From: Brevinematales bacterium
Lineage (GTDB): Bacteria > Spirochaetota > Brevinematia > Brevinematales > GWF1-51-8
Direction of reading: 5' to 3'
DNA length: 64,000 nucleotides
Assembly (NCBI GenBank): GCA_020059465.1
Contig: JAGVBZ010000001.1
Span: 62,001-126,000 of the forward strand
Below the pieces are notes generated by a model. The model was not told the DNA's origin, did not search any database, and worked only from the letters and a program-made list of their open reading frames with translations. The translations under genes and the position numbers were made by a program. Below are positions 1 to 64,000 of the stretch, one piece after another (within the stretch, counting starts at the first letter, position 1; each line of letters begins with the position of its first letter).

Positions 1-34
1 CCCGGAATGGTCGCCCGGGGAATAGCCCTACAGG

Positions 35-805
35 CTACAATTCCCTGAACTTCCGTCCCTCGAAATACCCGGGGGTGAGCGCCGGTATCTCCTTCAATAT
101 CGTACTGACATAATCGAACCCTGCCGCGATATCCGACGAGAAATGCGCGTCCGACCCGACTGTCACGCGGGTTCCGCCCATATCGGCGTATGCCTTCAGC
201 GTATCCCGCGCGGGCGAGGTCTCATTCATCCCCTTGCGGAGCGGAGACGTATTGATCTCAAGGGCGACATTGTTTTTAACCATCGCGCGGAGGATATCCT
301 CGAGGAATTCTATTTTATTATACTTTGGGATATAACGCTTCGGGAAATCCATATGCGCAAGGCTGTCGAACCCGCCGAGGGCGACGTTATCCAGCACGAG
401 CCGGAAGTAGCGTTCGTATACGCCGTCCACACCGTACTTCTCGACCAGCGATCCGCCGCTCATAAAAGTATCGTCCACCTGATGCACCGATCCCAGGATA
501 AAATCGAACTCCCGGACGAAGTAGATATCCCGTTCCGAGGTATAACGCGCCGGCTCGGAAAACTCGATGCCCGAAAGTATCTTCAGCCTCGGCCCGAATT
601 TCCTACGCGCCTCGGCGATCGCCGCAAAGTACGGCTCGATCCTGAAGAAACCATACCCGTGGTCGGTCTGACAGCAGTCGAGATGCTCGGTAAAACAGAC
701 GATCTTCAGTCCCCTGTCGATCGCGGCGCAGCACATATCATGAATACTGTTCTGACCGTCGACTGAGAAACGGGTATGCATATGGATATCGGCGATAAGA
801 TTCAT
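35..805 (-). CDS. PHP-domain phosphatase, histidinol-phosphatase (HisJ/HisK) type
   Basis: A 256-residue PHP-superfamily metal-dependent phosphoesterase, probably histidinol-phosphate phosphatase. The PHP metal motifs are all visible: DIHMHT near residue 6 (His8, His10), TEHLD (His41), GIEF, GSVHQ, LAHMD and the terminal SDAH. The length matches the trinuclear-metal HisK family (about 250-270). A GAGG Shine-Dalgarno lies 5 nt before ATG. No other histidine gene is nearby, so the substrate rests on family resemblance. It is transcribed alone from a consensus promoter just upstream. No signal peptide, so cytoplasmic. Confidence 0.85.
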   Translation of the reverse strand: MNLIADIHMHTRFSVDGQNSIHDMCCAAIDRGLKIVCFTEHLDCCQTDHGYGFFRIEPYFAAIAEARRKFGPRLKILSGIEFSEPARYTSERDIYFVREFDFILGSVHQVDDTFMSGGSLVEKYGVDGVYERYFRLVLDNVALGGFDSLAHMDFPKRYIPKYNKIEFLEDILRAMVKNNVALEINTSPLRKGMNETSPARDTLKAYADMGGTRVTVGSDAHFSSDIAAGFDYVSTILKEIPALTPGYFEGRKFREL

Positions 806-843
806 TTTTACCTCGGAAGAAAACCATTATTTAGCAGGCGCTT

Positions 844-872
844 ATTATAACACTCCTTTGTTCATTAGTCAA
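844..872 (-). promoter_or_regulatory. sigma70 promoter for the PHP phosphatase gene
   Basis: On the minus strand, TTGACT (867-872), a 17-nt spacer and TATAAT (844-849). The start codon is about 38 nt further downstream. Confidence 0.7.
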
Positions 873-940
873 ACGGTTCATTTCTCGCATTATCCCCCAT
901 TTTTTGTTATAATAGTACCAGTGTTTTCATGGAGACTTCA

Positions 941-2209
941 ATGATGAAAAGATTTTTATGGGTTACAATTTTCCTTCTTCCGCTCACAATCGTTATCGCA
1001 AAATCGTATTTCGAAATCCGTGTCGCGGTTTTTCCGCAGGACGCGAAAATCCTGCTGATCGATTCCCAGAATCGCACTAATCAGTTGAGTTTTAAAAATT
1101 CCCTTCCCGTGCCGCCGAACTCAGAGTACACAATCGTACTGTCCGCGAAGGGATATTACCCGATGACGATAAAAACGAAAGTCGATAAGCAGAAGACCTA
1201 TATCGAGGAGAAACTCGAAAAGAAGTGGGGCGGATTGACGCTGGTGAAGAAACTTCCCGTATCGGGGAATCCCAAGTCCATCATGTTCCTCGACAGCGAC
1301 CGGTTTATCGCCAACGCGATGACCGGATTCGGATTTGATCTGTATTCCCTATCCCTCATGAAGCGTATCAAGATTTTCAACGATTTTTCGAAGCAGTACT
1401 GCCCGATTTCAGGGTTTGTGGAGGGATTGGTCGACAAGGAACAGAACGAGTTTTATATCATGCAGTTGTATGCATATAAATGGCATGTGTTCGACCTGAC
1501 GACGATGCAGTATAAGAAGAGTGTCACCGCGAAGGGGAACTGGAGTAAGGTTATCGCAAAGAGCGAAAAGTATCTCTTTTTCTCGAACTGGCTCTCGAAG
1601 GATATCGCAGTATACGACCGTTTCACGAAAATATTTATCCGTTCCATCAAAGTTGCCGGCGTGCCGAGAGGCCTTGTGGTCACTCCCGACCAGAAGTATC
1701 TCTATACCGCAATCTTCGACGGATCGTTCATCCAGAAAATCGACCTCGCGACGTTTAAAGTCATCAAGACCATTACGCTCGCGCCGGGGAAAGGGAACGC
1801 CCGCCATCTGATTATCGACGAAGTCAATAACCTGATGTATATCTCGGATATGGGGAAAGACCTGATATTCAAATACGACCTCGCGACGGATAAAGTGATC
1901 GCAAGTACTAAGGTATATACAAAACCGAATAATATCGTGCTCTCCCCCGATCTTTCCACCTTGTTTGTCGCGTGCCGCGGCCCCAACGGCCCCAACGGAT
2001 ATACCAATAAAGGAATCGAGTACGGGAAGGTATGGGTGATCGACACGAAAACGATGAAGGCGTACAACTGGGTCTGGGGCGGAAACCAGCCTACCGGACT
2101 GGATATTTCCCCTAACGGGCAGTACCTCGCGCTCGGCGATTTCCTCGATAATACCATCGAAGTCTACAAGATCAATTATTCCCTGCTGAACAGCAAGGAA
2201 GAAGAATAA
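941..2209 (+). CDS. Exported PEGA/beta-propeller (YncE-like) protein
   Basis: A 422-residue secreted protein. An N-terminal hydrophobic signal is followed by a PEGA-like beta domain (about 25-95, with the AKGYYP signature) and then a C-terminal propeller of the YncE/lactonase class, with repeats such as VTPDQKYLYTA, LSPDLSTLFVA and ISPNGQYLALG. The propeller may bind a ligand or protein at the cell surface; there is no catalytic signature. The start at 941 is preferred over an ATG at 929 because GGAG at 931-934 is correctly spaced for 941. A GH13 glycosidase follows on the same strand but has its own promoter. Confidence 0.7.
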   Translation: MMKRFLWVTIFLLPLTIVIAKSYFEIRVAVFPQDAKILLIDSQNRTNQLSFKNSLPVPPNSEYTIVLSAKGYYPMTIKTKVDKQKTYIEEKLEKKWGGLTLVKKLPVSGNPKSIMFLDSDRFIANAMTGFGFDLYSLSLMKRIKIFNDFSKQYCPISGFVEGLVDKEQNEFYIMQLYAYKWHVFDLTTMQYKKSVTAKGNWSKVIAKSEKYLFFSNWLSKDIAVYDRFTKIFIRSIKVAGVPRGLVVTPDQKYLYTAIFDGSFIQKIDLATFKVIKTITLAPGKGNARHLIIDEVNNLMYISDMGKDLIFKYDLATDKVIASTKVYTKPNNIVLSPDLSTLFVACRGPNGPNGYTNKGIEYGKVWVIDTKTMKAYNWVWGGNQPTGLDISPNGQYLALGDFLDNTIEVYKINYSLLNSKEEE

Positions 2210-2220
2210 CCATTATCGGT

Positions 2221-2248
2221 TTGACAATTTGGAGTTTTCATATAAAAT
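2221..2248 (+). promoter_or_regulatory. sigma70 promoter for the GH13 gene
   Basis: TTGACA (2221-2226), 16-nt spacer, TAAAAT (2243-2248), 46 nt before the GH13 start codon. It shows the glycosidase is transcribed independently of the upstream propeller gene. Confidence 0.6.
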
Positions 2249-2294
2249 AATAAGGCTTGTTTAATGCACCGGAAATAAATCCAAGGAGCAATGC

Positions 2295-3740
2295 ATGACA
2301 AAGAAAATGTTGGTGTTCGCGCTGATTATCGTTTCAGCCGCGAACTCGCTGTTCGGGGCATCCAAATGGTGGCAGAGCGCTGTGTTCTACCAGATATTCC
2401 CCTACAGCTTTTACGATTCCGACGGCGATAAATACGGGGATTTCAAGGGGATAACCGCGAAACTGGACTACCTGAATTATCTGGGTGTCAACGCGGTATG
2501 GCTTTGTCCGATCAATACCCGTCCCGAGGGTATGTATCATGGATATGCGGTATCGGATTTTTACGCAGTCGACCCCAGACTCGGAACAATGGCGGATTTC
2601 GAGAACCTTCTGAAAGAAGCGCATAAGAAAAACATAAAGATCGTATTCGATTTTGTGATGAACCATACCAGTCTGGAAAATGCATGGTTCGTCGATTCGG
2701 CTACGAATAAATCGGCGAAATTCAAGGATTGGTTCATCTGGGACAAGAAAAACCCCGGATGGCCGAATCCCACGGGCAACACGAAACAGCCCGCATGGAA
2801 CCTGTACGAAAAGCCCGGATATCATAAGGGAGATTATTATTACGCCTCGTTCAATATGACGATCCCCGATCTCAATCATCAGAATATCAACGTTAAGAAC
2901 GAGATCTACAAGATCGCGAAATTCTGGCTCGATAAGGGCGTCGACGGATTCCGCATCGACGCCGCGCGCTATCTGATCGAGACAGGCCCGAACGAGAAAC
3001 AGATCGACACCCCCGAAACCATCAAATACCTCACCGATTTCGCAAATTATTGTAAGAAAATCAACCCGGACGCTTATATCATTGCCGAAGTCTACGCCGG
3101 GCTTGACATCACATCGAAATACTACGACCCTAAAGGCGGCTTGGACGCCGTGTTTAACTTCGATATCGGCGGTAAGGGCGGCGTGATAATGGGTTCGCTT
3201 CAGGTAGGTAAGCCGGGCGGGTTTATTAACGTGCTGAATGCGTTTACATCAAAGAAGGGAATTCCTTCGCAGTTCTATTCCCAATACTTTTCAAACCACG
3301 ATTCAGGGCGTCTCCCTGAAAACCTGAAAGACCCGATGAAAATCAAAGCGGCTGCCGCGATGTTCTTCACTATCCCGGGCGGCGCTCCGTATATCTATTA
3401 CGGCGACGAAATCGGACTGATGGAGGACTATGAGTCGTTCGGCGATGTCAATAAGCGCGGATGCATGATGTGGGACGCTACGAAGAACGGCGGGTTCACC
3501 GCCAACGATTGGACATGGACTAAGAAGATGAAGAAATATTATCTCGATCCCGCGACCGCTGAGGACAAGTATAAGAAAGAAGCGATGAACCTCAATGTGG
3601 AGTACCAGAAAAAAGACCCGCAGTCCATTCTGCAATTATTCCGTAAACTGATCGATTGGCGGAAGAAATACGACGTCCTTAAAAACGGCGATTTCCAGTT
3701 CATCGATGTGAAGATTGACAGTCTGACTGCGATCCAATAG
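2295..3740 (+). CDS. Secreted GH13 alpha-amylase-family glycosidase, lacking most of its C-terminal beta domain
   Basis: A 481-residue alpha-glucan hydrolase-type protein with a signal peptide ending near LFGA (about residue 21). The four GH13 regions are present: DFVMNH (about 119), GFRIDAARY with the nucleophile Asp (about 218), IIAEVY with the acid Glu (about 264) and FSNHD (about 332). The (beta/alpha)8 barrel is complete. The usual all-beta domain C is missing: the chain stops at TAG after its first strand (DSLTAIQ). The next gene, 9 nt downstream and in the same frame, is a lipoprotein that carries a domain-C-like sequence. Probably periplasmic. Exact specificity (amylase, neopullulanase, cyclomaltodextrinase) cannot be read. 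Confidence 0.9.
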   Translation: MTKKMLVFALIIVSAANSLFGASKWWQSAVFYQIFPYSFYDSDGDKYGDFKGITAKLDYLNYLGVNAVWLCPINTRPEGMYHGYAVSDFYAVDPRLGTMADFENLLKEAHKKNIKIVFDFVMNHTSLENAWFVDSATNKSAKFKDWFIWDKKNPGWPNPTGNTKQPAWNLYEKPGYHKGDYYYASFNMTIPDLNHQNINVKNEIYKIAKFWLDKGVDGFRIDAARYLIETGPNEKQIDTPETIKYLTDFANYCKKINPDAYIIAEVYAGLDITSKYYDPKGGLDAVFNFDIGGKGGVIMGSLQVGKPGGFINVLNAFTSKKGIPSQFYSQYFSNHDSGRLPENLKDPMKIKAAAAMFFTIPGGAPYIYYGDEIGLMEDYESFGDVNKRGCMMWDATKNGGFTANDWTWTKKMKKYYLDPATAEDKYKKEAMNLNVEYQKKDPQSILQLFRKLIDWRKKYDVLKNGDFQFIDVKIDSLTAIQ

Positions 3741-3749
3741 GAGACGAAT

Positions 3750-4184
3750 ATGAAAAACAAAACTATCATAATAACAGCATTATTGGCGCTCCTGCTTCCG
3801 TTGGGATGCGGGGAATCGGGCGGCGACGGCGGAACTGTAAAGCCGCAGGAGAAACCGGCGGAAAAACCCGCGGATAAACCCGCGGAAAAAGTCGCCTCGG
3901 GTAAACCGTCCCAGAACTCGATCGTTTCGTATGTGCGCGTATCGGGGAAGCAGGCGATGTTCTTCATCGAGAACACCGGTAAGACGGATGTCCGAATCCT
4001 CCAGGATTTCAAGCACCCCTATTTTACCGATAACGCCGGGAAGATCGCCCTGATCGACTCTGTCGCCGGGAACGATATTACTAAACCTGTATCTGATAAG
4101 ATCGCGCAGGGCGTTATGAACGGAAAAATAGACTTCGACCTCGCGGGACGTGATTTTATCATCCTGATTTTCGAGGCGAAATAG
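3750..4184 (+). CDS. Lipoprotein carrying a GH13 domain-C-like module
   Basis: 144 residues: a lipoprotein signal with Cys20 (LPLGC), a Pro/Lys/Glu linker of repeated EKPA/DKPA (about 30-48), then about 90 residues beginning NSIVSYVRVSGKQAMFFIEN and ending FIILIFEAK. That segment resembles the all-beta C-terminal domain of GH13 enzymes (pattern SVLAYLR...VLVVLN...L...VLVL), which the upstream gene lacks. GGAG at 3740-3743 overlaps the upstream stop and is well placed, so translation is coupled. It may anchor or complement the glycosidase at the membrane; that is inference. Confidence 0.65.
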   Translation: MKNKTIIITALLALLLPLGCGESGGDGGTVKPQEKPAEKPADKPAEKVASGKPSQNSIVSYVRVSGKQAMFFIENTGKTDVRILQDFKHPYFTDNAGKIALIDSVAGNDITKPVSDKIAQGVMNGKIDFDLAGRDFIILIFEAK

Positions 4185-4216
4185 CTTTTTAATCGTCAAG
4201 CCGTTAATCGAATGTC

Positions 4217-4245
4217 TTGACTTTATAAGGCGGTATGTTTATACT
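4217..4245 (+). promoter_or_regulatory. sigma70 promoter
   Basis: TTGACT (4217-4222), 17-nt spacer, TATACT (4240-4245), upstream of the membrane-protein gene at 4280. Confidence 0.7.
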
Positions 4246-4279
4246 ATTTACAGTAGGTTGAAAGTCATAGGAGGAAATT

Positions 4280-4735
4280 ATGTTCGGAGTGATTTTATTC
4301 TCACTCATCCTTTTCGGTTACGGTTGCATCCTATCCCGTCAGATGATCGCAAATCTCGCGGGAGTGAAAGAGGGAAATGATGAATCGTTGAACGGGTTCG
4401 CTAAATTTATGGTGAGCTTTAATAAGTTTTTCGAGAACGAAGGAGTACTTTGGGTATTCTCGGTTGTTGCGCTGATCGTAGGGGTATGGAACTTTTTCGC
4501 CTCCGATTTTGCCGGACTTTCGGGCCCGCCCATACTCGGTTCGTTGATTCCTTCGCTGATAATGATTATCAACGCTGCTGTGATGTACCCGAAGATTATC
4601 GAAGTAATCAACATCAAACAGGAAGGAAAGGATAAATATTACGAACTGGTGCAGAAGGTCTCCGGCCTGATGGGTATCGTCACGCTGATCTCGTTCTTCC
4701 TGCACATCGCCCTATATAAAGAGATTTTGTTCTAG
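4280..4735 (+). CDS. Four-helix inner-membrane protein, function unknown
   Basis: 151 residues with hydrophobic segments near 2-22, 56-76, 82-105 and 128-150, an amphipathic charged stretch (SFNKFFENEG) after the first helix and a second charged loop (KQEGKDKYYELVQK). I do not recognise the family. AGGAGG at 4269-4275 gives a strong ribosome-binding site, and the gene has its own consensus promoter. It is a monocistronic unit ending just before the tRNA promoter. Confidence 0.7.
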   Translation: MFGVILFSLILFGYGCILSRQMIANLAGVKEGNDESLNGFAKFMVSFNKFFENEGVLWVFSVVALIVGVWNFFASDFAGLSGPPILGSLIPSLIMIINAAVMYPKIIEVINIKQEGKDKYYELVQKVSGLMGIVTLISFFLHIALYKEILF

Positions 4736-4752
4736 CGAAAAATTGGGATTTC

Positions 4753-4781
4753 TTGACGAAATTCCCGAAAACGGATATAAT
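4753..4781 (+). promoter_or_regulatory. sigma70 promoter for tRNA-Gln
   Basis: TTGACG (4753-4758), 17-nt spacer, TATAAT (4776-4781). Transcription would start a few bases before the tRNA 5' end. Confidence 0.75.
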
Positions 4782-4795
4782 ATTTCTCTTTAAAT

Positions 4796-4866
4796 TGGGG
4801 TGTCGTCTAACGGCAGGACTAGAGATTCTGGATCTCTCTGTGAGGGTTCGATTCCTTCCACCCCAG
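4796..4866 (+). tRNA. tRNA-Gln (anticodon CUG)
   Basis: A 71-nt cloverleaf. Acceptor TGGGGTG (4796-4802) pairs with CACCCCA (4859-4865) and the discriminator is G, as usual for Gln. The anticodon stem AGAGA/TCTCT encloses loop TTCTGGA, so the anticodon is CUG, reading CAG. The T-arm has GGTTCGATTCC. CCA is not encoded. Confidence 0.9.
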
Positions 4867-4874
4867 ATAGTTTA

Positions 4875-4957
4875 GTGACAGGTTACAAGTATAAAGTGAC
4901 AAGCTGAGATAAGTTTTTCTGCCTTTTACTTTTTACTTTATGCTTGTAACTTGTCAC
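4875..4957 (+). repeat. Inverted repeat between the two tRNA genes
   Basis: Arms of about 23 bp (4875-4897 and 4935-4957) match as reverse complements with two mismatches around a 37-nt AT-rich centre. Related pieces (CTTGTAACTTTTTACTTGTCA type) recur near 49960-50015, which suggests a dispersed element rather than a tRNA processing site. Confidence 0.6.
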
Positions 4958-4964
4958 AGCATCC

Positions 4965-5039
4965 GCCCCCATCGTCTAGCCTGGTCCAGGACACTGCCCT
5001 CTCACGGCGGCGACTGGGGTTCAAATCCCCATGGGGGTA
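4965..5039 (+). tRNA. tRNA-Glu (anticodon CUC)
   Basis: A 75-nt cloverleaf. Acceptor GCCCCCA (4965-4971) pairs with TGGGGGT (5032-5038) with a terminal G-U pair; the discriminator is A. Anticodon stem CTGCC/GGCGG holds loop CTCTCAC, so the anticodon is CUC, reading GAG. The D-arm ATCGTCTAGCCTGG and T-arm GGGGTTCAAATCCCC are typical of tRNA-Glu. CCA is not encoded. Probably cotranscribed with tRNA-Gln. Confidence 0.9.
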
Positions 5040-5050
5040 AATGTTTACAA

Positions 5051-5084
5051 AAAAGCCTCGCGGCGTACTGCATGCGGGGCTTTT
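5051..5084 (+). terminator. Rho-independent terminator after tRNA-Glu
   Basis: Stem AAAAGCCTCGC (5051-5061) with GCGGGGCTTTT (5074-5084), one wobble pair, 12-nt loop, ending in a short T run. Confidence 0.7.
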
Positions 5085-5104
5085 CCATTACTTTTCGCAA
5101 ACAT

Positions 5105-5218
5105 ATCCAAATCCGTGTAAACCTTTCAATCGGTGATAATCCGCGTGAAAACGGGTTTCAGATTTCCATCCAATTTCACACGGAATCCACGGATAATGCG
5201 GATTTTCACGGATAATTC
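5105..5218. repeat. ATCCGTGT/ATCCGCGT-rich intergenic repeat
   Basis: Repeated short words of the ATCCGTGT, ATCCGCGTGAAAACGG and CACGGATAA type in both orientations. Similar stretches occur at 48990-49035 and 49750-49815 in this window, marking a dispersed noncoding repeat family. Confidence 0.55.
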
Positions 5219-5244
5219 AATAGTTTTAAATATTATAAAAACGC

Positions 5245-5272
5245 TTGACTCTTCCTCGTAATGCGATAGAAT
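5245..5272 (+). promoter_or_regulatory. sigma70 promoter for the AT-rich lipoprotein gene
   Basis: TTGACT (5245-5250), 16-nt spacer, TAGAAT (5267-5272), with GGGGAGG at 5287-5293 as ribosome-binding site. Confidence 0.65.
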
Positions 5273-5299
5273 TATCGTAGAAATACGGGGAGGAAAGGG

Positions 5300-5905
5300 A
5301 TGAAAGGAATTTTTTTGTTTTGTGCAATTATACTTATAGCTTCCTGCTCGGGTTCAAAATACTATATTGTTATGGCAAATATGATCGAACCGGTTAAAAG
5401 TAGCGAGACGGTATTTAAGGATTCAATTGCGGAGTTTAGTTTTCAGTTTTACTCAGATTCAATTGACTTATCTATCAAGAATATTAGTAAATTACAGAAA
5501 CCGATTATTGTATTTTGGGATAAAATGACATATGTCGATGAAAATAAAATTGCTAAACGTGTAATTCATGGAAACATAAAAATAATCGATAAAATGTCGG
5601 TTCAAATTCCTTCTATAATTCCTCCGGATAGCAAAATTGAGGATACACTTTTTCCCGTCGATAACATCTCATATGATTTGAAAAACGGATGGGTGTTTAG
5701 TCCAATTTTTAAATATAATTATACAAAAGGCTTTTATAAATATTTTGGAAAAAATATAGGACTATATATCTCCTTAGAACATGATAGTACAGTTTTAGAC
5801 TATTACTTTGTATTCAATATTGAGAAATTTAAAGAAATAAGTATCGTTTGGTTTGCTGGAGTTCCAAAAACAAATATTTCAATAATTGAAAAAAAACTTG
5901 AGTAA
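5300..5905 (+). CDS. AT-rich lipoprotein, function unknown
   Basis: 201 residues with a short lipoprotein signal (lipobox IASC, Cys16). The rest is rich in Ile, Lys, Phe, Tyr and Asp, probably beta-sandwich, and I do not recognise a family. Base composition is much more AT-rich than the neighbours and codons ending in A/T dominate, unlike the GC-rich third positions around it. Together with its place directly after two tRNA genes and a repeat block, this suggests recent acquisition. It has its own promoter and ribosome-binding site and appears intact. Confidence 0.7.
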   Translation: MKGIFLFCAIILIASCSGSKYYIVMANMIEPVKSSETVFKDSIAEFSFQFYSDSIDLSIKNISKLQKPIIVFWDKMTYVDENKIAKRVIHGNIKIIDKMSVQIPSIIPPDSKIEDTLFPVDNISYDLKNGWVFSPIFKYNYTKGFYKYFGKNIGLYISLEHDSTVLDYYFVFNIEKFKEISIVWFAGVPKTNISIIEKKLE

Positions 5906-5950
5906 ATCTTTTTTGGTTCTATTACCTTAAAATATTTACCACAATAATGC

Positions 5951-5978
5951 AAAAAGGGCGCTTTATGCCTCCTTTTTT
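5951..5978. terminator. Bidirectional terminator between convergent genes
   Basis: AAAAAGG...CCTTTTTT with an inner GC/GC pairing and a small bulge, between the stops of the lipoprotein gene (+) and the TPR gene (-). Confidence 0.5.
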
Positions 5979-5985
5979 ATTCCCC

Positions 5986-7869
5986 CTACTTCCGCAACAG
6001 CGGGGCTATCCCGTACTTTCCGGTTATCTCGCGGAGGTAACTATAATAGTAATACAGCTCTCCCTCACCGTGGTACCATGACGGCCATGACTTCCGGTAC
6101 TCTTCCTTATATCCGTGCTGGACAAACTGGTATTTATCCCCGTAAAAATATTCCACCGTATGAAAAAATTCATGCGCGAACAATCCGTAGGAGAACGGGG
6201 TGTAGTCCTTCGGGATCTGTATCAATCCATGCGCCGTATACCCTTTCGGGACAGCGGCGTCCTGATAGTACACTACCGACGACGACCCGGCGGTACAGAA
6301 GAACGGGAAAATCATGACAAGCGTGTCCGCGTACTTCATCTCGTTCGAAATCGTTTGAATAGGAGATGGTTTGATCGAGCCCCATATCGCGGCGTACATC
6401 GTGATGCCCTTACCCGGTTTGACGCTCGCTTCCCCCGCTGGCTTCCAGTAGGAGACCTGCACCTCGGTCAGGATATTGGTCAGCCTGACATACTTCATCC
6501 CGGCGAGCATCTTTCCCCCGGTCATATAAAAATACAACTGGCGGAACACCTCGAACGCCGCGGGAATAGTCCGCTCCATTTCGGGGGAAAGCGAGAAATT
6601 CGCCGGCGTTTTTTTACCCTCGTCGATAATCACCCCGTTAAAACTCTCCATAGCGATGATGGTAAAACGGTACGGCGCCGCCGAGGTGGCCAGTTTCTTT
6701 CCTTCGCCATTCCAGTACTTGCTCGCCTCTATGATTACCTCGATCGTCTTATTATTGAAACTATCCTTATACTTTCCCAGCCCTTTATTATTCCACACCA
6801 TCGCCTTCTTCAGGAGTTCCACGCCATTGGGGTACGGTTTTTCCGCCATAGCTTTCAGCCCCTCGTTGAAATAAATCTCCGTGATGCGGAACCTGACCCA
6901 ATCCCCCATTTCGGGATTGTTTTTCACGAGGTATGCGTCGGCATCGTTCTCATGCGCCGCGAGCGCGGACAGATCGCCGGACTGCCCGGCGACATCGATA
7001 ATCTGGCGGTAAATCCATCCGTACATTTTATCGTCCCCGCCGGGTTTTTTCAGCCCCTTGACGCATACTCCTATCGCCTCGGCGGGCTTTCCCGTTTGGC
7101 GCAGCATCTCCGAGTACGCCCATGTCAGGTAGTTATCGTTCCTTAACGGAAACACCTCCTCGAAAACGGACAGCGCAAGGGCGTATTTCTCCCGCTTCAT
7201 CCATTCGTACCCGAAAAATTCCGGCGCAATATAATTGGTGTACTTCTCCAATTCGGGGCCGAAATATTTCATAGCAAGCCGATAATATGCGAACCCGTCG
7301 TTCTCATACCCGTCCCCCGCGAATTCTACTGCGCGGTCTAAAAAATATTTGCAGAACATATACCGCGCCCATGAGGTTTTTAATTCCGGGGCGGCGCATT
7401 CGGCTTCGGCAAACTTTTTTTCGAGCGCGAGTACTTTCGGGTTGTCGGGCATATCGTTATAAACAGCAGCCATCAGTCCGGCGATAATATTGACCTTTTC
7501 CTGCGGATTCGCGGCGGGGTTTGTCAACGCCATCGTGTAGTACTTTTCCGCGGACTGGTGATCGCCGAGTTGATGATAAGCCTCTGCAATCGATTTATTG
7601 ACCGCTGAGGGGAAATAATCCGGCGAGATCTGCTTCCATACCCTAATCGCGTCGGCGTACTTTTTATTCTGGTTGAGGATATTCCCATACCATTGAAGGA
7701 TATTATTATTCGACGGGTTCGCCTGATAGGCCTTTTCGATATACTTCGCGGCTGCTGCTTTATCGCCGTTATGATATGCCTGAACGAATTGTCCGTAGTA
7801 TTCCGCTGCCTTATCCGCGCGGAGTCCGGATATGCAGAAAAGAATCAGAAATAAAGCAGTCTTTCTCAT
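5986..7869 (-). CDS. Exported TPR protein with HEFFH metallopeptidase-like C-terminus (short paralog)
   Basis: About 627 residues from ATG 7869, preferred over GTG 7878, which sits on the GGGGG ribosome-binding site. It has a signal peptide, then TPR-type helical repeats (for example YIEKAYQANPSNNNILQWYG), a beta-rich stretch, and a C-terminal AHEFFHTVE motif followed 25 residues later by WPSWYHGEGEL. HEFFH fits the zinc-binding HExxH signature, and a Glu in HGEGE could be the third ligand as in gluzincins. The chain ends soon after this motif, whereas the paralog at 17890-20535 continues with more TPRs. Likely periplasmic or surface; substrate unknown; metallopeptidase activity is inferred. 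Confidence 0.7.
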   Translation of the reverse strand: MRKTALFLILFCISGLRADKAAEYYGQFVQAYHNGDKAAAAKYIEKAYQANPSNNNILQWYGNILNQNKKYADAIRVWKQISPDYFPSAVNKSIAEAYHQLGDHQSAEKYYTMALTNPAANPQEKVNIIAGLMAAVYNDMPDNPKVLALEKKFAEAECAAPELKTSWARYMFCKYFLDRAVEFAGDGYENDGFAYYRLAMKYFGPELEKYTNYIAPEFFGYEWMKREKYALALSVFEEVFPLRNDNYLTWAYSEMLRQTGKPAEAIGVCVKGLKKPGGDDKMYGWIYRQIIDVAGQSGDLSALAAHENDADAYLVKNNPEMGDWVRFRITEIYFNEGLKAMAEKPYPNGVELLKKAMVWNNKGLGKYKDSFNNKTIEVIIEASKYWNGEGKKLATSAAPYRFTIIAMESFNGVIIDEGKKTPANFSLSPEMERTIPAAFEVFRQLYFYMTGGKMLAGMKYVRLTNILTEVQVSYWKPAGEASVKPGKGITMYAAIWGSIKPSPIQTISNEMKYADTLVMIFPFFCTAGSSSVVYYQDAAVPKGYTAHGLIQIPKDYTPFSYGLFAHEFFHTVEYFYGDKYQFVQHGYKEEYRKSWPSWYHGEGELYYYYSYLREITGKYGIAPLLRK

Positions 7870-7916
7870 AATCTGCACCCCCGATAGAATGATATGTACA
7901 TCGGCATCAGGGCGTA

Positions 7917-9098
7917 TTATTTGAAATTCTTCATCAGGATCGCGAGGCGTTCCCCCTCGGATAATGGGACAGGGTTATTCTTATTCTCCGCTTTGACCGC
8001 CGCCTCTTCCAATTCCTTCGCGGTATATCCCGCGTCGCTGAGCGCTGGCAGGCCGCAATCAGAAGTCCATTTATCCATCACCGACACCAGCATTCCGCAT
8101 CCATCCTCCCATCCGCGCGGGACTTTCCCGGAAAGTATGCCGCCCGCTTCGGAGTACTTTTCCAGTGTGGAAAGGTACTTCCCGGGCAGTTTCTTCATTG
8201 CGTCGATATTCGCGCGGTGTCCGGCGGGAGCGAGTATCCCGCACAAAACGCCGTGAGGGACAGCGCGGATCGCCCCAAGTTCGCCCGCGAGCGAATGCAC
8301 CGCCCCCAATCCCGCGTTGGCAAGCGCCGCACCCGAGCAGTACGCCGCGTATGACATCCCGCTTCGCGCCCCGATATCGGAACCGTCGGCACAGGCACGC
8401 TCGAAACTTCCCGCGAATGAAATCATCCCGCTCCGCGCAAGCCCGTCGGTAACCGGCGATCCTTTTGGTGAAACAAAACTTTCGAGAAGCTGTGTGAATG
8501 CGTCGAGGCCGCTCGCTGCGGTCACTTCCGGCGGGCACGTCAGCGATAGCGCCGGATCGATTAACGCTATATCCGGTATCAGGTTATCATGACGCAGAGA
8601 TTTTTTGTATCCCCCGCGACCGATCCTGCTGATGACCGCGTTCTTGGTCGCCTCGCTCCCCGTACCGGCGGTGGTCGGTACGGCGATGAACGGCACCTTG
8701 AAGCCGTCGTATTTCGACGTCCCGACTCCTTCGAGGAATTGTTCGATCGAACCCTTCTGCGGGATCATTGCGGAAACCGCCTTGCCCAGGTCGATCGCGC
8801 TCCCGCCCCCGACCGCGACTATGCCATGTACACTCTTCCTGCGGAACTCCTCCGCCGCCTCGTCCGCCGCCTCGGGTGACGGTTCCCCCTCCGCGCGAAG
8901 TTCGTGCACCCGTATCGACCGTTTCGCCAGAGCGGCGATAAAGTCGTTCCATGCCGGGTTATTATCCATCGACGACGCTCCGCGTACGATGAGGATGTTG
9001 TTCCCTATATCGTCGATCATCGCGGGCAATTCGCTGAAAACGCCCGCCCCGAAGATAACAAGGGGATTCGCGGAATGACGGAATTTTATTTCATTCAT
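7917..9098 (-). CDS. Iron-containing (group III) alcohol dehydrogenase
   Basis: 393 residues of the Fe-ADH/dehydroquinate-synthase-like superfamily. GGGSAIDLGK (about 98-107) binds the NAD(P) phosphates, and PTTAGTGSEAT is the family signature. Metal ligands are seen as Asp in LDAFTQ, His in AVHSLAGE and His in VPHGV. The usual His four residues after the first Asp is Gln here, a variant seen in part of the family, so the metal cannot be assigned with certainty. It oxidises alcohols or reduces aldehydes in the cytoplasm. The start lies 12 nt after the ABM gene stop, so the two are cotranscribed. Confidence 0.85.
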   Translation of the reverse strand: MNEIKFRHSANPLVIFGAGVFSELPAMIDDIGNNILIVRGASSMDNNPAWNDFIAALAKRSIRVHELRAEGEPSPEAADEAAEEFRRKSVHGIVAVGGGSAIDLGKAVSAMIPQKGSIEQFLEGVGTSKYDGFKVPFIAVPTTAGTGSEATKNAVISRIGRGGYKKSLRHDNLIPDIALIDPALSLTCPPEVTAASGLDAFTQLLESFVSPKGSPVTDGLARSGMISFAGSFERACADGSDIGARSGMSYAAYCSGAALANAGLGAVHSLAGELGAIRAVPHGVLCGILAPAGHRANIDAMKKLPGKYLSTLEKYSEAGGILSGKVPRGWEDGCGMLVSVMDKWTSDCGLPALSDAGYTAKELEEAAVKAENKNNPVPLSEGERLAILMKNFK

Positions 9099-9110
9099 GT
9101 ATTATGCACC

Positions 9111-9431
9111 TCATCTGCGGGTTTTCCATAACTCGGGATCGGCCGGAGCGAGCACATTATACGCGACTCCCTCGCGGGGTTTTGCCATCCACCCGGCGAC
9201 CGTATCCTTCCATTTCTTATAGTGCGGAGTCTCCTTATGCGCGGCCGCGCCTTCGGCGCTCCGGTACACCTCGTACAGGGTAAACCGCGCCGGGTCGTCT
9301 TTCGACTGAAGCGCGTCGAAACGCAGGTTGTCCGGTTCGAGGATCGAGTTCCGGTGATTTTCGAGCGTCGCCTCGATAAACAATTCGATAAACTCCGGTT
9401 TGACATAGACGGTTACGCATGTCGCTGTCAT
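9111..9431 (-). CDS. ABM-domain (YgiN/LsrG-like) protein
   Basis: 106 residues: one antibiotic-biosynthesis-monooxygenase fold. It has the N-terminal strand CVTVYVKPEF, the SILEPDNLRFDAL strand, the FTLYEVYRSAEGAAAHKETPHYKKW segment typical of YgiN/LsrG proteins (with the conserved E-Y and H residues) and a short C-terminal tail. Family members are cofactor-free monooxygenases or isomerases acting on small carbonyl compounds. Coupling to an alcohol dehydrogenase suggests aldehyde or ketone detoxification; that is inference. It leads a two-gene unit from its own promoter, with AGGAGG before ATG. Confidence 0.8.
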   Translation of the reverse strand: MTATCVTVYVKPEFIELFIEATLENHRNSILEPDNLRFDALQSKDDPARFTLYEVYRSAEGAAAHKETPHYKKWKDTVAGWMAKPREGVAYNVLAPADPELWKTRR

Positions 9432-9451
9432 AACGCCCTCCTGTGTACTTT

Positions 9452-9480
9452 ATCTTACCCCGGATAGGCGATTCTGTCAA
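9452..9480 (-). promoter_or_regulatory. sigma70 promoter for the ABM/Fe-ADH unit
   Basis: Minus strand: TTGACA (9475-9480), 17 nt, TAAGAT (9452-9457). It lies back to back with the plus-strand promoter at 9504. Confidence 0.7.
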
Positions 9481-9503
9481 CGGTAGAATGGTATTGCAAA
9501 TCG

Positions 9504-9532
9504 TTGACATTTCCTCCCTCACGGCTGATAAT
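9504..9532 (+). promoter_or_regulatory. sigma70 promoter for the CPBP-like gene
   Basis: TTGACA (9504-9509), 17 nt, GATAAT (9527-9532). The -35 is 24 bp from the divergent -35, so the two promoters could be regulated together. Confidence 0.65.
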
Positions 9533-9588
9533 ATTTCCCTAAAAACACGAGAATGCAATACTTTATAAAACGCCCCAAGGAGATAATT

Positions 9589-10371
9589 ATGGTCACCGAA
9601 CCCGCAGTCGAATTCTACCCGTCAGATAACACACCGTCGCCTATTCCGCTTCCGCGAACTTTAATCCTTCTCGCTTCCCGAACAGTGTCGTTCCTCATCT
9701 TTCAGTTGGCGGCCGCGGGAATATTTTTCCTGCGGGGGGCGGTCAATCCGATGGACATGTCGGTTGCATATTGGCCTTACTCCGCGGTTTTCGGGAGCGT
9801 CGTGTCCTATATCCTGTTGATTTCTGCGATGCGGAAGGAGAAGAAATCCGTCCTGTCGTTCTATAAATTCGATAAAAAGACAATCGGCATCGATATTCTC
9901 GTAGTCGCCGGCGCGTTTGTGGTCATGGGTCCGCTTACCTTCTTTCCGAATATATGGCTGGGCACTCTGCTTTTCGGGGACAGCGCGCTGACGATGGATA
10001 TGCTTTTCCGGCCGCTCCCGTCGATGATCGCGATAGCCGCGGCGCTGGTTTTCCCTCTGACTGTCGGAGTATCCGAAATCCCAGTCTACTACGGTTATAC
10101 CCTTCCGCGCCTGAAGGCGAGAACCGGCTTCGTTTGGGCGCTCATCCTGAGCGTGACATTCCACGCCCTCCAGCACTCCGCGCTGCCGTTCATCCCGGAC
10201 TGGCGTTTTATCGTGTGGCGTTTCGGGATGTTCCTGCCGCTCGCGTTCGCGATGGCCCTGCTCGTGTACTGGCGGCCGCGTCTGATGCCATATATTGTTA
10301 TCTGCCATATTCTGATGGATTTGTCCGCAGGATACCTGATCTATAACGCGGCGGTCAAAATTTTACAGTAG
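9589..10371 (+). CDS. CPBP (Abi)-like membrane protein with degenerate motifs
   Basis: 260 residues with 6-8 hydrophobic helices. The C-terminal half resembles the CPBP intramembrane protease/Abi family: SEIPVYYGYTLPRLKARTG aligns with the EExxxR motif but has only one Glu and Tyr in place of Arg; FHALQH fits the second motif; CHILMD fits HxxxN/D. Catalysis is therefore doubtful. The start at 9589 is preferred over an ATG at 9553 because AAGGAG at 9578-9582 is correctly spaced. The aminotransferase gene follows 21 nt later and may be cotranscribed. Confidence 0.65.
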   Translation: MVTEPAVEFYPSDNTPSPIPLPRTLILLASRTVSFLIFQLAAAGIFFLRGAVNPMDMSVAYWPYSAVFGSVVSYILLISAMRKEKKSVLSFYKFDKKTIGIDILVVAGAFVVMGPLTFFPNIWLGTLLFGDSALTMDMLFRPLPSMIAIAAALVFPLTVGVSEIPVYYGYTLPRLKARTGFVWALILSVTFHALQHSALPFIPDWRFIVWRFGMFLPLAFAMALLVYWRPRLMPYIVICHILMDLSAGYLIYNAAVKILQ

Positions 10372-10392
10372 CAGATTATTTCGGGAGAAACC

Positions 10393-11589
10393 ATGAAAAA
10401 CATACTCCGCACCATGGGACATGATTTAATTCTTGAGGATATTGTTATAGCCGAAGGCTTGTACTTGTTCGATTCCAGCGGAAACAAATACGCCGACTTC
10501 GAATCGGGCATTTGGTGCGTACCGTTGGGGCATAACCATCCCTCGGTAATAAAGGCAATTCACGATCAATCCGCACAGATCATACATAACGGATACTGCT
10601 ACGAGACGCCTATTCTCGATGACGCGGCGCGGGAAATTTTATCGATCACGGAAATGCCTGACGGAAAATGCGTTTTTCTCTGTTCCGGCAGCGAAGCGAA
10701 TGAATTCGGGGTGAAGGCGATTAAGAGTATTTCGGATAAGCCCCTTTTACTGACCCTGCACGATTCCTATCTTGCCGCTTACGGTTCTGCTGGAAATAAA
10801 TCCCCCGACGAATGGGTGATCTTTAACTGGGAAGCGTGCGCATCCTGCGAACGGGCGGACAAATGCAGCACGGAATGCAATTATATCGCGGATATACCGT
10901 TTAAGAAAATAGCGGGGTTTGTGTTCGAACCCGGAAGTTCGTCGGGAATGGTGCGGTTTCCCCCCATGGTGCTGATCCGCACACTCGCGATGCTGGTGAA
11001 ACAGAACGGCGGGATAGTCATGGCGAACGAGGTCACGACGGGTATCGGCCGCACGGGCGAATGGTTCGGGTATCGGCACTACGGGCTCACTCCTGATATT
11101 GTAGCAATCGGGAAAGGAATTGGTTCGGGTTATCCCGTCAGCGCGGCGGCGTTATCCGAGATGACTGCCGAAACCCTCACCGCCTCGGGTTTCCATTACG
11201 GACAGTCGCACCAGAACGACCCTCTCGGAGCGGCGGTTGCGCTCGCAGTCATCCGAACGATACGCGGAGAGAACCTCATCGATAACTGCCGGAGTACCGG
11301 TTCTATACTGCTCGCCGGACTTAATGCGATCCGTGAAAAATTATGTATAATCGCAGATGTCCGCGCGCGGGGACTGATGATCGCCGTAGACTTAGAGAAC
11401 GTTCCGGGTATGGATACCGCCGGAATCGTACATCGCAAACTGATCCGGAACGGTTACATTATCGCGCGGCGTCCGGGACTGAATACATTGAGGATAGACC
11501 CGCCGTTGATAACCTCGCCCTCTCAGATAAAGGGGTTTTTACACGTTTTTGAGACTGTTCTCAACGAGGTATATCACTCCGATGAATAG
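10393..11589 (+). CDS. Class III PLP aminotransferase with an internal four-Cys cluster
   Basis: 398 residues of fold-type I. It has the N-terminal GHNHPSVIKAI, CSGSEANEFGVKA, the PLP-lysine segment AIGKGIGSGYPVSA (Lys about 241) and GQSHQNDPLGAA. Two departures from the common class III pattern: the cofactor-binding DEVQTG segment reads NEVTTG, so the Asp that contacts the PLP ring nitrogen is Asn, and residues about 149-162 carry CASCERADKCSTEC, a CxxC-x5-CxxxC cluster that could bind zinc or an Fe-S centre. Substrate unknown. The last codons overlap the DUF4037 gene (ATGAATAG), so the two products probably act together. Confidence 0.8.
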   Translation: MKNILRTMGHDLILEDIVIAEGLYLFDSSGNKYADFESGIWCVPLGHNHPSVIKAIHDQSAQIIHNGYCYETPILDDAAREILSITEMPDGKCVFLCSGSEANEFGVKAIKSISDKPLLLTLHDSYLAAYGSAGNKSPDEWVIFNWEACASCERADKCSTECNYIADIPFKKIAGFVFEPGSSSGMVRFPPMVLIRTLAMLVKQNGGIVMANEVTTGIGRTGEWFGYRHYGLTPDIVAIGKGIGSGYPVSAAALSEMTAETLTASGFHYGQSHQNDPLGAAVALAVIRTIRGENLIDNCRSTGSILLAGLNAIREKLCIIADVRARGLMIAVDLENVPGMDTAGIVHRKLIRNGYIIARRPGLNTLRIDPPLITSPSQIKGFLHVFETVLNEVYHSDE

Positions 11590-12595
11590 AACATTTATCC
11601 CCGGACTCGAATTATGCGAGGGTTATTACTTTGATATTGTCAAACCCTTACTGGAAAAGGAGTTCCCATCGCTCGTTCATTCCGCCGCGCTTATGGGGTA
11701 CGGTTCCGACGTGCTGGGGTACGATAATGCGACATCCATGGATCACAACTGGGGCCCCCGGATGCAGATATTTCTTTCCGAACAGGATTTCCCCGATTAT
11801 GCCGGAAAGATCGACAGTTTTCTCCGTGCGAATCTCCCGGCGGAATACCGGGGCTTCCCGACAAATTTCTCCCAGCCCCGTTACGATCAGACCCAGGTCA
11901 TGGAAGCAATATCCGCTCCTCCTGTCAATCATCTTATCGAAATCGTCAACCTCAGCTTTTATATAAAAAAGTATCTCGGTGAAATAGATATTGATAATCT
12001 CAAAGCCGTTGACTGGGTGAAGATGAACGAACAGAATTTACTTGAGATGACTTCGGGGCGTGTATTCCACGACGGGCTTGGAACGCTTATCCCGTTGAGA
12101 GACAAACTTTACTTCTATCCGGGGGAAGTATGGATTTACCGCCTCGCGGTATTATGGAAGCAAATTGAAGACGAGGAGCCGTTTATCGGGCGGTGTATCG
12201 AAAACTCCGATTTCACCGGGATGAAAATTCTCGTCGCGCGGCTGACCGAAACAATGATTAAAATTTGCTTCACTATCGAGAAGAAGTATATACCATACAG
12301 TAAATGGTTCGGGAGCGCGTTTAAGTGTCTGGACTGTTACACGGAAATTGTTGGATTGGCGGATACCGCACTGACCGAGAACGATCCCGCGCGGATCGAG
12401 GATGCCCTCTGCCGTCTGTATGAGAAAACGGTCGAGCTTCACAACCGCCGGGGCGAACTCCCGCATCTGGATAATAGTATCCGGAATTTCTTCGGGCGTC
12501 CGTACCGTGTGATTTTCGCGGAGACGATAGTAGAAAAACTCAGGGACGCGATCGCCGACCCGGAATTAAAAACCTTTTTAACTGAATCTAAGTAA
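11582..12595 (+). CDS. DUF4037 protein (nucleotidyltransferase-like fold)
   Basis: 337 residues from ATG 11582, which overlaps the upstream stop; a TTG at 11549 is less likely. The N-terminal GYGSDVLGYDNATSMDHNWGPR is the DUF4037 signature and resembles a nucleotidyltransferase active site (GS...D...D). The C-terminal part is helical with LDNSIRNFFGRPYRV. The family has no established substrate. Translational coupling to the class III aminotransferase suggests a shared pathway on an amino sugar or nucleotide-linked compound; that is inference. Confidence 0.75.
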   Translation: MNRTFIPGLELCEGYYFDIVKPLLEKEFPSLVHSAALMGYGSDVLGYDNATSMDHNWGPRMQIFLSEQDFPDYAGKIDSFLRANLPAEYRGFPTNFSQPRYDQTQVMEAISAPPVNHLIEIVNLSFYIKKYLGEIDIDNLKAVDWVKMNEQNLLEMTSGRVFHDGLGTLIPLRDKLYFYPGEVWIYRLAVLWKQIEDEEPFIGRCIENSDFTGMKILVARLTETMIKICFTIEKKYIPYSKWFGSAFKCLDCYTEIVGLADTALTENDPARIEDALCRLYEKTVELHNRRGELPHLDNSIRNFFGRPYRVIFAETIVEKLRDAIADPELKTFLTESK

Positions 12596-12616
12596 GTATT
12601 TAAAAGGAGGCTGCCC

Positions 12617-13078
12617 GTGAATCACGATTTTATTATGCAGTACCGGGGCGGAAAATTCGATCTGCCGGAAATGGATATCCGCACCTACCGCGAGGAATAC
12701 CTGATGCCCGAAGTGGAAATGGAGTCGGATATTTTCTACGACCTCCGGGTACGGCACGATATCCGCCCCCACCGTCTCATCGATTCGACCGAGGCGGAGA
12801 TGGCCGAGATACGGGATTTTTTCAACGCGAACAAGGATACGTTTTATTTCCTGTTCGACGGCGGCGAAATGATCGGGAGCGCTATGGTGCGCCGGAACGA
12901 GATCCATTGCATGAGCGTCGCGCGGAGGTTCCAGCATCATGGGTACGGGTCTCTGCTGACCAAGTACTGTATCAATACCGCGCTCGCGAAGGGCTACGCA
13001 TGCGTGGAACTCCGCGTCCTAAACGACAATACCCCCGCGATCAACCTTTATAAAAAGGTCGGGTTTACTCTATTATAA
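12617..13078 (+). CDS. GNAT-family N-acetyltransferase
   Basis: 153 residues starting at GTG behind a strong AAAAGGAGG site. The GNAT acetyl-CoA loop is VARRFQHHGYGSLLTKY (R/QxxGxG/A type) near 97-113, followed by ELRVLNDNTPAINLYKKVGF, the usual C-terminal signature. The N-terminal third (DLPEMDIRTYREEYLMPE) is family-specific. Acceptor unknown. It follows the DUF4037 gene by 21 nt and may belong to the same transcript. Confidence 0.85.
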   Translation: MNHDFIMQYRGGKFDLPEMDIRTYREEYLMPEVEMESDIFYDLRVRHDIRPHRLIDSTEAEMAEIRDFFNANKDTFYFLFDGGEMIGSAMVRRNEIHCMSVARRFQHHGYGSLLTKYCINTALAKGYACVELRVLNDNTPAINLYKKVGFTLL

Positions 13079-13083
13079 ACGGT

Positions 13084-13422
13084 TTATTTTAAAAGTGATC
13101 TAATAAACCCGACGGACTCCTTAAACAGCGCGAGGTCGCCGTTATAAGCGTCGGGGGCTTTCCGCGCGATAAACACCCACTCCTTCATCGTATGACGGTT
13201 CATCGGGCGGAACTCCCTCGCGTCGGGATCGTCCGCGATAACCGCGCCAACCCGTTCCTTCGGCAGCTTGATACTCACCCCGTCCTCGTAGACACACGCA
13301 AACATCTTCTTTCCGATGGAGTACGCGGGGTATCCGAACGACTTACCCGCCGCGACATCCGGCAATGAAAGAAGCATGCTGTCGAGAACTTTTTTCACTT
13401 CGGGATTGAAGATAGCAATCAT
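13084..13422 (-). CDS. YjbR/TfoX-like small protein
   Basis: 112 residues from ATG 13422, chosen over GTG 13428 because AAGGA is 8 nt before the ATG. It has the alpha/beta pattern of YjbR/MmcQ/TfoX-N-like proteins: GKSFGYPAYSIGKKMFACVYEDGVSIKLP, then a helix and RPMNRHTMKEWVFI, ending in an amphipathic helix. Function unknown; related domains occur in DNA-binding or regulatory proteins. Convergent with the GNAT gene, 5 nt apart. Confidence 0.65.
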   Translation of the reverse strand: MIAIFNPEVKKVLDSMLLSLPDVAAGKSFGYPAYSIGKKMFACVYEDGVSIKLPKERVGAVIADDPDAREFRPMNRHTMKEWVFIARKAPDAYNGDLALFKESVGFIRSLLK

Positions 13423-13525
13423 ACTCACCGTCCTTTTATTGATACCTGATTCTATATCAACCGAATCTATAATTCAAATAATGACGAAGATTCCCGTAAT
13501 CCCGGGATGATATTCGAACTGTTAC

Positions 13526-13664
13526 TGTCATTGCCTGTCGCCTTCGTTAAAGGCGAGCGAGGCCTGAGCCGAAGCATCCTGTTCTTATAATAACAAAGGA
13601 TTATGGCATACTGCTTCACCCCGCGCATCAAAACGATAGTGTAACGCGGGGTATCGCAGTGATA
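13526..13664. repeat. MITE-like dispersed element, copy 1
   Basis: A 139-bp noncoding element starting TGTCATTGCC, with GGCCTGAGCCGAAGCA inside, then ACTGCTTCACCCCGCG, an inner hairpin CCCCGCG/CGCGGGG, and ending TATCGCAGTGATA. The ends form imperfect inverted repeats (TGTCATTGC / GCAGTGATA). A second copy lies at 20623-20737. No coding capacity. Confidence 0.75.
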
Positions 13665-13693
13665 AAAAAAGGCCGACCCTTGAAGGGACGGCC
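13664..13693 (-). terminator. Terminator of the CBM21-like lipoprotein gene
   Basis: Minus strand: GGCCG-T-CCCTT stem with a short loop and its complement, one mismatch, followed by seven T. It abuts the MITE-like repeat. Confidence 0.75.
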
Positions 13694-13713
13694 CTGTGAT
13701 TTTTCGATTGTTT

Positions 13714-14247
13714 TTAGAACTGAGCGGTATAGTTCAGACCATTGTTATTATCCCAGTAGGTCTTTCCGCTGACTTTGTAATAGATAGCGTACTGTACTTT
13801 TGTGCCCGGCTGAATACTGGAGTCGCTCAGTATCTCGAACCTGTCCGTATTCGCGGCGTTATTGTGTGAAATCCAGTACCCGTTATAATCCTTACTGGTC
13901 TTCCAGTTATCCGTGGTATAACGGATACCGACTACCTTATCATAGGCGATGTTGTTCACCTCGGCAGTCACCTTAAGCTGGCCGCTGACATACACGGTTC
14001 CGCCGTACTTGTAGTACTTCAGAAGATCCTGACTGATACGCCATACATTCTTCACGGTGTTCCATTCGATAGAAAGCGCGGGTGCCTTCTGGACTTCCTT
14101 GGTGGAAGTAATCATCGTCTCGCCGTCATCGAAAATTACCGTCTCGTTCGGCGCGAGCACAGGACGGTCGTTCTTAAGCGAACACGCGGAAATACCCATT
14201 CCTAACACGATTACGGCAACCGCCGCAAAAATTCCTTTGTTTCTCAT
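13714..14247 (-). CDS. Lipoprotein with CBM21-like starch/glycogen-binding domain
   Basis: 177 residues from ATG 14247; the upstream ATG at 14259 lies over the GGAGG site. Lipoprotein signal with lipobox ISAC. The domain at about 60-177 matches CBM21 (the fold of PP1 glycogen-targeting subunits): IEWNTVKNVWRI, KVVGIRYTTDNWKTSKDY, and the C-terminal YAIYYKVSGKTYWDNNNGLN, where WDNNxGxNY is the ligand-binding signature. Probably holds alpha-glucan at the cell surface, fitting the secreted GH13 elsewhere in the window. CBM21 is mostly eukaryotic, so this is notable in a bacterium. Confidence 0.7.
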   Translation of the reverse strand: MRNKGIFAAVAVIVLGMGISACSLKNDRPVLAPNETVIFDDGETMITSTKEVQKAPALSIEWNTVKNVWRISQDLLKYYKYGGTVYVSGQLKVTAEVNNIAYDKVVGIRYTTDNWKTSKDYNGYWISHNNAANTDRFEILSDSSIQPGTKVQYAIYYKVSGKTYWDNNNGLNYTAQF

Positions 14248-14316
14248 TTGATCCTCCATAAACCTTTTTTATTGATTTGCACTATAAAAATGCCATATGC
14301 ATTTTTTTAAGGCATA

Positions 14317-14345
14317 ATATTAATGCATTTTGCACTTTGTGTCAA
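14317..14345 (-). promoter_or_regulatory. sigma70 promoter for the CBM21-like lipoprotein
   Basis: Minus strand: TTGACA (14340-14345), 17 nt, TAATAT (14317-14322). The 5' leader contains repeated ATGCAT words. Confidence 0.65.
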
Positions 14346-14383
14346 GTAATTTCGGAAATATTTTTTATTTTTTTCATGGGGGC

Positions 14384-14412
14384 TTGCTTTTCATTTGGAA
14401 AGGGTGTAAAAT
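14384..14412 (+). promoter_or_regulatory. sigma70 promoter for the PilZ gene
   Basis: TTGCTT (14384-14389), 17 nt, TAAAAT (14407-14412), divergent from the lipoprotein promoter; GAGGG at 14428 serves the ATG at 14439. Confidence 0.55.
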
Positions 14413-14438
14413 AGGGTAATGAAAAATGAGGGTATGAG

Positions 14439-14726
14439 ATGGAAAAGCGTGTGTTTCCAAGGGTTGATACGGATTTTCCGACCAAAGCGATAGTTGATGG
14501 AAAATGTATCCCCTGCCGAGTTAAGAACATTTCGTACGGGGGCGCGTCCCTTCTCATCGAGAAGCAGTTTATCGGGCTTCTTGATAAACGGGATGTAGGT
14601 AAGAGGGCGTTATTTTCGTTTAAGCCTGAGGAGCTTAACAACGCTTCCACTTATCGCGGAAAGATCGTTCGCCTTCTCGAGATGGATGATACCGCGTTCC
14701 TGGCAGTGCAGTTTATGGCAGTTTAG
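14439..14726 (+). CDS. Single-domain PilZ protein (c-di-GMP receptor)
   Basis: 95 residues, one PilZ domain. The c-di-GMP-binding motifs are RVFPR (Arg4, Arg8; RxxxR) and NISYGG (30-35; D/NxSxxG). It should sense cyclic di-GMP in the cytoplasm and pass the signal to a partner, perhaps the flagellar motor or a surface process. The EAL-HDOD and GGDEF-EAL genes elsewhere in the window belong to the same signalling system. Monocistronic. Confidence 0.85.
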   Translation: MEKRVFPRVDTDFPTKAIVDGKCIPCRVKNISYGGASLLIEKQFIGLLDKRDVGKRALFSFKPEELNNASTYRGKIVRLLEMDDTAFLAVQFMAV

Positions 14727-14806
14727 TTCATATCCGCTTTCAAGTCTTCGCTATCTAATCTTCAATAATCAGTTGGATTTCTCTTTATAACCAGGAAATT
14801 GGTTTA

Positions 14807-17806
14807 TTATGAATTGATAACCTCGTAGAGCATCTCACTGATCGCCTCGATCTTATAGGGCTTTTCCAATACTCCGCAAAATCCGTGCTTTTTATAATTC
14901 GCCATAACCGGATCGTTGGAATACCCGCTGACAACGATCGCCTTGACCTTCGGATCGATCTCTTTGAGAATCTTCAACGTATCGAGGCCGCCCTTTCCTC
15001 CCGGTATGGTGAGATCGAGGAGCACCGCGATAAACGGATTTCCCGTCTCGGCAGCGTTTTTATACATTTCTATAGCCTGGTCGCCGTCCCCGGCGCACTG
15101 GACGTCATATCCCAGAATTTTCAGCATACTATCGACTGTTTTCTGCACCTGCTCGTCATCGTCTAGAAGCAGGATTTTCCCTTTGCCCAGAATGAGTCCG
15201 GTCTTTTTTATTATATCTACCATTCCGTTATCCTCCAGCGCGGGAAGCAGTATCGAAAATACAGTGCCCTGTCCTAATTCCGATTCCGCATAGATATATC
15301 CCTCGTGCTTACTGAGAATTGAGAACACCGAGGCAAGCCCTAATCCATGCCCCATCGGTTTTGTAGTATAATAAGGATCGAATATCCGCTTCAAGTCCGA
15401 TTTGGGTATGCCCTTTCCGTTATCCTGAAACATGATCTTGATATACGTTCCGGGTTTGATGGGTATCGGCGGAACACCGTTAAAATGGAAATTTTCCATG
15501 ATCACGGATAACTTTCCCCCCTCCGGCATCGCCTCACGCGCATTGATAATCAGGTTGCTGAATACCTGACTCATCTGCCCCTCGTCGAAATTCGCCAGCC
15601 ACGGGCTTTCAGGAAAATCGAAGCTGTAACGCACTTTCGATCCCCGCAGGAGGAAAGTCACGCTTTCCTTTATCAGTTCGGCGACCGAACCGGTTTTTTT
15701 CACAGGGTCTCCGCCCTTAGAGAATGTGAGGAGCTGTCTTGTCAGTTCGCGCGCTTTCAGGCAAGCGGTTTCCGCTTCGCCTAAGTACTCGTATATTTCG
15801 TCGTCCCCCTGCACCGTGCTCCGGCAGATGCTGACATTTCCGAGAATCGCGGTCAGGAGATTATTAAAATCGTGCGCAATTCCTCCGGCAAGAATACCGA
15901 TCGATTCGATTCGCTGGATTTTATTGATCTCCATCTCCATTTTTTTCTTTTCGGTGACATCGTACAGGTAGATCAGGTACCACAGCCCTACGGAGGTGAT
16001 CAGGTATTCCACCTCCCGCTGGGAACCGTCCTTACACATCGCCCTGCTCTCATGGAGCCTGACCTCCCCCTCTCCGCGCTGGGAGTTCCACATCTCGATA
16101 ATATCCTTCCGGTAATTCTCGTCGGGATACGCCGACATCCACCAATTATCCAGTGTTTTCATTTCCTCACGCGAGTAGCCGAATGTTTCGATAAAACAGT
16201 TATTCAGGATCAGTATGGTGTTTTGGGTGTTGGTGACAACAATCGGGATGGGGGATTCTTCTATCATCAGTCTGAATCTTTCCTCGTTTTCCCTGATCTT
16301 ACGTTCCGCGTCCATTCGATCCGTTATATCGTGGCCCGCGGAGACCACCGCGATTATCTCGTCCTTTGCGCCGCGAGCCGCTTTATTCGACCATGCAATC
16401 CACTTCCAGCCCTGCGGGGTAAGTATCCTATGCTCTATATAACTGGAGAAGGGCGAACGGTTCAGGCTGTCCAGCATTTTGCGTGTAATCGCGCGGTCGT
16501 CCGGGTGTACGAACGGCATATACTGGGTGTGCAGAAGCTCTTCTTCCGAGTACCCGACCAATTCGCTGAACGACGGGCTGACGAACTGGAAGTAGCCGTC
16601 CGGATGAAACCTGACGATCAGGTCGGACGAATTTTCTATCAGGAAACGGTACTTTTCCTCATTTTCATGCGCGATTCCTTCTGCGATACGCCTGCGAAAT
16701 ACATTGATAATCAGCAGGATAATAATCACCAATTGAAGGATAAAAAACACCCCAGCAACGATCAATATGTTTCTGTTCTCATAAAAAAACGATTCAGGTT
16801 CATTCAGTATAACACTTCCCTTCGGAAGCAGCATAAACGGTATCGCGAACTTAACCAGCGCCCCATAATCGACAATCGTTAGATTCGGACTTTCCAAGCG
16901 GATTGGGATATTATCCGCCGGTGTTCTGTTCAGGATTTTCAGCGCCATCTCCGCCATCGCTTCGCCCTGCCCTTTCCCGCTCGTAACCACTCCCCCGAGC
17001 ACCCCATATTGTACCTCCTCTTCCCAGCAGGTATAAATCGGGCATGCGCAATTGGTGGTAATCATCCTTAAGCCGTCTTCCATCGATAACGCTATACCGC
17101 TCGGGTCGCGGAAATACGGAAGGTAAAAAAGCGCGGCGTGCTTGGGTATCTCTTTCAGCTTTGTCATTAATTCGTTTAGGGGAAGGCTGTTCAATTCGAT
17201 AAAATTGAAGGCGTTGGCGTAATGCGGATAGAACTGCCGGAGTTCGTCCAGAAGCAGTTGTCCGGTCTCCGTGACGTCCGCGACGACATAGACATCCTTT
17301 ACCATCGGCTGGAGATGAAGGATCAGATCGAGCGTCCCTTTCATGTCGACCGCTTCGATTACTCCGGTAATATTCTTCTGCCTGTCTATCATGGATTTTT
17401 TAAAATTATTGATGCCCGAAAAAACGACCGGAACCCCGGGGAACAGCTCGTTCCTGTTCTTTACGATAAAATCGAGCGCGTTGTTGTCCGAAGCAAGGAT
17501 GAGATCGAAACGGTAATCCTTATATTTCAGAATGTAGGTTTCCTTAAGGATGGGGAACAGATAAGCGGAATGGTAGCGTTTCGTATCCATATACTCCACG
17601 AATAATTCGTGTTTGATATCCGATGCGGCTAATATTTTTTTCACTTCATCGAAAATATTATCGGAAAACGCTTTTCCCGGATGATAGGAGTTCAGAAAAA
17701 GGATCTTCTTGATCGGTTTTGAATGTGAGTACAGCACGCCGGGATAATAAAACAGTATCCCCGCAAGCACAGACAAACAGAAAAAATTTTTCATGAAGAT
17801 ACCCAT
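14807..17806 (-). CDS. Hybrid sensor histidine kinase with periplasmic ABC-substrate-binding-like sensor
   Basis: 999 residues. Order: signal peptide (about 1-28); a periplasmic ABC_sub_bind-type sensor (about 35-310, with KKILFLNSYHPGKAFSDNIF and LILASDNNALDFI); a transmembrane helix (about 347-370); two PAS domains (about 385-500 and 505-625); HisKA with AGGIAHDFNNLL (phospho-accepting His about 645); HATPase_c with DNGKGIPKSDLKRIFDPYYTT; and a C-terminal receiver (about 870-995) with LLLDDDE and VLLDLTIPGG. No output domain, so phosphate likely passes to a separate regulator. An alternative start is ATG 17794. The ligand may be a small nutrient. Monocistronic. Confidence 0.9.
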   Translation of the reverse strand: MGIFMKNFFCLSVLAGILFYYPGVLYSHSKPIKKILFLNSYHPGKAFSDNIFDEVKKILAASDIKHELFVEYMDTKRYHSAYLFPILKETYILKYKDYRFDLILASDNNALDFIVKNRNELFPGVPVVFSGINNFKKSMIDRQKNITGVIEAVDMKGTLDLILHLQPMVKDVYVVADVTETGQLLLDELRQFYPHYANAFNFIELNSLPLNELMTKLKEIPKHAALFYLPYFRDPSGIALSMEDGLRMITTNCACPIYTCWEEEVQYGVLGGVVTSGKGQGEAMAEMALKILNRTPADNIPIRLESPNLTIVDYGALVKFAIPFMLLPKGSVILNEPESFFYENRNILIVAGVFFILQLVIIILLIINVFRRRIAEGIAHENEEKYRFLIENSSDLIVRFHPDGYFQFVSPSFSELVGYSEEELLHTQYMPFVHPDDRAITRKMLDSLNRSPFSSYIEHRILTPQGWKWIAWSNKAARGAKDEIIAVVSAGHDITDRMDAERKIRENEERFRLMIEESPIPIVVTNTQNTILILNNCFIETFGYSREEMKTLDNWWMSAYPDENYRKDIIEMWNSQRGEGEVRLHESRAMCKDGSQREVEYLITSVGLWYLIYLYDVTEKKKMEMEINKIQRIESIGILAGGIAHDFNNLLTAILGNVSICRSTVQGDDEIYEYLGEAETACLKARELTRQLLTFSKGGDPVKKTGSVAELIKESVTFLLRGSKVRYSFDFPESPWLANFDEGQMSQVFSNLIINAREAMPEGGKLSVIMENFHFNGVPPIPIKPGTYIKIMFQDNGKGIPKSDLKRIFDPYYTTKPMGHGLGLASVFSILSKHEGYIYAESELGQGTVFSILLPALEDNGMVDIIKKTGLILGKGKILLLDDDEQVQKTVDSMLKILGYDVQCAGDGDQAIEMYKNAAETGNPFIAVLLDLTIPGGKGGLDTLKILKEIDPKVKAIVVSGYSNDPVMANYKKHGFCGVLEKPYKIEAISEMLYEVINS

Positions 17807-17889
17807 ATTTTATTCCCACTGTATTCCATAAAACAATCGCATATCCTTATGACACAGCCCGAATGAGGGGAATTCCCGCGAATCGTTCT

Positions 17890-20535
17890 TTACTTGGACT
17901 TGGAGTATTTATTCAGATAAAAATCCAGCGTCTTACCGGCAGCCCCGTACTGTTTCGCCTTCTTTAAGTAGGATAGCGCCGCTTTCTTATCGCCCGTTTC
18001 ACCCAGCGCAATCGCATAATTCAGGGAGACATCCTTCAACACATCGCTCTCTTTTATCAGTGAATAATACTTATCGAGGAACTCCTTCGCCTTCGGATAA
18101 TCGATGTCAAAATAAACATAAATATTTGCAATCAACTGTACGGCATATTTGGTGAATTCCGACTCCGGGTGCTTGGTAATTATCGGGAGCAGGCATTTTT
18201 CGGCATTCATGTAATCCTTCGCGATATAGTATATCCGTCCCGCATAATAAAGATCGGAGGGATCGCCGCCGTACAATTTATATGCTGTCAGATAATCGGC
18301 GCATGCTTCCCCTGTCTTCCCTATTTTATCGGCTAAATAGGCCAGCATTGTTAAACGATACCGGTTGGTTTCATCATATTCGATGGCTTGTTTATAATAA
18401 TAATAGGAGTTGGAATAATCCTTCTTTTGAAATGTTAAAAGACCGAGCATCTCGTTGACCTCGTAACCGTACGGGAAATAATTATATGCGTTTTTAAACT
18501 CCTTGAGCGCCGCATCCTTGTCGCCCTTATAGTAATAATCCATCCCGGATTTCTTATAATAGTATGCCGACTTGATATTCACGAAGGCCGTCTGTCGATA
18601 ATAATCCCAGTATTTTTTTACCTGTTCCGGGGATGTGTGATCGGCGTTCATTTTATAATGCATTTTATCGCACCCGGTAGGCAGGACATACTTGTCGAAT
18701 ACGAGCTTGTAGTAGGTCAGTTCGCCTTCCCCGTGATACCACGACGGCCAGTAATCCCTGAACGTATCGCGGAACATATGCGCGATGAAGGGATATCCGC
18801 CTTTCAGCGCCGCGCGGTAGGTGGCCTCGACGTTATGGAAAAACTCATGGATGATCGTCCACGGCTTGGAAAGCGATTTGTCCGATATCTTCATTCCCCC
18901 GCGCAGTTTAGTCTGTTTGATATACGGGACAATGGTCTGTCCGCCGTACGACGCGATGCCGCTCAGATGATGGGACGGCCAGACGTCGCAGAATACGTCA
19001 TACTGATTCCTGTACTCGTAGATCATCCATCCGGGATATCCGGGTATCTGCTCGTCTACGATGTAATTGATTGGGAAATCCTCCAGCGGTTTACCGTCTT
19101 TGCCGTTTATCGGGGAGAGATATATTGTCTGGGTGAACGCCGTAGCGGTCGCGTCTACGAAAACGATATCCATCTCCGGCAGAATCTGCCCGTCGGAAAA
19201 ATAGAAGTAAATCTTTCGGAAAACGTCGAACGACTTAATCAGATCGTTGGTCACCGATTTATCGAGGGACTTTTTCATCGAAAGATTTGTCCCGGCAACA
19301 GATTTCCACACCGCATCCGATTCAGTCCAGAACCAGAAAAGCATATCCAGCCGATAGGCGCTGTTCTTCTTTACCGCGTAGTTCTTATCCCAATACTGAA
19401 CCGCGTCGCCGAGTATCCCGATATCGGACATCCTGATCCAGTTCTGGTACTTTCCCATCCCCATCTCGTAATACTTCTTTACTTTCGCGAAACAGGTTTT
19501 CGATAGTTCCGTGCCGAACGTGTCGAATCCTATTTCCTGGTAGATATTCGCGATAGTGTATTTCACCCAATCGAAGTCCTTGTCGGGGTTCTTTTTAAAG
19601 TACGCAAGCAATTCCTTCTCGAACATTTCGTAGGTTTCGGTATCCTTGAGTTCCGAGGCGAGCCTGACCAGATGGAAGTAGACCCACCTGATCCAGTAAT
19701 CGTGAGAGGCGCTATTCTTATACTTTTTCAATCCCTTCTTGATCGCCTGCAATGCATCGGCGGATTTTCCCGATGATTTCAGGCACTCGGCGTAATACCA
19801 GACATCCTTCATGGTAAATTGCTCGGAAGAAAACCCGGCATAGAGCGATACGGCCTTCGGGTAGATTTTCGCGGCGGCATAAGCCTGAGCGTACAGAAAC
19901 GGGTCATAGTACGCCTCGTATGTCCCGATACCCATCCCGGCATATTCCGCCGATTTCGCGGCATATTTATCCGCATCCGTGTAATTCCCGTTCGTCCCGG
20001 CGCCGATCGCAATACTCTGGTAGTACTTCGCGATCTGGTATAACGGATAGGTATAGTTGAGGGCGGAATTGTCCTTCATGTATGCCGAATACAATGGAAA
20101 CATATCCTCCAGCCCCTTCGTATCGTTGAGCTGAATCAGGGCGTTGACCATTCCGGAGTAAAGATACTGCTTGAGACTGCTTTTATCGTCTTCGAGGGAA
20201 ATCCCGTGTTTGAGGTAGGGTAACGCCCAGGCAGGTTTTTCCATCTTCAGGTAACAGTGCGACAGATAAAAAGCTGCCGCCAGCTTCTGGTATTCCGGGT
20301 CCAGCTTTTTAAACATCGCAGCGGCGTCGGCATATTTTTCGCTCTGGTATAACACGATGCCGTACCAGTAGATGATATAATCCGTGCCGGGGTTCTCGGC
20401 ATATGCTTTTTGTATATATTGCAGGGATTTTGGATAATCTTTCGCGTTCCACGCCTTCAGAAATTCGTCGTATGAGGATACGGCCCATGAGACGGAAAAT
20501 ATTAAAAGAAACGCGGCTCTTAATAATATTTTCAT
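17890..20535 (-). CDS. Exported TPR protein with central HEFFH metallopeptidase-like domain (long paralog)
   Basis: 881 residues: signal peptide, N-terminal TPR block (about 20-330), a beta-rich domain, IIHEFFHNVE (about 560) followed 29 residues later by WPSWYHGEGEL, and a second TPR block (about 655-870, for example YYKQAIEYDETNRYRLTMLA). The N-terminus and the HEFFH...WYHGEGEL region clearly match the shorter protein at 5986-7869. HExxH plus the downstream HGEGE Glu fits a zinc peptidase of the gluzincin type; activity is inferred. Likely periplasmic or outer surface. Single gene with its own promoter. Confidence 0.7.
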   Translation of the reverse strand: MKILLRAAFLLIFSVSWAVSSYDEFLKAWNAKDYPKSLQYIQKAYAENPGTDYIIYWYGIVLYQSEKYADAAAMFKKLDPEYQKLAAAFYLSHCYLKMEKPAWALPYLKHGISLEDDKSSLKQYLYSGMVNALIQLNDTKGLEDMFPLYSAYMKDNSALNYTYPLYQIAKYYQSIAIGAGTNGNYTDADKYAAKSAEYAGMGIGTYEAYYDPFLYAQAYAAAKIYPKAVSLYAGFSSEQFTMKDVWYYAECLKSSGKSADALQAIKKGLKKYKNSASHDYWIRWVYFHLVRLASELKDTETYEMFEKELLAYFKKNPDKDFDWVKYTIANIYQEIGFDTFGTELSKTCFAKVKKYYEMGMGKYQNWIRMSDIGILGDAVQYWDKNYAVKKNSAYRLDMLFWFWTESDAVWKSVAGTNLSMKKSLDKSVTNDLIKSFDVFRKIYFYFSDGQILPEMDIVFVDATATAFTQTIYLSPINGKDGKPLEDFPINYIVDEQIPGYPGWMIYEYRNQYDVFCDVWPSHHLSGIASYGGQTIVPYIKQTKLRGGMKISDKSLSKPWTIIHEFFHNVEATYRAALKGGYPFIAHMFRDTFRDYWPSWYHGEGELTYYKLVFDKYVLPTGCDKMHYKMNADHTSPEQVKKYWDYYRQTAFVNIKSAYYYKKSGMDYYYKGDKDAALKEFKNAYNYFPYGYEVNEMLGLLTFQKKDYSNSYYYYKQAIEYDETNRYRLTMLAYLADKIGKTGEACADYLTAYKLYGGDPSDLYYAGRIYYIAKDYMNAEKCLLPIITKHPESEFTKYAVQLIANIYVYFDIDYPKAKEFLDKYYSLIKESDVLKDVSLNYAIALGETGDKKAALSYLKKAKQYGAAGKTLDFYLNKYSKSK

Positions 20536-20553
20536 GAATACACCCCTATCAAT

Positions 20554-20582
20554 AGTTTACCGCTATATTGAGACTTTGTCAA
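20554..20582 (-). promoter_or_regulatory. sigma70 promoter for the long TPR/HEFFH gene
   Basis: Minus strand: TTGACA (20577-20582), 17 nt, TAAACT (20554-20559); transcript leader about 20 nt with GGGG as ribosome-binding site. Confidence 0.65.
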
Positions 20583-20622
20583 AATAAAAACCCCGCCGGA
20601 GGGCTTGTTTACGAACTGTTTT

Positions 20623-20737
20623 TGTCATTGCGAGGCCTGAGCCGAAGCAATCTATTTTAATACCATCTAAGGAATAAAACAGACTGCTTCACCCCGCGCA
20701 TCGAAACGATAGTGTAACGCGGGGTATCGCAGTGATA
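20623..20737. repeat. MITE-like dispersed element, copy 2
   Basis: 115 bp, same family as 13526-13664: begins TGTCATTGCGAGGCCTGAGC, contains AGACTGCTTCACCCCGCG and the CGCGGGG hairpin, ends TATCGCAGTGATA. It is flanked by two copies of an AAAAACCCCGCCGGA sequence (20586-20600 and 20765-20779), so it may have inserted in or duplicated a terminator. Confidence 0.75.
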
Positions 20738-20764
20738 AAAAATGGCTGAAATCCTGACTTCGTC

Positions 20765-20787
20765 AAAAACCCCGCCGGATAGCGGGG
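20765..20787 (-). terminator. Terminator of the sulfur-assimilation unit
   Basis: Minus strand: CCCCGC, 6-nt loop, GCGGGG, then T5; 21 nt beyond the metY-like stop codon. Confidence 0.75.
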
Positions 20788-20807
20788 CTGTCGTGTGTTA
20801 AGTATTG

Positions 20808-22091
20808 TTATATTTTAGCGAGAGACTGCTCGATGTCTGCAATGATATCCCCGATCGACTCGATACCGATCGATAGGCGTATCAGCGATTCGGACAATCC
20901 GCCTTCCTGAAGCTGTTTCTCGGTCAACTGTGAATGGGTCGTAGTCGCGGGGTGGATCGCCAGCGATTTCGCGTCGCCGACGTTCGCAAGGTGCGAGATC
21001 AGTTTGATATTCTCGATAAACTTCGCGCCCGCGGTTTTTCCGCCCTTGACGCCGAACACCACCATTCCGCCGAACCCCTTCTTGAGATACTTTTTCGACG
21101 CATCGCAGGTCGGATGGCACTGCAGGCCGGGATATTTCACCCACTCGACCTTCGGGTGCTTCTCGAGATACTCCGCGACCGCAAGGGCGTTCTGGGAATG
21201 CCGCTCCATGCGAAGCGCGAGAGTCTCCAGCCCCTGCAGAAATATCCACGCATTATCCGGCGAAATACACGCCCCGAGGTTCCGGAGCGGAACAAGCCTC
21301 ATGCGGAGGATGAACGCCAGCGGATTGAGATCGCCGAGGTCGTGCGCAAAACGGAGATCGTGATAGCCGCCGTCCGGCTTGTTGAACAGGGTAAACTTCG
21401 GGTCGGTCCAGTCGAACTTTCCGGAATCCACCACAATCCCGCCGATACCGGTGCCGTGCCCGCCGATCCATTTGGTGAGCGAATGGATGACGATATCCGC
21501 GCCGTACTCGATCGGATTCATCAGGTACGGTGTCGTGAAAGTCGAGTCTACTACGAGGGGCAGGTGATGCTTCTTCGCGATACGCGAAAGCCCCTCGAGG
21601 TCGATCACATCCAAACCGGGATTTCCGATAGTTTCAGCAAAGATAAGGCGCGTCTTATCGGTAATCGCCTTCTCGAAATTAGACAAATCCTTCGGGTCGA
21701 CCATCTTCACCTTGATCCCGAACTGCGGCAGAATCGAATCGAACATGGTATAAGTACCGCCGTAGAGATTGTTCGCGGATACGATCTCGTCGCCCTGTTC
21801 GCAGATATTGATGACCGTATAATGGATGGCGGATGTTCCCGATGCGAGCGCAAGGGCGGCCGCCCCGCCTTCCAGCGCGGCAATCCGCTTTTCCAGCACG
21901 TCCTGTGTGGGATTCATTATTCTCGTATAGATATTGCCCAATTCTTTCAGTGCGAACAGATTCTGCGCATGCTCCGCGCTTTTAAACAGATACGACGACG
22001 TCCGGTATACCGGAACCGCGCGCGATAGTGTATCGCTATCCACCGTCTGCCCTGCGTGCAGGGCAAGCGTCTCAAAACCCTTGTCAGCCAT
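20808..22091 (-). CDS. metY: O-acetylhomoserine sulfhydrylase (Cys/Met metabolism PLP enzyme)
   Basis: 427 residues of the cystathionine gamma-synthase-like PLP family, of the length and pattern of O-acetylhomoserine (thiol)-lyase. It makes homocysteine from O-acetylhomoserine and sulfide. Visible: FETLALHAGQ at the N-terminus, YTRIMNPTQDVLEKRIAALEGG, SGTSAIHY, and HSLTKWIGGHGTGIGG with the PLP Lys near 208. The long insertion after that (FDWTDPKFTLFN) is typical of MetY rather than MetB. Last gene of the Rrf2-cysK-metY unit, 21 nt after cysK, ahead of a terminator. Confidence 0.88.
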   Translation of the reverse strand: MADKGFETLALHAGQTVDSDTLSRAVPVYRTSSYLFKSAEHAQNLFALKELGNIYTRIMNPTQDVLEKRIAALEGGAAALALASGTSAIHYTVINICEQGDEIVSANNLYGGTYTMFDSILPQFGIKVKMVDPKDLSNFEKAITDKTRLIFAETIGNPGLDVIDLEGLSRIAKKHHLPLVVDSTFTTPYLMNPIEYGADIVIHSLTKWIGGHGTGIGGIVVDSGKFDWTDPKFTLFNKPDGGYHDLRFAHDLGDLNPLAFILRMRLVPLRNLGACISPDNAWIFLQGLETLALRMERHSQNALAVAEYLEKHPKVEWVKYPGLQCHPTCDASKKYLKKGFGGMVVFGVKGGKTAGAKFIENIKLISHLANVGDAKSLAIHPATTTHSQLTEKQLQEGGLSESLIRLSIGIESIGDIIADIEQSLAKI

Positions 22092-22112
22092 ATAGTTACC
22101 TCCGTTATTTCA

Positions 22113-23054
22113 CTATGAGTTCGCCGTCAGGTCGTCGAAGAGCCATGTGCTCAGATAACGCTCCCCGGTATCCGGCGCAACTGTCACGATATTCTTTCCC
22201 TGATTCTCCGGACGTTTCGCGACTTCCATCGCCGCCCAGATATTCGCCCCTGCCGATATCCCGATCAGGATACCTTCCATTCTCGCGGCCAGTCTCGCCA
22301 CAGCTCCCGCGTCGTCGTTACGCACCTGAATAATCTCGTCGATTATCCCGGTATTCAGCACCGCCGGCACAAACCCCGCGCCTATGCCCTGTATTTTATG
22401 GGGCCCCGGATTGCCGCCCGAAAGTACGGGCGAGTCCGCCGGTTCGACCGCAATTATGGCAAGATTGGGATTCTTCGCCTTCAATGCTTCTCCGCATCCG
22501 GTCAGGGTTCCCCCGGTACCGACGCCCGCGATAAAAATATCGACCTTACCGCCTGTGTCGCGCCATATTTCCTCGGCGGTCGTCTTCCTGTGTATTTCAG
22601 GGTTCGCAGGATTTTGGAACTGCTGCAAAACTATCGCCTTCGGGTTGGATTTCCGGATTTCGTCGGCTTTCTCGATAGCCCCCTTCATACCCTTTTCGCC
22701 GGGCGTGAGCACCAGTTCCGCGCCGAAAATCTGGAGAAGTTTCCGCCGTTCGATACTCATCGTCTCCGGCATCGTCAGTATCAGCTTGATACCCTTCGAC
22801 GCGGCGACAAACGCGAGTCCTATACCCGTATTTCCGCTGGTCGGCTCGACCAGAACGGTGTCTGATTTAATCAATCCCTTCTTTTCAGCATCCTCTATCA
22901 TTGACAATCCGATCCGGTCTTTTACGCTCGAACACGGGTTAAAATTTTCCATCTTTATAAGCACGTTCACTCCGCTTATCCCCGCCATCCTGCTGAGGCG
23001 CAGCAACGGGGTATTTCCGACCAATTCGGTAATACTGTTCGCTATTCCGGCCAT
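22113..23054 (-). CDS. cysK: Cysteine synthase A
   Basis: 313 residues, fold-type II PLP enzyme converting O-acetylserine and sulfide to cysteine. [11 protein letters not shown] carries the PLP Lys45; [10 protein letters not shown] binds the substrate carboxylate; GTGGTLTG binds the PLP phosphate; the C-terminal [14 protein letters not shown] is characteristic of CysK/CysM. Length is normal. It sits 18 nt downstream of the Rrf2 regulator gene and 21 nt upstream of the metY-like gene, so it is under control of the operator described at 23523. Confidence 0.93.
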
Positions 23055-23072
23055 ATTTACCTCCTGTCCATT

Positions 23073-23510
23073 CTATATATCGAAACCGAGCGAAGTATTT
23101 ATCTTCGCCCTATAACTCCTGATCATGTCCGCAAGGGTAATCCCGTCAAGCGTCTCGACAATCCGATCACCCAACAGTCTCCAAATATCCATGGAGGGGC
23201 ATGCCTTCGAACGGGGGCATTCTTTTGTTTCGGCGCAATCCACCGGGTAGAGAGATCCCTCCAGCGCTTCAACCACCTGTCGGACTGTAATCTCCTCCGG
23301 CGGACGCGAGAGCCGATAGCCGCCCTGCGACCCGCGTTCCGAATCGACCAGCCCCACCGAACGTAACGGAATGATGATCTGGCTCAGGTATTTCTCAGAA
23401 ATCTCCTGGGTATCCGCGACCGTTTTCAGTTGTACCAACGGTTCTTCATAACGGAGCGCAAGTTCGAACATCAGCCGTAACCCGTACCGTGAGCGTGTGG
23501 AAATTTTCAT
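23073..23510 (-). CDS. Rrf2-family transcriptional regulator of sulfur metabolism (CymR/IscR-like)
   Basis: 145 residues. N-terminal winged helix with MKISTRSRYGLRLMFELA, ISEKYLSQIIIPLRSVGLVDSERGSQGGYRL; C-terminal part with three Cys (CAETKECPRSKAC), which in IscR/NsrR-type members ligate an Fe-S cluster, while CymR-type members bind CysK instead. Position ahead of cysK and metY argues for a cysteine-metabolism regulator; the Cys triad leaves an Fe-S sensor possible. First gene of its operon, and the promoter contains a likely operator, so it is probably autoregulated. Confidence 0.88.
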   Translation of the reverse strand: MKISTRSRYGLRLMFELALRYEEPLVQLKTVADTQEISEKYLSQIIIPLRSVGLVDSERGSQGGYRLSRPPEEITVRQVVEALEGSLYPVDCAETKECPRSKACPSMDIWRLLGDRIVETLDGITLADMIRSYRAKINTSLGFDI

Positions 23511-23522
23511 ATAACCCTACCA

Positions 23523-23543
23523 ATACTATAGTGTTAGTAGTAT
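23523..23543. promoter_or_regulatory. Likely Rrf2-type operator
   Basis: Inverted arms ATACTA (23523-23528) and TAGTAT (23538-23543) lie just downstream of the -10 box on the minus strand, covering the expected transcription start of the Rrf2-cysK-metY unit. Binding would block transcription. Confidence 0.5.
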
Positions 23544-23572
23544 ATGTTATCATAACTTTTCCATGTTGTCAA
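23544..23572 (-). promoter_or_regulatory. sigma70 promoter of the Rrf2-cysK-metY unit
   Basis: Minus strand: TTGACA (23567-23572), 17 nt, TAACAT (23544-23549), immediately followed by the palindromic operator. Confidence 0.7.
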
Positions 23573-23676
23573 GCGTTTTTTAAAATATATTTTTTTCAGG
23601 GAAGTTTCTTTTAACAATTCGGCCGGTATGATCTGGATACAATATTCTCTAAGAAGAAGAGTATAGGAGCGATGAA

Positions 23677-24162
23677 CTATTTCAGACAGAGCTTTTCTAT
23701 CATTTCCTTAAACTCCGGGTATTCCCGGCAAAGCCCGTCCCGTGTGCCGTCCTCGTAGTCCGCGTAATCGAACCCCGGCGCGACCGTCGTCCCCATCAGC
23801 GCGAACTCCGCTCCCTCCGCAAGGCGCGAGCCCTGCCATACCCCGGCGGAAACGATCACCTGCGGGCGTTCCCCGCCGGCGAGGTTATGCCCGATCCTTA
23901 CGATCCCGCCGCTGCCGTCCGGGTAAATGTTGAGCATTTCGACCGGGCCGCCCATGTAGAGGTGAAATATCTCGTCGCTGCAGAGGCGGTGCATCGCTGA
24001 AAAAGTATCCTTAGTCAGCATGAAATAGATCGCGGTCGAATACGCACGCGGGCCGCCGGGCGTGGCGATGTTTCCGTTCGAACGGTATATCTCGCGGAAA
24101 TACCCGCCCTCTTTCGGGTGAGGCTCCAGTCCGAGGAGACGTATAATTTCATCCGGTTTCAT
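23677..24162 (-). CDS. Cupin_5 (DUF985) protein
   Basis: 161 residues, a single cupin. It begins with PDEIIRLLGLEPHPKEGGYFREIYRS and has YFMLTKDTFSAMHRLCSDEIFHLYMGGPVEML, then VSAGVWQGSRL and VAPGFDYADYEDG, the standard DUF985 signatures with His and Glu metal-site candidates (HRL, EIFH). Family members are linked to small-molecule epimerase-like or unknown functions. Cytoplasmic. Monocistronic; no regulatory site recognised. Confidence 0.85.
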   Translation of the reverse strand: MKPDEIIRLLGLEPHPKEGGYFREIYRSNGNIATPGGPRAYSTAIYFMLTKDTFSAMHRLCSDEIFHLYMGGPVEMLNIYPDGSGGIVRIGHNLAGGERPQVIVSAGVWQGSRLAEGAEFALMGTTVAPGFDYADYEDGTRDGLCREYPEFKEMIEKLCLK

Positions 24163-24231
24163 GTGTCCTCCCGCAATTATTGTATCGGGATAAATCCTTT
24201 TGTCAAGGTAAAATACAATCCGGCATTTTAC

Positions 24232-24259
24232 TTGAGTTTTGACGGATATCCGTTATAAT
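24232..24259 (+). promoter_or_regulatory. sigma70 promoter for trkA-thiL-aroC
   Basis: TTGAGT (24232-24237), 16 nt, TATAAT (24254-24259), followed by GGGAGG at 24277-24282. Confidence 0.6.
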
Positions 24260-24291
24260 TTACCGGAATAGTTTTAGGGAGGATTTCCCGT

Positions 24292-25029
24292 ATGCCGTTG
24301 GAAGTAATGGAACGCAAGACCCAATTCGCAATCATCGGGCTGGGACTGTTCGGCACCAATGTCGCCACCCGTCTGCTCAACCAGGGCGCCGAAGTCATTG
24401 TTGTGGATAAAGACCCGGAACTGGTCGAGAAGATGAAGGAATATACAGTGCACGCCTATGTGCTGGATTCGTCCGACGAGAACGCGCTCCGCGAAGCGGG
24501 TGTCCACCAGGTGGACTGCGCTGTGGTCTGCATCGGTATCGATATGGTCGGCTCCATTCTGACTACCCTCCTGCTTAAACAGTTCAAAATTCCGCGGATC
24601 GTCGCGCGCGCCAACACCAAGGAGCATTTCAAGATACTCCAATTAATGGGGGTTTCCGATATCATCGAACCGGAAATCGAGACCGCGAACAAACTTGCGA
24701 GACGGTTATACGGCCAGCACGGATTCATGCTCAATATGGAACAGATGTGGAAAGACCACGCGATTGTGGAAATCAAGGTTACCAGCAGTATCGCGAATAA
24801 AACCCTCGCAGAACTGGAAATCAGAAAGAATTATCGTGTGAACGTGGTGGCTGTAAAGCACCAGATCGAACGGCTTGACGATAACTATAAAAATATCATC
24901 GACTTCGAGTTTGACGAGGTTCCCGACCCGAACGATCCCCTCAAGGAAGACGATATCCTCATCATTATCGGGAAACTCGAATCCATCAACGAACTGAACG
25001 CGGTCCTGATGGGAAAAAATAAAAAATGA
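24292..25029 (+). CDS. TrkA/KtrA-type potassium channel regulatory protein (RCK)
   Basis: 245 residues: an N-terminal RCK_N Rossmann domain (FAIIGLGLFGTNVATRLL nucleotide loop; IVVDKDPE with the ribose-binding acidic residue; DSSDENALREAGV) and a C-terminal RCK_C domain (about 145-240). It gates a K+ uptake channel in response to NAD(H) or ATP/ADP. No channel subunit is encoded in this window. The stop overlaps the thiL start (ATGA), so translation is coupled. Confidence 0.88.
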   Translation: MPLEVMERKTQFAIIGLGLFGTNVATRLLNQGAEVIVVDKDPELVEKMKEYTVHAYVLDSSDENALREAGVHQVDCAVVCIGIDMVGSILTTLLLKQFKIPRIVARANTKEHFKILQLMGVSDIIEPEIETANKLARRLYGQHGFMLNMEQMWKDHAIVEIKVTSSIANKTLAELEIRKNYRVNVVAVKHQIERLDDNYKNIIDFEFDEVPDPNDPLKEDDILIIIGKLESINELNAVLMGKNKK

Positions 25030-26003
25030 AAAAGAACGAATTTGAACTGATTAAGGATATCCGCGGGATGTTTTCCGATCTGCCTGTTCACGGCATCGGT
25101 ATCGGAGACGATGCGGCGTTTATACCCCGCGGCAGCAACCTGATCACTACCGACACTATGGTGGACGGCGTCCATTTTCTGATGGATAAGGTCGACCTCG
25201 CGGACATCGGGTATAAGATCATGGCGGTCAATCTGAGCGATATTGCCGCGATGGGAGGTTCTCCCGAAACATCGCTTCTTACTTTAGGCCTCCCCCCGAG
25301 TTTTACCGACGCCCAGTTTCATCGTTTGATGACCGGTATCCATGATTCCGCGATACTGTACCGTTATTCCCTCGCGGGCGGCGATATCGTCCGTTCCGGC
25401 AGTCTTTTTATCACCGCTACCCTGATCGGCCACCCGTTGAAAGACCCCATCCTCCGCTCAGGGGCAAAACCGGGCGATATTATATATATTTCCAATAAGG
25501 TCGGCGACAGCGCGATCGGGCTGATGCTCTTGAAGGATAAGAACTCGCTCAAGGTAAAATCTCCGAATTATTTCCTTTCGCGTCACCTTTGCCCGTCTCC
25601 GCGTCTGAAACTCATCGAGTATCTAACCCAGCATTATACAATCCGCTCATGTATAGATATAAGCGACGGGGTAATCGGCGACCTGCAGCATATCGCCGAG
25701 GAAAGCGGCGTCGGGTATTTCCTCGAACTGAACGAACTTCCCGTATCGTCCGATGAAATCGGGAAGGAGTTCGAGCGCGATCCGTTCTTTTTCTACGACC
25801 TTGCCGCGACAGGGGGCGAGGATTACGAACTGCTTTTCACATCAAGCGATACTATAGAGACCATGAAAGTGTATGACCATATCGGGGTAACAATCAAACC
25901 GGTCGGACGCATTCTCGAATCGGGCGAACATATCGGATATTTTGAAAAAGAGTTCACTCCTTCCGATTTTAAGCCCGGTTTTCGTCACTTTGAGGGAGAA
26001 TAG
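25026..26003 (+). CDS. thiL: Thiamine-monophosphate kinase
   Basis: 325 residues. ThiL phosphorylates thiamine monophosphate to the cofactor thiamine diphosphate using ATP. Signatures: IGDDAAFI near the N-terminus, TTDTMVDGVHF, NLSDIAAMGGSPETSLLTLGLP (Mg-ATP site), CIDISDGVIGDLQHIAEESG and GGEDYELLF. Length is typical. Overlaps the RCK gene by 4 nt and lies 1 nt before aroC. Confidence 0.93.
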   Translation: MKKNEFELIKDIRGMFSDLPVHGIGIGDDAAFIPRGSNLITTDTMVDGVHFLMDKVDLADIGYKIMAVNLSDIAAMGGSPETSLLTLGLPPSFTDAQFHRLMTGIHDSAILYRYSLAGGDIVRSGSLFITATLIGHPLKDPILRSGAKPGDIIYISNKVGDSAIGLMLLKDKNSLKVKSPNYFLSRHLCPSPRLKLIEYLTQHYTIRSCIDISDGVIGDLQHIAEESGVGYFLELNELPVSSDEIGKEFERDPFFFYDLAATGGEDYELLFTSSDTIETMKVYDHIGVTIKPVGRILESGEHIGYFEKEFTPSDFKPGFRHFEGE

Positions 26004-26004
26004 A

Positions 26005-27171
26005 ATGGCGCAGATCACCTATCAAACCGCCGGCGAATCGCACGGAAAAGGAATTATTGTTATCATCACCGGGATACCCTCGGGGCTTGCCGTCGATCAG
26101 GGGTTTATCGACAATGAACTTGCCCGCCGTCAATCCGGGTACGGACGGGGCGGACGGATGAAAATAGAGACCGACAGGGCTGAAATCCTGACCGGTGTCT
26201 GCGACGGGATGACTATCGGGTCGCCCGTGACCCTCGCGGTATGGAACAAGGATTACGAGAACTGGAAATCGAAAACGGTCGAAAAGATACATAAGCCCCG
26301 CCCCGGGCATGCCGATCTGGTAGGGGCGTATAAGTACGGGCTGACGGACGATATCCGGAACGTACTCGAACGGTCGAGCGCGAGAGAGACCGCGGCGCGC
26401 GTAGCCGCCGGCGCGCTTGTAAAAATTTTCCTCGCCCGTTTCGGCGTTTCGCTCTTTTCTCATGTCGTCGAATGGGGCGGTATAAAAATCGACACGTCCG
26501 GAATGACTCCCGGGGAGATCCGTGAACGCGCTGAAGAGTCCGAACTCCGGAGCGCGGCCGGACCCGATACCGAAGCGAAGATAAAAGCGATGATCGACGC
26601 CTATAAAAAGGATGGAGATACAATGGGAGGCGTAATCGAGACGATCGTCTCGCCCGTCCCCCCGATGCTGGGGAGCTACCAGACCGCCGGAGCGAAGCTC
26701 GACGCGAAAATCGCCGCCGCGGTGATGAGTGTCCAGGCTATCAAGGGGATAGAGTTCGGGGCGGGATTCGGTTTGGCGGGACTTCCCGGTAATCAGGCGC
26801 ACGACGAAATATATCTTGACGATAAGACCGGCGAATATTACCGAAAAACAAACCGGAGCGGCGGTACCGAGGGCGGGATGTCGACCGGCAGCCCTATCGT
26901 GTTCCGCTCGGTGATGAAGCCCATCCCTACGCTGATGAAGCCGCTCGATACGGTGGATATCTCCGAGTCGCGGGCGGCCAAGGCGGTCACCGAACGTTCT
27001 GATGTCGCGGCGGTCGCCGCGGCGGGCGTGGTGATCGAGAGCGTCACCGCAGTCGTGGTCGCCGACGCTATCCTCGAACGGTACGGGTGCGATAATATGG
27101 ACATGATTCTTCGGAATTTCAACGCCGACCCCGATTTAAAGCGTTTTCGATGGAAGGAGCGTACCCGATAA
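26005..27171 (+). CDS. aroC: Chorismate synthase
   Basis: 388 residues from ATG 26005, which follows the thiL stop by 1 nt with GAGGGAG as ribosome-binding site. The enzyme converts EPSP to chorismate with reduced FMN. Signatures: TAGESHGKG, ARRQSGYGRGGRM, RPGHADLVGAYKYG, SSARETAARVAAGA (the three chorismate-synthase motifs), KTNRSGGTEGGMS and the C-terminal RSDVAAVAAAGVVIE. Key His residues (ESHGKG and RPGHAD) are present. It ends the strongly coupled part of the operon. Confidence 0.95.
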   Translation: MAQITYQTAGESHGKGIIVIITGIPSGLAVDQGFIDNELARRQSGYGRGGRMKIETDRAEILTGVCDGMTIGSPVTLAVWNKDYENWKSKTVEKIHKPRPGHADLVGAYKYGLTDDIRNVLERSSARETAARVAAGALVKIFLARFGVSLFSHVVEWGGIKIDTSGMTPGEIRERAEESELRSAAGPDTEAKIKAMIDAYKKDGDTMGGVIETIVSPVPPMLGSYQTAGAKLDAKIAAAVMSVQAIKGIEFGAGFGLAGLPGNQAHDEIYLDDKTGEYYRKTNRSGGTEGGMSTGSPIVFRSVMKPIPTLMKPLDTVDISESRAAKAVTERSDVAAVAAAGVVIESVTAVVVADAILERYGCDNMDMILRNFNADPDLKRFRWKERTR

Positions 27172-27546
27172 ATGGAAGAAATGTTGAAGAATAAAATCGA
27201 CGACGTCAACACCCAATACTTCGGTTTCGACGACCTGCCGCGAATCGTATGGAGCAGGGGGCGAATCAAACGCCGTTACCGGAGACTGACCCTCGGCAGC
27301 TATCACTTTCATAAGAACGAGATCCGCATACACCCGTTATTCCGTGAAAGGGAAATCCCCGACTATGTGCTTGAATACGTCATTTTCCACGAACTGCTGC
27401 ATTTCGAGGACAGGAACGAATTGCAGAGACGGCGCAGGGGCGAACGGATCCATTCTGCGGAGTTTCATTCGCGCGAACGGGAGTATCCGCGTAAAAAGGA
27501 AGCGTCGCGTTATGTAAAAAACATAATGCTGAACGGATTGCCGTAA
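27172..27546 (+). CDS. SprT-like zinc metallopeptidase domain protein
   Basis: 124 residues. IFHELLHFED (His73, Glu74, His77) is a zinc-metallopeptidase HExxH, with a further His in HSAEFH about 22 residues later, in an SprT/WSS1-like arrangement; the N-terminal strand FDDLPRIVWSRGRIKRRYRRLTLGSY is also SprT-like. The C-terminus is basic. ATG follows the aroC stop with no gap, so it is translationally coupled. Substrate unknown; related proteins act on DNA-protein crosslinks or are uncharacterised. Confidence 0.75.
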   Translation: MEEMLKNKIDDVNTQYFGFDDLPRIVWSRGRIKRRYRRLTLGSYHFHKNEIRIHPLFREREIPDYVLEYVIFHELLHFEDRNELQRRRRGERIHSAEFHSREREYPRKKEASRYVKNIMLNGLP

Positions 27547-27601
27547 AACTTGATTTTATCTTATTTATTCTTCACAATATTAGCGTATTAAAGGAGAAAT
27601 T

Positions 27602-27814
27602 ATGAAACGCAGATTAATGACAAAAACAAACTGGATTCTAGTAATCGCCGGAATATTAATGACATTTTTAGGATTCATTATGATACGCCCGATCACGACG
27701 AATTACGACGGGCTGTACGCGTTTATTTCCATCCTGGTTACAATCGGGGGATTAGTGCTGGTTATTGTAGGACTGAGCGTAGGATTTGAACCGAAAGATA
27801 CCGAAAACGCATAG
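27602..27814 (+). CDS. Small two-helix membrane protein
   Basis: 70 residues with two hydrophobic segments (about 11-29 and 38-61) and charged ends (MKRRLMTKTN at the start, EPKDTENA at the end). AAGGAG precedes ATG. Composition is normal for the region. Function unknown; resembles small DUF3098-type membrane proteins only in general shape. Confidence 0.6.
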   Translation: MKRRLMTKTNWILVIAGILMTFLGFIMIRPITTNYDGLYAFISILVTIGGLVLVIVGLSVGFEPKDTENA

Positions 27815-27896
27815 ATTTACGCAATCCTATTTATTTTATAACCGGAAGAGCGTCTGATTACCGATTCTATCTCTATGACAACATGGGGGATGAACG

Positions 27897-29150
27897 ATGG
27901 CGGAAGAAAATGTATTCATCGCGCGCCAGCCGATTATGGATCGAAACAGTTCGATATACGGGTATGAGTTATTATTCAGGGAAACCGCCAATCTGAACTA
28001 TGCGGAGATTGTCGACGATCTTGCCGCAACCTCTGAAGTTTTAGTATCCACTCTCACATCTTTCGGCGCCCGGAAAATTCTAGGGGCGTCTTACGGCTTT
28101 ATCAATATCAATGAAGCGGTCATGGAAAAGGGTATCCTCAATCCTCTCAAAGGTGAAAGATTTATATTTGAAATCCTCGAGAGCACCCTGATCAGCCCCG
28201 AGTTCATCAAACAGGTTTCCGAGATGAAGGACAAGGGTTTCGTATTCGCGCTGGACGATTTTGTATTTAAGGATCAGTTTATCGAGTACTTCAGGCCCCT
28301 ATTCGATTTAATCAGTATTGTTAAAGTCGATCTCCTTCAGAACGACCCGTTTGTGATTAAAAAGAAAATGGATATTTTCGAACCATATAAGGTCAAACTT
28401 CTCGCTGAAAAAGTCGAGGATATGGAGCAGTTCGATTACTGCAGACAGCTCGGCTTCGACTATTTCCAGGGATATTATTTCTCGAAACCGGTCATCCTCA
28501 GCGGAAAGAAAATCAGCCCCGACCAGCTCGCAATCGTAGAACTGATCAAACTCCTCCAGAGCAACCCGGATATCCAGGAGGTCGAGACGGTGTTCAAGAA
28601 GTATCCCGATATGACCATCAATCTCCTGAAATTTATCAATTCCGCCGCGTTCGGTACCCGTTCGAAGATTACGTCGGTGCGGCAGGCTATCGCGCTCCTG
28701 GGGATGAATAACCTGATGCATTGGCTGATACTGCTCAGCTACGCAGAGAGCGGACGCGACCGGAACAGGAACCCCTTATTCAAGACCGCAGGCCAGCGCG
28801 CGAAAGCGATGGAGCTTTTCATGAAGAATTCGCTGGGCGAAAAGAACCGCCGTATTCTCGACGAGGCTTTTCTTGTCGGGCTGCTTTCCATGATCGGCGC
28901 ACTTTTCCAGACGTCGCTCGACGAGATACTCAAAGAGCTAAACCTGAATGAAGAAATCAACGTTGCGCTGACAAAGCACGAGGGAACGCTGGGTATTCTT
29001 CTATCGTTAATCGAAGAAACCGAAAAATATGATGTGAATCTGAAGAAAATTTCCGAAATCTTAGAAAGCATGCACGTGAGTATGCAGGCATGGACGAATA
29101 ATTATTACGAAAGCGTTGCATGGATTGAAGAGATGCCCATAGCTGATTAG
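27897..29150 (+). CDS. EAL-HDOD signalling protein (YuxH/CdgJ-like)
   Basis: 417 residues. N-terminal degenerate EAL domain (about 1-205): FIARQPIMDRNSSIYGYELLFRE with ELL for EAL, FALDDFVFKD in place of the DDFG metal motif, IVKVDL in place of KxD. C-terminal HDOD domain (about 205-400): INLLKFINSAAFGTRSKITSVRQAIALLGMNNL. Catalysis of c-di-GMP is unlikely; such proteins act as adaptors in motility control. The stop is 1 nt from the convergent CheX-like gene. Neighbouring CheX and CheY support a role in motility. Confidence 0.85.
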   Translation: MAEENVFIARQPIMDRNSSIYGYELLFRETANLNYAEIVDDLAATSEVLVSTLTSFGARKILGASYGFININEAVMEKGILNPLKGERFIFEILESTLISPEFIKQVSEMKDKGFVFALDDFVFKDQFIEYFRPLFDLISIVKVDLLQNDPFVIKKKMDIFEPYKVKLLAEKVEDMEQFDYCRQLGFDYFQGYYFSKPVILSGKKISPDQLAIVELIKLLQSNPDIQEVETVFKKYPDMTINLLKFINSAAFGTRSKITSVRQAIALLGMNNLMHWLILLSYAESGRDRNRNPLFKTAGQRAKAMELFMKNSLGEKNRRILDEAFLVGLLSMIGALFQTSLDEILKELNLNEEINVALTKHEGTLGILLSLIEETEKYDVNLKKISEILESMHVSMQAWTNNYYESVAWIEEMPIAD

Positions 29151-29151
29151 T

Positions 29152-29781
29152 TTATTTCCCGTCGTAAGGTTTTAAAACAAGTATACCCAGAGTAATCTTT
29201 GTTCCGTCGCTCTCAAGATTTTCAATCACGATCGGAGAACCCGGGCTTTTTATAGTCAGACCCTCGGAATACACCGTAAACGGTATGGAGATATCGTGCG
29301 GGCCGTAGGGTACCGTAAAACCCGGCAATGACCGCCCAGTCGCGATATTCAGACTCTCGGCCATCCCGTCCCCTACACCCCCGTCTTCATCGTCGACCTC
29401 AACCCCGCCCGTCAGATTGGTCATCCATGTCCGCGCGGTAGTCTTATCCATACTCTGGAATAAAAAGATAGACGGTTTGCCCTTCAGATGAATGAACGCG
29501 GTAACATCGCGCAGAAGCACTTCGTTTGTTTCAACGCTCGGGCTGCGCCCCATTTCCTCAATCTTCTCCGGGATGCACAGACTGAACAGATCGGTCACTC
29601 TATCCCGGAATACCTTGAATAACTTTTTCGCCAAATCCGTCGATCCGCTGTCGCCGCCCAGAAGCACGGCCGAGGAATGATTGTACAGCGCCTGTATCGA
29701 CAGCTTATCCAGCTCGGACTGAAAATATTCCCATTCGATAGGATTATAGGAGATTTTATCTAATCGGTATTTGAATTCCAA
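29152..29781 (-). CDS. CheX/CheC-like chemotaxis protein
   Basis: 209 residues. The C-terminal half carries a CheC/CheX-type motif, DGMAESLNIATGRSLPG (E..xN...G), the site that dephosphorylates CheY-P; the N-terminal half is family-specific. It sits 19 nt downstream of a CheY gene on the same strand, so it may dephosphorylate that CheY. It lacks a second ExxN motif, which makes it CheX-like rather than CheC. Confidence 0.65.
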   Translation of the reverse strand: MEFKYRLDKISYNPIEWEYFQSELDKLSIQALYNHSSAVLLGGDSGSTDLAKKLFKVFRDRVTDLFSLCIPEKIEEMGRSPSVETNEVLLRDVTAFIHLKGKPSIFLFQSMDKTTARTWMTNLTGGVEVDDEDGGVGDGMAESLNIATGRSLPGFTVPYGPHDISIPFTVYSEGLTIKSPGSPIVIENLESDGTKITLGILVLKPYDGK

Positions 29782-29800
29782 ATTTTACTCCAGGAGCGGG

Positions 29801-30160
29801 TTACTGCCCCACCCGTTTCATAGTCTCCAAAACTTTATCGTATGTGACAGGCTTGAGGATATAGTACTTCGCGCCCAGCTTCAGGGCTTCCATAACCGTT
29901 TCTTTATCCTCGACCGCGCTGATGACAACAAACTTCGCGGTGGGGTTGGTCTTCATCACCTGCCGGAGAACATCCAATCCGTTCATCTTCGGCATATTGA
30001 GGTCGAGTGTTACGATATCGGGATGATGCGATTCGAATAATTTCACCGCTTCGTCCCCGTCGGACGCTTCTGCGACTACCGAATATCCCGCCTGCGTCAG
30101 CATGGAATTCAGGCTTTTCCGCATAACCATCGAATCGTCAACTACTAGTACGCTGGGCAT
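29801..30160 (-). CDS. cheY: CheY-type single-domain response regulator
   Basis: 119 residues from ATG 30160; GGGGAGG lies 5 nt upstream, so the longer reading from 30196 is rejected. A receiver domain only: VLVVDDSMVMRKSLN (Asp8-Asp9), DIVTLDLNMPKMNG (phospho-acceptor Asp about 53), KFVVISA (Thr/Ser position) and YILKPV (Lys about 105). CheY signals to the flagellar motor switch. The CheX-like gene follows, which would provide its phosphatase. Confidence 0.88.
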   Translation of the reverse strand: MPSVLVVDDSMVMRKSLNSMLTQAGYSVVAEASDGDEAVKLFESHHPDIVTLDLNMPKMNGLDVLRQVMKTNPTAKFVVISAVEDKETVMEALKLGAKYYILKPVTYDKVLETMKRVGQ

Positions 30161-30301
30161 TTTCTCCTCCCCTTTTGTATCAAATAAGAATATCATATTT
30201 TTTGTGTTTTTACAATATTTAAATGCTTTATTTCGCCGGATACCCTTTGCCGGCTTTCCTTTTTATAAAATTTTTGTTATATTATTATTTCGGAGGCGGT
30301 A

Positions 30302-30574
30302 ATGGGACATTGCTCGGACTGCAGCGGAAACTGCCCGGGAGAATCATGCGACACGCATTCTCACGGAGACTGTGAAAACTGCGAGGATATTTCCCTCACG
30401 ATCAGGGATTTTTCGCAGGAGGCCGGCCGCGCCTCGTTAAAGATGTTGTCCCGTTTTTCATCGGTGAAAAAACCGAAACTGTCGGGAAACAGGCTTTCAT
30501 TTAAGCTCGCATCCGCTTCGGAACTCCCGCGCATTAAATCGTTTTTTAAAGATAAAGGAATCGTAATATCATAA
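30302..30574 (+). CDS. Small Cys/His-rich protein upstream of nifS-nifU
   Basis: 90 residues. The first 28 residues contain six Cys and three His: MGHCSDCSGNC, GESC, THSHGDCENC. The remainder is a small alpha/beta segment ending in FFKDKGIVIS. The Cys arrangement could bind zinc or an Fe-S cluster. Strong GGAGG site 5 nt before ATG. Only about 100 nt separate it from the cysteine desulfurase gene on the same strand, though that gene has its own promoter. I do not recognise the family; a metallochaperone or scaffold-like role is a guess. Confidence 0.55.
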   Translation: MGHCSDCSGNCPGESCDTHSHGDCENCEDISLTIRDFSQEAGRASLKMLSRFSSVKKPKLSGNRLSFKLASASELPRIKSFFKDKGIVIS

Positions 30575-30616
30575 TTATATTCATATCTGTATTGTAGTAT
30601 TTTATTCCGGATATAT

Positions 30617-30645
30617 TTGATTTTCGGATGGAAATACACTATAAT
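30617..30645 (+). promoter_or_regulatory. sigma70 promoter for nifS-nifU
   Basis: TTGATT (30617-30622), 17 nt, TATAAT (30640-30645); nifS ATG at 30672. Confidence 0.7.
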
Positions 30646-30656
30646 TATCGATATGA

Positions 30657-31835
<1,179 letters not shown>

Positions 31836-31845
31836 GGGGCATGAA

Positions 31846-32811
31846 ATGGCAAAAAACGATCTGATAGGGGGCGCATTATGGGAACAGTACTCCGATAAAG
31901 TATCCTCCAGGATGGACGAACCGAAATTCCGTGGGGAGATCACCGAGGCGCAGGCCGAGGCCATGGGCGCAAGGCTGGTCGTAGCGGACTGGGGCGCGGA
32001 AGCCTGCGGAGACGCCGTGCGGCTTTACTGGGCGGTAGAAAAGGGTACCGATAAGATTCTCGACGCCCGTTTCAAGTCGTTCGGATGCGGCACCGCTATC
32101 GCATCGAGCGATATGATGGCCGAGCTTTGTATCGGAAAGACTGTCGACGAGGCAGTCGGGATTACCAATATCGAGGTGGAACACGCTCTGCGCGACGACC
32201 CCAATTCCCCAGCGATACCGCCGCAGAAAATGCACTGCAGCGTGATGGCATACGATGTGATAAAAAAAGCCGCCTCGCTTTATAAAGGCGTGGATATGTC
32301 GTCGCTGGAGGAGGAGGAGATCGTATGCGAATGCGCGCGAGTCAGTCTCCGCACGATCCGCGACGTGATCCGTATCAACGACCTCAAGACGGTCGAGGAA
32401 ATTACGAACTATACCAAAGCGGGGGCGTTCTGTAAATCATGCATCCGCCCCGGCGGCCACGAAAAACGAAAATACTACCTTGTGGATATTTTGAGAGATG
32501 TCCGTAAGGAAATGGAGAAAGAAAAAATGGCTGAAGTATCAGAAACAAAAGACTTCAAGACGATGACCGTCGTCCAGAAACTGAAGCAGATCGAATCCGT
32601 ATTGGAAGCCGAGATCAAACCGATCCTCGCGCAGGACGGCGGCAGTATGGAAGTCGTCGATATTAAGGAAGAAGACGGCAGCACGATCGTATATATCCAT
32701 TACCTCGGCGCGTGCCAGGGATGCCCCGGTGCGACTGCGGGTACTTTAATGGCTATCCAGCAGTTCCTGAACGAGAAGGTCGACCAGAGCATTCAGGTCG
32801 AGCCGGTATAG
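31846..32811 (+). CDS. nifU: Three-domain NifU Fe-S cluster scaffold
   Basis: 321 residues. Domains: an IscU-like scaffold (about 1-150, with FKSFGCGTAIASSDMMAELC and HCSVMAYD carrying the conserved Cys), a BFD-type [2Fe-2S] domain (about 160-205, CEC...FCKSC), and a C-terminal NifU domain (about 235-321) with GACQGCPGAT (CxxC). Full-length NifU assembles clusters for many proteins in bacteria that lack the Isc system; nothing here indicates nitrogen fixation. Partner of the adjacent NifS. Confidence 0.93.
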   Translation: MAKNDLIGGALWEQYSDKVSSRMDEPKFRGEITEAQAEAMGARLVVADWGAEACGDAVRLYWAVEKGTDKILDARFKSFGCGTAIASSDMMAELCIGKTVDEAVGITNIEVEHALRDDPNSPAIPPQKMHCSVMAYDVIKKAASLYKGVDMSSLEEEEIVCECARVSLRTIRDVIRINDLKTVEEITNYTKAGAFCKSCIRPGGHEKRKYYLVDILRDVRKEMEKEKMAEVSETKDFKTMTVVQKLKQIESVLEAEIKPILAQDGGSMEVVDIKEEDGSTIVYIHYLGACQGCPGATAGTLMAIQQFLNEKVDQSIQVEPV

Positions 32812-32815
32812 AAAA

Positions 32816-34777
32816 CTATCCGGCGATTTCTTCGATAGGCGCGGGTTTGCCGATGAAATATCCCTGCGAATACCCGATTCCCAGTTCGACGACCTGATTG
32901 AACACTTCCTCGCTGTATACGAATTCGGCGATGGTCTCGATACCGAGTTGGCGCGCGAATGTAATAATGCTGTGCACCAGCACCGAGCAGTGCCGGCTGA
33001 CGGGAAGCTCCTTCACCAGCGATGCGTCTATTTTCAGGTAATCAACCCCTAATTTGAGGATATTTTCGTAATTCGAGTATCCGCTCCCGAAATCGTCTAT
33101 AGCGATCTTCACCCCGTACCGTTTCATCTTCTTGACAAACGCCTGTATACGCTCGAAATCCCCTATTCCCTCCGATTCCAGTATCTCGAATACCAGCCGT
33201 TTTGCCGTATCCGGTTTGGCGATTAACATCCCCTCGATAAACTCCAGAAGATCGGCGTTTTTCACATCGGAAAAAGAAAGATTGATGGAAAAAGAATATG
33301 GGAGATTCTCGAAGAAATCGAAAGCTTTCTCAATCATCGTATGGGATATCTGGTACAACAATCGGGATTTCTTTGCGACTTCGAGGAAATTCGCCGGCGA
33401 GATGATGCATTTGGTTTCGTCTATCAGGCGGACAAGACACTCGTACTTTTCGATCTTTTTCGTATGATTATTATAGATCGGCTGGCAGAACGGTACGATC
33501 CGCTCTTCCTTGATCGCGGAACGGATGATGTTCAGCCAGTTGATGTTGTCGGAGGGTTTGCTAAAATACTCCGAACTTTCGTCATAGATCAGGAAATTGA
33601 GATTATTCCTGCGCGCGGCGTTCAGCGCCATCCCCGCGTGCGTAACCAGCGACTGCCATACTTCATCCTTGTCAGGCTCATGCAACATCGACGCCTTGGC
33701 AATTCCCGCGGTGACACTGATACTGATCTCGTTGCGGTTATAGGAGAATATTTTGTCGGCTATGCCTGTTATCAGGAATTCGATAAATGTCGTCAGTTCA
33801 TGCTGGTTGAAATACCGGTCGGACACCACGGCGAACTCGTCGGAGTGCAGTCGGTATATCTGATAATCCCCCTTCGGCAGAAGGTACTTGAAACGGTTCG
33901 CTACCCCGATCAGGATAAAATCCCCCGCTTTATTCCCGTACAGGCTATTGACCTGCTTGAAGGAATCCACGTTGACAAGGATCACCGTCGGATTCTGCAT
34001 TTTTTTCAGGTCCATCAGAAGCTTCGACCGCGTCGGTAAAAATGTAAGCTGGTCTTTATTCATGAGCTGGATGAGCTGTTCATGCTCCTTGTGGGTGCTT
34101 CGGATATAAATCAACATAAACGGCAGACTGAGGAGGAGAAAGTACACCCCGGTCAGTATCGCGCTGAGCCAAGGCGATATACCCGTGGTGAATATCTCAT
34201 GCTCGCCGCCATAGGTGATACCCGCGATCACAGACCGCCCATTCACATCCAGAAGATGATAAAAATAATCGCCGCTCTTCCGGCTTTCATCGTTCGTCAC
34301 AACCGAGTAATAACCCTGCGCTTTCATCGAATCTTTCCACCCCTCGGGCGGAAGGAAATTCAGCGATATGCATGCGCCGGTAAATGAATCCGACGTATCG
34401 AAAGAGTAATAGTAAATCCCGTTCGTCCCGACGAGAATAATGATTCTGCGGGCATTCAGTAATTCTGACATTTTATTGATATTGGACAATACCTGCCGGT
34501 CGCAATTCAACAGATACGCGCTATCCGATGAAAAATAGGAATCTCCTGCAATTATCGTCAGATTCTTCGCCCAACGTTCCATATCCGTTTGATAGTGCTT
34601 TTTTAACTGATGCCGTTCGAAGAAAAAGCCGAACAGGAGGTATACGGCGATCCCCGCCAAATATACCGATAACGCAACGATGATTAAATTTCGCTTTCTC
34701 AAGTATCTCCCCTCGATCTGAGCATAGATACGTCTAAAAATGTCCCCGAGTTTTATAGTTTCGATAGAAATATTCAC
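32816..34777 (-). CDS. Membrane GGDEF-EAL protein with degenerate GGDEF
   Basis: 653 residues. TM helix about 31-53, a periplasmic sensor region (about 55-205), a second TM (about 206-228), GGDEF domain (about 240-395) and EAL domain (about 400-650). The GGDEF signature reads LHSDEF, so diguanylate cyclase activity is unlikely, though it may bind GTP. EAL residues are mostly kept: ECLVRL (Glu present), AIDDFGSGYSN, YLKIDASL, TIAEFV (Glu). Likely a c-di-GMP phosphodiesterase regulated by the periplasmic domain. Convergent with nifU, 4 nt apart. Confidence 0.88.
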   Translation of the reverse strand: MNISIETIKLGDIFRRIYAQIEGRYLRKRNLIIVALSVYLAGIAVYLLFGFFFERHQLKKHYQTDMERWAKNLTIIAGDSYFSSDSAYLLNCDRQVLSNINKMSELLNARRIIILVGTNGIYYYSFDTSDSFTGACISLNFLPPEGWKDSMKAQGYYSVVTNDESRKSGDYFYHLLDVNGRSVIAGITYGGEHEIFTTGISPWLSAILTGVYFLLLSLPFMLIYIRSTHKEHEQLIQLMNKDQLTFLPTRSKLLMDLKKMQNPTVILVNVDSFKQVNSLYGNKAGDFILIGVANRFKYLLPKGDYQIYRLHSDEFAVVSDRYFNQHELTTFIEFLITGIADKIFSYNRNEISISVTAGIAKASMLHEPDKDEVWQSLVTHAGMALNAARRNNLNFLIYDESSEYFSKPSDNINWLNIIRSAIKEERIVPFCQPIYNNHTKKIEKYECLVRLIDETKCIISPANFLEVAKKSRLLYQISHTMIEKAFDFFENLPYSFSINLSFSDVKNADLLEFIEGMLIAKPDTAKRLVFEILESEGIGDFERIQAFVKKMKRYGVKIAIDDFGSGYSNYENILKLGVDYLKIDASLVKELPVSRHCSVLVHSIITFARQLGIETIAEFVYSEEVFNQVVELGIGYSQGYFIGKPAPIEEIAG

Positions 34778-34912
34778 TCAATGGCACGAAGAAGCGGAAT
34801 AAACGGGCGATTTTAAATGCGCTTGTAAAGTATAAAGTCATTCTGATCGAAATGCAATAAATTAGTTTTTTCATACCGCCTATTTTATACTATCGCATGG
34901 GGTAATTATGCA

Positions 34913-35380
34913 ATGAATATAATTATCAGGCAATTCATTCCGGAAGACGTTCGTCCCGCGCAGGAAATGATTTACCGGACAATCAGAATCAGTTACGCAT
35001 CGTTTTACTCGCCGCGGGAAATGGAGTTTTTCTTTAATGAGCATACGATTGAGAATATCCTCAAAGAATCCGACGAGGGTTATACTGTTGTCGCGCTCGA
35101 CGGAGACAAGATCACGGGTACGGGCACCCTCAGCGGACCGCATATCGGGCGGGTATATACCGATCCCGCATATCAGGGCAACGGTATCGGGAGGCGGATC
35201 ATGACTGCGCTCGAGACAAAGGCGCGCGCCGACGGGATCGCACGTCTGGACTTATGCGCGTCCCTCCCGTCTAAGGAATTTTATCTCCGGATGGGATATA
35301 CTATTGCGGAAGAATCCTACGCATGTATGACCGACGGGATAACTCTGCATTATTTCGGGATGGCTAAAACACTTGATTAG
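34913..35380 (+). CDS. GNAT-family N-acetyltransferase
   Basis: 155 residues. IIRQFIPEDVRPAQEMIYRT starts the fold; GRVYTDPAYQGNGIGRRIMTALE is the acetyl-CoA loop (QxxGIG); KEFYLRMGYTIAEES is the C-terminal signature. Acceptor unknown. Single gene; convergent with the following lipoprotein gene. Confidence 0.85.
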   Translation: MNIIIRQFIPEDVRPAQEMIYRTIRISYASFYSPREMEFFFNEHTIENILKESDEGYTVVALDGDKITGTGTLSGPHIGRVYTDPAYQGNGIGRRIMTALETKARADGIARLDLCASLPSKEFYLRMGYTIAEESYACMTDGITLHYFGMAKTLD

Positions 35381-35456
35381 AATACGAACGACTCCCGGCC
35401 CCTGTCAGCGGAACACCGGCAAAATCCCGCATTATTGCTCCCGTGCCCGCTCGAGA

Positions 35457-36917
35457 CTATTTATTAAAAATTCCTATTGTTGCAATACCCGCGTTGTATT
35501 GTACCTCTATACCCTGATTGCTGATCATGAATGCCGTACAGTCGGGAAATGGGATATCGGTGCTAAATCCGTCGAGACGCATCCCGCCGTAAGGGATAAC
35601 AATCGCGCCGGATGAGGCAGGCGCAAACGGTATCTGCGATTCCCCGATCTGGATATCGCCGTAGAAGAAACCGTTCTGTAGATCGAACTGCCATCCGCCC
35701 CAATCATAATTGTTATAGGTATTGGGGAACGCCGCCCGTCCGTTATATAGCATTCCGCCGTTCATCATCCCGGATACGCTCAATGTGAGAGTCACGGACT
35801 TTTCTATGATGAAAAAGTTCGATACCGTCATTCCCGTCGATATATCGCTGTATACCAGGAATACCTGCACCCTCTTCCCGGGCATTACCAGAATTTTCCC
35901 GTCAGTCACGCCGGTTATATTGGTGACATAACCATATTCTTTGGAATAATAATTATCGTAGGGATTTTTCGGTATCGACGAAGTATAACCCGCCGCGTAA
36001 TAGAACTGCCCGCTATTCGCCCCTATTCCGTTCGTATTCATCCGTATGACCATACTTCCGACAGCCGAATTGTTGTCCATGTCGTAGAAACCCAAACCTA
36101 CGCTGGTTTGCAATAATGCGTCCAGAGAACTGTAAAGAAAATTGCCGCTGCTGTTGTTATAGTATGTCCATCCCTGCGTGGGGCCTCCGCGGTAGACTAC
36201 GCTGCCGTCGGTTTTTTTATAATACCGGATAGTTTCCTGCATATTCCCCGACGGGCAGAAGTTTGCAAAGTCTACCCCCCATGTGTCCATATTACCGCTA
36301 CCCCATCTCCCGACCATGAATGCAAGCCCAGAGAGGGAGATATTGCTCAATCCGAGAAACGATTTTTTCAGCATGATCTCCATATTCTTATCGTCATAAA
36401 CCGCATACCCGTAGTTGAAATTTATTACCCCGTTATTGATAAAATACTTCAGATTGGTATAACTCTGGACATACAGATAAATACTCTGCCCGTTCATATT
36501 CTGCACCAAATTCACTCCGTCCATATATCCGTTTCTGAGGGAAAACACCATTTCGAATGCATTGGAGGCCGTGCCGTAATCCCGCGCGGGATTTACAATA
36601 GTGGAATAATCTTTACCCGTGATGCCCCCTTTGGGATTGACGGCTTTTCCTACCGTCGTTAGGTAATTGCCGCTTCTGTAGTAATTAAACTGATAGTAGA
36701 AGTAAAAGTAATCCTTATCCTCCCCGACCCCGAATTTTGATATAGAATCGCCCTGTATATCCGCAATCATATTATAGTTTGAGAAGAGACTGAATTCATA
36801 ATCCTTCGTCCCGGAATCCCGCCAGTCAATATAATCTTCGCTGATCGACGGAGGTAAAATGAACGCGCACGAGGAAAGAAGCAACGCGCCAAATAGGATA
36901 AATATTGCTTTTTTCAT
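35457..36917 (-). CDS. Large surface lipoprotein, function unknown
   Basis: 486 residues with a clear lipoprotein signal (LLSSC, Cys17). The mature part is rich in Tyr, Asn, Gly and Ser and in short beta strands (DKDYFYFYYQFNYYRSGNY; GKRVQVFLVYSDIS), consistent with a secreted beta-sandwich. No family recognised. It lies 14 nt downstream of a small outer-membrane-like gene, so the two may be cotranscribed. Confidence 0.7.
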   Translation of the reverse strand: MKKAIFILFGALLLSSCAFILPPSISEDYIDWRDSGTKDYEFSLFSNYNMIADIQGDSISKFGVGEDKDYFYFYYQFNYYRSGNYLTTVGKAVNPKGGITGKDYSTIVNPARDYGTASNAFEMVFSLRNGYMDGVNLVQNMNGQSIYLYVQSYTNLKYFINNGVINFNYGYAVYDDKNMEIMLKKSFLGLSNISLSGLAFMVGRWGSGNMDTWGVDFANFCPSGNMQETIRYYKKTDGSVVYRGGPTQGWTYYNNSSGNFLYSSLDALLQTSVGLGFYDMDNNSAVGSMVIRMNTNGIGANSGQFYYAAGYTSSIPKNPYDNYYSKEYGYVTNITGVTDGKILVMPGKRVQVFLVYSDISTGMTVSNFFIIEKSVTLTLSVSGMMNGGMLYNGRAAFPNTYNNYDWGGWQFDLQNGFFYGDIQIGESQIPFAPASSGAIVIPYGGMRLDGFSTDIPFPDCTAFMISNQGIEVQYNAGIATIGIFNK

Positions 36918-36931
36918 AGTGCCTCCTTAAA

Positions 36932-37471
36932 TTAAAAAACCAGCCCGAAACTCGGCATAAACCCGATCGGCTGATCGGCATTGAAATCATATACAATTCC
37001 GGCTCTTAAGGCGATATTGAATACTTCAATACTCAGCCATAGCCCGGGGTAAAATCCCATAGACGGCTTAGCTGAAATCTCCTTCCACACATCGCTTGTC
37101 GTACAGAAATAGAATGAGAACGACGCTAAAACGCCAATCCGGAAATCCTTGTCCATATTGCCGACGAAAAACATTCCTGTCTCGAGGGTATCTGTGACTA
37201 CCACCAGTGTCCTCCCCGGCGCAACTCCGGGAATGAAGCTGACGCCGATATTCAATCCCGCCCAGAAATTCCTGTTGAAAAAGTAATCGAATCCGACCGA
37301 TTCGAGACTTCCCCCGAGAAAATAATAACGGACATATATATCACGGGAAATCACCGGCGGCGTATATGGCAAAATCAGACCTGAATTGGTGGCAGGAATA
37401 TCTTCAGCGTGACAGTAGATCGCTGCGGTAAGCAGAATAAACAGAGAAATCAAGGAAACCTTCATCAGCAT
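36932..37471 (-). CDS. Exported beta-barrel-like protein
   Basis: 179 residues from ATG 37471 (GGGGG ribosome-binding site 5 nt upstream; a longer reading from 37510 is not supported). Signal peptide ending near CHA. Alternating hydrophobic strands (IYVRYYFLGGSLESVGFDYFF, FWAGLNIGVSF, FYPGLWLSIEVFNIALRAGIVYDF) and a terminal FGLVF suggest a small outer-membrane barrel with C-terminal Phe. Function unknown. Upstream of and probably cotranscribed with the surface lipoprotein. Confidence 0.6.
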   Translation of the reverse strand: MLMKVSLISLFILLTAAIYCHAEDIPATNSGLILPYTPPVISRDIYVRYYFLGGSLESVGFDYFFNRNFWAGLNIGVSFIPGVAPGRTLVVVTDTLETGMFFVGNMDKDFRIGVLASFSFYFCTTSDVWKEISAKPSMGFYPGLWLSIEVFNIALRAGIVYDFNADQPIGFMPSFGLVF

Positions 37472-37603
37472 ATAAACCCCCTGTCGATTCCCCGAATCCA
37501 TGATACCCATTGGTAATATAACACTAAAACATATGAATTTTCAATTATATATCGGTTTTTTTTATTACTATTCTGAAATAGGGAAACAAACCGCCCGCAG
37601 CCG

Positions 37604-39034
37604 TTATTTAACTTTCATGATAAAACTATCGCTGTATTTTTCGGCGGAAAATTTCTGCTTCCCGAACACGGCGTCCTTGTAAAAATAACCGGCCGCATAT
37701 ATGCCGCCGTCTCCATCGACCGCAGCCCCGTTGCCTATATCGTTTCCCGGCCCCCCGGCTGTGTCGATACCGAGCAGTTTCCCGTCGGAATTGTACCACG
37801 CGACAAAGATATCCCATGCGGGAGAAGTCCCCGGGTTCAGCTTCAATTTCTGCTTTTCGAACACGGCGTCCGTATCGGCCGACCCGGTAATCACGACAGT
37901 CCCGTCTGCGCCGACAGCGATATCATACCCGCGATCGTAGCCGGGTCCGCCCGCGCTCTTTGCCCATACCGCCTTACATTCACTATCCCACTTCGCGATA
38001 AATATATCCTCGGTGGTTCCTCCGCCCTTATTAAGCACGGCTTTTATCGCAATATCTCCCGCCATAGCTTTCCCGATATCTTTTCCGGTGAGTATACCGG
38101 TAAAAAAGCCCGTCATATAGAAGTTCCCGTCCCCGTCCATCGCGAAACCTTCCGGCTCAAGATCGATACCGACAGACTTCATCCATTCGAATTTCCCGTC
38201 AGAGGTATATTTAGCGATAAACACTTCATAGTTATAGAGCCATTCGCTTTTGGAAAACTTCGTGATGCTGGTTTTATATTCAAATTTTTCAAATTTAACC
38301 GGGCCGATCATATGTCCCGAAATAAAAATACTCCCGTCAGGGCCGGCCTCGATCCCGTTCCCGAATATCCCGGTAATCAAATCGACCCCTCCCGACGCCT
38401 GTTTGACCCATTCCTGTTTCCCGTCGGGGGAATACTTCACTATAAATAAATTCTTTTCCATAATCGGTTTCAGCTTCACCTTGCCGAACGTCGCGCCCTT
38501 AGTGAAGAAACCCACCAGATAAGCGTTGCCGTCCTTGTCGACCGCGATATCGCGCGCCCACATATTCTCCTCATCGGTGGCGGTCTGCACCCAGAGCAGG
38601 TTTCCCTCATAGTCGTATTTCGCTACCGCCATCGAAATCTTGCCCTTCCCGGTGACTTTTTTACCGCTGTCAAACTCCATACTTTTCGTAAAATAAGCGT
38701 TGACATAAACCGCGTCGTCGGTTACCGCGAGAGTGTACCCGTTATCGCTGTCCGGTCCCCCGGCAGTCCGCATCCACAGCAGTTTTCCGTCGGGGCCGTA
38801 CGCCGCGATAAACATATCCGTATAAACCGGTTTGCTGCTTTTTACCTCGATCTTTTTCTTCCCGTTCATGATATATCCGCCGAACGACCCGGTGACAAAG
38901 AGCGTTCCGTCTTTCCCGACCGCGACTGCATTGCCCATCGCATACCAACTGTTACCCTGCACCGCCCAATCGATTCCATACCCCGAGACTGCAAACACTC
39001 CCATAACCGCTAAAACCGTAAATATCTTTTTCAT
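37604..39034 (-). CDS. Exported SBBP-type beta-propeller protein, paralog 1
   Basis: 476 residues: signal peptide, then about seven propeller blades each with a DG(D/N)(G)xxYxxGxF core (DGTLFVTGSF, DKDGNAYLVGFF, GPDGSIFISG, DGDGNFYMTGFF, DGDGGIYAAGYF) followed by FGK-type strands. No catalytic motif; extracellular or periplasmic binding. Downstream of and almost collinear with the paralog at 39067-40497, which has the same length, so this is a tandem duplicate. Confidence 0.75.
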   Translation of the reverse strand: MKKIFTVLAVMGVFAVSGYGIDWAVQGNSWYAMGNAVAVGKDGTLFVTGSFGGYIMNGKKKIEVKSSKPVYTDMFIAAYGPDGKLLWMRTAGGPDSDNGYTLAVTDDAVYVNAYFTKSMEFDSGKKVTGKGKISMAVAKYDYEGNLLWVQTATDEENMWARDIAVDKDGNAYLVGFFTKGATFGKVKLKPIMEKNLFIVKYSPDGKQEWVKQASGGVDLITGIFGNGIEAGPDGSIFISGHMIGPVKFEKFEYKTSITKFSKSEWLYNYEVFIAKYTSDGKFEWMKSVGIDLEPEGFAMDGDGNFYMTGFFTGILTGKDIGKAMAGDIAIKAVLNKGGGTTEDIFIAKWDSECKAVWAKSAGGPGYDRGYDIAVGADGTVVITGSADTDAVFEKQKLKLNPGTSPAWDIFVAWYNSDGKLLGIDTAGGPGNDIGNGAAVDGDGGIYAAGYFYKDAVFGKQKFSAEKYSDSFIMKVK

Positions 39035-39066
39035 CAGCGCCTCCAGAAAAAACCTGTAGCCGATAC

Positions 39067-40497
39067 CTATTTAACTTTCCAGATAAAGCTGTCGCTGTAT
39101 TTTATAATAGAAAATTCCTGCTTCCCGAAAACCGAATCTTTTTGAAAATTCCCTGCCGCATACACGCCGCCGTCTCCGTCCACCGCGACACCGTTGCCCA
39201 TATCCGTGCCCGCGCCCCCGGCGGTCTCGATGCCGAGAAATTTCCCGTCGGTATTATACCATGCGACAAAGATGTCCCATCCTACACCTTCGGACGGATT
39301 CACCTTCAGCTTCTTTTTATCGAATACGGCATCCTTGGCCGCCCCTCCCGTAATCGCGAGTGTCCCGTCCGCGCCGACAGCGATCTCGTGCGCCCGGTCG
39401 ACACCCGGCCCGCCTGCGGTCTTCGCCCAAATCGCCTTGCAGTTCTTGTCCCACTTTGCGATAAAAATATCCTCGGTGACCGATTCATCTATAACAGTTG
39501 TCTTAATAGTCAGATTCCCGACAACCGCTTTTCCCATTTCCTTTCCGTAAAGTATCCCCTTGAAGAACCCGGTCATATAAAAATTCCCGTCCCCGTCTAT
39601 CGCAAATCCTTCCGGCTCAATATCCACACCTACCGGTTTCATCCATTCGAATTTTCCGGCAGGGGTATATTTCGCGATGAACGCTTCATAATTATAGAGC
39701 CAATCGGTTTTAGAAAATTTTGTGATGCTTGTCTTATACTCGAATTTTTCGAACTGGACAGGGCCGGACATATATCCCGCGATAAAAACACTTCCGTCCG
39801 GACCGATTACGATACCGTCTTCATAGATGCCCGTGAGATAACTATCCCCGCCGGCCGCCTGTCTGACCCATTCCTGCTTCCCGTCGGAAGAGTACTTGAC
39901 GATAAAAATATTTTTGTTCAGGGTAGACGGTTTCAGTTTCGTCTTCCCGAACGTCGCGCCCTTAGTGAAAAATCCCACCAGATAGGCGTTCCCATCCCCG
40001 TCGACCGCAAGATCTCGCGCCCACATATTTTCCTCGTCTGTGGCGGTCTGCACCCATAGAAGGTTTCCCTCATAATCGTATTTCACGACAGCCAACGAAT
40101 ATAATCCTGTCCCGGAAACCTGTGTGCCGTCATCGAATTCCATACTTTTTGTGAAATAGGCGTTGACATACACAGCATCGTCCGTAACCGCGACCGTATA
40201 TCCGTTATCAGCGTCAGGGCCGCCCGCTGTCCGCATCCATAACAAGTCCCCGTCCGGGTTGTACGCCGCGATATACATATCCGAATTATTAGCCTTCGGG
40301 TTTTTTACCGCGATCTTTTTATTCCCGTTCTGGATAAAACTGCTGAAATTCCCCGCCACAAATAATGTCCCGTCTTTCCCAACCGCGACCGAATTCGCCC
40401 ACGCGTTATGACTTTTTCCCTGCACCGCCCATTCCGAACCGTACCCCGTATACGTAAAAATACTCAAGATACACAATAGCGTCATGAATCTTTTCAT
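39067..40497 (-). CDS. Exported SBBP-type beta-propeller protein, paralog 2
   Basis: 476 residues, same architecture and length as the adjacent 37604-39034 gene. Long stretches are identical, for example YDYEGNLLWVQTATDEENMW and YLVGFFTKGATFGK. Signal peptide MKRFMTLLCILSIFTYTGYG. Divergence is highest in the loops following each blade (for example SSTLNKNIFIVKYSSDG against PIMEKNLFIVKYSPDG). Gap to the paralog is 32 nt, so one transcript is likely. Possibly an adhesin or surface-binding pair. Confidence 0.75.
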   Translation of the reverse strand: MKRFMTLLCILSIFTYTGYGSEWAVQGKSHNAWANSVAVGKDGTLFVAGNFSSFIQNGNKKIAVKNPKANNSDMYIAAYNPDGDLLWMRTAGGPDADNGYTVAVTDDAVYVNAYFTKSMEFDDGTQVSGTGLYSLAVVKYDYEGNLLWVQTATDEENMWARDLAVDGDGNAYLVGFFTKGATFGKTKLKPSTLNKNIFIVKYSSDGKQEWVRQAAGGDSYLTGIYEDGIVIGPDGSVFIAGYMSGPVQFEKFEYKTSITKFSKTDWLYNYEAFIAKYTPAGKFEWMKPVGVDIEPEGFAIDGDGNFYMTGFFKGILYGKEMGKAVVGNLTIKTTVIDESVTEDIFIAKWDKNCKAIWAKTAGGPGVDRAHEIAVGADGTLAITGGAAKDAVFDKKKLKVNPSEGVGWDIFVAWYNTDGKFLGIETAGGAGTDMGNGVAVDGDGGVYAAGNFQKDSVFGKQEFSIIKYSDSFIWKVK

Positions 40498-40515
40498 AGA
40501 ATCCCCCGAATAGTA

Positions 40516-40938
40516 TTAATCTTCTAACTGTAGTATATCACGTTTTCGATAAACCATGCCGTGAAATAGCGCGACATTATCCCCGGCCTCGTCCGTGACT
40601 GTCACCGAATAGGTGGCGATTTTAGGATTGATCGACATTTCCTTCGCTTCCGCGAAGAGCACTCCCCCCGTGGCGGCCTTGACAAACGACATATCGGTAT
40701 GGATACCGACCGCGACCGTACCGTGGGAGTTCGACGCCGCCGCGAACGCCAGGTCGGCCAGCGCGAAAATCGCCCCGCCGTGCACCGTACTGATGCTGTT
40801 ATAATGCCCCTCGCTGATCGTCATCTTCACCCTGGCATAACCATCGGCGATATCTACCAGTTCGATCCCGTTACGGGAGCAGAATATATCTTTTTTATTG
40901 AAATAGCGGAATAACTTATCCTTCATCTGCTGATCCAT
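40516..40938 (-). CDS. PaaI-type hotdog thioesterase
   Basis: 140 residues from ATG 40938, which comes 1 nt after the murF stop with GGGGA as ribosome-binding site. It has VHGGAIFALADLAFAAASNS with the catalytic HGG...D arrangement and VAVGIHTDMSFVKAATGG, typical of PaaI/YbgC-like acyl-CoA thioesterases. Substrate unknown. Translation is coupled to murF; a cell-wall role is not implied by the family. Confidence 0.85.
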   Translation of the reverse strand: MDQQMKDKLFRYFNKKDIFCSRNGIELVDIADGYARVKMTISEGHYNSISTVHGGAIFALADLAFAAASNSHGTVAVGIHTDMSFVKAATGGVLFAEAKEMSINPKIATYSVTVTDEAGDNVALFHGMVYRKRDILQLED

Positions 40939-40939
40939 A

Positions 40940-42298
40940 TCAGTTCCCCGTGAGCGTCTGAACAACCGTATCCAGTCCCATCCCGTGCGATGCCTTCACG
41001 AGCGCGACATCGCCGTCCCTGATTTCAGCGCGAGCCGCGCTGCTCAGCCCTTCCTTGTTCTCGAACCATTTCGCGGCTATTCCCGCTTTCTGGACAGTCT
41101 GTACCAGTTCACGGGTATAGTCGCCGTATCCGAGAATGAGGTCTGCGGATTTGTTCTTGACAATAAAGTCGCCCACCATTTTATGATAGTACCCCGATTT
41201 CCTTCCCAGTTCGAGCATATCCGAGAGAATGGCGATCCTCCGTCCTCCGCGCGAGCTTGCGCCCAATAGGCGAAGCCCCGCAATCATCGACGAAGGGTTC
41301 GCGTTGTAGCAGTCGTTGATAATAATTCCGCTGGATGTAGGCACGATCTGGCTGCGCCCTGTGACCGCGCGGAATTCGCGCAGCGCTTCGATTCGCAGGT
41401 TGACTGGTACCCTGAAAAATTCGCCGATCCTGAGCGCCGCCGCGAGATTGGACAGATTATGCTGTCCGGGCAGGTTGAACTCGAAGGTTTCGCCGCCGAA
41501 CTCCAGCACATAACCGTCTATCCCCTTATCCTCAATGACCTTGATATCGGAGGAAGTGAAATCGATCACGGGAACCCCCGCGCGCGCCTTGAGGTATCCG
41601 TAGTACGGGTCGTCGGCATTCAGCAGGACAAATCCCCGTTCGACAATCCCGTCGAATATTTCGCTTTTAGCATCCGCGATAGCGTCGAGACTCCCCAGAT
41701 TCCCGATATGGGCATACCCGATATTGGTGATAATCCCCACCAGAGGTTCGGCTATTTTTGAAAGGCTGGAAATCTCGCCCTTATGGTTCATCCCCATCTC
41801 GAGCACCATGAGATGCGTGTCGGTTTTCGCCTCGAGCATGGACAAAGGAACGCCTATATTGTTATTCAGATTCTTTTTCGCAGTGTGCACATTGAACCGT
41901 TTGGACAGGACGGCGACCGCCAATTCGCGGGTGGTGGTTTTTCCGGAACTCCCCGTAATTCCGACCGTATTGGCGAAAATCCGCCTGCGATGGGCGCGGG
42001 CAAGTTTTGCAAGCGTCTCAATCGTATCGTTCACCGGAATGACGACACCCTTGACGACCGATTTTGATACGGCGTCGATTTTGGAATGATTTACAATGAA
42101 TATTTCGACATTCTTAGCGACCGCATCGCCTATAAAATCATGTCCGTCATAATTATCGCCCTTGATCCCGATGAAGCACTCGCTGTCCCGGATTGTCCGG
42201 GAGTCGATCGAAAACCCGGAAAATTCGCTTCTTTCACACCCGCCAATTCTGATTGGTTTTGCTTCGAGCGTCTCCTGAACAAAGCCCACAGAAAACAT
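40940..42298 (-). CDS. murF: UDP-N-acetylmuramoyl-tripeptide--D-Ala-D-Ala ligase
   Basis: 452 residues from ATG 42298 (CGGAG 6 nt upstream); an upstream in-frame start at 42361 adds 21 unlikely residues. N-terminal MurF domain with SIDSRTIRDSECFIGIKGDNYDGHDFI, central ATP loop GITGSSGKTTTRE, and the C-terminal ligase domain with INDCYNANPSSM. It adds D-Ala-D-Ala to the peptidoglycan precursor. Coupled to a thioesterase gene downstream; no other mur gene in the window. Confidence 0.92.
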   Translation of the reverse strand: MFSVGFVQETLEAKPIRIGGCERSEFSGFSIDSRTIRDSECFIGIKGDNYDGHDFIGDAVAKNVEIFIVNHSKIDAVSKSVVKGVVIPVNDTIETLAKLARAHRRRIFANTVGITGSSGKTTTRELAVAVLSKRFNVHTAKKNLNNNIGVPLSMLEAKTDTHLMVLEMGMNHKGEISSLSKIAEPLVGIITNIGYAHIGNLGSLDAIADAKSEIFDGIVERGFVLLNADDPYYGYLKARAGVPVIDFTSSDIKVIEDKGIDGYVLEFGGETFEFNLPGQHNLSNLAAALRIGEFFRVPVNLRIEALREFRAVTGRSQIVPTSSGIIINDCYNANPSSMIAGLRLLGASSRGGRRIAILSDMLELGRKSGYYHKMVGDFIVKNKSADLILGYGDYTRELVQTVQKAGIAAKWFENKEGLSSAARAEIRDGDVALVKASHGMGLDTVVQTLTGN

Positions 42299-42396
42299 AG
42301 TATACTCCGAAAATTCTCTTAATAACATAGAGTATATTACTTTTCTAAAACTTTCAAGCATAGGAACTAATTTTTTATAAAATATGAAAATAGCTA

Positions 42397-42424
42397 TTTA
42401 CTTTTTCTGGATTTCCGTTAAAAT
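42397..42424 (+). promoter_or_regulatory. Likely sigma70 promoter for rtcB
   Basis: TTTACT (42397-42402), 16 nt, TAAAAT (42419-42424), in the divergent murF/rtcB interval. Confidence 0.45.
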
Positions 42425-42467
42425 ATGTCTAAATTAAAATTAGTTCCCCGAACCGCGGAGGAAAGGG

Positions 42468-43898
42468 ATGGATGTTACTAAACTTCACCGGGTGAGCGAT
42501 CATGAATGGAGTATCCACAAGAAGAAAGGGATGAACGTGGATGCGTCCCTATTCGCCGGTGAAAATCTCATAAAGAAAATAGACAATAGGGTATACGAAC
42601 AAATCGTAAACGCCGCATCGCTGCCCGGGATACTCGACCGTCTCGTAGTATTTCCCAACACTTCCCCGGGAATCGGTTTTCCCTACGGCGCAATGGCCTT
42701 ATTCGATAAATCCGACGGAATTATCTGCCCGGGCGCTGCGGGCTACGATATCAACTGCGGCACCCGGATTGTCACCACCAACCTGATCTATCAGGATATA
42801 GAGAAAAAAACCGAGACCCTGATCAGGGCTTTTTTCAAAGCGATCCCTGTCGGCGACTCCACACGCGGGAAAACGACGTTATCGATCAAGGATTTCCGCG
42901 ATCTGCTCATGCACGGCGCGAAATGGGTGGTCGAGCATATGGGCATGGGTAAACCGGACGATCCCGAATATATCGAGGACGGAGGGGTTTCCCTTCACGC
43001 CGACCCGAACCTCATCAGCGACGAACTGCTGAAAAACGAAAAAAATCACCTCGGCACTTTAGGCGCGGAAAACCATTACCTTGAACTCCAGATTGTCGAC
43101 GAGGTTTTCGACATCGAACGCGCGAGGGTGTACGGGCTATTTAAAAACCAGGTTGTCGTCACATTCCAGACCGGATCGCGTAATCTCGGAATGGAAGTTG
43201 CCAAGAAGTATATTCAATCTTTTCAGCAGGCGCAGGCTAAGTATAACATAACGACCGCTTCCCCCGAACTCGCGAGCCTTCCGTCGAACTCCCCCGAAAG
43301 CAGGGAGTATCTTGCGGCTATGCACGCAGTCTCGAATTTTGCATTCGCGAACCGTCAGGTAATCGGCATCCAGATCGACCGCGTCTTCAACGATGTGATC
43401 CGCGATGTGGATACGAATATCATGTACGATTTCTCGCATAATACGATTAAGGAAGAAGTACATAAAATCGGCACCTCCAAACGAAGCGTGCTCGTGCACC
43501 GATGCGGATGCGCGAGGGTGTTCCCAAGCCGGCCGTCCGACGCCGTGAAGCCGTACAGGGTGATCGGGCATCCCATATTAGTCGCGGGTCCATTGGGCGC
43601 TGCGTCGTATATCATGGCCGGCACTGAGGATTCGCTGGTTAAAACGTTCGGGTCGTCCATCCATAATACGGGACGGATTGTTTCGCGCGAGGACGCCCGT
43701 CAGCGCTACGACGCCGACGCGATCACCGAGCACCTGAAAAGCGACGGGGTATACCTCAAATCGAAAAGCAGGGAATCGGTTATCGAGGAAGCGCCCGAGG
43801 CGTTCAACGATATCGAGGATACGGTCAAATCCCTCAATAAGCCCGGTATTTCCATCCGGGTCGCGCGCCTCAAACCGATCGGGGTCATCCGGGGATAA
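42468..43898 (+). CDS. rtcB: RtcB RNA 3'-phosphate/5'-OH ligase
   Basis: 476 residues. The GTP- and Mn-dependent RNA ligase fold: GYDINCGTR with the metal Cys, GSRNLG, the HN motif FSHNTIKEE, HRCGCARVFPSRPSD (most RtcB read HRKGATRAFP), and SSIHNTGRIVSREDA, whose His would be guanylylated (usually CHGAGRxxSR). It is a divergent member. It joins 2',3'-cyclic phosphate or 3'-phosphate RNA to 5'-OH RNA in tRNA or stress-RNA repair. A metallo-beta-lactamase phosphodiesterase gene follows 6 nt later. Confidence 0.9.
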   Translation: MDVTKLHRVSDHEWSIHKKKGMNVDASLFAGENLIKKIDNRVYEQIVNAASLPGILDRLVVFPNTSPGIGFPYGAMALFDKSDGIICPGAAGYDINCGTRIVTTNLIYQDIEKKTETLIRAFFKAIPVGDSTRGKTTLSIKDFRDLLMHGAKWVVEHMGMGKPDDPEYIEDGGVSLHADPNLISDELLKNEKNHLGTLGAENHYLELQIVDEVFDIERARVYGLFKNQVVVTFQTGSRNLGMEVAKKYIQSFQQAQAKYNITTASPELASLPSNSPESREYLAAMHAVSNFAFANRQVIGIQIDRVFNDVIRDVDTNIMYDFSHNTIKEEVHKIGTSKRSVLVHRCGCARVFPSRPSDAVKPYRVIGHPILVAGPLGAASYIMAGTEDSLVKTFGSSIHNTGRIVSREDARQRYDADAITEHLKSDGVYLKSKSRESVIEEAPEAFNDIEDTVKSLNKPGISIRVARLKPIGVIRG

Positions 43899-43904
43899 AT
43901 ATCG

Positions 43905-44735
43905 ATGAATTCCCGCAACCCCTCCGAAAAATCCAAATCTGAAACACCCTCGCCCGATAAAAACCGCCTGACATTTCTGGGCACCGGCACATCCAACGGG
44001 GTTCCCGTACTGGGGTGCGGCTGCGAGGTATGCAGTTCCGCCGACCCGCGCGATAACCGCCTCCGCACATCGGCATACCTGACCGCCGCGACAGGCGAAC
44101 GTATCCTGTTCGACATCGGCCCCGATTTCCGCGAGCAGTCCCTCCGGCACAGCATCTTCCGTATCGACGGGGTATTAGTCACCCATCCGCACTACGATCA
44201 TATCGGGGGTCTCGACGATATCCGTCAGGTCAACTTCACAATGGGCGGGCCTATCGACGTCTACGGGGCTGACGAAACTCTCGCCGAGATCAGGGAACGC
44301 TGCGGGTATATGTTCCGGGTATCGCAGGAGGGCGGGGGCAAGCCGAAGATCGGCCTGCGGAGAATCGAGCCGTACAGGGAGTTCAGGATCGGCGGACTCG
44401 ATATTATGCCGTTCACGGTCATGCACGGGGAAATCGCGATTCTCGGATACCGCATCGGCGGGCTTGTGTATATCACCGACGCGAGCGCGATACCCGAACG
44501 GAGTATGAATGTCTTCCTTTCCCGCCCGGTCGATACGCTGGTCGTCAACGCGCTCCGTCCGCTGCCCCACCCCACCCATTTCAATCTGGAACAGGCATTG
44601 GAGTTGATAAGGAAGGTTTCTCCAAATAAAGCATACCTCGTGCATGTCACCCATCATTTCGGGCAGGAACAGACTCAGGCGATACTGCCCCCGGGCGTCA
44701 CACTCGCGTACGACGGGCTGGAAGCGGAGTATTAG
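43905..44735 (+). CDS. Metallo-beta-lactamase-fold phosphodiesterase (PhnP-like)
   Basis: 276 residues. FLGTGTSNGVPVLGCGCEVC resembles PhnP and related cyclic phosphodiesterases, with a Cys-rich zinc site (Cys38, Cys40, Cys43); THPHYDHIGG (His94, His96, Asp98, His99) is the two-metal motif; VMHGEIAILGYRI and the C-terminal HVTHHFG supply further ligands. Probably hydrolyses a cyclic phosphate or phosphodiester. Six nucleotides after rtcB, so it may process RNA ends used or left by the ligase; that is inference. Confidence 0.85.
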   Translation: MNSRNPSEKSKSETPSPDKNRLTFLGTGTSNGVPVLGCGCEVCSSADPRDNRLRTSAYLTAATGERILFDIGPDFREQSLRHSIFRIDGVLVTHPHYDHIGGLDDIRQVNFTMGGPIDVYGADETLAEIRERCGYMFRVSQEGGGKPKIGLRRIEPYREFRIGGLDIMPFTVMHGEIAILGYRIGGLVYITDASAIPERSMNVFLSRPVDTLVVNALRPLPHPTHFNLEQALELIRKVSPNKAYLVHVTHHFGQEQTQAILPPGVTLAYDGLEAEY

Positions 44736-44816
44736 GATAAATCTTTTACATTATGAAAAAGTGTGGTAGAAAAATATGATGGAAACTGAAATTAGCGTTT
44801 ATCTATGGAGGATTCC

Positions 44817-44950
44817 ATGCCACAAGGTTTATCACTGAAGGTGAGGTTATCGATAAACGTACTCTCAAATTATCCGAGCCTACGAATATTCAGATAGGAG
44901 AGAAGGTTAGACTGACAATCGAATCTGATGCTGCTCCGAGAAAACCCAGA
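44817..44950 (+). pseudogene. Remnant of a small antitoxin-like gene
   Basis: GGAGG at 44807-44811 is correctly placed for ATG 44817, but this frame closes after 26 codons. Shifting one frame gives a coherent reading, RFITEGEVIDKRTLKLSEPT then QIGEKVRLTIES, resembling DUF104-type antitoxins. The frames would join if four bases (ATGC duplicated) were restored at the start, so a slippage deletion is plausible. The 3' end runs into the 54-bp repeat at 44948. No toxin gene is nearby. Confidence 0.4.
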
Positions 44951-45001
44951 GTATTGAATGCTAACCGGGCCATTCCGCCGGTGCCCCGTGTTCGATATAC
45001 T
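44948..45001 (+). repeat. 54-bp repeat, copy A (inverted match at 52243-52296)
   Basis: Reverse complement of 52243-52296 with one mismatch in 54 bp. It covers the last codons of the acyltransferase gene (reading HGAPAEWPG-stop on the minus strand) and flanks beyond it. Confidence 0.85.
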
Positions 45002-45770
45002 CTACCAGATCGGATACGAACCGTACCGCGGGAACACCGTCGATCACGTCATGGTCGAATAATACGCTCAGATGAAGGATTTCACGAATCTCGATGCTGT
45101 TCTTTACCACCCACGGCTTTTTTACAATTGCACCCACCGCGAAACTCAGGTTATGCATCGTTTTAGGAATAATCCATCCGGGGAGACGTCCCGCCATCCC
45201 CACCGATGTGACCATAACGGTTCCCATACTTTCTTTGTGCCTGAACGGGTTCCTCAGGATACGATTCATGATAAAAACCCGGAGGAATTGCGGCAGGCTA
45301 TAATACAGTTTCATGAGAAACTTCGGGAACTTCCCGCCGATCACATAGTCGCTCTCATCTTTGATTTTCAATGACTTTGCAGCGTTCAATTCCGCGGTAA
45401 TTTCTTGGGCAGACTTTTCATTAACTTTTCTGATTACCGTTGCTAATGGGACACGAACTCCGGACACTTCCCTTTCGATTACTGTCGCAATATCAATATT
45501 GTTAAACAAGATCAGTTCGCTTTTTTTTAGCATCAGCGCATGCGCCTGGGGATGCTGAATAATGGAATGCGCGATCGATTTCAGAAACACCGCCATAAAC
45601 GAAATTCGGTTTCCTGTGGATCTGAATATCCTGATCTTTTTACGTACTTCGGTGACATCGATTTCCAGAAGCCCTGCGATAATATGCTTCTTTGAACCGA
45701 TCTTTCCCAGATCGAATGTTGAAAAACGGGATTTTGGAAAACGGACGGTATTGAAATCGGTTTTTTTCAT
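44961..45770 (-). CDS. Stand-alone 2-oxoacid dehydrogenase-type acyltransferase (catalytic domain only)
   Basis: 269 residues from ATG 45770, which overlaps the preceding GNAT stop (ATGA); upstream in-frame residues are a chance extension. It has the 2-oxoacid-dehydrogenase E2 catalytic fold: FLKSIAHSIIQHPQAHAL, VPLATVIRKVNEKSAQEI, and SVLFDHDVIDGVPAVRF, where HxxxDG is the catalytic His motif. It lacks lipoyl and E1/E3-binding domains, so it is not a normal pyruvate dehydrogenase component and may acetylate a small molecule, as in the chloramphenicol-acetyltransferase-like group. Its C-terminus lies in the 54-bp repeat. Confidence 0.75.
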   Translation of the reverse strand: MKKTDFNTVRFPKSRFSTFDLGKIGSKKHIIAGLLEIDVTEVRKKIRIFRSTGNRISFMAVFLKSIAHSIIQHPQAHALMLKKSELILFNNIDIATVIEREVSGVRVPLATVIRKVNEKSAQEITAELNAAKSLKIKDESDYVIGGKFPKFLMKLYYSLPQFLRVFIMNRILRNPFRHKESMGTVMVTSVGMAGRLPGWIIPKTMHNLSFAVGAIVKKPWVVKNSIEIREILHLSVLFDHDVIDGVPAVRFVSDLVEYIEHGAPAEWPG

Positions 45771-46660
45771 GATGGGGCGCTTCCAATAGTATTCAGGTCT
45801 TTCACCATAAAATAGCAGATATGCCCCGGGGGCAGTTCGGCATGCTCCGAATGGACGCGATACCCCATCCGGCGGTAGAATTCCGGCGCCTGAAAATCGT
45901 GGGTGTTCAGGTGCGCGTGACTGCATCCCTGACGTATCGCCTCGCCCTCGGCAAGCCTGAGTATCTTTCGGCCGATTCCCATTCCCCGGTATTTTTCGTC
46001 GATCCAGAAAAACTTTATCCCCATCCATCCGTATGACGCGCCCCCCGTCAGTCCGCCGATAATAGTATCCCCGTCCCGGCAGATGACAGCGATTTGGATA
46101 TGGAGGTCTTCCCCTTCGTCCGCGTCGAGGAACCGAGTCAATCCGTCCTCGACCACCTTCGCGGATTCGTCGTCGGGCTTTTCAGTTATTTCAAAATCGA
46201 TATCCCTGATCACCGGGAGCGTTGCGGACATCTCTTTCGCGAGCGCCCTTTCGAGATAGAAACTGATCCCGCCGGGCGGGAAATCCTCCAGCTCGAACTT
46301 GATGGAATATCCGTGCTTCATATAGAACATCAGCGCGGACGGGATATCGGTCTCGAAACGGGAGTACACGCACCCGCGTTGGATAGCCTCGGTTTCCGCC
46401 ATCCCGAGTACGACCCCACCGATCCCGTGACGGCGGTAATCCTCATGGAGCCAGAAGCGGCGGATGTACATGTTATGCCAGAATGTCCCGCCGAGCAGGC
46501 CGCCGATAATCTCACCGCCCTTCCGGCAGAAGACGTTCAGGCCCCGGTGATTGTCGTCCTCCGCGAACTGCAGATTATACTCCCGCAGGCGCTTTTCGAT
46601 AAACGCCGCATCTTTTTTCGACGGATTGTTCGTGACATCGAACCGTAAGTTTCCGCTCAT
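45767..46660 (-). CDS. Tandem GNAT acetyltransferase (two domains)
   Basis: 297 residues with two GNAT folds. Domain 1 (about 1-140): RRFWLHEDYRRHGIGGVVLGMAE and IPSALMFYMKHGYSI. Domain 2 (about 150-290): KFFWIDEKYRGMGIGRKILRLAE and APEFYRRMGYRVHS. Both acetyl-CoA loops (RxxGIG) appear complete, so either could be active. Substrate unknown. ATG overlaps the stop of the 26-codon ORF (ATGA) and its own stop overlaps the acyltransferase ATG. Confidence 0.88.
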   Translation of the reverse strand: MSGNLRFDVTNNPSKKDAAFIEKRLREYNLQFAEDDNHRGLNVFCRKGGEIIGGLLGGTFWHNMYIRRFWLHEDYRRHGIGGVVLGMAETEAIQRGCVYSRFETDIPSALMFYMKHGYSIKFELEDFPPGGISFYLERALAKEMSATLPVIRDIDFEITEKPDDESAKVVEDGLTRFLDADEGEDLHIQIAVICRDGDTIIGGLTGGASYGWMGIKFFWIDEKYRGMGIGRKILRLAEGEAIRQGCSHAHLNTHDFQAPEFYRRMGYRVHSEHAELPPGHICYFMVKDLNTIGSAPS

Positions 46661-46737
46661 TCGACGAACTCGGATAAAAACTCCCCGATCTCGGGTAACT
46701 CGCCGATGCCCGCAGGGCTGATTTTTATATCAATCAT
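46657..46737 (-). CDS. 26-codon ORF bridging methyltransferase and GNAT genes
   Basis: Starts at TAAATG directly after the methyltransferase stop, stops in an ATGA overlap with the GNAT start; predicted peptide MIDIKISPAGIGELPEIGEF plus SEFVE. The sequence resembles the first strand and helix of a GNAT domain, so it may be a truncated GNAT remnant retained as a translational coupler. Expression is not certain. Confidence 0.4.
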   Translation of the reverse strand: MIDIKISPAGIGELPEIGEFLSEFVE

Positions 46738-47544
46738 TTAATCCTTTACTCCGACGAGGTAGATACGGTTGAATACGAGGCGGACTTGCCCGTCACTCCC
46801 GGCCAGCTCGAAAAACGATTCCCGGACAATCCGGCGGAACTCGTCCGCGTAGGAGTCGTCGTACCCGCCCGCGTAGTAGTCCCGGTTGAGGTAGCCCGCG
46901 ATTGCGCCGGACGCGAAAATGTCATACGCCTTTTCCGGTGTGTGGGACGATTCGAGGGACTGGATCTCGGCGAACTCTACATGGAATCCCTGAGCGGTGA
47001 AGAGATCCGAGTACTCCTTCGCGGTGTCGCGGTAGAACCACGGAGTCGACCATCTTGCGAATACTTCGCCTGTCGCGGGGTTCTGCTTGACCCGGCGTAC
47101 CGCGTCGATGAACTGCGGGCAGTATTCGTGTTTCGCGGGGGACTGGATTCCCATGCGTCCGCCCGGCCTGAGCGCGCGGTGCATATTCGACGCCGCTTTC
47201 GACGGGTCGCGGAACCATTGGAACGCCGAGTTGCAGAAGATAACGTCGAACTCAGCGTCGAAATCCATATCGTGCGCGTCCATCCGGGTAAAACGGATGC
47301 CGTCCGCGCCGTATTTTTCAATACATTCGCGGATCATCCCGTCCGACGGGTCTATCCCCGTGATAGGGGCGTCGGTGAGCGAGCGGATTTTCTTCGTCAG
47401 GTTGCCCGTGCCGCACCCGAGATCGAGGACGCTTTCGCCGTTTTGGATATTCAGCAGCGAGAATAAAACGTCAGCCGCCGAACTCTGGACGATGGAAGTC
47501 TCACGGTAGCGTTTCGCGATCTCGGTGAAGTTTTCGTTAGCCAT
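46738..47544 (-). CDS. SAM-dependent methyltransferase (class I)
   Basis: 268 residues. SAM-binding motif I VLDLGCGTGNLTKKIRSL (about 38-55), acidic motif II GIDPSDG, motif III-like DVIFCNSAFQWFRDPSKA, and GGRMGIQSPAKHEY. It resembles trans-aconitate-type/UbiE-like enzymes that methylate small carboxylates or quinones. 15 nt separate it from the other methyltransferase upstream; downstream ORF begins at its stop (TAAATG). Substrate unknown. Confidence 0.85.
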   Translation of the reverse strand: MANENFTEIAKRYRETSIVQSSAADVLFSLLNIQNGESVLDLGCGTGNLTKKIRSLTDAPITGIDPSDGMIRECIEKYGADGIRFTRMDAHDMDFDAEFDVIFCNSAFQWFRDPSKAASNMHRALRPGGRMGIQSPAKHEYCPQFIDAVRRVKQNPATGEVFARWSTPWFYRDTAKEYSDLFTAQGFHVEFAEIQSLESSHTPEKAYDIFASGAIAGYLNRDYYAGGYDDSYADEFRRIVRESFFELAGSDGQVRLVFNRIYLVGVKD

Positions 47545-47559
47545 AGAATCCTCCGGTTT

Positions 47560-48360
47560 TTAATTTATCCCAATACCCTTGAAGAACGTATAGCAGAATA
47601 CGCCGTCCGGTTCCGCGGAGCGGTACAGACCGGCGATACCCTGATCGAATACGGCGGCTTGGATAATCCCAGCGGCAATCGCGTTCTCGCGCACACCCTC
47701 GATCATCGCGGTAAACGTATTCTTTGTGAATCCCTCGACCATCTCCGGCCGGCTCGAGTCGGCGTATACCATCCTCGGCGATACCCGGCAGTCGCGGAAC
47801 CCGGCATGTGTGAGCAGGGGATACAGCTCCCTGCCGATCAGCGCGTTCCCGCCGGCGGCGGCCTGCAGGACGACCTGCGCATTGATCGCGGCGTTCGCCT
47901 CGTCGCTGCGGGGATAGAAATACGCCGAACCGTGGTCGCCCTCGATCAGGGTGATCGACCCGCCGGGCTTCAGTACCCGTTTCAATAGCAATAGAGCGGC
48001 GTTCGGGTCGGGGAGGTGTTCCAGCACGAAGCAGACCATGATATGATCGAACATGGCGTCGGGGAAATCGAGATGAAAGATGTCCGCCGCGCGGAACTCG
48101 ACGTTAGCAATACCCGCCTCCGCGGCCTGTTTCTTCGCCTGCGAAAGGGATGATTCTGATATATCGACGGAGATGAATTGGGAGCGGGGGTTCTTCGGCG
48201 CGACAATGACAGTCTGCGCGCCTGTGCCGCAGCCCGCCTCGAGAACGAGCGAATTGCCGGGAAATACCGTATCGTGATGGATGAGTTCCGCGAGGGTACG
48301 GGCCTGATCGGAAAGCCGTTCCGCTTCCCTTCCGGAATATCCGTGGACGTATTCGGGCAT
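47560..48360 (-). CDS. SAM-dependent methyltransferase (class I)
   Basis: 266 residues. VLEAGCGTGAQTVIVAPK (motif I), FISVDISESSL (motif II), FDHIMVCFVLEHLPDPNAAL, KPGGSITLIEGDHGSAYFYP. Same fold as the downstream methyltransferase but divergent, so not a recent duplicate. The N-terminal YVHGYSGREAERLSDQARTL is typical of UbiE-like enzymes. It follows the ArsR-like fragment by 3 nt, with a near-overlapping start. Confidence 0.85.
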   Translation of the reverse strand: MPEYVHGYSGREAERLSDQARTLAELIHHDTVFPGNSLVLEAGCGTGAQTVIVAPKNPRSQFISVDISESSLSQAKKQAAEAGIANVEFRAADIFHLDFPDAMFDHIMVCFVLEHLPDPNAALLLLKRVLKPGGSITLIEGDHGSAYFYPRSDEANAAINAQVVLQAAAGGNALIGRELYPLLTHAGFRDCRVSPRMVYADSSRPEMVEGFTKNTFTAMIEGVRENAIAAGIIQAAVFDQGIAGLYRSAEPDGVFCYTFFKGIGIN

Positions 48361-48363
48361 AGT

Positions 48364-48747
48364 TTACATCCCGGCGGGAAGGTAAATCCCCAGTTTCGAG
48401 AAACCGTCGCGCCCGGCGGGAGTAATCGTCAGGTCTTTGCTTCCGTCCATAGGGGTAAGCCATCCGATCGAAACAAATCCCGAAAGGAGCAGTCCCCCGA
48501 GGTGGGAACCGATATGCGGGTACATCTTTCCGCCGTCGCGTTCCATGCAGGCGTTGACTAATTTCCGGGGGGACGATTTGAGCGGCGCGAGGTCGATCCC
48601 GATCCTGACCAACTCCTCCTCCCCGTAGGTGGTGAGTTCCGGCTTATCGCCGCCGATCAGGAATCCGTTGCGGAATAGGGCGTTATATAACGCCTCGCCG
48701 AGTACGCCGGAAAGATGGTCGTAACACATCCTCGCTACTGGACGCAT
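48364..48747 (-). CDS. C-terminal domain of an ArsR-type regulator, without its HTH
   Basis: 127 residues: RMCYDHLSGVLGEALYNALFRNGFL, LTTYGEEELVRIGID and LTITPAGRDGFSKLG match the C-terminal metal/ligand-side domain of long ArsR-family regulators (RxCYDHLAG...LTPAGR...LG). The N-terminal winged-helix of about 90 residues is missing; an in-frame TAG lies just upstream of the GGAGG site, so the ORF is complete as it stands. It heads an operon with methyltransferases and acetyltransferases. It may be a ligand-binding remnant or act with another DNA-binding protein. Confidence 0.7.
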   Translation of the reverse strand: MRPVARMCYDHLSGVLGEALYNALFRNGFLIGGDKPELTTYGEEELVRIGIDLAPLKSSPRKLVNACMERDGGKMYPHIGSHLGGLLLSGFVSIGWLTPMDGSKDLTITPAGRDGFSKLGIYLPAGM

Positions 48748-48777
48748 GGGAGCCTCCTTCTATAGTGGAAAGTGGGA

Positions 48778-48812
48778 AAGCGACCCTTCGACTAGCTCCG
48801 GGCAGGCGATTA
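48778..48812. repeat. REP-like fragment in the operon leader
   Basis: GACCCTTCGACTAGCTCCGG and following GCAGGCG match the CCCTTCGAC/GTCGAAGGG repeat type also seen at 62709-62765. It sits in the about 95-nt leader of the ArsR-fragment operon. Confidence 0.5.
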
Positions 48813-48842
48813 TTAAGTATAAAGATTAAAAACAGGATGTTT

Positions 48843-48872
48843 ATTATATAATAAAAACCGGGATATTGTCAA
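48843..48872 (-). promoter_or_regulatory. sigma70 promoter of the ArsR-fragment/methyltransferase operon
   Basis: Minus strand: TTGACA (48867-48872), 18 nt, TATAAT (48843-48848); both boxes match consensus. Leader about 95 nt. Confidence 0.75.
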
Positions 48873-48959
48873 CTGCTGCGGTACTGCGCACGACACCCAC
48901 CTCCGTCAGGCGGGAAGGGGGAGTTGCCGCGGAGGCACGGAGAACACAGAGGGACACAT

Positions 48960-49035
48960 CCGTTATAGATGAAGAGGCAATCTGCCGGCCTCAATGATGC
49001 GCGGATATCGCGGATTCTACGGATTTGCGCGAGGG
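48960..49035. repeat. ATCCGTGT/ATCGCGGAT-rich intergenic repeat
   Basis: Words such as GCGGATATCGCGGATTCTACG and ACGGATTTGCGCGA, of the family at 5105 and 49750; just before it GCGGAGGCACGGAGAACACA, another common dispersed word. No gene seen in 48880-49085. Confidence 0.45.
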
Positions 49036-49089
49036 ATAAGGGATATTTAATAGGGGAATCGTTTTTTACGGCGTATAAATGAAATCAGT

Positions 49090-49491
49090 CTATTCTTCCC
49101 AATTCTCAATCGATAGACCGGGGATTCTGGAAAATTCCTTTATATTTCGAGTAACTAATACATATCCTCTTTCCAACGCGGAGGCGCCGATGAGTAAATC
49201 ATAAGGCCCGATTGGTATTCCTGCCGTTTCTAATTCAGCCCTAATTCTCCCGGCGGTTTCGGCGATTTTAGTGTCCATTTCGATGGAATTAAAAGAATCT
49301 ATAAACCCTTGCAGGGTGTTTAATGTTTCTTCACGTCTTTTACTTTTAAATGCTCCATAATAGAGTTCGAAACGCACGATCACGGGGATGAAGATGTTTT
49401 TCGGCGAAGTTTCTTCAATTCTCTTTAAAAGCGTTTTAGACCTGCCTTTTAGAAAGTCTATACAGACGTTAGTATCCAATACGAAATTCAC
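49090..49491 (-). CDS. VapC-type PIN-domain toxin ribonuclease
   Basis: 133 residues, a PIN domain. Acidic residues of the active site: Asp6 (LDTNVCIDF), Glu42 (FELYYG), Asp98 and Asp-like positions in GPYDLLIGASA. VapC toxins cleave tRNA or rRNA under stress. The ATG overlaps the antitoxin stop. Appears intact, so the module may be functional. Confidence 0.88.
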   Translation of the reverse strand: MNFVLDTNVCIDFLKGRSKTLLKRIEETSPKNIFIPVIVRFELYYGAFKSKRREETLNTLQGFIDSFNSIEMDTKIAETAGRIRAELETAGIPIGPYDLLIGASALERGYVLVTRNIKEFSRIPGLSIENWEE

Positions 49492-49697
49492 AAAACATCT
49501 CGCGGTTCATATTCTCCCTGTTTTTCTCTTTCGGGAAAATCGGATAGTATGCCGAAATACTCCTTCAACGGTTTCTTTTTTCCTCGAGTCGTTTTTTCAT
49601 CGATAATGATGATTATTTCGCCCTTTTTATGAATAAATTCTTCCGGAATTCTTATCGTTTCAGGAATATCGTCATAGAATGTTTTACTCGCATTCAT
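49488..49697 (-). CDS. VapB-type antitoxin
   Basis: 69 residues. The N-terminus (ASKTFYDDIPETIRIPEEFIHKKGEIIII) fits a SpoVT/AbrB or MazE-like beta DNA-binding fold; the C-terminus (KPLKEYFGILSDFPEREKQGEYEP) would mask the toxin. It precedes and overlaps the VapC gene, the usual order. A palindrome in its promoter is a likely operator. Confidence 0.75.
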   Translation of the reverse strand: MNASKTFYDDIPETIRIPEEFIHKKGEIIIIIDEKTTRGKKKPLKEYFGILSDFPEREKQGEYEPRDVL

Positions 49698-49715
49698 TAT
49701 TATCTCCTCAGCCTA

Positions 49716-49728
49716 TATAATCATTATA
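49716..49728. promoter_or_regulatory. Likely vapB operator
   Basis: Perfect palindrome TATAATCATTATA, overlapping the -10 box of the vapBC promoter; suited to autoregulation by the antitoxin. Confidence 0.5.
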
Positions 49729-49751
49729 GTGATAAATCTGACAGTTGTCAA
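49723..49751 (-). promoter_or_regulatory. sigma70 promoter of vapBC
   Basis: Minus strand: TTGACA (49746-49751), 17 nt, TATAAT (49723-49728); full consensus. It faces the repeat at 49750. Confidence 0.75.
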
Positions 49752-49815
49752 CCCCATTTTTATCCGTGTTCATCCGTTTTATCCGCGATCATCCGTGTGA
49801 AAACGGGGTATAAAA
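49750..49815. repeat. ATCCGTGT-rich intergenic repeat
   Basis: ATCCGTGTTCATCCG, ATCCGCGATCATCCGTGTGA and AAAACGGGG motifs in direct order; same family as 5105-5218. Followed at 49925-50015 by AT-rich words (AAAGTTACATG, CTTGTAACTTTTTACTTGTCA) like the tRNA-flanking repeat. Confidence 0.5.
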
Positions 49816-49874
49816 TACCCTTTCGATAACTTCGTATCCATTCGCACACTGTCCGCATGGGCTTCCCAATTCCC

Positions 49875-49903
49875 TTGACACTCCCCATCTTTCATGCTAT
49901 CCT
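49875..49903 (+). promoter_or_regulatory. sigma70 promoter
   Basis: TTGACA (49875-49880), 17 nt, TATCCT (49898-49903); about 150 nt before the secreted-protein gene at 50052, with repeat sequence between. Confidence 0.5.
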
Positions 49904-50051
49904 AATCCGGTATTTTTCCATGAAAGCTATAAGTTGAAAGTTACATGAAAACATATAAGGCTCAAAGGAAGGTTTTAGTTTCCACTTTCCACTTGTAACT
50001 TTTTACTTGTCACTTATCAGGGAGGGCTTGTCCTCCCGAAGGGAGGGAAAT

Positions 50052-50582
50052 ATGAAAAAGTTTGCGGTACTGTTACTGTTTGCGATGGCTGTCCCGTCGG
50101 CGCTCTCCGCGCAGACTATGATCGGCTTCGAGGGAGACCTGAAGAACCTCACACTTAACCTGACCAAGACCATGCAATTGCGAGACGAAGTCTACACCGA
50201 GTGCCTGAAGGTGATGTTCGAGAAAGTGTTCTCCGGGACGTCCGAGATGAAGGAACGGTTTCTCGTATATATCGTGATACAGGGTATCCTCGAGGAGAGC
50301 CGCGCCTACGACGCTCTGATCGATGTGATGACGATGTATATGCTGATAACCGACGCGAATAAGAAGAATATGGCGAAAACCGTGATGCTGAACCGGATCA
50401 AGAGCACTATTACCAAACTCCGGCAGTATATCCTCACGGTGACTAAGGATAAGACTAAGCCCGACGGGTATACTATCGACGATATCAAGGCAAAGGCCGC
50501 GAAATATATGCAGACCACCCTCGACCTTCTGGGGGACTTCTACGATAAGTTCCTTCCCGAATCGGTAATGGATAAGAAGTAA
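50052..50582 (+). CDS. Secreted helical protein, function unknown
   Basis: 176 residues from ATG 50052 (GGGAGGG 5 nt upstream; a longer reading from 50007 is not supported). Signal peptide ending LSA. The mature part is almost entirely helical and charged (LKNLTLNLTKTMQLRDEVYT, MLNRIKSTITKLRQYILTVT). No family recognised. Nine nucleotides before the DUF2752 gene; probable operon with LURP-like and trpF. Confidence 0.65.
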   Translation: MKKFAVLLLFAMAVPSALSAQTMIGFEGDLKNLTLNLTKTMQLRDEVYTECLKVMFEKVFSGTSEMKERFLVYIVIQGILEESRAYDALIDVMTMYMLITDANKKNMAKTVMLNRIKSTITKLRQYILTVTKDKTKPDGYTIDDIKAKAAKYMQTTLDLLGDFYDKFLPESVMDKK

Positions 50583-50591
50583 CAGAGGGAT

Positions 50592-50957
50592 ATGCGGATA
50601 TTCGCGCTTTTCACCCTGTTCTTCATCGGCGCGCTAGCGGCAGCCGTGATGTTCGTAGACCCGCATACGGACGCGCTCCTTCCCGGATGCGTATTCCGTT
50701 CGCTGACAGGATGGTATTGCCCGTTATGCGGGGGGATGCGCGCGGTGCATAGCCTGCTGCACGGAGATCTCGCGCGGGCGGTATCGGAAAACCTGATGGT
50801 TCTGCTGATAGTTCCCCTATCGGCGGGAGCGTTGATCGCCGACAGTTTTCTGCGCAGGCGGGAACGATTTGATGCTCTGCGCAGAATGAATAAGGGATTT
50901 TTTATCGGCGCGGCCGGTTTAACGGTGCTTTATACGGTATTAAGGAATGTATTATAG
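50592..50957 (+). CDS. DUF2752 membrane protein
   Basis: 121 residues with three hydrophobic helices. The DUF2752 signature GWYCPLCGGMRAVHSLLHGD (about 42-61) with CxxCGxxRA and HxLLHG is clear; these Cys may bind metal or form a disulfide. Function is not established for the family. Operon position between a secreted protein and a LURP-like protein. Confidence 0.85.
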   Translation: MRIFALFTLFFIGALAAAVMFVDPHTDALLPGCVFRSLTGWYCPLCGGMRAVHSLLHGDLARAVSENLMVLLIVPLSAGALIADSFLRRRERFDALRRMNKGFFIGAAGLTVLYTVLRNVL

Positions 50958-50981
50958 ATTTATTCCATAATGGAGGGTATT

Positions 50982-51590
50982 ATGCATTGGGAACAACTGC
51001 GGATACGGACGAAATTCTTAGTCAAGCGGAAATTTTTCGGGATGGGGACGTCGATGATCTTTGACGAGGAGAGCCGCGAGCTTCTGGTCTACGCTAAGGC
51101 GCGGTTCTTCCAGTGGCACGGGTTCAAATTGTTCGGCGATAAGCAGATGACCACTGAGCTCTCGTTCGCGAAACGCGACTTCCATGGGCAGGGCGCGAAG
51201 AATGTGCTCGGCAAGATATTCAATTTTGAATATGTTATTACCGACACCTCCGCCGGGGGTCAGGAAATCTGCCGGTTCAAGCGGAAAGCGCTCAGATCTA
51301 TGTTTCGGGATACATGGGAGATAATGACCGCGGACGGGACAGTCGCAGGCTCGATCACCGAACAGGGCGGATTCCGCGCGGTGATGTCGCGTATCCTTCC
51401 GGCGTTCTTCCCCCAGACTTACACGTTTACTTATCAGGGAAAGGATATCGCCGAGATGAAGGGCAAGTTCGCATGGTTCGCGCCGAAATATGTGCTGACA
51501 GTGCTCGACCAGTCCGCCGATATCCGTATGATTCTGAACGGCGCCGCGCTGATCGGGGGAGTCGAAGGAAAACAGGGGTCCGGATCATAA
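50982..51590 (+). CDS. LURP-one/scramblase-like protein
   Basis: 202 residues from ATG 50982 (GGAGGG just upstream; an alternative start at 50970 is embedded in it). Beta-rich Tubby/LURP-one-like barrel: TKFLVKRKFFGMGTSMIFDE, LSFAKRDFHGQGAKNVLGKI, YVITDTSAGGQEICRFKRKA and FTYQGKDIAEMKGKFAWFAP. The family includes phospholipid scramblase-like proteins; function in bacteria unknown. Its stop overlaps the trpF start (TAATG). Confidence 0.65.
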   Translation: MHWEQLRIRTKFLVKRKFFGMGTSMIFDEESRELLVYAKARFFQWHGFKLFGDKQMTTELSFAKRDFHGQGAKNVLGKIFNFEYVITDTSAGGQEICRFKRKALRSMFRDTWEIMTADGTVAGSITEQGGFRAVMSRILPAFFPQTYTFTYQGKDIAEMKGKFAWFAPKYVLTVLDQSADIRMILNGAALIGGVEGKQGSGS

Positions 51591-52240
51591 TGAGCGAATT
51601 TCATATTACACGTGTAAAAATCTGCGGTATCCGAAATCCGGAAACCGCGATGAAAGCTATCGAGTGCGGCGCGTCCGCGGTGGGGTTTGTTTTCTACGGC
51701 AGAAGCCCGCGGAATATCCTGCCGGGCGACGCCCGCGCGATTATTGCGAAACTTCCGCTGTTCGTCTCGAAGGTTGGGGTATTCGTCGAACAGGGTATCC
51801 AGCAGATCATCGATACGGTGAAGGAGTCCGGAGTCGATATCGTTCAGCTCGCAGGCGGGCAGGGCATGGACTTCCTCGAAATCCTGAAAAGCCGTCTCGA
51901 TAAACCGGTGATCTACGCGTTCCAGGTGCAGGAACTGTCGCACAATTCCCTCAATTCGATCCGTTTCGCGCCCGCGGAGGCTGTGCTGATCGATAAGCTG
52001 GTGCCCGGGGAATGGGGCGGTACCGGCGAACGTGTTCCGGTTAGGGACGACCTGACCGGCGACGACCGTGAATTTATCCGTCAGAGGGTGATTATCGCGG
52101 GCGGTGTGAATTCCTCCAACGCCCGGAGTATTATCGACACGATCGAGCCGTTCGGGCTGGATTTGTCGAGCGGGGTGGAGAGCGAACGCGGGGTGAAAGA
52201 CCCCAAGCTGATCGAGGAGTTTTTTAAATCGATTAGGTAA
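51590..52240 (+). CDS. trpF: Phosphoribosylanthranilate isomerase
   Basis: 216 residues from ATG 51590, the start that overlaps the previous stop; residues before it in longer readings are out-of-frame noise. TIM-barrel enzyme of tryptophan synthesis: VKICGIRNPE with the catalytic Cys, ASAVGFVFYGRSPRNI, VQLAGGQ, VLIDK (catalytic Asp), IIAGGVNSSNA, GLDLSSGVES. No other trp gene nearby. The 3' flank is the 54-bp repeat and duplicated region. Confidence 0.92.
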   Translation: MSEFHITRVKICGIRNPETAMKAIECGASAVGFVFYGRSPRNILPGDARAIIAKLPLFVSKVGVFVEQGIQQIIDTVKESGVDIVQLAGGQGMDFLEILKSRLDKPVIYAFQVQELSHNSLNSIRFAPAEAVLIDKLVPGEWGGTGERVPVRDDLTGDDREFIRQRVIIAGGVNSSNARSIIDTIEPFGLDLSSGVESERGVKDPKLIEEFFKSIR

Positions 52241-52242
52241 TA

Positions 52243-52296
52243 AGTATATCGATCACGGGGCACCGGCGGAATGGCCCGGTTAGCATTCAATACTCT
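52243..52296 (-). repeat. 54-bp repeat, copy B (inverted match at 44948-45001)
   Basis: Begins 3 nt after the trpF stop. On the plus strand it reads IDHGAPAEWPG-stop, the same C-terminal tail as the acyltransferase ending at 44961. One mismatch to copy A. Confidence 0.85.
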
Positions 52297-52497
52297 CTGT
52301 TCTCATCCATCTCATTCGGTACGGCTCTTCTGATCCTGTAACCTATTGCCCCATCAGTATTTTTTCTCGATTTTACCTTCACCGCCCGTCGCTATAAATA
52401 TCACATATTTCATAATAAAGGGGGATATGAGAGAACTGTTTTTTTCAATTCACGCGGTTATACCGCCCTGGGCATACCAGCTCTCTCACTCCTTTTG
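52251..52497. repeat. Left copy of a degraded direct duplication
   Basis: Collinear with 53587-53850: shared words include CGGCGGAATG, TCTGTTCTCAT, CGATTTTA...TCACC, CTATAAATA-CACAT and AAGGGGGATATGAGA-AGCTGTTTTTT. It covers the upstream region and the first codons of the lipoprotein gene at 53776, in decayed form. The two copies flank the HTH/DUF2975 genes. Confidence 0.7.
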
Positions 52498-52498
52498 A
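52427..52498 (+). pseudogene. 5' fragment of a duplicated lipoprotein gene
   Basis: ATG at 52427 after GGGGG reads MRELFFSIHAVIPPWAYQLS then HSF-stop. The intact gene at 53776 starts MRKLFFLFTAVMLFGACQLF. The DNA stays alignable across both, but frameshifts destroy the lipobox and the ORF closes after 23 codons. Confidence 0.65.
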
Positions 52499-52531
52499 AA
52501 CATATCCATACGTTCATGATAACGTTCCGGT

Positions 52532-52756
52532 TTATTCCTGAACCGCGTCTTCATCCGGCAGGTATTCCAGCAAGTCTCCCGGCTGGCAGCCTAATTCCCT
52601 GCATAATGCATCCAATGTGACAACACGTATCGCCCTCGCTTTCCCCGTCTTCAAGATCGATAAATTTGAATCGGTCAGTTCTATCCGCTTTGCCAGTTCA
52701 TTGAGCGGTATCTTTCTATCTGCCATAACTCTGTCAAGTCTGAATATGATACTCAT
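52532..52756 (-). CDS. Cro/CI (YozG-type) HTH regulator
   Basis: 74 residues. RLDRVMADRKIPLNELAKRIELTDSNLSILKTGKARAIRV is a Xre-type helix-turn-helix, followed by LDALCRELGCQPGDLLEYLPDE typical of the YozG family. AAGGAG before ATG. It follows the DUF2975 gene by 12 nt, and this pair is a common module in which the HTH protein regulates the membrane partner. Located between two copies of a duplicated sequence. Confidence 0.88.
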   Translation of the reverse strand: MSIIFRLDRVMADRKIPLNELAKRIELTDSNLSILKTGKARAIRVVTLDALCRELGCQPGDLLEYLPDEDAVQE

Positions 52757-52768
52757 AATTGCTCCTTA

Positions 52769-53311
52769 TTAAACGGTTAGATCATGCTCTTCCTGAAGCG
52801 CGGTTCCATTTTTAAAAATTTCACAGAGCATGAATAACAGCAGACTTACTAAAAGCGAGCTGATACTGAAGGTAGCGATCGAAAAAACAATACTCAATTT
52901 GCTGATGCCCCGGATAATCTCCACGTTGCTTTTATCGAATACTATATCGTTTTTAAAGTTTGTAAACAAACCCCGCGCTTTTTTTAATATGAGAAGCAGT
53001 ATGATTAATATCGCCTCTACATATGGCAGGATAAGAATTTTCACCGCGAGGGGCAGGCTCTTAAACTTATTCCAATCCTGTAAATCTTTGCCTTGGATAT
53101 CCATATCATTTTTTCCGATGGTTAAAACATTAGTCTCAGATACCGAGACCGCCGGCCGGTTTAATAAAGACTCTCCCGCGGGAGTGGAAAACACGATGAT
53201 TCCCGTGATAATCAGGGGTGCAAGGATTGCCATTACCAGCACAATATACCAGGAAATGTGTAAAAGCACGCTCAATACGGACGACAACGATTTCTTTCCA
53301 AAATACTTCAT
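52769..53311 (-). CDS. DUF2975 membrane protein
   Basis: 180 residues with four predicted TM helices (about 12-42, 82-108, 118-140 region, 145-170). VLLHISWYIVLVMAILAPLI starts the family pattern, with a loop between helices 1 and 2 (GESLLNRPAVSVSETNVLTI) and ending in an EEHDLTV tail. DUF2975 proteins usually partner with YozG-type HTH regulators, as here. GGAGG before ATG and a consensus promoter upstream. Confidence 0.85.
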   Translation of the reverse strand: MKYFGKKSLSSVLSVLLHISWYIVLVMAILAPLIITGIIVFSTPAGESLLNRPAVSVSETNVLTIGKNDMDIQGKDLQDWNKFKSLPLAVKILILPYVEAILIILLLILKKARGLFTNFKNDIVFDKSNVEIIRGISKLSIVFSIATFSISSLLVSLLLFMLCEIFKNGTALQEEHDLTV

Positions 53312-53338
53312 AAATATCCTCCATGTTTACTTTCTATA

Positions 53339-53367
53339 AGTATAGCATAGAATATATTGAAAGTCAA
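53339..53367 (-). promoter_or_regulatory. sigma70 promoter of the DUF2975-HTH pair
   Basis: Minus strand: TTGACT (53362-53367), 17 nt, TATACT (53339-53344). The upstream 53370-53400 is AT-rich with ATATATTG/CAATATAT half-sites, possible binding sites for the HTH protein. Confidence 0.65.
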
Positions 53368-53464
53368 GCATAATATATTGATTTACAATATATATTATCC
53401 GTGTAATAATAATATTTTGTCGATTATTAATATTTTTGCGATAATTTGGCGGATTCCCGGTTTT

Positions 53465-53641
53465 TCAATGGAACATATTGCCAAAACGGGCGAGGATTGA
53501 CGGAATAAATATGTTTCTTTTACGGGCGGTATAGTAAATCTCAGGAATCGATGCACCCTGATAATCGACCTTCCCATATCTTTTCCGCTGAGGGGACAAC
53601 GGCGGAATGAAACAGCTGGCATACATATTTTCTGTTCTCAT
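53465..53641 (-). CDS. Small ORF of uncertain status
   Basis: 58 residues starting MRTENMYASCFIPPLSPQRK after AAGGAG with good spacing, ending IFIPSILARFGNMFH. The first 20 codons are the reverse of the duplicated repeat also found at 52251 (there reading MNANRAIPPVPR), so this may be a translated repeat or a remnant rather than a gene. No family recognised. Confidence 0.3.
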   Translation of the reverse strand: MRTENMYASCFIPPLSPQRKRYGKVDYQGASIPEIYYTARKRNIFIPSILARFGNMFH

Positions 53642-53850
53642 ATTCTTCTCCTTCATACCACTCCTTTTCTCCCGGCTATGCTGAACAAATAATTATACAG
53701 GTTTAAATTATTTCTTGATTTTATCCATCACCCCCTTTACTATAAATAACACATGTTTCGTATGAAGGGGGAAATATGAGAAAGCTGTTTTTTCTATTCA
53801 CAGCGGTTATGCTGTTCGGGGCATGTCAGCTCTTTCACTTTTTCTCCCCC
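53587..53850. repeat. Right copy of the direct duplication
   Basis: Matches 52251-52497 in order. Includes the upstream region, promoter and first 25 codons of the intact lipoprotein gene at 53776. Confidence 0.7.
53715..53743 (+). promoter_or_regulatory. sigma70 promoter for the lipoprotein at 53776
   Basis: TTGATT (53715-53720), 17 nt, TACTAT (53738-53743). The left duplicate has decayed at the -35 position. Confidence 0.45.
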
Positions 53851-54909
53851 GCGGTGCAGAATAGCATTATCGATCTGAGCGATTCCTATGAATTTGTCCA
53901 GGTAGGTCAGACCTTCAGCAACGTTGCCGGAAGCGGGGTGATTCCTTACTCGATAAATGTCGATGCAAACAACAATCCCTACCTCGTTTTCCAGAACAAT
54001 TATAATACTATCGATTTATTCATGTACAGCAAATCCGTGCAGAGCTGGGTGTTAAGGAGTACTAATTCAGCTCCGAATATGATGTACGACCCGGTCCTGA
54101 ACTTCAGCGGAACAACCCCCTATATTGCCTATAGGGTCAGCGGCAACCCGAGTTTTCTATATAACTTCAGTACGCCTCATGCTTCATATATTGCTGATTT
54201 TTTTTATGATTATCCCGCGTACATGGATTTTGTTATTACTCCTTCGGGAAAGCAAATTGTTGCCGGCTACCAGAACAATGCCGGTTCTAACTGGGTTTAT
54301 ATTATTGATATCGGAGTATCTTCAAATATATTATTGTTTACAAACACGATCGATATGATCAGTCTGGAAGCAGCTCAGGACGGCACGGTATTTCTTCTCA
54401 TCAACTTTTCCGCCCCGTCCATATTATATAAGTTATCGGGATCTTCAGTCGTCGATACTTATCCTTTTGAAATGAGTACTTTCGGCATCTCCATGGCGAT
54501 CGACGGCGCGAATAATATCTACACTACCTATCATTGGTGGCTCAATACAAATTCAGTATATTATGATATACGCCCGCTCTCCGATCCGGCGCTTCCTGTT
54601 TTTTATACAAAGACTTTTCTAGAAGCCGGCGCCGTTTTTAATGGAAAACAGGGTTGCGCCGCGACAAAAAATGCCCCTCATTATTTCTATACATTCGCGG
54701 GGGTTATTACTCCCTCGGAGACAAATATTTCGATAATGCGCCTCAGTCCCGATGAAAATATCAGGAACGTCCAGACGCTGACTACAAATATATCGGTTAT
54801 GATGAATTATAAAATGGTCTGCGCCCCCGACGGGACATTGTATGTCGCGCTGGCGCAGAACATCATGGCGATAAACCAGATCACGGTGTGGAAACTGAAG
54901 AAGCTGTAG
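53776..54909 (+). CDS. Lipoprotein with beta-propeller-like repeats
   Basis: 377 residues, lipoprotein signal with lipobox FGAC (Cys17). The mature part has repeated short beta-strand units (VDANNNPYLVFQNN, FSGTTPYIAYRVSG, ITPSGKQIVAGYQNN, AIDGANNIYTTYHWW, CAPDGTLYVALAQN) consistent with a propeller. No catalytic motif. AGGGGG ribosome-binding site. A broken duplicate of its 5' end lies at 52427. Surface binding role likely but untested. Confidence 0.7.
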   Translation: MRKLFFLFTAVMLFGACQLFHFFSPAVQNSIIDLSDSYEFVQVGQTFSNVAGSGVIPYSINVDANNNPYLVFQNNYNTIDLFMYSKSVQSWVLRSTNSAPNMMYDPVLNFSGTTPYIAYRVSGNPSFLYNFSTPHASYIADFFYDYPAYMDFVITPSGKQIVAGYQNNAGSNWVYIIDIGVSSNILLFTNTIDMISLEAAQDGTVFLLINFSAPSILYKLSGSSVVDTYPFEMSTFGISMAIDGANNIYTTYHWWLNTNSVYYDIRPLSDPALPVFYTKTFLEAGAVFNGKQGCAATKNAPHYFYTFAGVITPSETNISIMRLSPDENIRNVQTLTTNISVMMNYKMVCAPDGTLYVALAQNIMAINQITVWKLKKL

Positions 54910-54990
54910 TTTCGCGGGATTTCTACTGATATAGATGGGAAGGAGGGCCAGCGCTATCGCAGTATCGCCGCCTGTAAATCCTTGCATGCC

Positions 54991-55530
54991 TCAACGCCAT
55001 TCCTCGCGAAGTATTCCATAACAAAGCTCGTCGTACCATTGCCCGTTCTTGAATCTTCCGCAGCGGATAACCCCTTCTTTTTTCATTCCGCACTTTCGCA
55101 TGATCTTTTCTGATTGGATGTTCATTGCGTTACAGCGCGCGTTTGTCTTCCGAACTCCGAACCGTTGAAACGATATTTCCAGCATCATTCCCGCGGCTTC
55201 GGTAGCATATCCTTTGCCCCAGAATTGCGGAAGAAGCAGGTATCCGATTTCAGCGATTTCAGGCTTTCCGCTAAATTCTTCCAACTCAATATCGCCTACT
55301 CCCACAAAATCCATCGATTCCTTTTCAAATATCATATAAAGGTACCATTTCAGCTTCCCGTTCCGATGCGCCAGCGCCGCGCGGAAAATCTTCCGCATCC
55401 GGGCGTCTTCCTTTATGCAATCTAACGTGGTATATCGCATTACCTCTTCGTTACCTAAGACGCTCTTGATAGCATGATAATCCTTTATCCCGGTTTGACG
55501 GAAAATAAGCCGTTCGCTTGAGAAACGCAT
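54991..55530 (-). CDS. RimJ/RimL-type GNAT acetyltransferase
   Basis: 179 residues: SERLIFRQTGIKDYHAIKSV at the N-terminus, EIGYLLLPQFWGKGYATEAA as the acetyl-CoA loop, NARCNAMNIQSEKIMRKCGMKKEG as the C-terminal motif. Typical of RimJ/RimL-type N-acetyltransferases, though the substrate can be other than ribosomal proteins. It lies downstream of fliI on the same strand, 75 nt away, where fliJ would usually be. Confidence 0.85.
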   Translation of the reverse strand: MRFSSERLIFRQTGIKDYHAIKSVLGNEEVMRYTTLDCIKEDARMRKIFRAALAHRNGKLKWYLYMIFEKESMDFVGVGDIELEEFSGKPEIAEIGYLLLPQFWGKGYATEAAGMMLEISFQRFGVRKTNARCNAMNIQSEKIMRKCGMKKEGVIRCGRFKNGQWYDELCYGILREEWR

Positions 55531-55605
55531 CCATTCCTCTCCATTTAAAAATTATATGCATATTATGGATTTTTTATCAATAGGAAAAACTTAACCGCAG
55601 ACCCG

Positions 55606-56946
55606 TTACCTCATCATCCCGGCGTAACGGCTCTTCTTCTCCTCGAAGATAGCCTTCAGCGCGTCGAACGACAGTTGGTAATCCGACTTCTCGTAGATTC
55701 CCTGCCGGAGATAGCCCTCGATCTTCTCGATCTTCGATACCGCGAAATCGATCTTGGCGTTGCTCCCCTGCACGTACGCCCCGATATTGATCAGGTCTTC
55801 CGCCTCACGGTAATTCGCCATCGCTTCCTTCATCTTGTTCGCGAGCTTCATATGTTCCTCGTCCACAATCTCGGTCATCAAACGGCTGATACTGCCGAGC
55901 ACGTCGATCGCGGGGTAATGGTTCTTATGGGCGAGGTTGCGAGCGAGCATGAGATGCCCGTCGAGGATACCGCGTACCGCGTCGGAAATAGGTTCGTTCA
56001 TATCGTCGCCCTCGACCAGCACGGAGTAGAACGCGGTAATAGTGCCCTTGTCCGACGTGCCGGTGCGTTCGAGGAGCCGCGGGAGGTTCGAGAATACGCT
56101 GGGCGGGTATCCCTTCGTCGCGGGGGGTTCGCCGACAGCGAGGCCGACCTCGCGCTGCGCCATTGCGAAACGGGTCACCGAGTCCATCAGGAACATCACG
56201 TCCTTGCCCTGATCGCGGAAATACTCCGCGATAGCGGTCGCCACATACGCCCCGCGGATACGCAGGAGCGGGGGTTCGTTCGATGTTACCACCACGACCA
56301 CGGAACGCCGGAGTCCTTCCTCGCCGAGGTCGCGTTCGATAAAGTCGCGGACTTCACGCCCCCGTTCGCCGATCAGCGCGATCACATTCACCTCGGCGCT
56401 CGTGTTCCGGGCGATCATCCCCAGCAGTGTCGATTTCCCGACTCCGCTCCCGGAGAATATGCCCATCCGCTGTCCCTTACCGACAGTCATCAGACCGTCC
56501 ACTGCGCGGATACCGGTCGCGATCGGTTCTGCAATCCGTTTACGGTGGTATGCCGAGGGCGGTGTTCCGTCCACGGGCCGTTTTTCTTTCGTCTTGATAT
56601 CGCCCAGCCCGTCGATCGGGAGTCCGTCCCCGCCGAGCATCCGCCCGAGTAGTTCCGGCCCTACCGATACTTCCATCTTTCGACCGAGATTGGTGATCTT
56701 CACGCCGGGCGCGATACCCCTGACTTCGCCGAGCGGCATAACAAGCGTGCTCTTATTCTTGAAGCCCACCACTTCGGCGCGCACAGGCGCGCCCGCCTCG
56801 TTGTCGATCACGCACAGGTCGCCGACTGACGCGAACGGGCCGTTCGATTCTATGGATATCCCTACAAGATTGGAAACATGTCCGATTGTTTTGATAGGTA
56901 CGACACGTTCGGCGGCGTTCTGATATTTCTCGAATAATTCAACCAT
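55606..56946 (-). CDS. fliI: Flagellar export ATPase FliI
   Basis: 446 residues. Walker A GIFSGSGVGKSTLLGMIARN, Walker B-type DVMFLMDSVTRFAMAQREVG, GERGREVRDFIERDL and the C-terminal ILGSISRLM match FliI/YscN export ATPases. It powers, with FliH, the unfolding and delivery of flagellar subunits. 19 nt downstream of fliH. Normal length. fliJ, which often follows, is not found. Confidence 0.95.
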   Translation of the reverse strand: MVELFEKYQNAAERVVPIKTIGHVSNLVGISIESNGPFASVGDLCVIDNEAGAPVRAEVVGFKNKSTLVMPLGEVRGIAPGVKITNLGRKMEVSVGPELLGRMLGGDGLPIDGLGDIKTKEKRPVDGTPPSAYHRKRIAEPIATGIRAVDGLMTVGKGQRMGIFSGSGVGKSTLLGMIARNTSAEVNVIALIGERGREVRDFIERDLGEEGLRRSVVVVVTSNEPPLLRIRGAYVATAIAEYFRDQGKDVMFLMDSVTRFAMAQREVGLAVGEPPATKGYPPSVFSNLPRLLERTGTSDKGTITAFYSVLVEGDDMNEPISDAVRGILDGHLMLARNLAHKNHYPAIDVLGSISRLMTEIVDEEHMKLANKMKEAMANYREAEDLINIGAYVQGSNAKIDFAVSKIEKIEGYLRQGIYEKSDYQLSFDALKAIFEEKKSRYAGMMR

Positions 56947-56965
56947 TTTCCCCTCCCGGCGATCC

Positions 56966-58669
56966 CTAACCGCTCTCGACCTGGGCTTTGGTCTCGCTTA
57001 CATCGTTCTCTCCGCCGTTATCATCACGAATGTGCGATATATCGATATCGGGAATTTCTATGTCGTCGATGGAATTTAAAAAGTCCTCGGATAACGGCGC
57101 CTCGACAACAGTCGCCTCTTTAACCGGCGCTTCGGGCGTTTTCGGTTCGGCTTTCGGCGGGGGCGTTTCCTGTTTCGGCAACGGCATCTTCGGTTCGGGC
57201 GGGCTTCCTACAAAATCGGGGACATCCCCCTTATTCAGTTGAGCGTTATCGACCGTTTTTAGCGCGTCCTCCGCAATCTTTCTCTTCCGTTCTTCGTCTA
57301 TCTGCTCAGGAGTTTTCTTTTGAGGCGTGGGTTGACCCGTCTGCGGCGCGGGCTTCGGCTGTACCGGAGCGGGCTGGATATTCTGCGGCGCGGGCTTCGG
57401 CTGTGCCGGAGCAGGCTGGACATTCTGCGGCGCGGGTTGTGCCGGTGCGGGCGGTGGAGTCGTCTGAGGCGCCGGCTGAGGCGCGGGTTGGGCTGTTTGC
57501 GGAACAGGCTGCGGCTGCATGACCGGCGCGGGTTGAGGCGCAGGCTGTACCGGCGGAGTTTCCTTCGGCACTGTCCCGAACTGGGTGATCGACGGAGGAG
57601 TGCCCTGCGATTCCCTATGGAACTGCGGAATTGCCGCCGCGCTTTCAGCGGCCTTGCTGTCGACCGCCTCCATCTTGTTCAATTCCTGTTCAAACGACGG
57701 CGTCTGCGGTGACGGGGTTATTTTTTTTTTGGAAATTTCCGATGTGACCTGTATCGGCATATAGAACTTGATCTTCTCTATAATATCGTTTAATTGAGAT
57801 GCTATGGTCGCGTCCACTTCTCCGGTATCGGTTTCGATATAAACCCCGCCCCGGTCGACTTTGGGGTTCTCGAAGAATTTCACTTCGGGCTTCCCCTCGA
57901 TCATCGAAATAAATTCTTCCTTATGATTGATAGTATAATGATAGTCCTCGGGATTGACATGAATATAAACCCGCATAGAACCGCGGATAAGCTGAAGGGC
58001 TTCTTTGATATTATTTATCACCACTTCGCGCTCTTCATTCGTGAGCCGCTTTACCACTTTTTCCACCATGGTAACTACCAAGTTCAGTACCTGACGTTCG
58101 CTGTGGATCAGAATACTCTCGCGCTCTTCGAGTGTGGCGTTGATAATGGAATGCAGGCGCTCGACCATATGCTGGACGTCGACCTTCGCTTCCTGAAAGC
58201 CCTGCTCCAATCCGTGATCGAACCCGGCTTTTCGGGCTTCCTCGCGGATTCTTTCCGCCTCGATCTGCGAACCCTCTATGATCTTCTGTCCGTCGGTTTT
58301 TGCGACCTCGATTATCTGATCGGATTCGCTGTTCTTTTCGAGGATCACGTTCTCTTTCTCGTCCAGCGATTTCTGCACCCGTTCGAAAGCGGTTTTCTCG
58401 GCGCCCTCGACTATCCGCTCGGCTTCCTGCTCCGCCTTCATGATAATTTCTTCGGCGTCATGGTCGGCTTTCTCATTTTTCTCGTTGATCTGCTTCTCGA
58501 GATCGGATATCTCCGAGCGCAGTTCTTCTATCCGTTTGGACGACTCGTCTATTTCCTGCTCCTTCGTTCGTTTAAAGATCTTAGGAGTCTGGATAACAAA
58601 CTTATGCGCATCCAACGAATATTCGCCGCTTCTCAGAATCTTCGCGTGTCTTTTTGCCGGCTCTGGCAT
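56966..58669 (-). CDS. fliH: Flagellar export regulator FliH with long Pro/Gln-rich C-terminal extension
   Basis: 567 residues. The N-terminal coiled coil (about 35-140, rich in Glu/Lys) and FliH domain (about 140-300, DHGLEQGFQEAKVDVQHMVE, VRVYIHVNPED-like) are normal. Residues about 305-470 form a disordered Pro/Ala/Gln region with repeats of PAPQ, PKPAPQ and QPAP, and the C-terminus (about 480-567) is acidic. Spirochaete FliH proteins are usually near 300 residues, so the extension is unusual. 296-residue FliH core works with FliI. Confidence 0.88.
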   Translation of the reverse strand: MPEPAKRHAKILRSGEYSLDAHKFVIQTPKIFKRTKEQEIDESSKRIEELRSEISDLEKQINEKNEKADHDAEEIIMKAEQEAERIVEGAEKTAFERVQKSLDEKENVILEKNSESDQIIEVAKTDGQKIIEGSQIEAERIREEARKAGFDHGLEQGFQEAKVDVQHMVERLHSIINATLEERESILIHSERQVLNLVVTMVEKVVKRLTNEEREVVINNIKEALQLIRGSMRVYIHVNPEDYHYTINHKEEFISMIEGKPEVKFFENPKVDRGGVYIETDTGEVDATIASQLNDIIEKIKFYMPIQVTSEISKKKITPSPQTPSFEQELNKMEAVDSKAAESAAAIPQFHRESQGTPPSITQFGTVPKETPPVQPAPQPAPVMQPQPVPQTAQPAPQPAPQTTPPPAPAQPAPQNVQPAPAQPKPAPQNIQPAPVQPKPAPQTGQPTPQKKTPEQIDEERKRKIAEDALKTVDNAQLNKGDVPDFVGSPPEPKMPLPKQETPPPKAEPKTPEAPVKEATVVEAPLSEDFLNSIDDIEIPDIDISHIRDDNGGENDVSETKAQVESG

Positions 58670-58737
58670 TATTCATCACCTCACATCATTATCGGCAGGG
58701 AATACGGGTTAAATTGAGAGTTTTCCCCATCCTTCCG

Positions 58738-59811
58738 CTAAACGATAATCTCGTCTTCCGCGCCTCTGGAGAGAACGATTTCGCCCTGTTCTTCGAGTTT
58801 ACGGATGATATTAACAATTTTCTGCTGGGCTTCTTCCACATCCTTCAAACGGATCGGGCCCATGTATTCCATATCCTCACGCAGCATCTGCGCCGCGCGT
58901 TTGGACATGTTCCTGAATATCTTGTCCTGTACTTCGGGGTCGACCGCTTTCAGCGCCTTGGCGAGATCGCCCATATCCACATGACGCAGTACGCGCTGGA
59001 TGGAACGGTCGTCGAGCGTAATGATATCCTCGAACACGAACATTTTCTTCTTGATTTCTTCCGCGAGATCGGGGTCGTCCTCTTCGAGGGCCTCGATGAT
59101 ATTACGTTCGGCGGAACGCTCGGCGTTGTTCAGGATCGCCACAACCGCGTCGATACCGCCTGCCGATGTGAAGTCTTCGCTCGCGAGAGTGGAGAGTTTA
59201 CGTTCGAGAACGCGTTCTACTTCGCGGAGGATTTCAGGCGACGTACGGTCCATTGTGGCGATACGTTTCGCGACGTCCGCCTGTATTTCATGCGGCAGGG
59301 ACGAAAGAATCTGCGCGGACTTCTGCGGATCGAGATAGGACAGGATCAGCGCGATCGTCTGCGGGTGCTCGTTCTGGATAAAGTTGATCAGATGCGCGGG
59401 GTCGGTTCTGCGGATAAAGTCGAACGGCTTCGTCTGAAGGGAGGATGTCAGACGGTTGATGATATCCACCGCTTTCTGCGTACCCAGCGCGCGTTCGAGG
59501 ACTTCCCGTGCGTAATCCACGCCTCCGGTCACAATAAAGTCCTGCGCCATCATGAGTTCCTGAAACTCCATGAGCACCGTATCCCTGTCCTCGGGATCTA
59601 TTTTATCGATACGGGCGATTTCGAATGTGAGTTCTTCGACCTCGTCTTCCTTAAGATGCTTGAATATATCGGCTGAAACTTCGGGGCCGACCGAAACCAG
59701 GAATACCGCGGCTTTTTCACGGCCTGTCAGCGCCTTCTTCTTTTTTCCACCGGCCTTACTATGAGCGCTCGAATGCTGAGCCGCCGCTTTCTTATCTTTA
59801 TCTTCAGACAT
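58738..59811 (-). CDS. fliG: Flagellar motor switch protein FliG
   Basis: 357 residues. Lys-rich N-terminus (KKKKALTGREKAAVFLVSVG), middle domain with EHPQTIALILSYLDPQKSAQIL, and C-terminal domain with the charged torque helix region (QRVLRHVDMGDLAKALKA). Forms the rotor with FliF and interacts with the stator MotA. The 20-residue His/Lys-rich leader is longer than usual. Located 15 nt after fliF. Confidence 0.95.
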   Translation of the reverse strand: MSEDKDKKAAAQHSSAHSKAGGKKKKALTGREKAAVFLVSVGPEVSADIFKHLKEDEVEELTFEIARIDKIDPEDRDTVLMEFQELMMAQDFIVTGGVDYAREVLERALGTQKAVDIINRLTSSLQTKPFDFIRRTDPAHLINFIQNEHPQTIALILSYLDPQKSAQILSSLPHEIQADVAKRIATMDRTSPEILREVERVLERKLSTLASEDFTSAGGIDAVVAILNNAERSAERNIIEALEEDDPDLAEEIKKKMFVFEDIITLDDRSIQRVLRHVDMGDLAKALKAVDPEVQDKIFRNMSKRAAQMLREDMEYMGPIRLKDVEEAQQKIVNIIRKLEEQGEIVLSRGAEDEIIV

Positions 59812-59826
59812 CCCTAACCTCCTCTC

Positions 59827-61533
59827 TTATTCTTCCGCAAGCCAAGTGCGGATCAGGCGCGCAACATCGTCAGGCCGTTCTCTGGACATATTGATGGCAT
59901 TTTCCAGAAGCTCCATACGTGCCTTTTCCTCGATCGAAAGTTCGACAGTAGCGGCCTCTTCCTCTGCGGCGCGTAGAGCCGCTTCGCGCATAGCCTGCTG
60001 CTGGCGTGCAAGTTCTTCCTCGCGCAGTCTGCGGCGGCGTTCCATCTCGCGCGCAACCGCACGGTAGATCAGGGTGCCGATGAACAGGAAGAACAGTACA
60101 ATTATAGAAGCGATTAATGTTTTACGCAACTGTATTTTCTGACGGATTTTCGCGTCGTCCTTCTCGAATTCTTCCGAATGGTCGAACTGGATGTTTTCCA
60201 CGACGACTTTATCGCCGCGCGCGGCCTCGAACCCGACTTCCATTTCGATGATATTCTTGTACTTTTTCAATTCATCCCCGTTGACAGGATGATACACGCG
60301 GGCGATGCTTCCGCCGTTGGTGATAATCTCCTCACCCTGATCGTTGCGGAGAATTTCCCAGAACCCGTCGATCGATACGCCCACCGTGATCTTCTTGATC
60401 TCGTAAGGCGCTTTCTGCTGGTCGACCTTCTCCTTGCTATGGGTCATATTCACAATATTCTCGTTTTTCGTATAATGCGTGTATTTATCGATCTTGTCCT
60501 TCAGTCCCGGCGGCACACTGTTCTCAACACCAGGAGCGCCCTCGGGAATATAAGCGGGGCCCTTGAATTCTTCCTTAGTGTCCTTCTTGGAAAGCTCGGT
60601 CCCGGCAATCTTGACAGTTTCTTCTATATAAGGTGTTTTCGGGTCGTCCTCCTGCAAAACGATCGGCACTACATAGTCGCCGGAAATCGTCTTTTTCGTC
60701 CAGTCGAATTCGACGTTCGCGCTGACCGCGAAACGCTTTTCGGGAAGCGACTGCAGGAGCACGTTACGGACGGCGGCGATCAGTTTCGCCTTCTCGCGTT
60801 CGAGTATCTTCAACTGCTCGCGCGCGATCTTCATATTATCGTCGAGGTCGTTCGGCACAAGCAGGTCGGAGAGCACATTACCCCTGTTATCGACCACCAC
60901 CACGTTTTCGGCCTTCAGGTCGGGAATACCCTTAGCGACCAACTGGACAATACCCATTATTTTTTTCTTATCCGCCATCAGATCGACATACGGGGCGGGA
61001 GTCAGGATGACCGACGCGGTGGTCGGGGCCTGATATTGGGAATAGAATTTTTCCTCGGGGAACGATATCTGGATGCTGACGTCGTCGATATCGTCCAGCA
61101 TCTTGATATGCTTGGTGATTTCGCCGATCAGCGCCCGCTGTTTATTGATATCCCGCTCGAAGTCGGTGACATTGAACTTCTGTACGTCGAACAGCTCCCA
61201 TCCTACGATACCGGTTGGGATAATCCCTTCCTGTCCGAGCTTCATCCTGAGATAACTGCCGGCCTGATCGTCCTTTACGAGGATATACTGGTCGTCCTTC
61301 GTATCGAACTTCACGCCCATCTCGCCGAGCTTCTTGGTCACCCGCGCGTAATCCTCGGGCGTGAGCGGGGACTTATACAGCATACTGTAGGTCTTTTGAG
61401 CGGAAAAACTGCCTAGAAAAATGACGATCAACACAACCCCGGCGACAGCGCCGACGACAATCAGTTTCTGCGTCGTATTGAGTTTTTTAAAGAATTCCTG
61501 AATCCTCGCGATTATCTCACCGAAATTCGGCAT
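59827..61533 (-). CDS. fliF: Flagellar MS-ring protein FliF
   Basis: 568 residues. TM1 near 22-42 and TM2 near 455-477 with ring-building motifs between them (YLRMKLGQEGIIPTGIVGWELFD, TTASVILTPAPYVDLM). C-terminal cytoplasmic tail ends DDVARLIRTWLAEE, the FliG-binding signature. It builds the MS ring in the inner membrane. 270 nt separate it from fliE, longer than usual; see the small ORF at 61561. Confidence 0.95.
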   Translation of the reverse strand: MPNFGEIIARIQEFFKKLNTTQKLIVVGAVAGVVLIVIFLGSFSAQKTYSMLYKSPLTPEDYARVTKKLGEMGVKFDTKDDQYILVKDDQAGSYLRMKLGQEGIIPTGIVGWELFDVQKFNVTDFERDINKQRALIGEITKHIKMLDDIDDVSIQISFPEEKFYSQYQAPTTASVILTPAPYVDLMADKKKIMGIVQLVAKGIPDLKAENVVVVDNRGNVLSDLLVPNDLDDNMKIAREQLKILEREKAKLIAAVRNVLLQSLPEKRFAVSANVEFDWTKKTISGDYVVPIVLQEDDPKTPYIEETVKIAGTELSKKDTKEEFKGPAYIPEGAPGVENSVPPGLKDKIDKYTHYTKNENIVNMTHSKEKVDQQKAPYEIKKITVGVSIDGFWEILRNDQGEEIITNGGSIARVYHPVNGDELKKYKNIIEMEVGFEAARGDKVVVENIQFDHSEEFEKDDAKIRQKIQLRKTLIASIIVLFFLFIGTLIYRAVAREMERRRRLREEELARQQQAMREAALRAAEEEAATVELSIEEKARMELLENAINMSRERPDDVARLIRTWLAEE

Positions 61534-61560
61534 ATTTCCCTCCCCGGAAACATTGTACCG

Positions 61561-61764
61561 TCAGAATAGTATGATCGATCCGGTATAAAGTAAGGACGGC
61601 CTTATCTCATCTTGTTTCTTTTGAAATGCACTCAGGAGGGAATATTCAATGCCGGCCGATGACAGGCGGCGTGGACGGGAAACAGGCAGACCTATTCCCC
61701 GAATCGTACGGTGGAAATGAAATCCAGATTTCGCTGCGGTCAGACCGCCCCTTTCAACCGGCAT
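61561..61764 (-). CDS. Small ORF between fliE and fliF
   Basis: 67 residues behind a strong GGGAGGGG site with 2-3 nt spacing to ATG; predicted N-terminus MPVERGGLTAAKSGFHFHRT. Rich in Ser, Arg and Leu, no family recognised. It fills most of an interval where fliE and fliF are normally adjacent. May be a chance ORF. Confidence 0.3.
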   Translation of the reverse strand: MPVERGGLTAAKSGFHFHRTIRGIGLPVSRPRRLSSAGIEYSLLSAFQKKQDEIRPSLLYTGSIILF

Positions 61765-61803
61765 ACTCCCCTCCCAAAGAATATACCAAAAACTGAACCG
61801 TGC

Positions 61804-62133
61804 TTAACGTATCATCATTATATCGTTATACGCTTTCATCGCTTTTTCGACAATCGTCTTCATAAAGCTCACCGACAGGCGGGCTTTTTCGGACGCGATC
61901 ATTACCTGATGGATATCCACTTCGTCGGGAGCCACAATCCACTGCTGTTCGAGATTATTTGAGTCGATCTGAAGCTGATTGACCTGATCGACCGCATTAA
62001 AAAGCACTTCCGCAAACGGTTTTACCGGGTCGTCGCTCTTGACCGGATCGTTCTTCCCGTTAATATGCATCTTCTGACTGGTCTCCAGACCGAATTTGTC
62101 CCCGATAACCTGCTGTTTCGAATAGATTTCCAC
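61804..62133 (-). CDS. fliE: Flagellar hook-basal body protein FliE
   Basis: 109 residues. The C-terminal half DEVDIHQVMIASEKARLSVS and VEKAMKAYNDIM matches FliE, which joins the MS ring to the rod. Normal length. Its start is 91 nt downstream of flgC and ahead of the small ORF at 61561. Confidence 0.92.
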   Translation of the reverse strand: MEIYSKQQVIGDKFGLETSQKMHINGKNDPVKSDDPVKPFAEVLFNAVDQVNQLQIDSNNLEQQWIVAPDEVDIHQVMIASEKARLSVSFMKTIVEKAMKAYNDIMMIR

Positions 62134-62224
62134 GTTCCCCTCCGAACGTAGTAGAATTTAAACTACTACTATTTTAACATATTCATAAATTTATGCAAGG
62201 TTTTTTTTAAATATTTTTTCACTG

Positions 62225-62680
62225 TTATCTCCCGAGCGTCAATGCCTTTTCAAACATCTGGCGCGACGAGTTAACCAAATTCACGTTCGCTTCGTATGCG
62301 CGGTTCGCCGATATCATATTCACCATCTCCTCGACGATATTCACGTTGGGATACATCACATACCCCTTCCACTTCCCCGATTGAACCGCGTCGGGATGAG
62401 TGGGATCGTAGACCATCCTCGGAGGCTTCTCGTCCTTCTGGACTGCGGTGACCTTCACACCCTGCCCGACTCCTTTTTTCAGCGCATCGGGAAGGAGGTG
62501 CGATTTGAACGTAAGGGAACTGTCGATGGGCGACATGATGACGACCTGACGCTGGTACGGACCGCCGTCGGTCGTACGCACGGAATTCGCGTTCGCAATA
62601 TTGTTCGATATCACGTCGATCTGAAATCTTTGCGCGGTCAGTCCGCTCCCCGCTATATTCAATACCCCGAATGTACCCAT
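62225..62680 (-). CDS. flgC: Flagellar basal-body rod protein FlgC
   Basis: 151 residues. FGVLNIAGSGLTAQRFQIDV, NNIANANSVRTTDGGPYQRQ and the C-terminal ANRAYEANVNLVNSSRQMFE with the L..LGR tail match FlgC rod proteins. The interval from flgB is interrupted by a REP-like element. Confidence 0.93.
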   Translation of the reverse strand: MGTFGVLNIAGSGLTAQRFQIDVISNNIANANSVRTTDGGPYQRQVVIMSPIDSSLTFKSHLLPDALKKGVGQGVKVTAVQKDEKPPRMVYDPTHPDAVQSGKWKGYVMYPNVNIVEEMVNMISANRAYEANVNLVNSSRQMFEKALTLGR

Positions 62681-62708
62681 TTGTTACTCCTCTACTTGTC
62701 ATCTCTCG

Positions 62709-62765
62709 CATGGTTCGACCGGCTCACCATGACATCAATCGTCACCCTGAGCGAAGTCGAAGGGC
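62709..62765. repeat. REP-like dispersed element between flgB and flgC
   Basis: CATGGTTCGACCGGCTCACC ATG...GTCACCCTGAGCGAAGTCGAAGGG type: two small hairpins (CATGGT/ACCATG and CCCT/AGGG). It matches the CCCTTCGAC/GTCGAAGGG repeat at 48778. Its presence inside the motility operon leaves both genes intact but could affect mRNA stability. Confidence 0.7.
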
Positions 62766-62772
62766 GGCTTCA

Positions 62773-63195
62773 TTATCTGATAACGAAATCGACGATCTTC
62801 AGATTGCGGTTGTAAATCTCCATCAGCGCGTTATACTGCATCGAGTTCTTCGTCGAGTCGATCATTTCCTTATCGATATCCACATTGTTCTTATCGTTGC
62901 GGTAATTACTGTCGTATTCGACCGATATCTTCGGCGTAACCGACTTGTAATCGATGTACTGGTTGAACGACATATGCCGTTCGTTGGTCATCAGGGTCGG
63001 GAACTCGTCCTTCTGCTCGGACGCGAGCGCGCGGGTCAACTGGGACTCGAACGATACCTCCGAACGCTTGAAGAACGGGACGTTGACGTTCGCAATATTG
63101 TCGGCGATCACCTCGCGGCGGATCGCGTTCGCGTCCAGCGCCATTTCCACCAGTTTCATTTTTTTACCGAAATCGCTGTCTACTCCGAAAATCAT
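62773..63195 (-). CDS. flgB: Flagellar basal-body rod protein FlgB
   Basis: 140 residues. FGKKMKLVEMALDANAIRRE, ADNIANVNVPFFKRSEVSFE and the C-terminal YNALMEIYNRNLKIVDFVIR match FlgB. First gene of the motor operon. Start codon follows GACGGAG. The 3' end abuts the REP-like repeat. Confidence 0.93.
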   Translation of the reverse strand: MIFGVDSDFGKKMKLVEMALDANAIRREVIADNIANVNVPFFKRSEVSFESQLTRALASEQKDEFPTLMTNERHMSFNQYIDYKSVTPKISVEYDSNYRNDKNNVDIDKEMIDSTKNSMQYNALMEIYNRNLKIVDFVIR

Positions 63196-63226
63196 ACGTT
63201 ACTCCGTCTGTGAGTTCTCATTTTCT

Positions 63227-63253
63227 ATATCGGCATGATTGGAAATTGGATTA
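63227..63253 (-). promoter_or_regulatory. sigma28 (FliA/WhiG)-type promoter of the flagellar operon
   Basis: Minus strand: TAAT (63250-63253), 15 nt, GCCGATAT (63227-63234). The consensus is TAAA-N15-GCCGATAA, so only one base differs in each box. The start codon of flgB is about 30 nt further on. Confidence 0.55.
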
Positions 63254-63350
63254 GGATATCTGTGAAAAGTTACAATGCGGCCGAGGCGGGCGTTTCGGCT
63301 GCGCTCAACGTCCGTATCGGTTCACGATGTATGTATAGAACAGTGCGCGG

Positions 63351-63437
63351 GTCATCCCGATTCTGCCTGTCATCCCGAGCCTGCCTGTCATCCCGAGCCT
63401 GCCTGTCATCCCGAGCCTGCCTGTCATCCCGAGCCTG
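63351..63437. repeat. 18-bp tandem repeat, CCTGTCATCCCGAGCCTG
   Basis: Four perfect units at 63366-63437 after a partial copy at 63351. The unit is a REP-type word (GTCATCCCGAGCCTGCCGAGGG), amplified. Located between the flagellar promoter and the phage-like gene. Confidence 0.85.
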
Positions 63438-63596
63438 CCGAGGGATAAAACACCGTAAAAAAACCACCCCGACGCTTGACTAATATATATAGAAGAAATA
63501 ATTATCGTGTGTAAAGCGAAATGCAGGAATCCTTTCTTAAATTTCCCTGTCTTTTTCTTTACACTTAACACTTTCAACTTCATCAAGGAGGATTTT

Positions 63597-64000
63597 ATGA
63601 CAGGCACACCGGCACATCGGCGGAATGAAAAAGCAGGGAGGAAGCCCGCGTTCACGAGGGACGAACTGATCGAGCAGGTTACCCGTTATACGGCGGAGGG
63701 ACTGAACCAGGCGCAGATCGCGCAGGTGATGAACGTGCACCCGAACACGTTTACGAAATGGAAGAAACAATACCCTGAAATCGAGGGCGCGCTGAAGGAG
63801 GGAAAGGAACTCCTGATCGGACGTGTCGAGAACGCGCTGGTCAGGCGCGCGCTGGGATTCCGGTCGAACACGGAAAAAACTATCGTGTCATACTACGGGA
63901 AAGAGGACGGGCAGGGAAAGACGAAGCGGGTGGAACGGCATATTTCCATCGAACGGGACGTCGCGCCCGACCTCGCGGCGATCAAAACGCTGATGGCCTA
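63597..64000 (+). CDS. Phage terminase small-subunit-like protein (partial)
   Basis: The first 134 codons run to the window end without a stop. AAGGAGG lies 5 nt before ATG 63597. After a basic N-terminus (AHRRNEKAGRKPAF) comes a helix-turn-helix, GLNQAQIAQVMNVHPNTFTKWKKQYPE, then GKELLIGRVENALVRRALGF and a charged segment, the pattern of small terminase or phage DNA-packaging adaptors. If complete, a prophage or prophage remnant probably begins here, directly beyond the repeat block. The packaging role is inferred. Confidence 0.7.
   Translation, partial: MTGTPAHRRNEKAGRKPAFTRDELIEQVTRYTAEGLNQAQIAQVMNVHPNTFTKWKKQYPEIEGALKEGKELLIGRVENALVRRALGFRSNTEKTIVSYYGKEDGQGKTKRVERHISIERDVAPDLAAIKTLMA

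Follow-up and report, generated by a model that had tools for sequence, protein, structure and literature searches.

A probable exported metallopeptidase family with an HExxHxxE core and TPR scaffolds in Spirochaetota

Described systems and the two genes of the locus

The closest described precedent for the proteins reported here is BepA (YfgC), a periplasmic M48 zinc metallopeptidase whose TPR solenoid makes contact with substrates and with partners; its M48 domain is N-terminal, its TPR domain C-terminal, and its metal ligands are H136, H140, E201 and H246 (PMC7950410). The first-pass annotation of our locus had found the combination of a peptidase with TPRs unfamiliar, and BepA supplies the precedent, with the M48 domain placed ahead of the TPRs. 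Like BepA, the proteins described below appear to be exported and bring HExxH together with TPRs. However, the resemblance is one of layout only: in our proteins TPRs precede the core or flank it on both sides, the motif of the core reads HExxHxxE...H, and hhalign gives the core a profile similarity of 0.9% to M48. Membership of the core in M48 is thus not supported by these comparisons, while a genuine M48 is encoded elsewhere in the same genome.

The YgjP-like (PF01863) and SprT-like (PF10263) zincins, which are cytoplasmic or nuclear proteins lacking TPRs, resemble our family in having a strand followed by the HExxH helix (predicted in the family), a further His and a downstream P-x-W. They differ from it in the gap between the second and third His (5 residues in YgjP, 14 in SPRTN and 10-20 in the family), and the family has no significant HMMER match to them. 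In SPRTN the metal ligands are His111, His115 and His130, that is, HExxH and a His 15 residues on (PMC5128726). With the M1, M9 and M34-type gluzincins the family shares HExxH; a downstream Glu-bearing helix with an aromatic segment ahead of it is a further resemblance, the helix being predicted in the family. Unlike M1, it has no PF01433 match and its Glu is not invariant, being Gln in several members.

Two members of the family are encoded on the minus strand of the window, by which we mean the whole 64,000-nucleotide stretch of Brevinematales DNA that was analysed. The short-form gene (5986..7869, 627 aa, P0001) specifies a signal-peptide-like N-terminus, N-terminal TPRs at residues 31-116 (7522..7779; Pfam TPR_14/16/19, lowest E 6.5e-10) and a C-terminal putative peptidase core at residues 385-627 (5989..6717). 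The long-form gene (17890..20535, 881 aa, P0002) specifies a signal-peptide-like N-terminus, a TPR region at residues 22-284 (19684..20472; Pfam TPR matches at 22-82 and 246-284), the putative peptidase core at residues 380-655 (18571..19398; taken separately as P0003) and a second TPR region at residues 657-864 (17944..18567; Pfam and NCBIfam TPR matches). The cores were delimited by alignments (A1-A5 for P0001) and matches to the family profile. In P0001 the core carries HEFFHTVE (residues 566-573, 6151..6174), His585 within QHGY (6115..6117) and WPSWYHGEGEL with Glu604 (residues 595-605, 6055..6087). Its counterpart in P0002 carries HEFFHNVE (residues 563-570, 18826..18849), His586 within AHMF (18778..18780) and an identical WPSWYHGEGEL with Glu605 (residues 596-606, 18718..18750). 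The distance from the second His of HExxH to the first Trp is 25 residues in P0001 and 29 in P0002.

That these two reading frames are paralogues sharing HEFFHxVE and WPSWYHGEGEL at this spacing, that both have a signal peptide and N-terminal TPRs, and that TPRs flank the core on both sides in the long form whereas the short form stops after the motif, had already been noted at the first pass, and our analysis bears this out. P0001 and P0002 are 27% identical over 627 aligned residues (BLASTP, E=2e-51) and the alignment covers the whole core of about 240 aa, beyond the motifs; the sharing of motifs therefore reflects homology rather than chance. Over the first ~20 residues both proteins have a hydrophobic stretch that comes after one or two basic residues, and such an N-terminus is present in 39 of the 43 aligned family members, as called by a crude hydropathy scan rather than by SignalP. 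P0001 ends 22 residues past GEGEL. Since many independent members likewise end ~60-80 residues past HExxH, the short form represents a normal architecture, and a truncated gene is ruled out.

A bounded family within Spirochaetota

Whole-genome profile searches recovered the family from 30 of the 393 Spirochaetota genomes sampled (~1 in 13), belonging to 22 of 168 genera, in up to four copies per genome. Members occur in the Spirochaetes MAGs GWF1_49_6, GWF1_51_8 and GWB1_36_13 and in the cultured Turneriella parva DSM 21527 (L053; identified by its plasmid, a 100% match). When the search was repeated with a profile built from 43 members, it gained a single further match, a distant one; the set is thus well bounded within Spirochaetota. 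The distribution over the phylum is patchy, and no members turned up in profile searches of the other families that had been sampled within the order and class to which the window belongs. It had been proposed that the two copies represent a lineage-specific family. This is right in part only, given the patchiness across the phylum and the ancient split between P0001 and P0002.

Searches of plasmid, phage and IMG/VR viral collections gave no relatives. The scan of all phyla used strict peptide patterns alone, and the range of the family is established for Spirochaetota only. Three apparent relatives were discarded: a Saccharibacteria penicillin-binding protein with a chance IWPSWYK (L059), a large protein of a phage in which HEFVH occurs by chance (L106) and a sequence that overlaps isoleucyl-tRNA synthetase (L020). 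A far relative (L104, positions 1369-3483 in G051) carries HEWLHNVE, a laminin-G-like domain and a C-terminus resembling a secretion tail. Because it stands alone in the phylum, it could possibly be the tip of a family residing in other phyla.

Compared with Pfam, NCBIfam and the PDB, singly and as profiles, the core gave no credible match: the matches were to TPRs or noise, the latter including antibody and SpaR entries in the PDB profile searches. Aside from the TPRs, these searches place the core in no known non-enzymatic family; it is such a placement that the first-pass annotation had named as speaking against an enzyme. In the literature we found no paper containing the string HEXXHXXE, and none linking Turneriella, tetratricopeptide and metalloprotease. 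As judged from these sequence comparisons, the family is real, bounded and undescribed in the libraries searched, and its members are probable exported metallopeptidases.

Two layouts recur. In one, the core is C-terminal and follows TPRs or a TPR-like region, as in P0001, L028, L033, the T. parva protein and others; in the other, the core is followed by more domains, such as the TPRs of P0002. In other members what follows the core is BPL_N (L032), a calcineurin-like phosphoesterase (L050), a transglutaminase together with a KY Ig-like domain (L046) or a ricin-B lectin (L054), and the lectin is N-terminal in L072. The first-pass annotation had suggested possible action on surface or periplasmic polymers, and such fusions would fit a role outside the cytoplasm. 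This mix of domains, together with the export signals, points to a role in extracytoplasmic processing of proteins or glycoproteins. If this is correct, Spirochaetota, of whose periplasm and surface little is understood, would possess an undescribed family of exported peptidases with a testable member in the free-living T. parva, and a TPR solenoid and a periplasmic metallopeptidase would have been joined a second time, independently of BepA. The motif also serves to annotate proteins that profile libraries now spot by their TPRs alone.

The putative metal site and competing readings

Conservation was counted over 43 aligned members (alignment A5), most of them 15-40% identical to P0002. The His, Glu and His of HExxH and the Pro of P-x-W are invariant (43/43). 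The Glu three residues past HExxH (+3) is found in 41 members, as is Arg166 (P0003 numbering), and Asp134 (same numbering) in 42. A His lies 11-21 residues past the second His of HExxH in 40 members, and in the other three (L063, L069 and L072) this position, or one close to it, is Asp. The automatic alignment brought 36 of these His residues into register; those of L021, L043, L052 and L053, like the Asp in L069 and in L072, were located by visual inspection. By comparison, the column of the GEGEL Glu is variable, with Glu in 33 members, Gln in 6, Gly in 3 and Ala in 1. Substitutions of the +3 Glu by Asp or Gly and of the GEGEL Glu by Gly or Ala occur among L052, L067 and L072, the last of which also has Asp in place of the third His; these natural variants are of use for the ligand question. 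The metzincin signature HExxHxxGxxH/D is not found, its Gly position being Glu in 41/43 members, and the only Gly at that position (L067) is not followed by a His or Asp three residues on in the required register.

The first-pass annotation had proposed a zinc metallopeptidase in which the GEGEL Glu completes the HExxH site. The peptidase still provides the best reading, but this Glu has lost ground as the third ligand. The conserved His/Asp position is the better candidate, since the GEGEL Glu varies and is replaced by Gln among other residues. An exchange of His for Asp would fit a metal ligand, whereas an exchange of Glu for Gln would fit poorly. We therefore lean towards HExxH with His586 over HExxH with Glu605 (P0002 numbering).

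Comparison with peptidase profiles had been suggested as a check. Among the Pfam matches listed for the 43 cores, with E values of 10 or less, there was none to Peptidase_M48 (PF01435), PF01863, PF10263, PF01433, M90 or M34; P0001 and P0002 themselves have none to PF01863 or PF10263 above the curated cut-off, and no sequence match was obtained to a peptidase family of NCBIfam or to a solved zincin. Profiles were also compared with each other by hhalign, with the family's own subfamilies as positive controls (mutual recovery 95-99.8%). Here, the core reached 58% over 46 columns against the SprT-like profile and 44% over 47 columns against the YgjP-like profile. The YgjP score was 35.8, compared with a maximum of 27.9 in 160 column-permuted controls that kept HExxH, none of which scored as high. 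These scores point tentatively towards YgjP and SprT among the zincins, through a weak likeness that seems to extend past HExxH alone, and we claim no membership on their basis. Moreover, the third-His column of the family falls in a gap of the YgjP alignment and is not aligned with the third His of those families, so the alignment gives no confirmation of the ligand assignment. The permuted controls for M48 had artefactually high scores and were left out. For M90, 60 spirochaete genomes provided no sequences from which to build a profile, and for M9 and M34 the comparison was by the Pfam scan.

Structure prediction had been proposed as well. Two AlphaFold2 runs on six sequences returned models with pLDDT of 61 and 57. 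Both of these low-confidence models show strands, the HExxH helix and then another helix, which starts with the GEGEL Glu or beside it; this order would be expected of a zincin. Foldseek gave nothing significant with them, and matches would be meaningless at such pLDDT. Because the predictions are of low confidence, both the fold and the metal site are treated here as putative.

The reading that we favour, and consider rather likely, is that P0001 and P0002 are exported zinc metallopeptidases of the HExxH type, belonging to a family without a profile in the libraries searched, with TPRs that dock substrates or partners. We base it on the conservation of HExxH, of the +3 Glu and of the downstream His or Asp, and on the prevalence of export-type N-termini. 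The core would fold as a zincin in which both HExxH His residues bind zinc and the Glu (Glu564 in P0002) activates water as a general base. The third ligand would most likely be the His (His586 in P0002), or sometimes the Asp, 11-21 residues past the second His, while the GEGEL Glu would line the site or, less likely, be a ligand itself. The core would then cleave peptide bonds, and the TPR solenoids, situated in the periplasm or at the outer membrane, may target cleavage by docking either the protein substrates or a complex of partners. Accessory domains (ricin-B lectin, transglutaminase, phosphoesterase and BPL_N) could aim the core at other extracytoplasmic jobs.

It is possible that the core is instead a gluzincin, in which the GEGEL Glu is the third zinc ligand and the inter-motif His binds the substrate or transition state, as in collagenase-, M1- and lethal-factor-like peptidases. 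HExxH followed by a Glu-bearing helix is indeed the usual gluzincin layout, and the residue is Glu in most members and, in each of the AlphaFold2 models, begins a helix or adjoins its first residue. We nevertheless regard this arrangement as unlikely, because six members have Gln and four have Gly or Ala at the position while HExxH stays, and because profile similarity to M1 (20% over 9 columns, with 4 of 60 permuted controls equally high) and to M48 does not exceed chance. Some HExxH proteins are not peptidases, and the core might hydrolyse non-peptides such as nucleotides, phosphates or glycans, the TPRs serving as a scaffold. The fusions with phosphoesterase, BPL_N and lectin domains would suit such a role, as would the closest profile similarity, to YgjP-like proteins whose function is not firmly known to be proteolytic. 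However, exported HExxH proteins whose active site has the strand-then-helix arrangement are mostly peptidases and the union of TPRs with a peptidase has precedent, which makes the non-peptide hydrolase improbable.

Still less probable is a TPR scaffold with a merely structural HExxH region, or a peptidase that has decayed and become inactive. TPR proteins are often non-enzymatic, and P0001 evolves faster than its neighbours (46% identity to its orthologue versus 57-77%). However, a decayed site would vary first, whereas no other part of this family, with members mostly 15-40% identical, is as conserved as HExxH.

To extend the favoured peptidase reading, we tentatively propose, though the whole of it may well not hold, a new zincin family defined by HExxHxxE-x(7-17)-[H/D]-x(8-14)-P-x-W and a variable Glu/Gln helix. 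It would constitute a Spirochaetota-wide plug-in secreted protease, which most members mount on TPR scaffolds and others fuse to lectin, transglutaminase, phosphoesterase or BPL_N domains; in the case of P0002, the histidine kinase encoded alongside may be its working partner.

Gene history and neighbourhood

P0001 and P0002 are not sisters in the family tree, and tree and synteny together rule out a recent tandem duplication. The P0001 orthologue in a related genome (L174) occupies the same chromosomal place. In the tree P0001 pairs with L028 of GWF1_51_8 (G003, matched by contig identity), at the same place, between an alcohol dehydrogenase gene and a gene for a 151-aa membrane-protein-like product. 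The P0002 orthologue is 67% identical and in the same synteny, P0002 orthologues lying between genes for a Cys/Met PLP enzyme and a hybrid histidine kinase. In three related genomes an extra long-form copy, 37-39% identical, stands in tandem beside the P0002 orthologue (L173 14420-17065, L057 7622-10267 and L056 3433-5286); it is absent from the window's genome.

The hybrid histidine kinase gene (14807..17806, minus strand) begins 83 nt downstream of P0002 and encodes an ABC_sub_bind sensor, PAS, HisKA, HATPase and receiver domains (Pfam), the sensor domain resembling a periplasmic binding protein. Its linkage to P0002 is conserved in the genus (G002, GWF1_51_8, L057). A consensus scan finds a promoter-like TTGACA-17-TAAACT just upstream of P0002 (20554..20582, minus strand), preceded by a terminator-like stem (20588-20606). 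Given the 83-nt gap and the promoter-like site ahead of P0002, co-transcription of P0002 with the kinase gene is plausible.

Elsewhere in the window, an alpha-amylase-like gene (2295-3740) encodes 481 aa, compared with 586 aa in its syntenic orthologue (L174 6910-8670), and is followed by a separate small lipoprotein-like gene (3750-4184); a truncation or frameshift of the alpha-amylase-like gene is possible. The product of a further gene, at 13714-14259, is small and either exported or lipoprotein-like, and a CBM21 starch-binding module makes up its C-terminal half.
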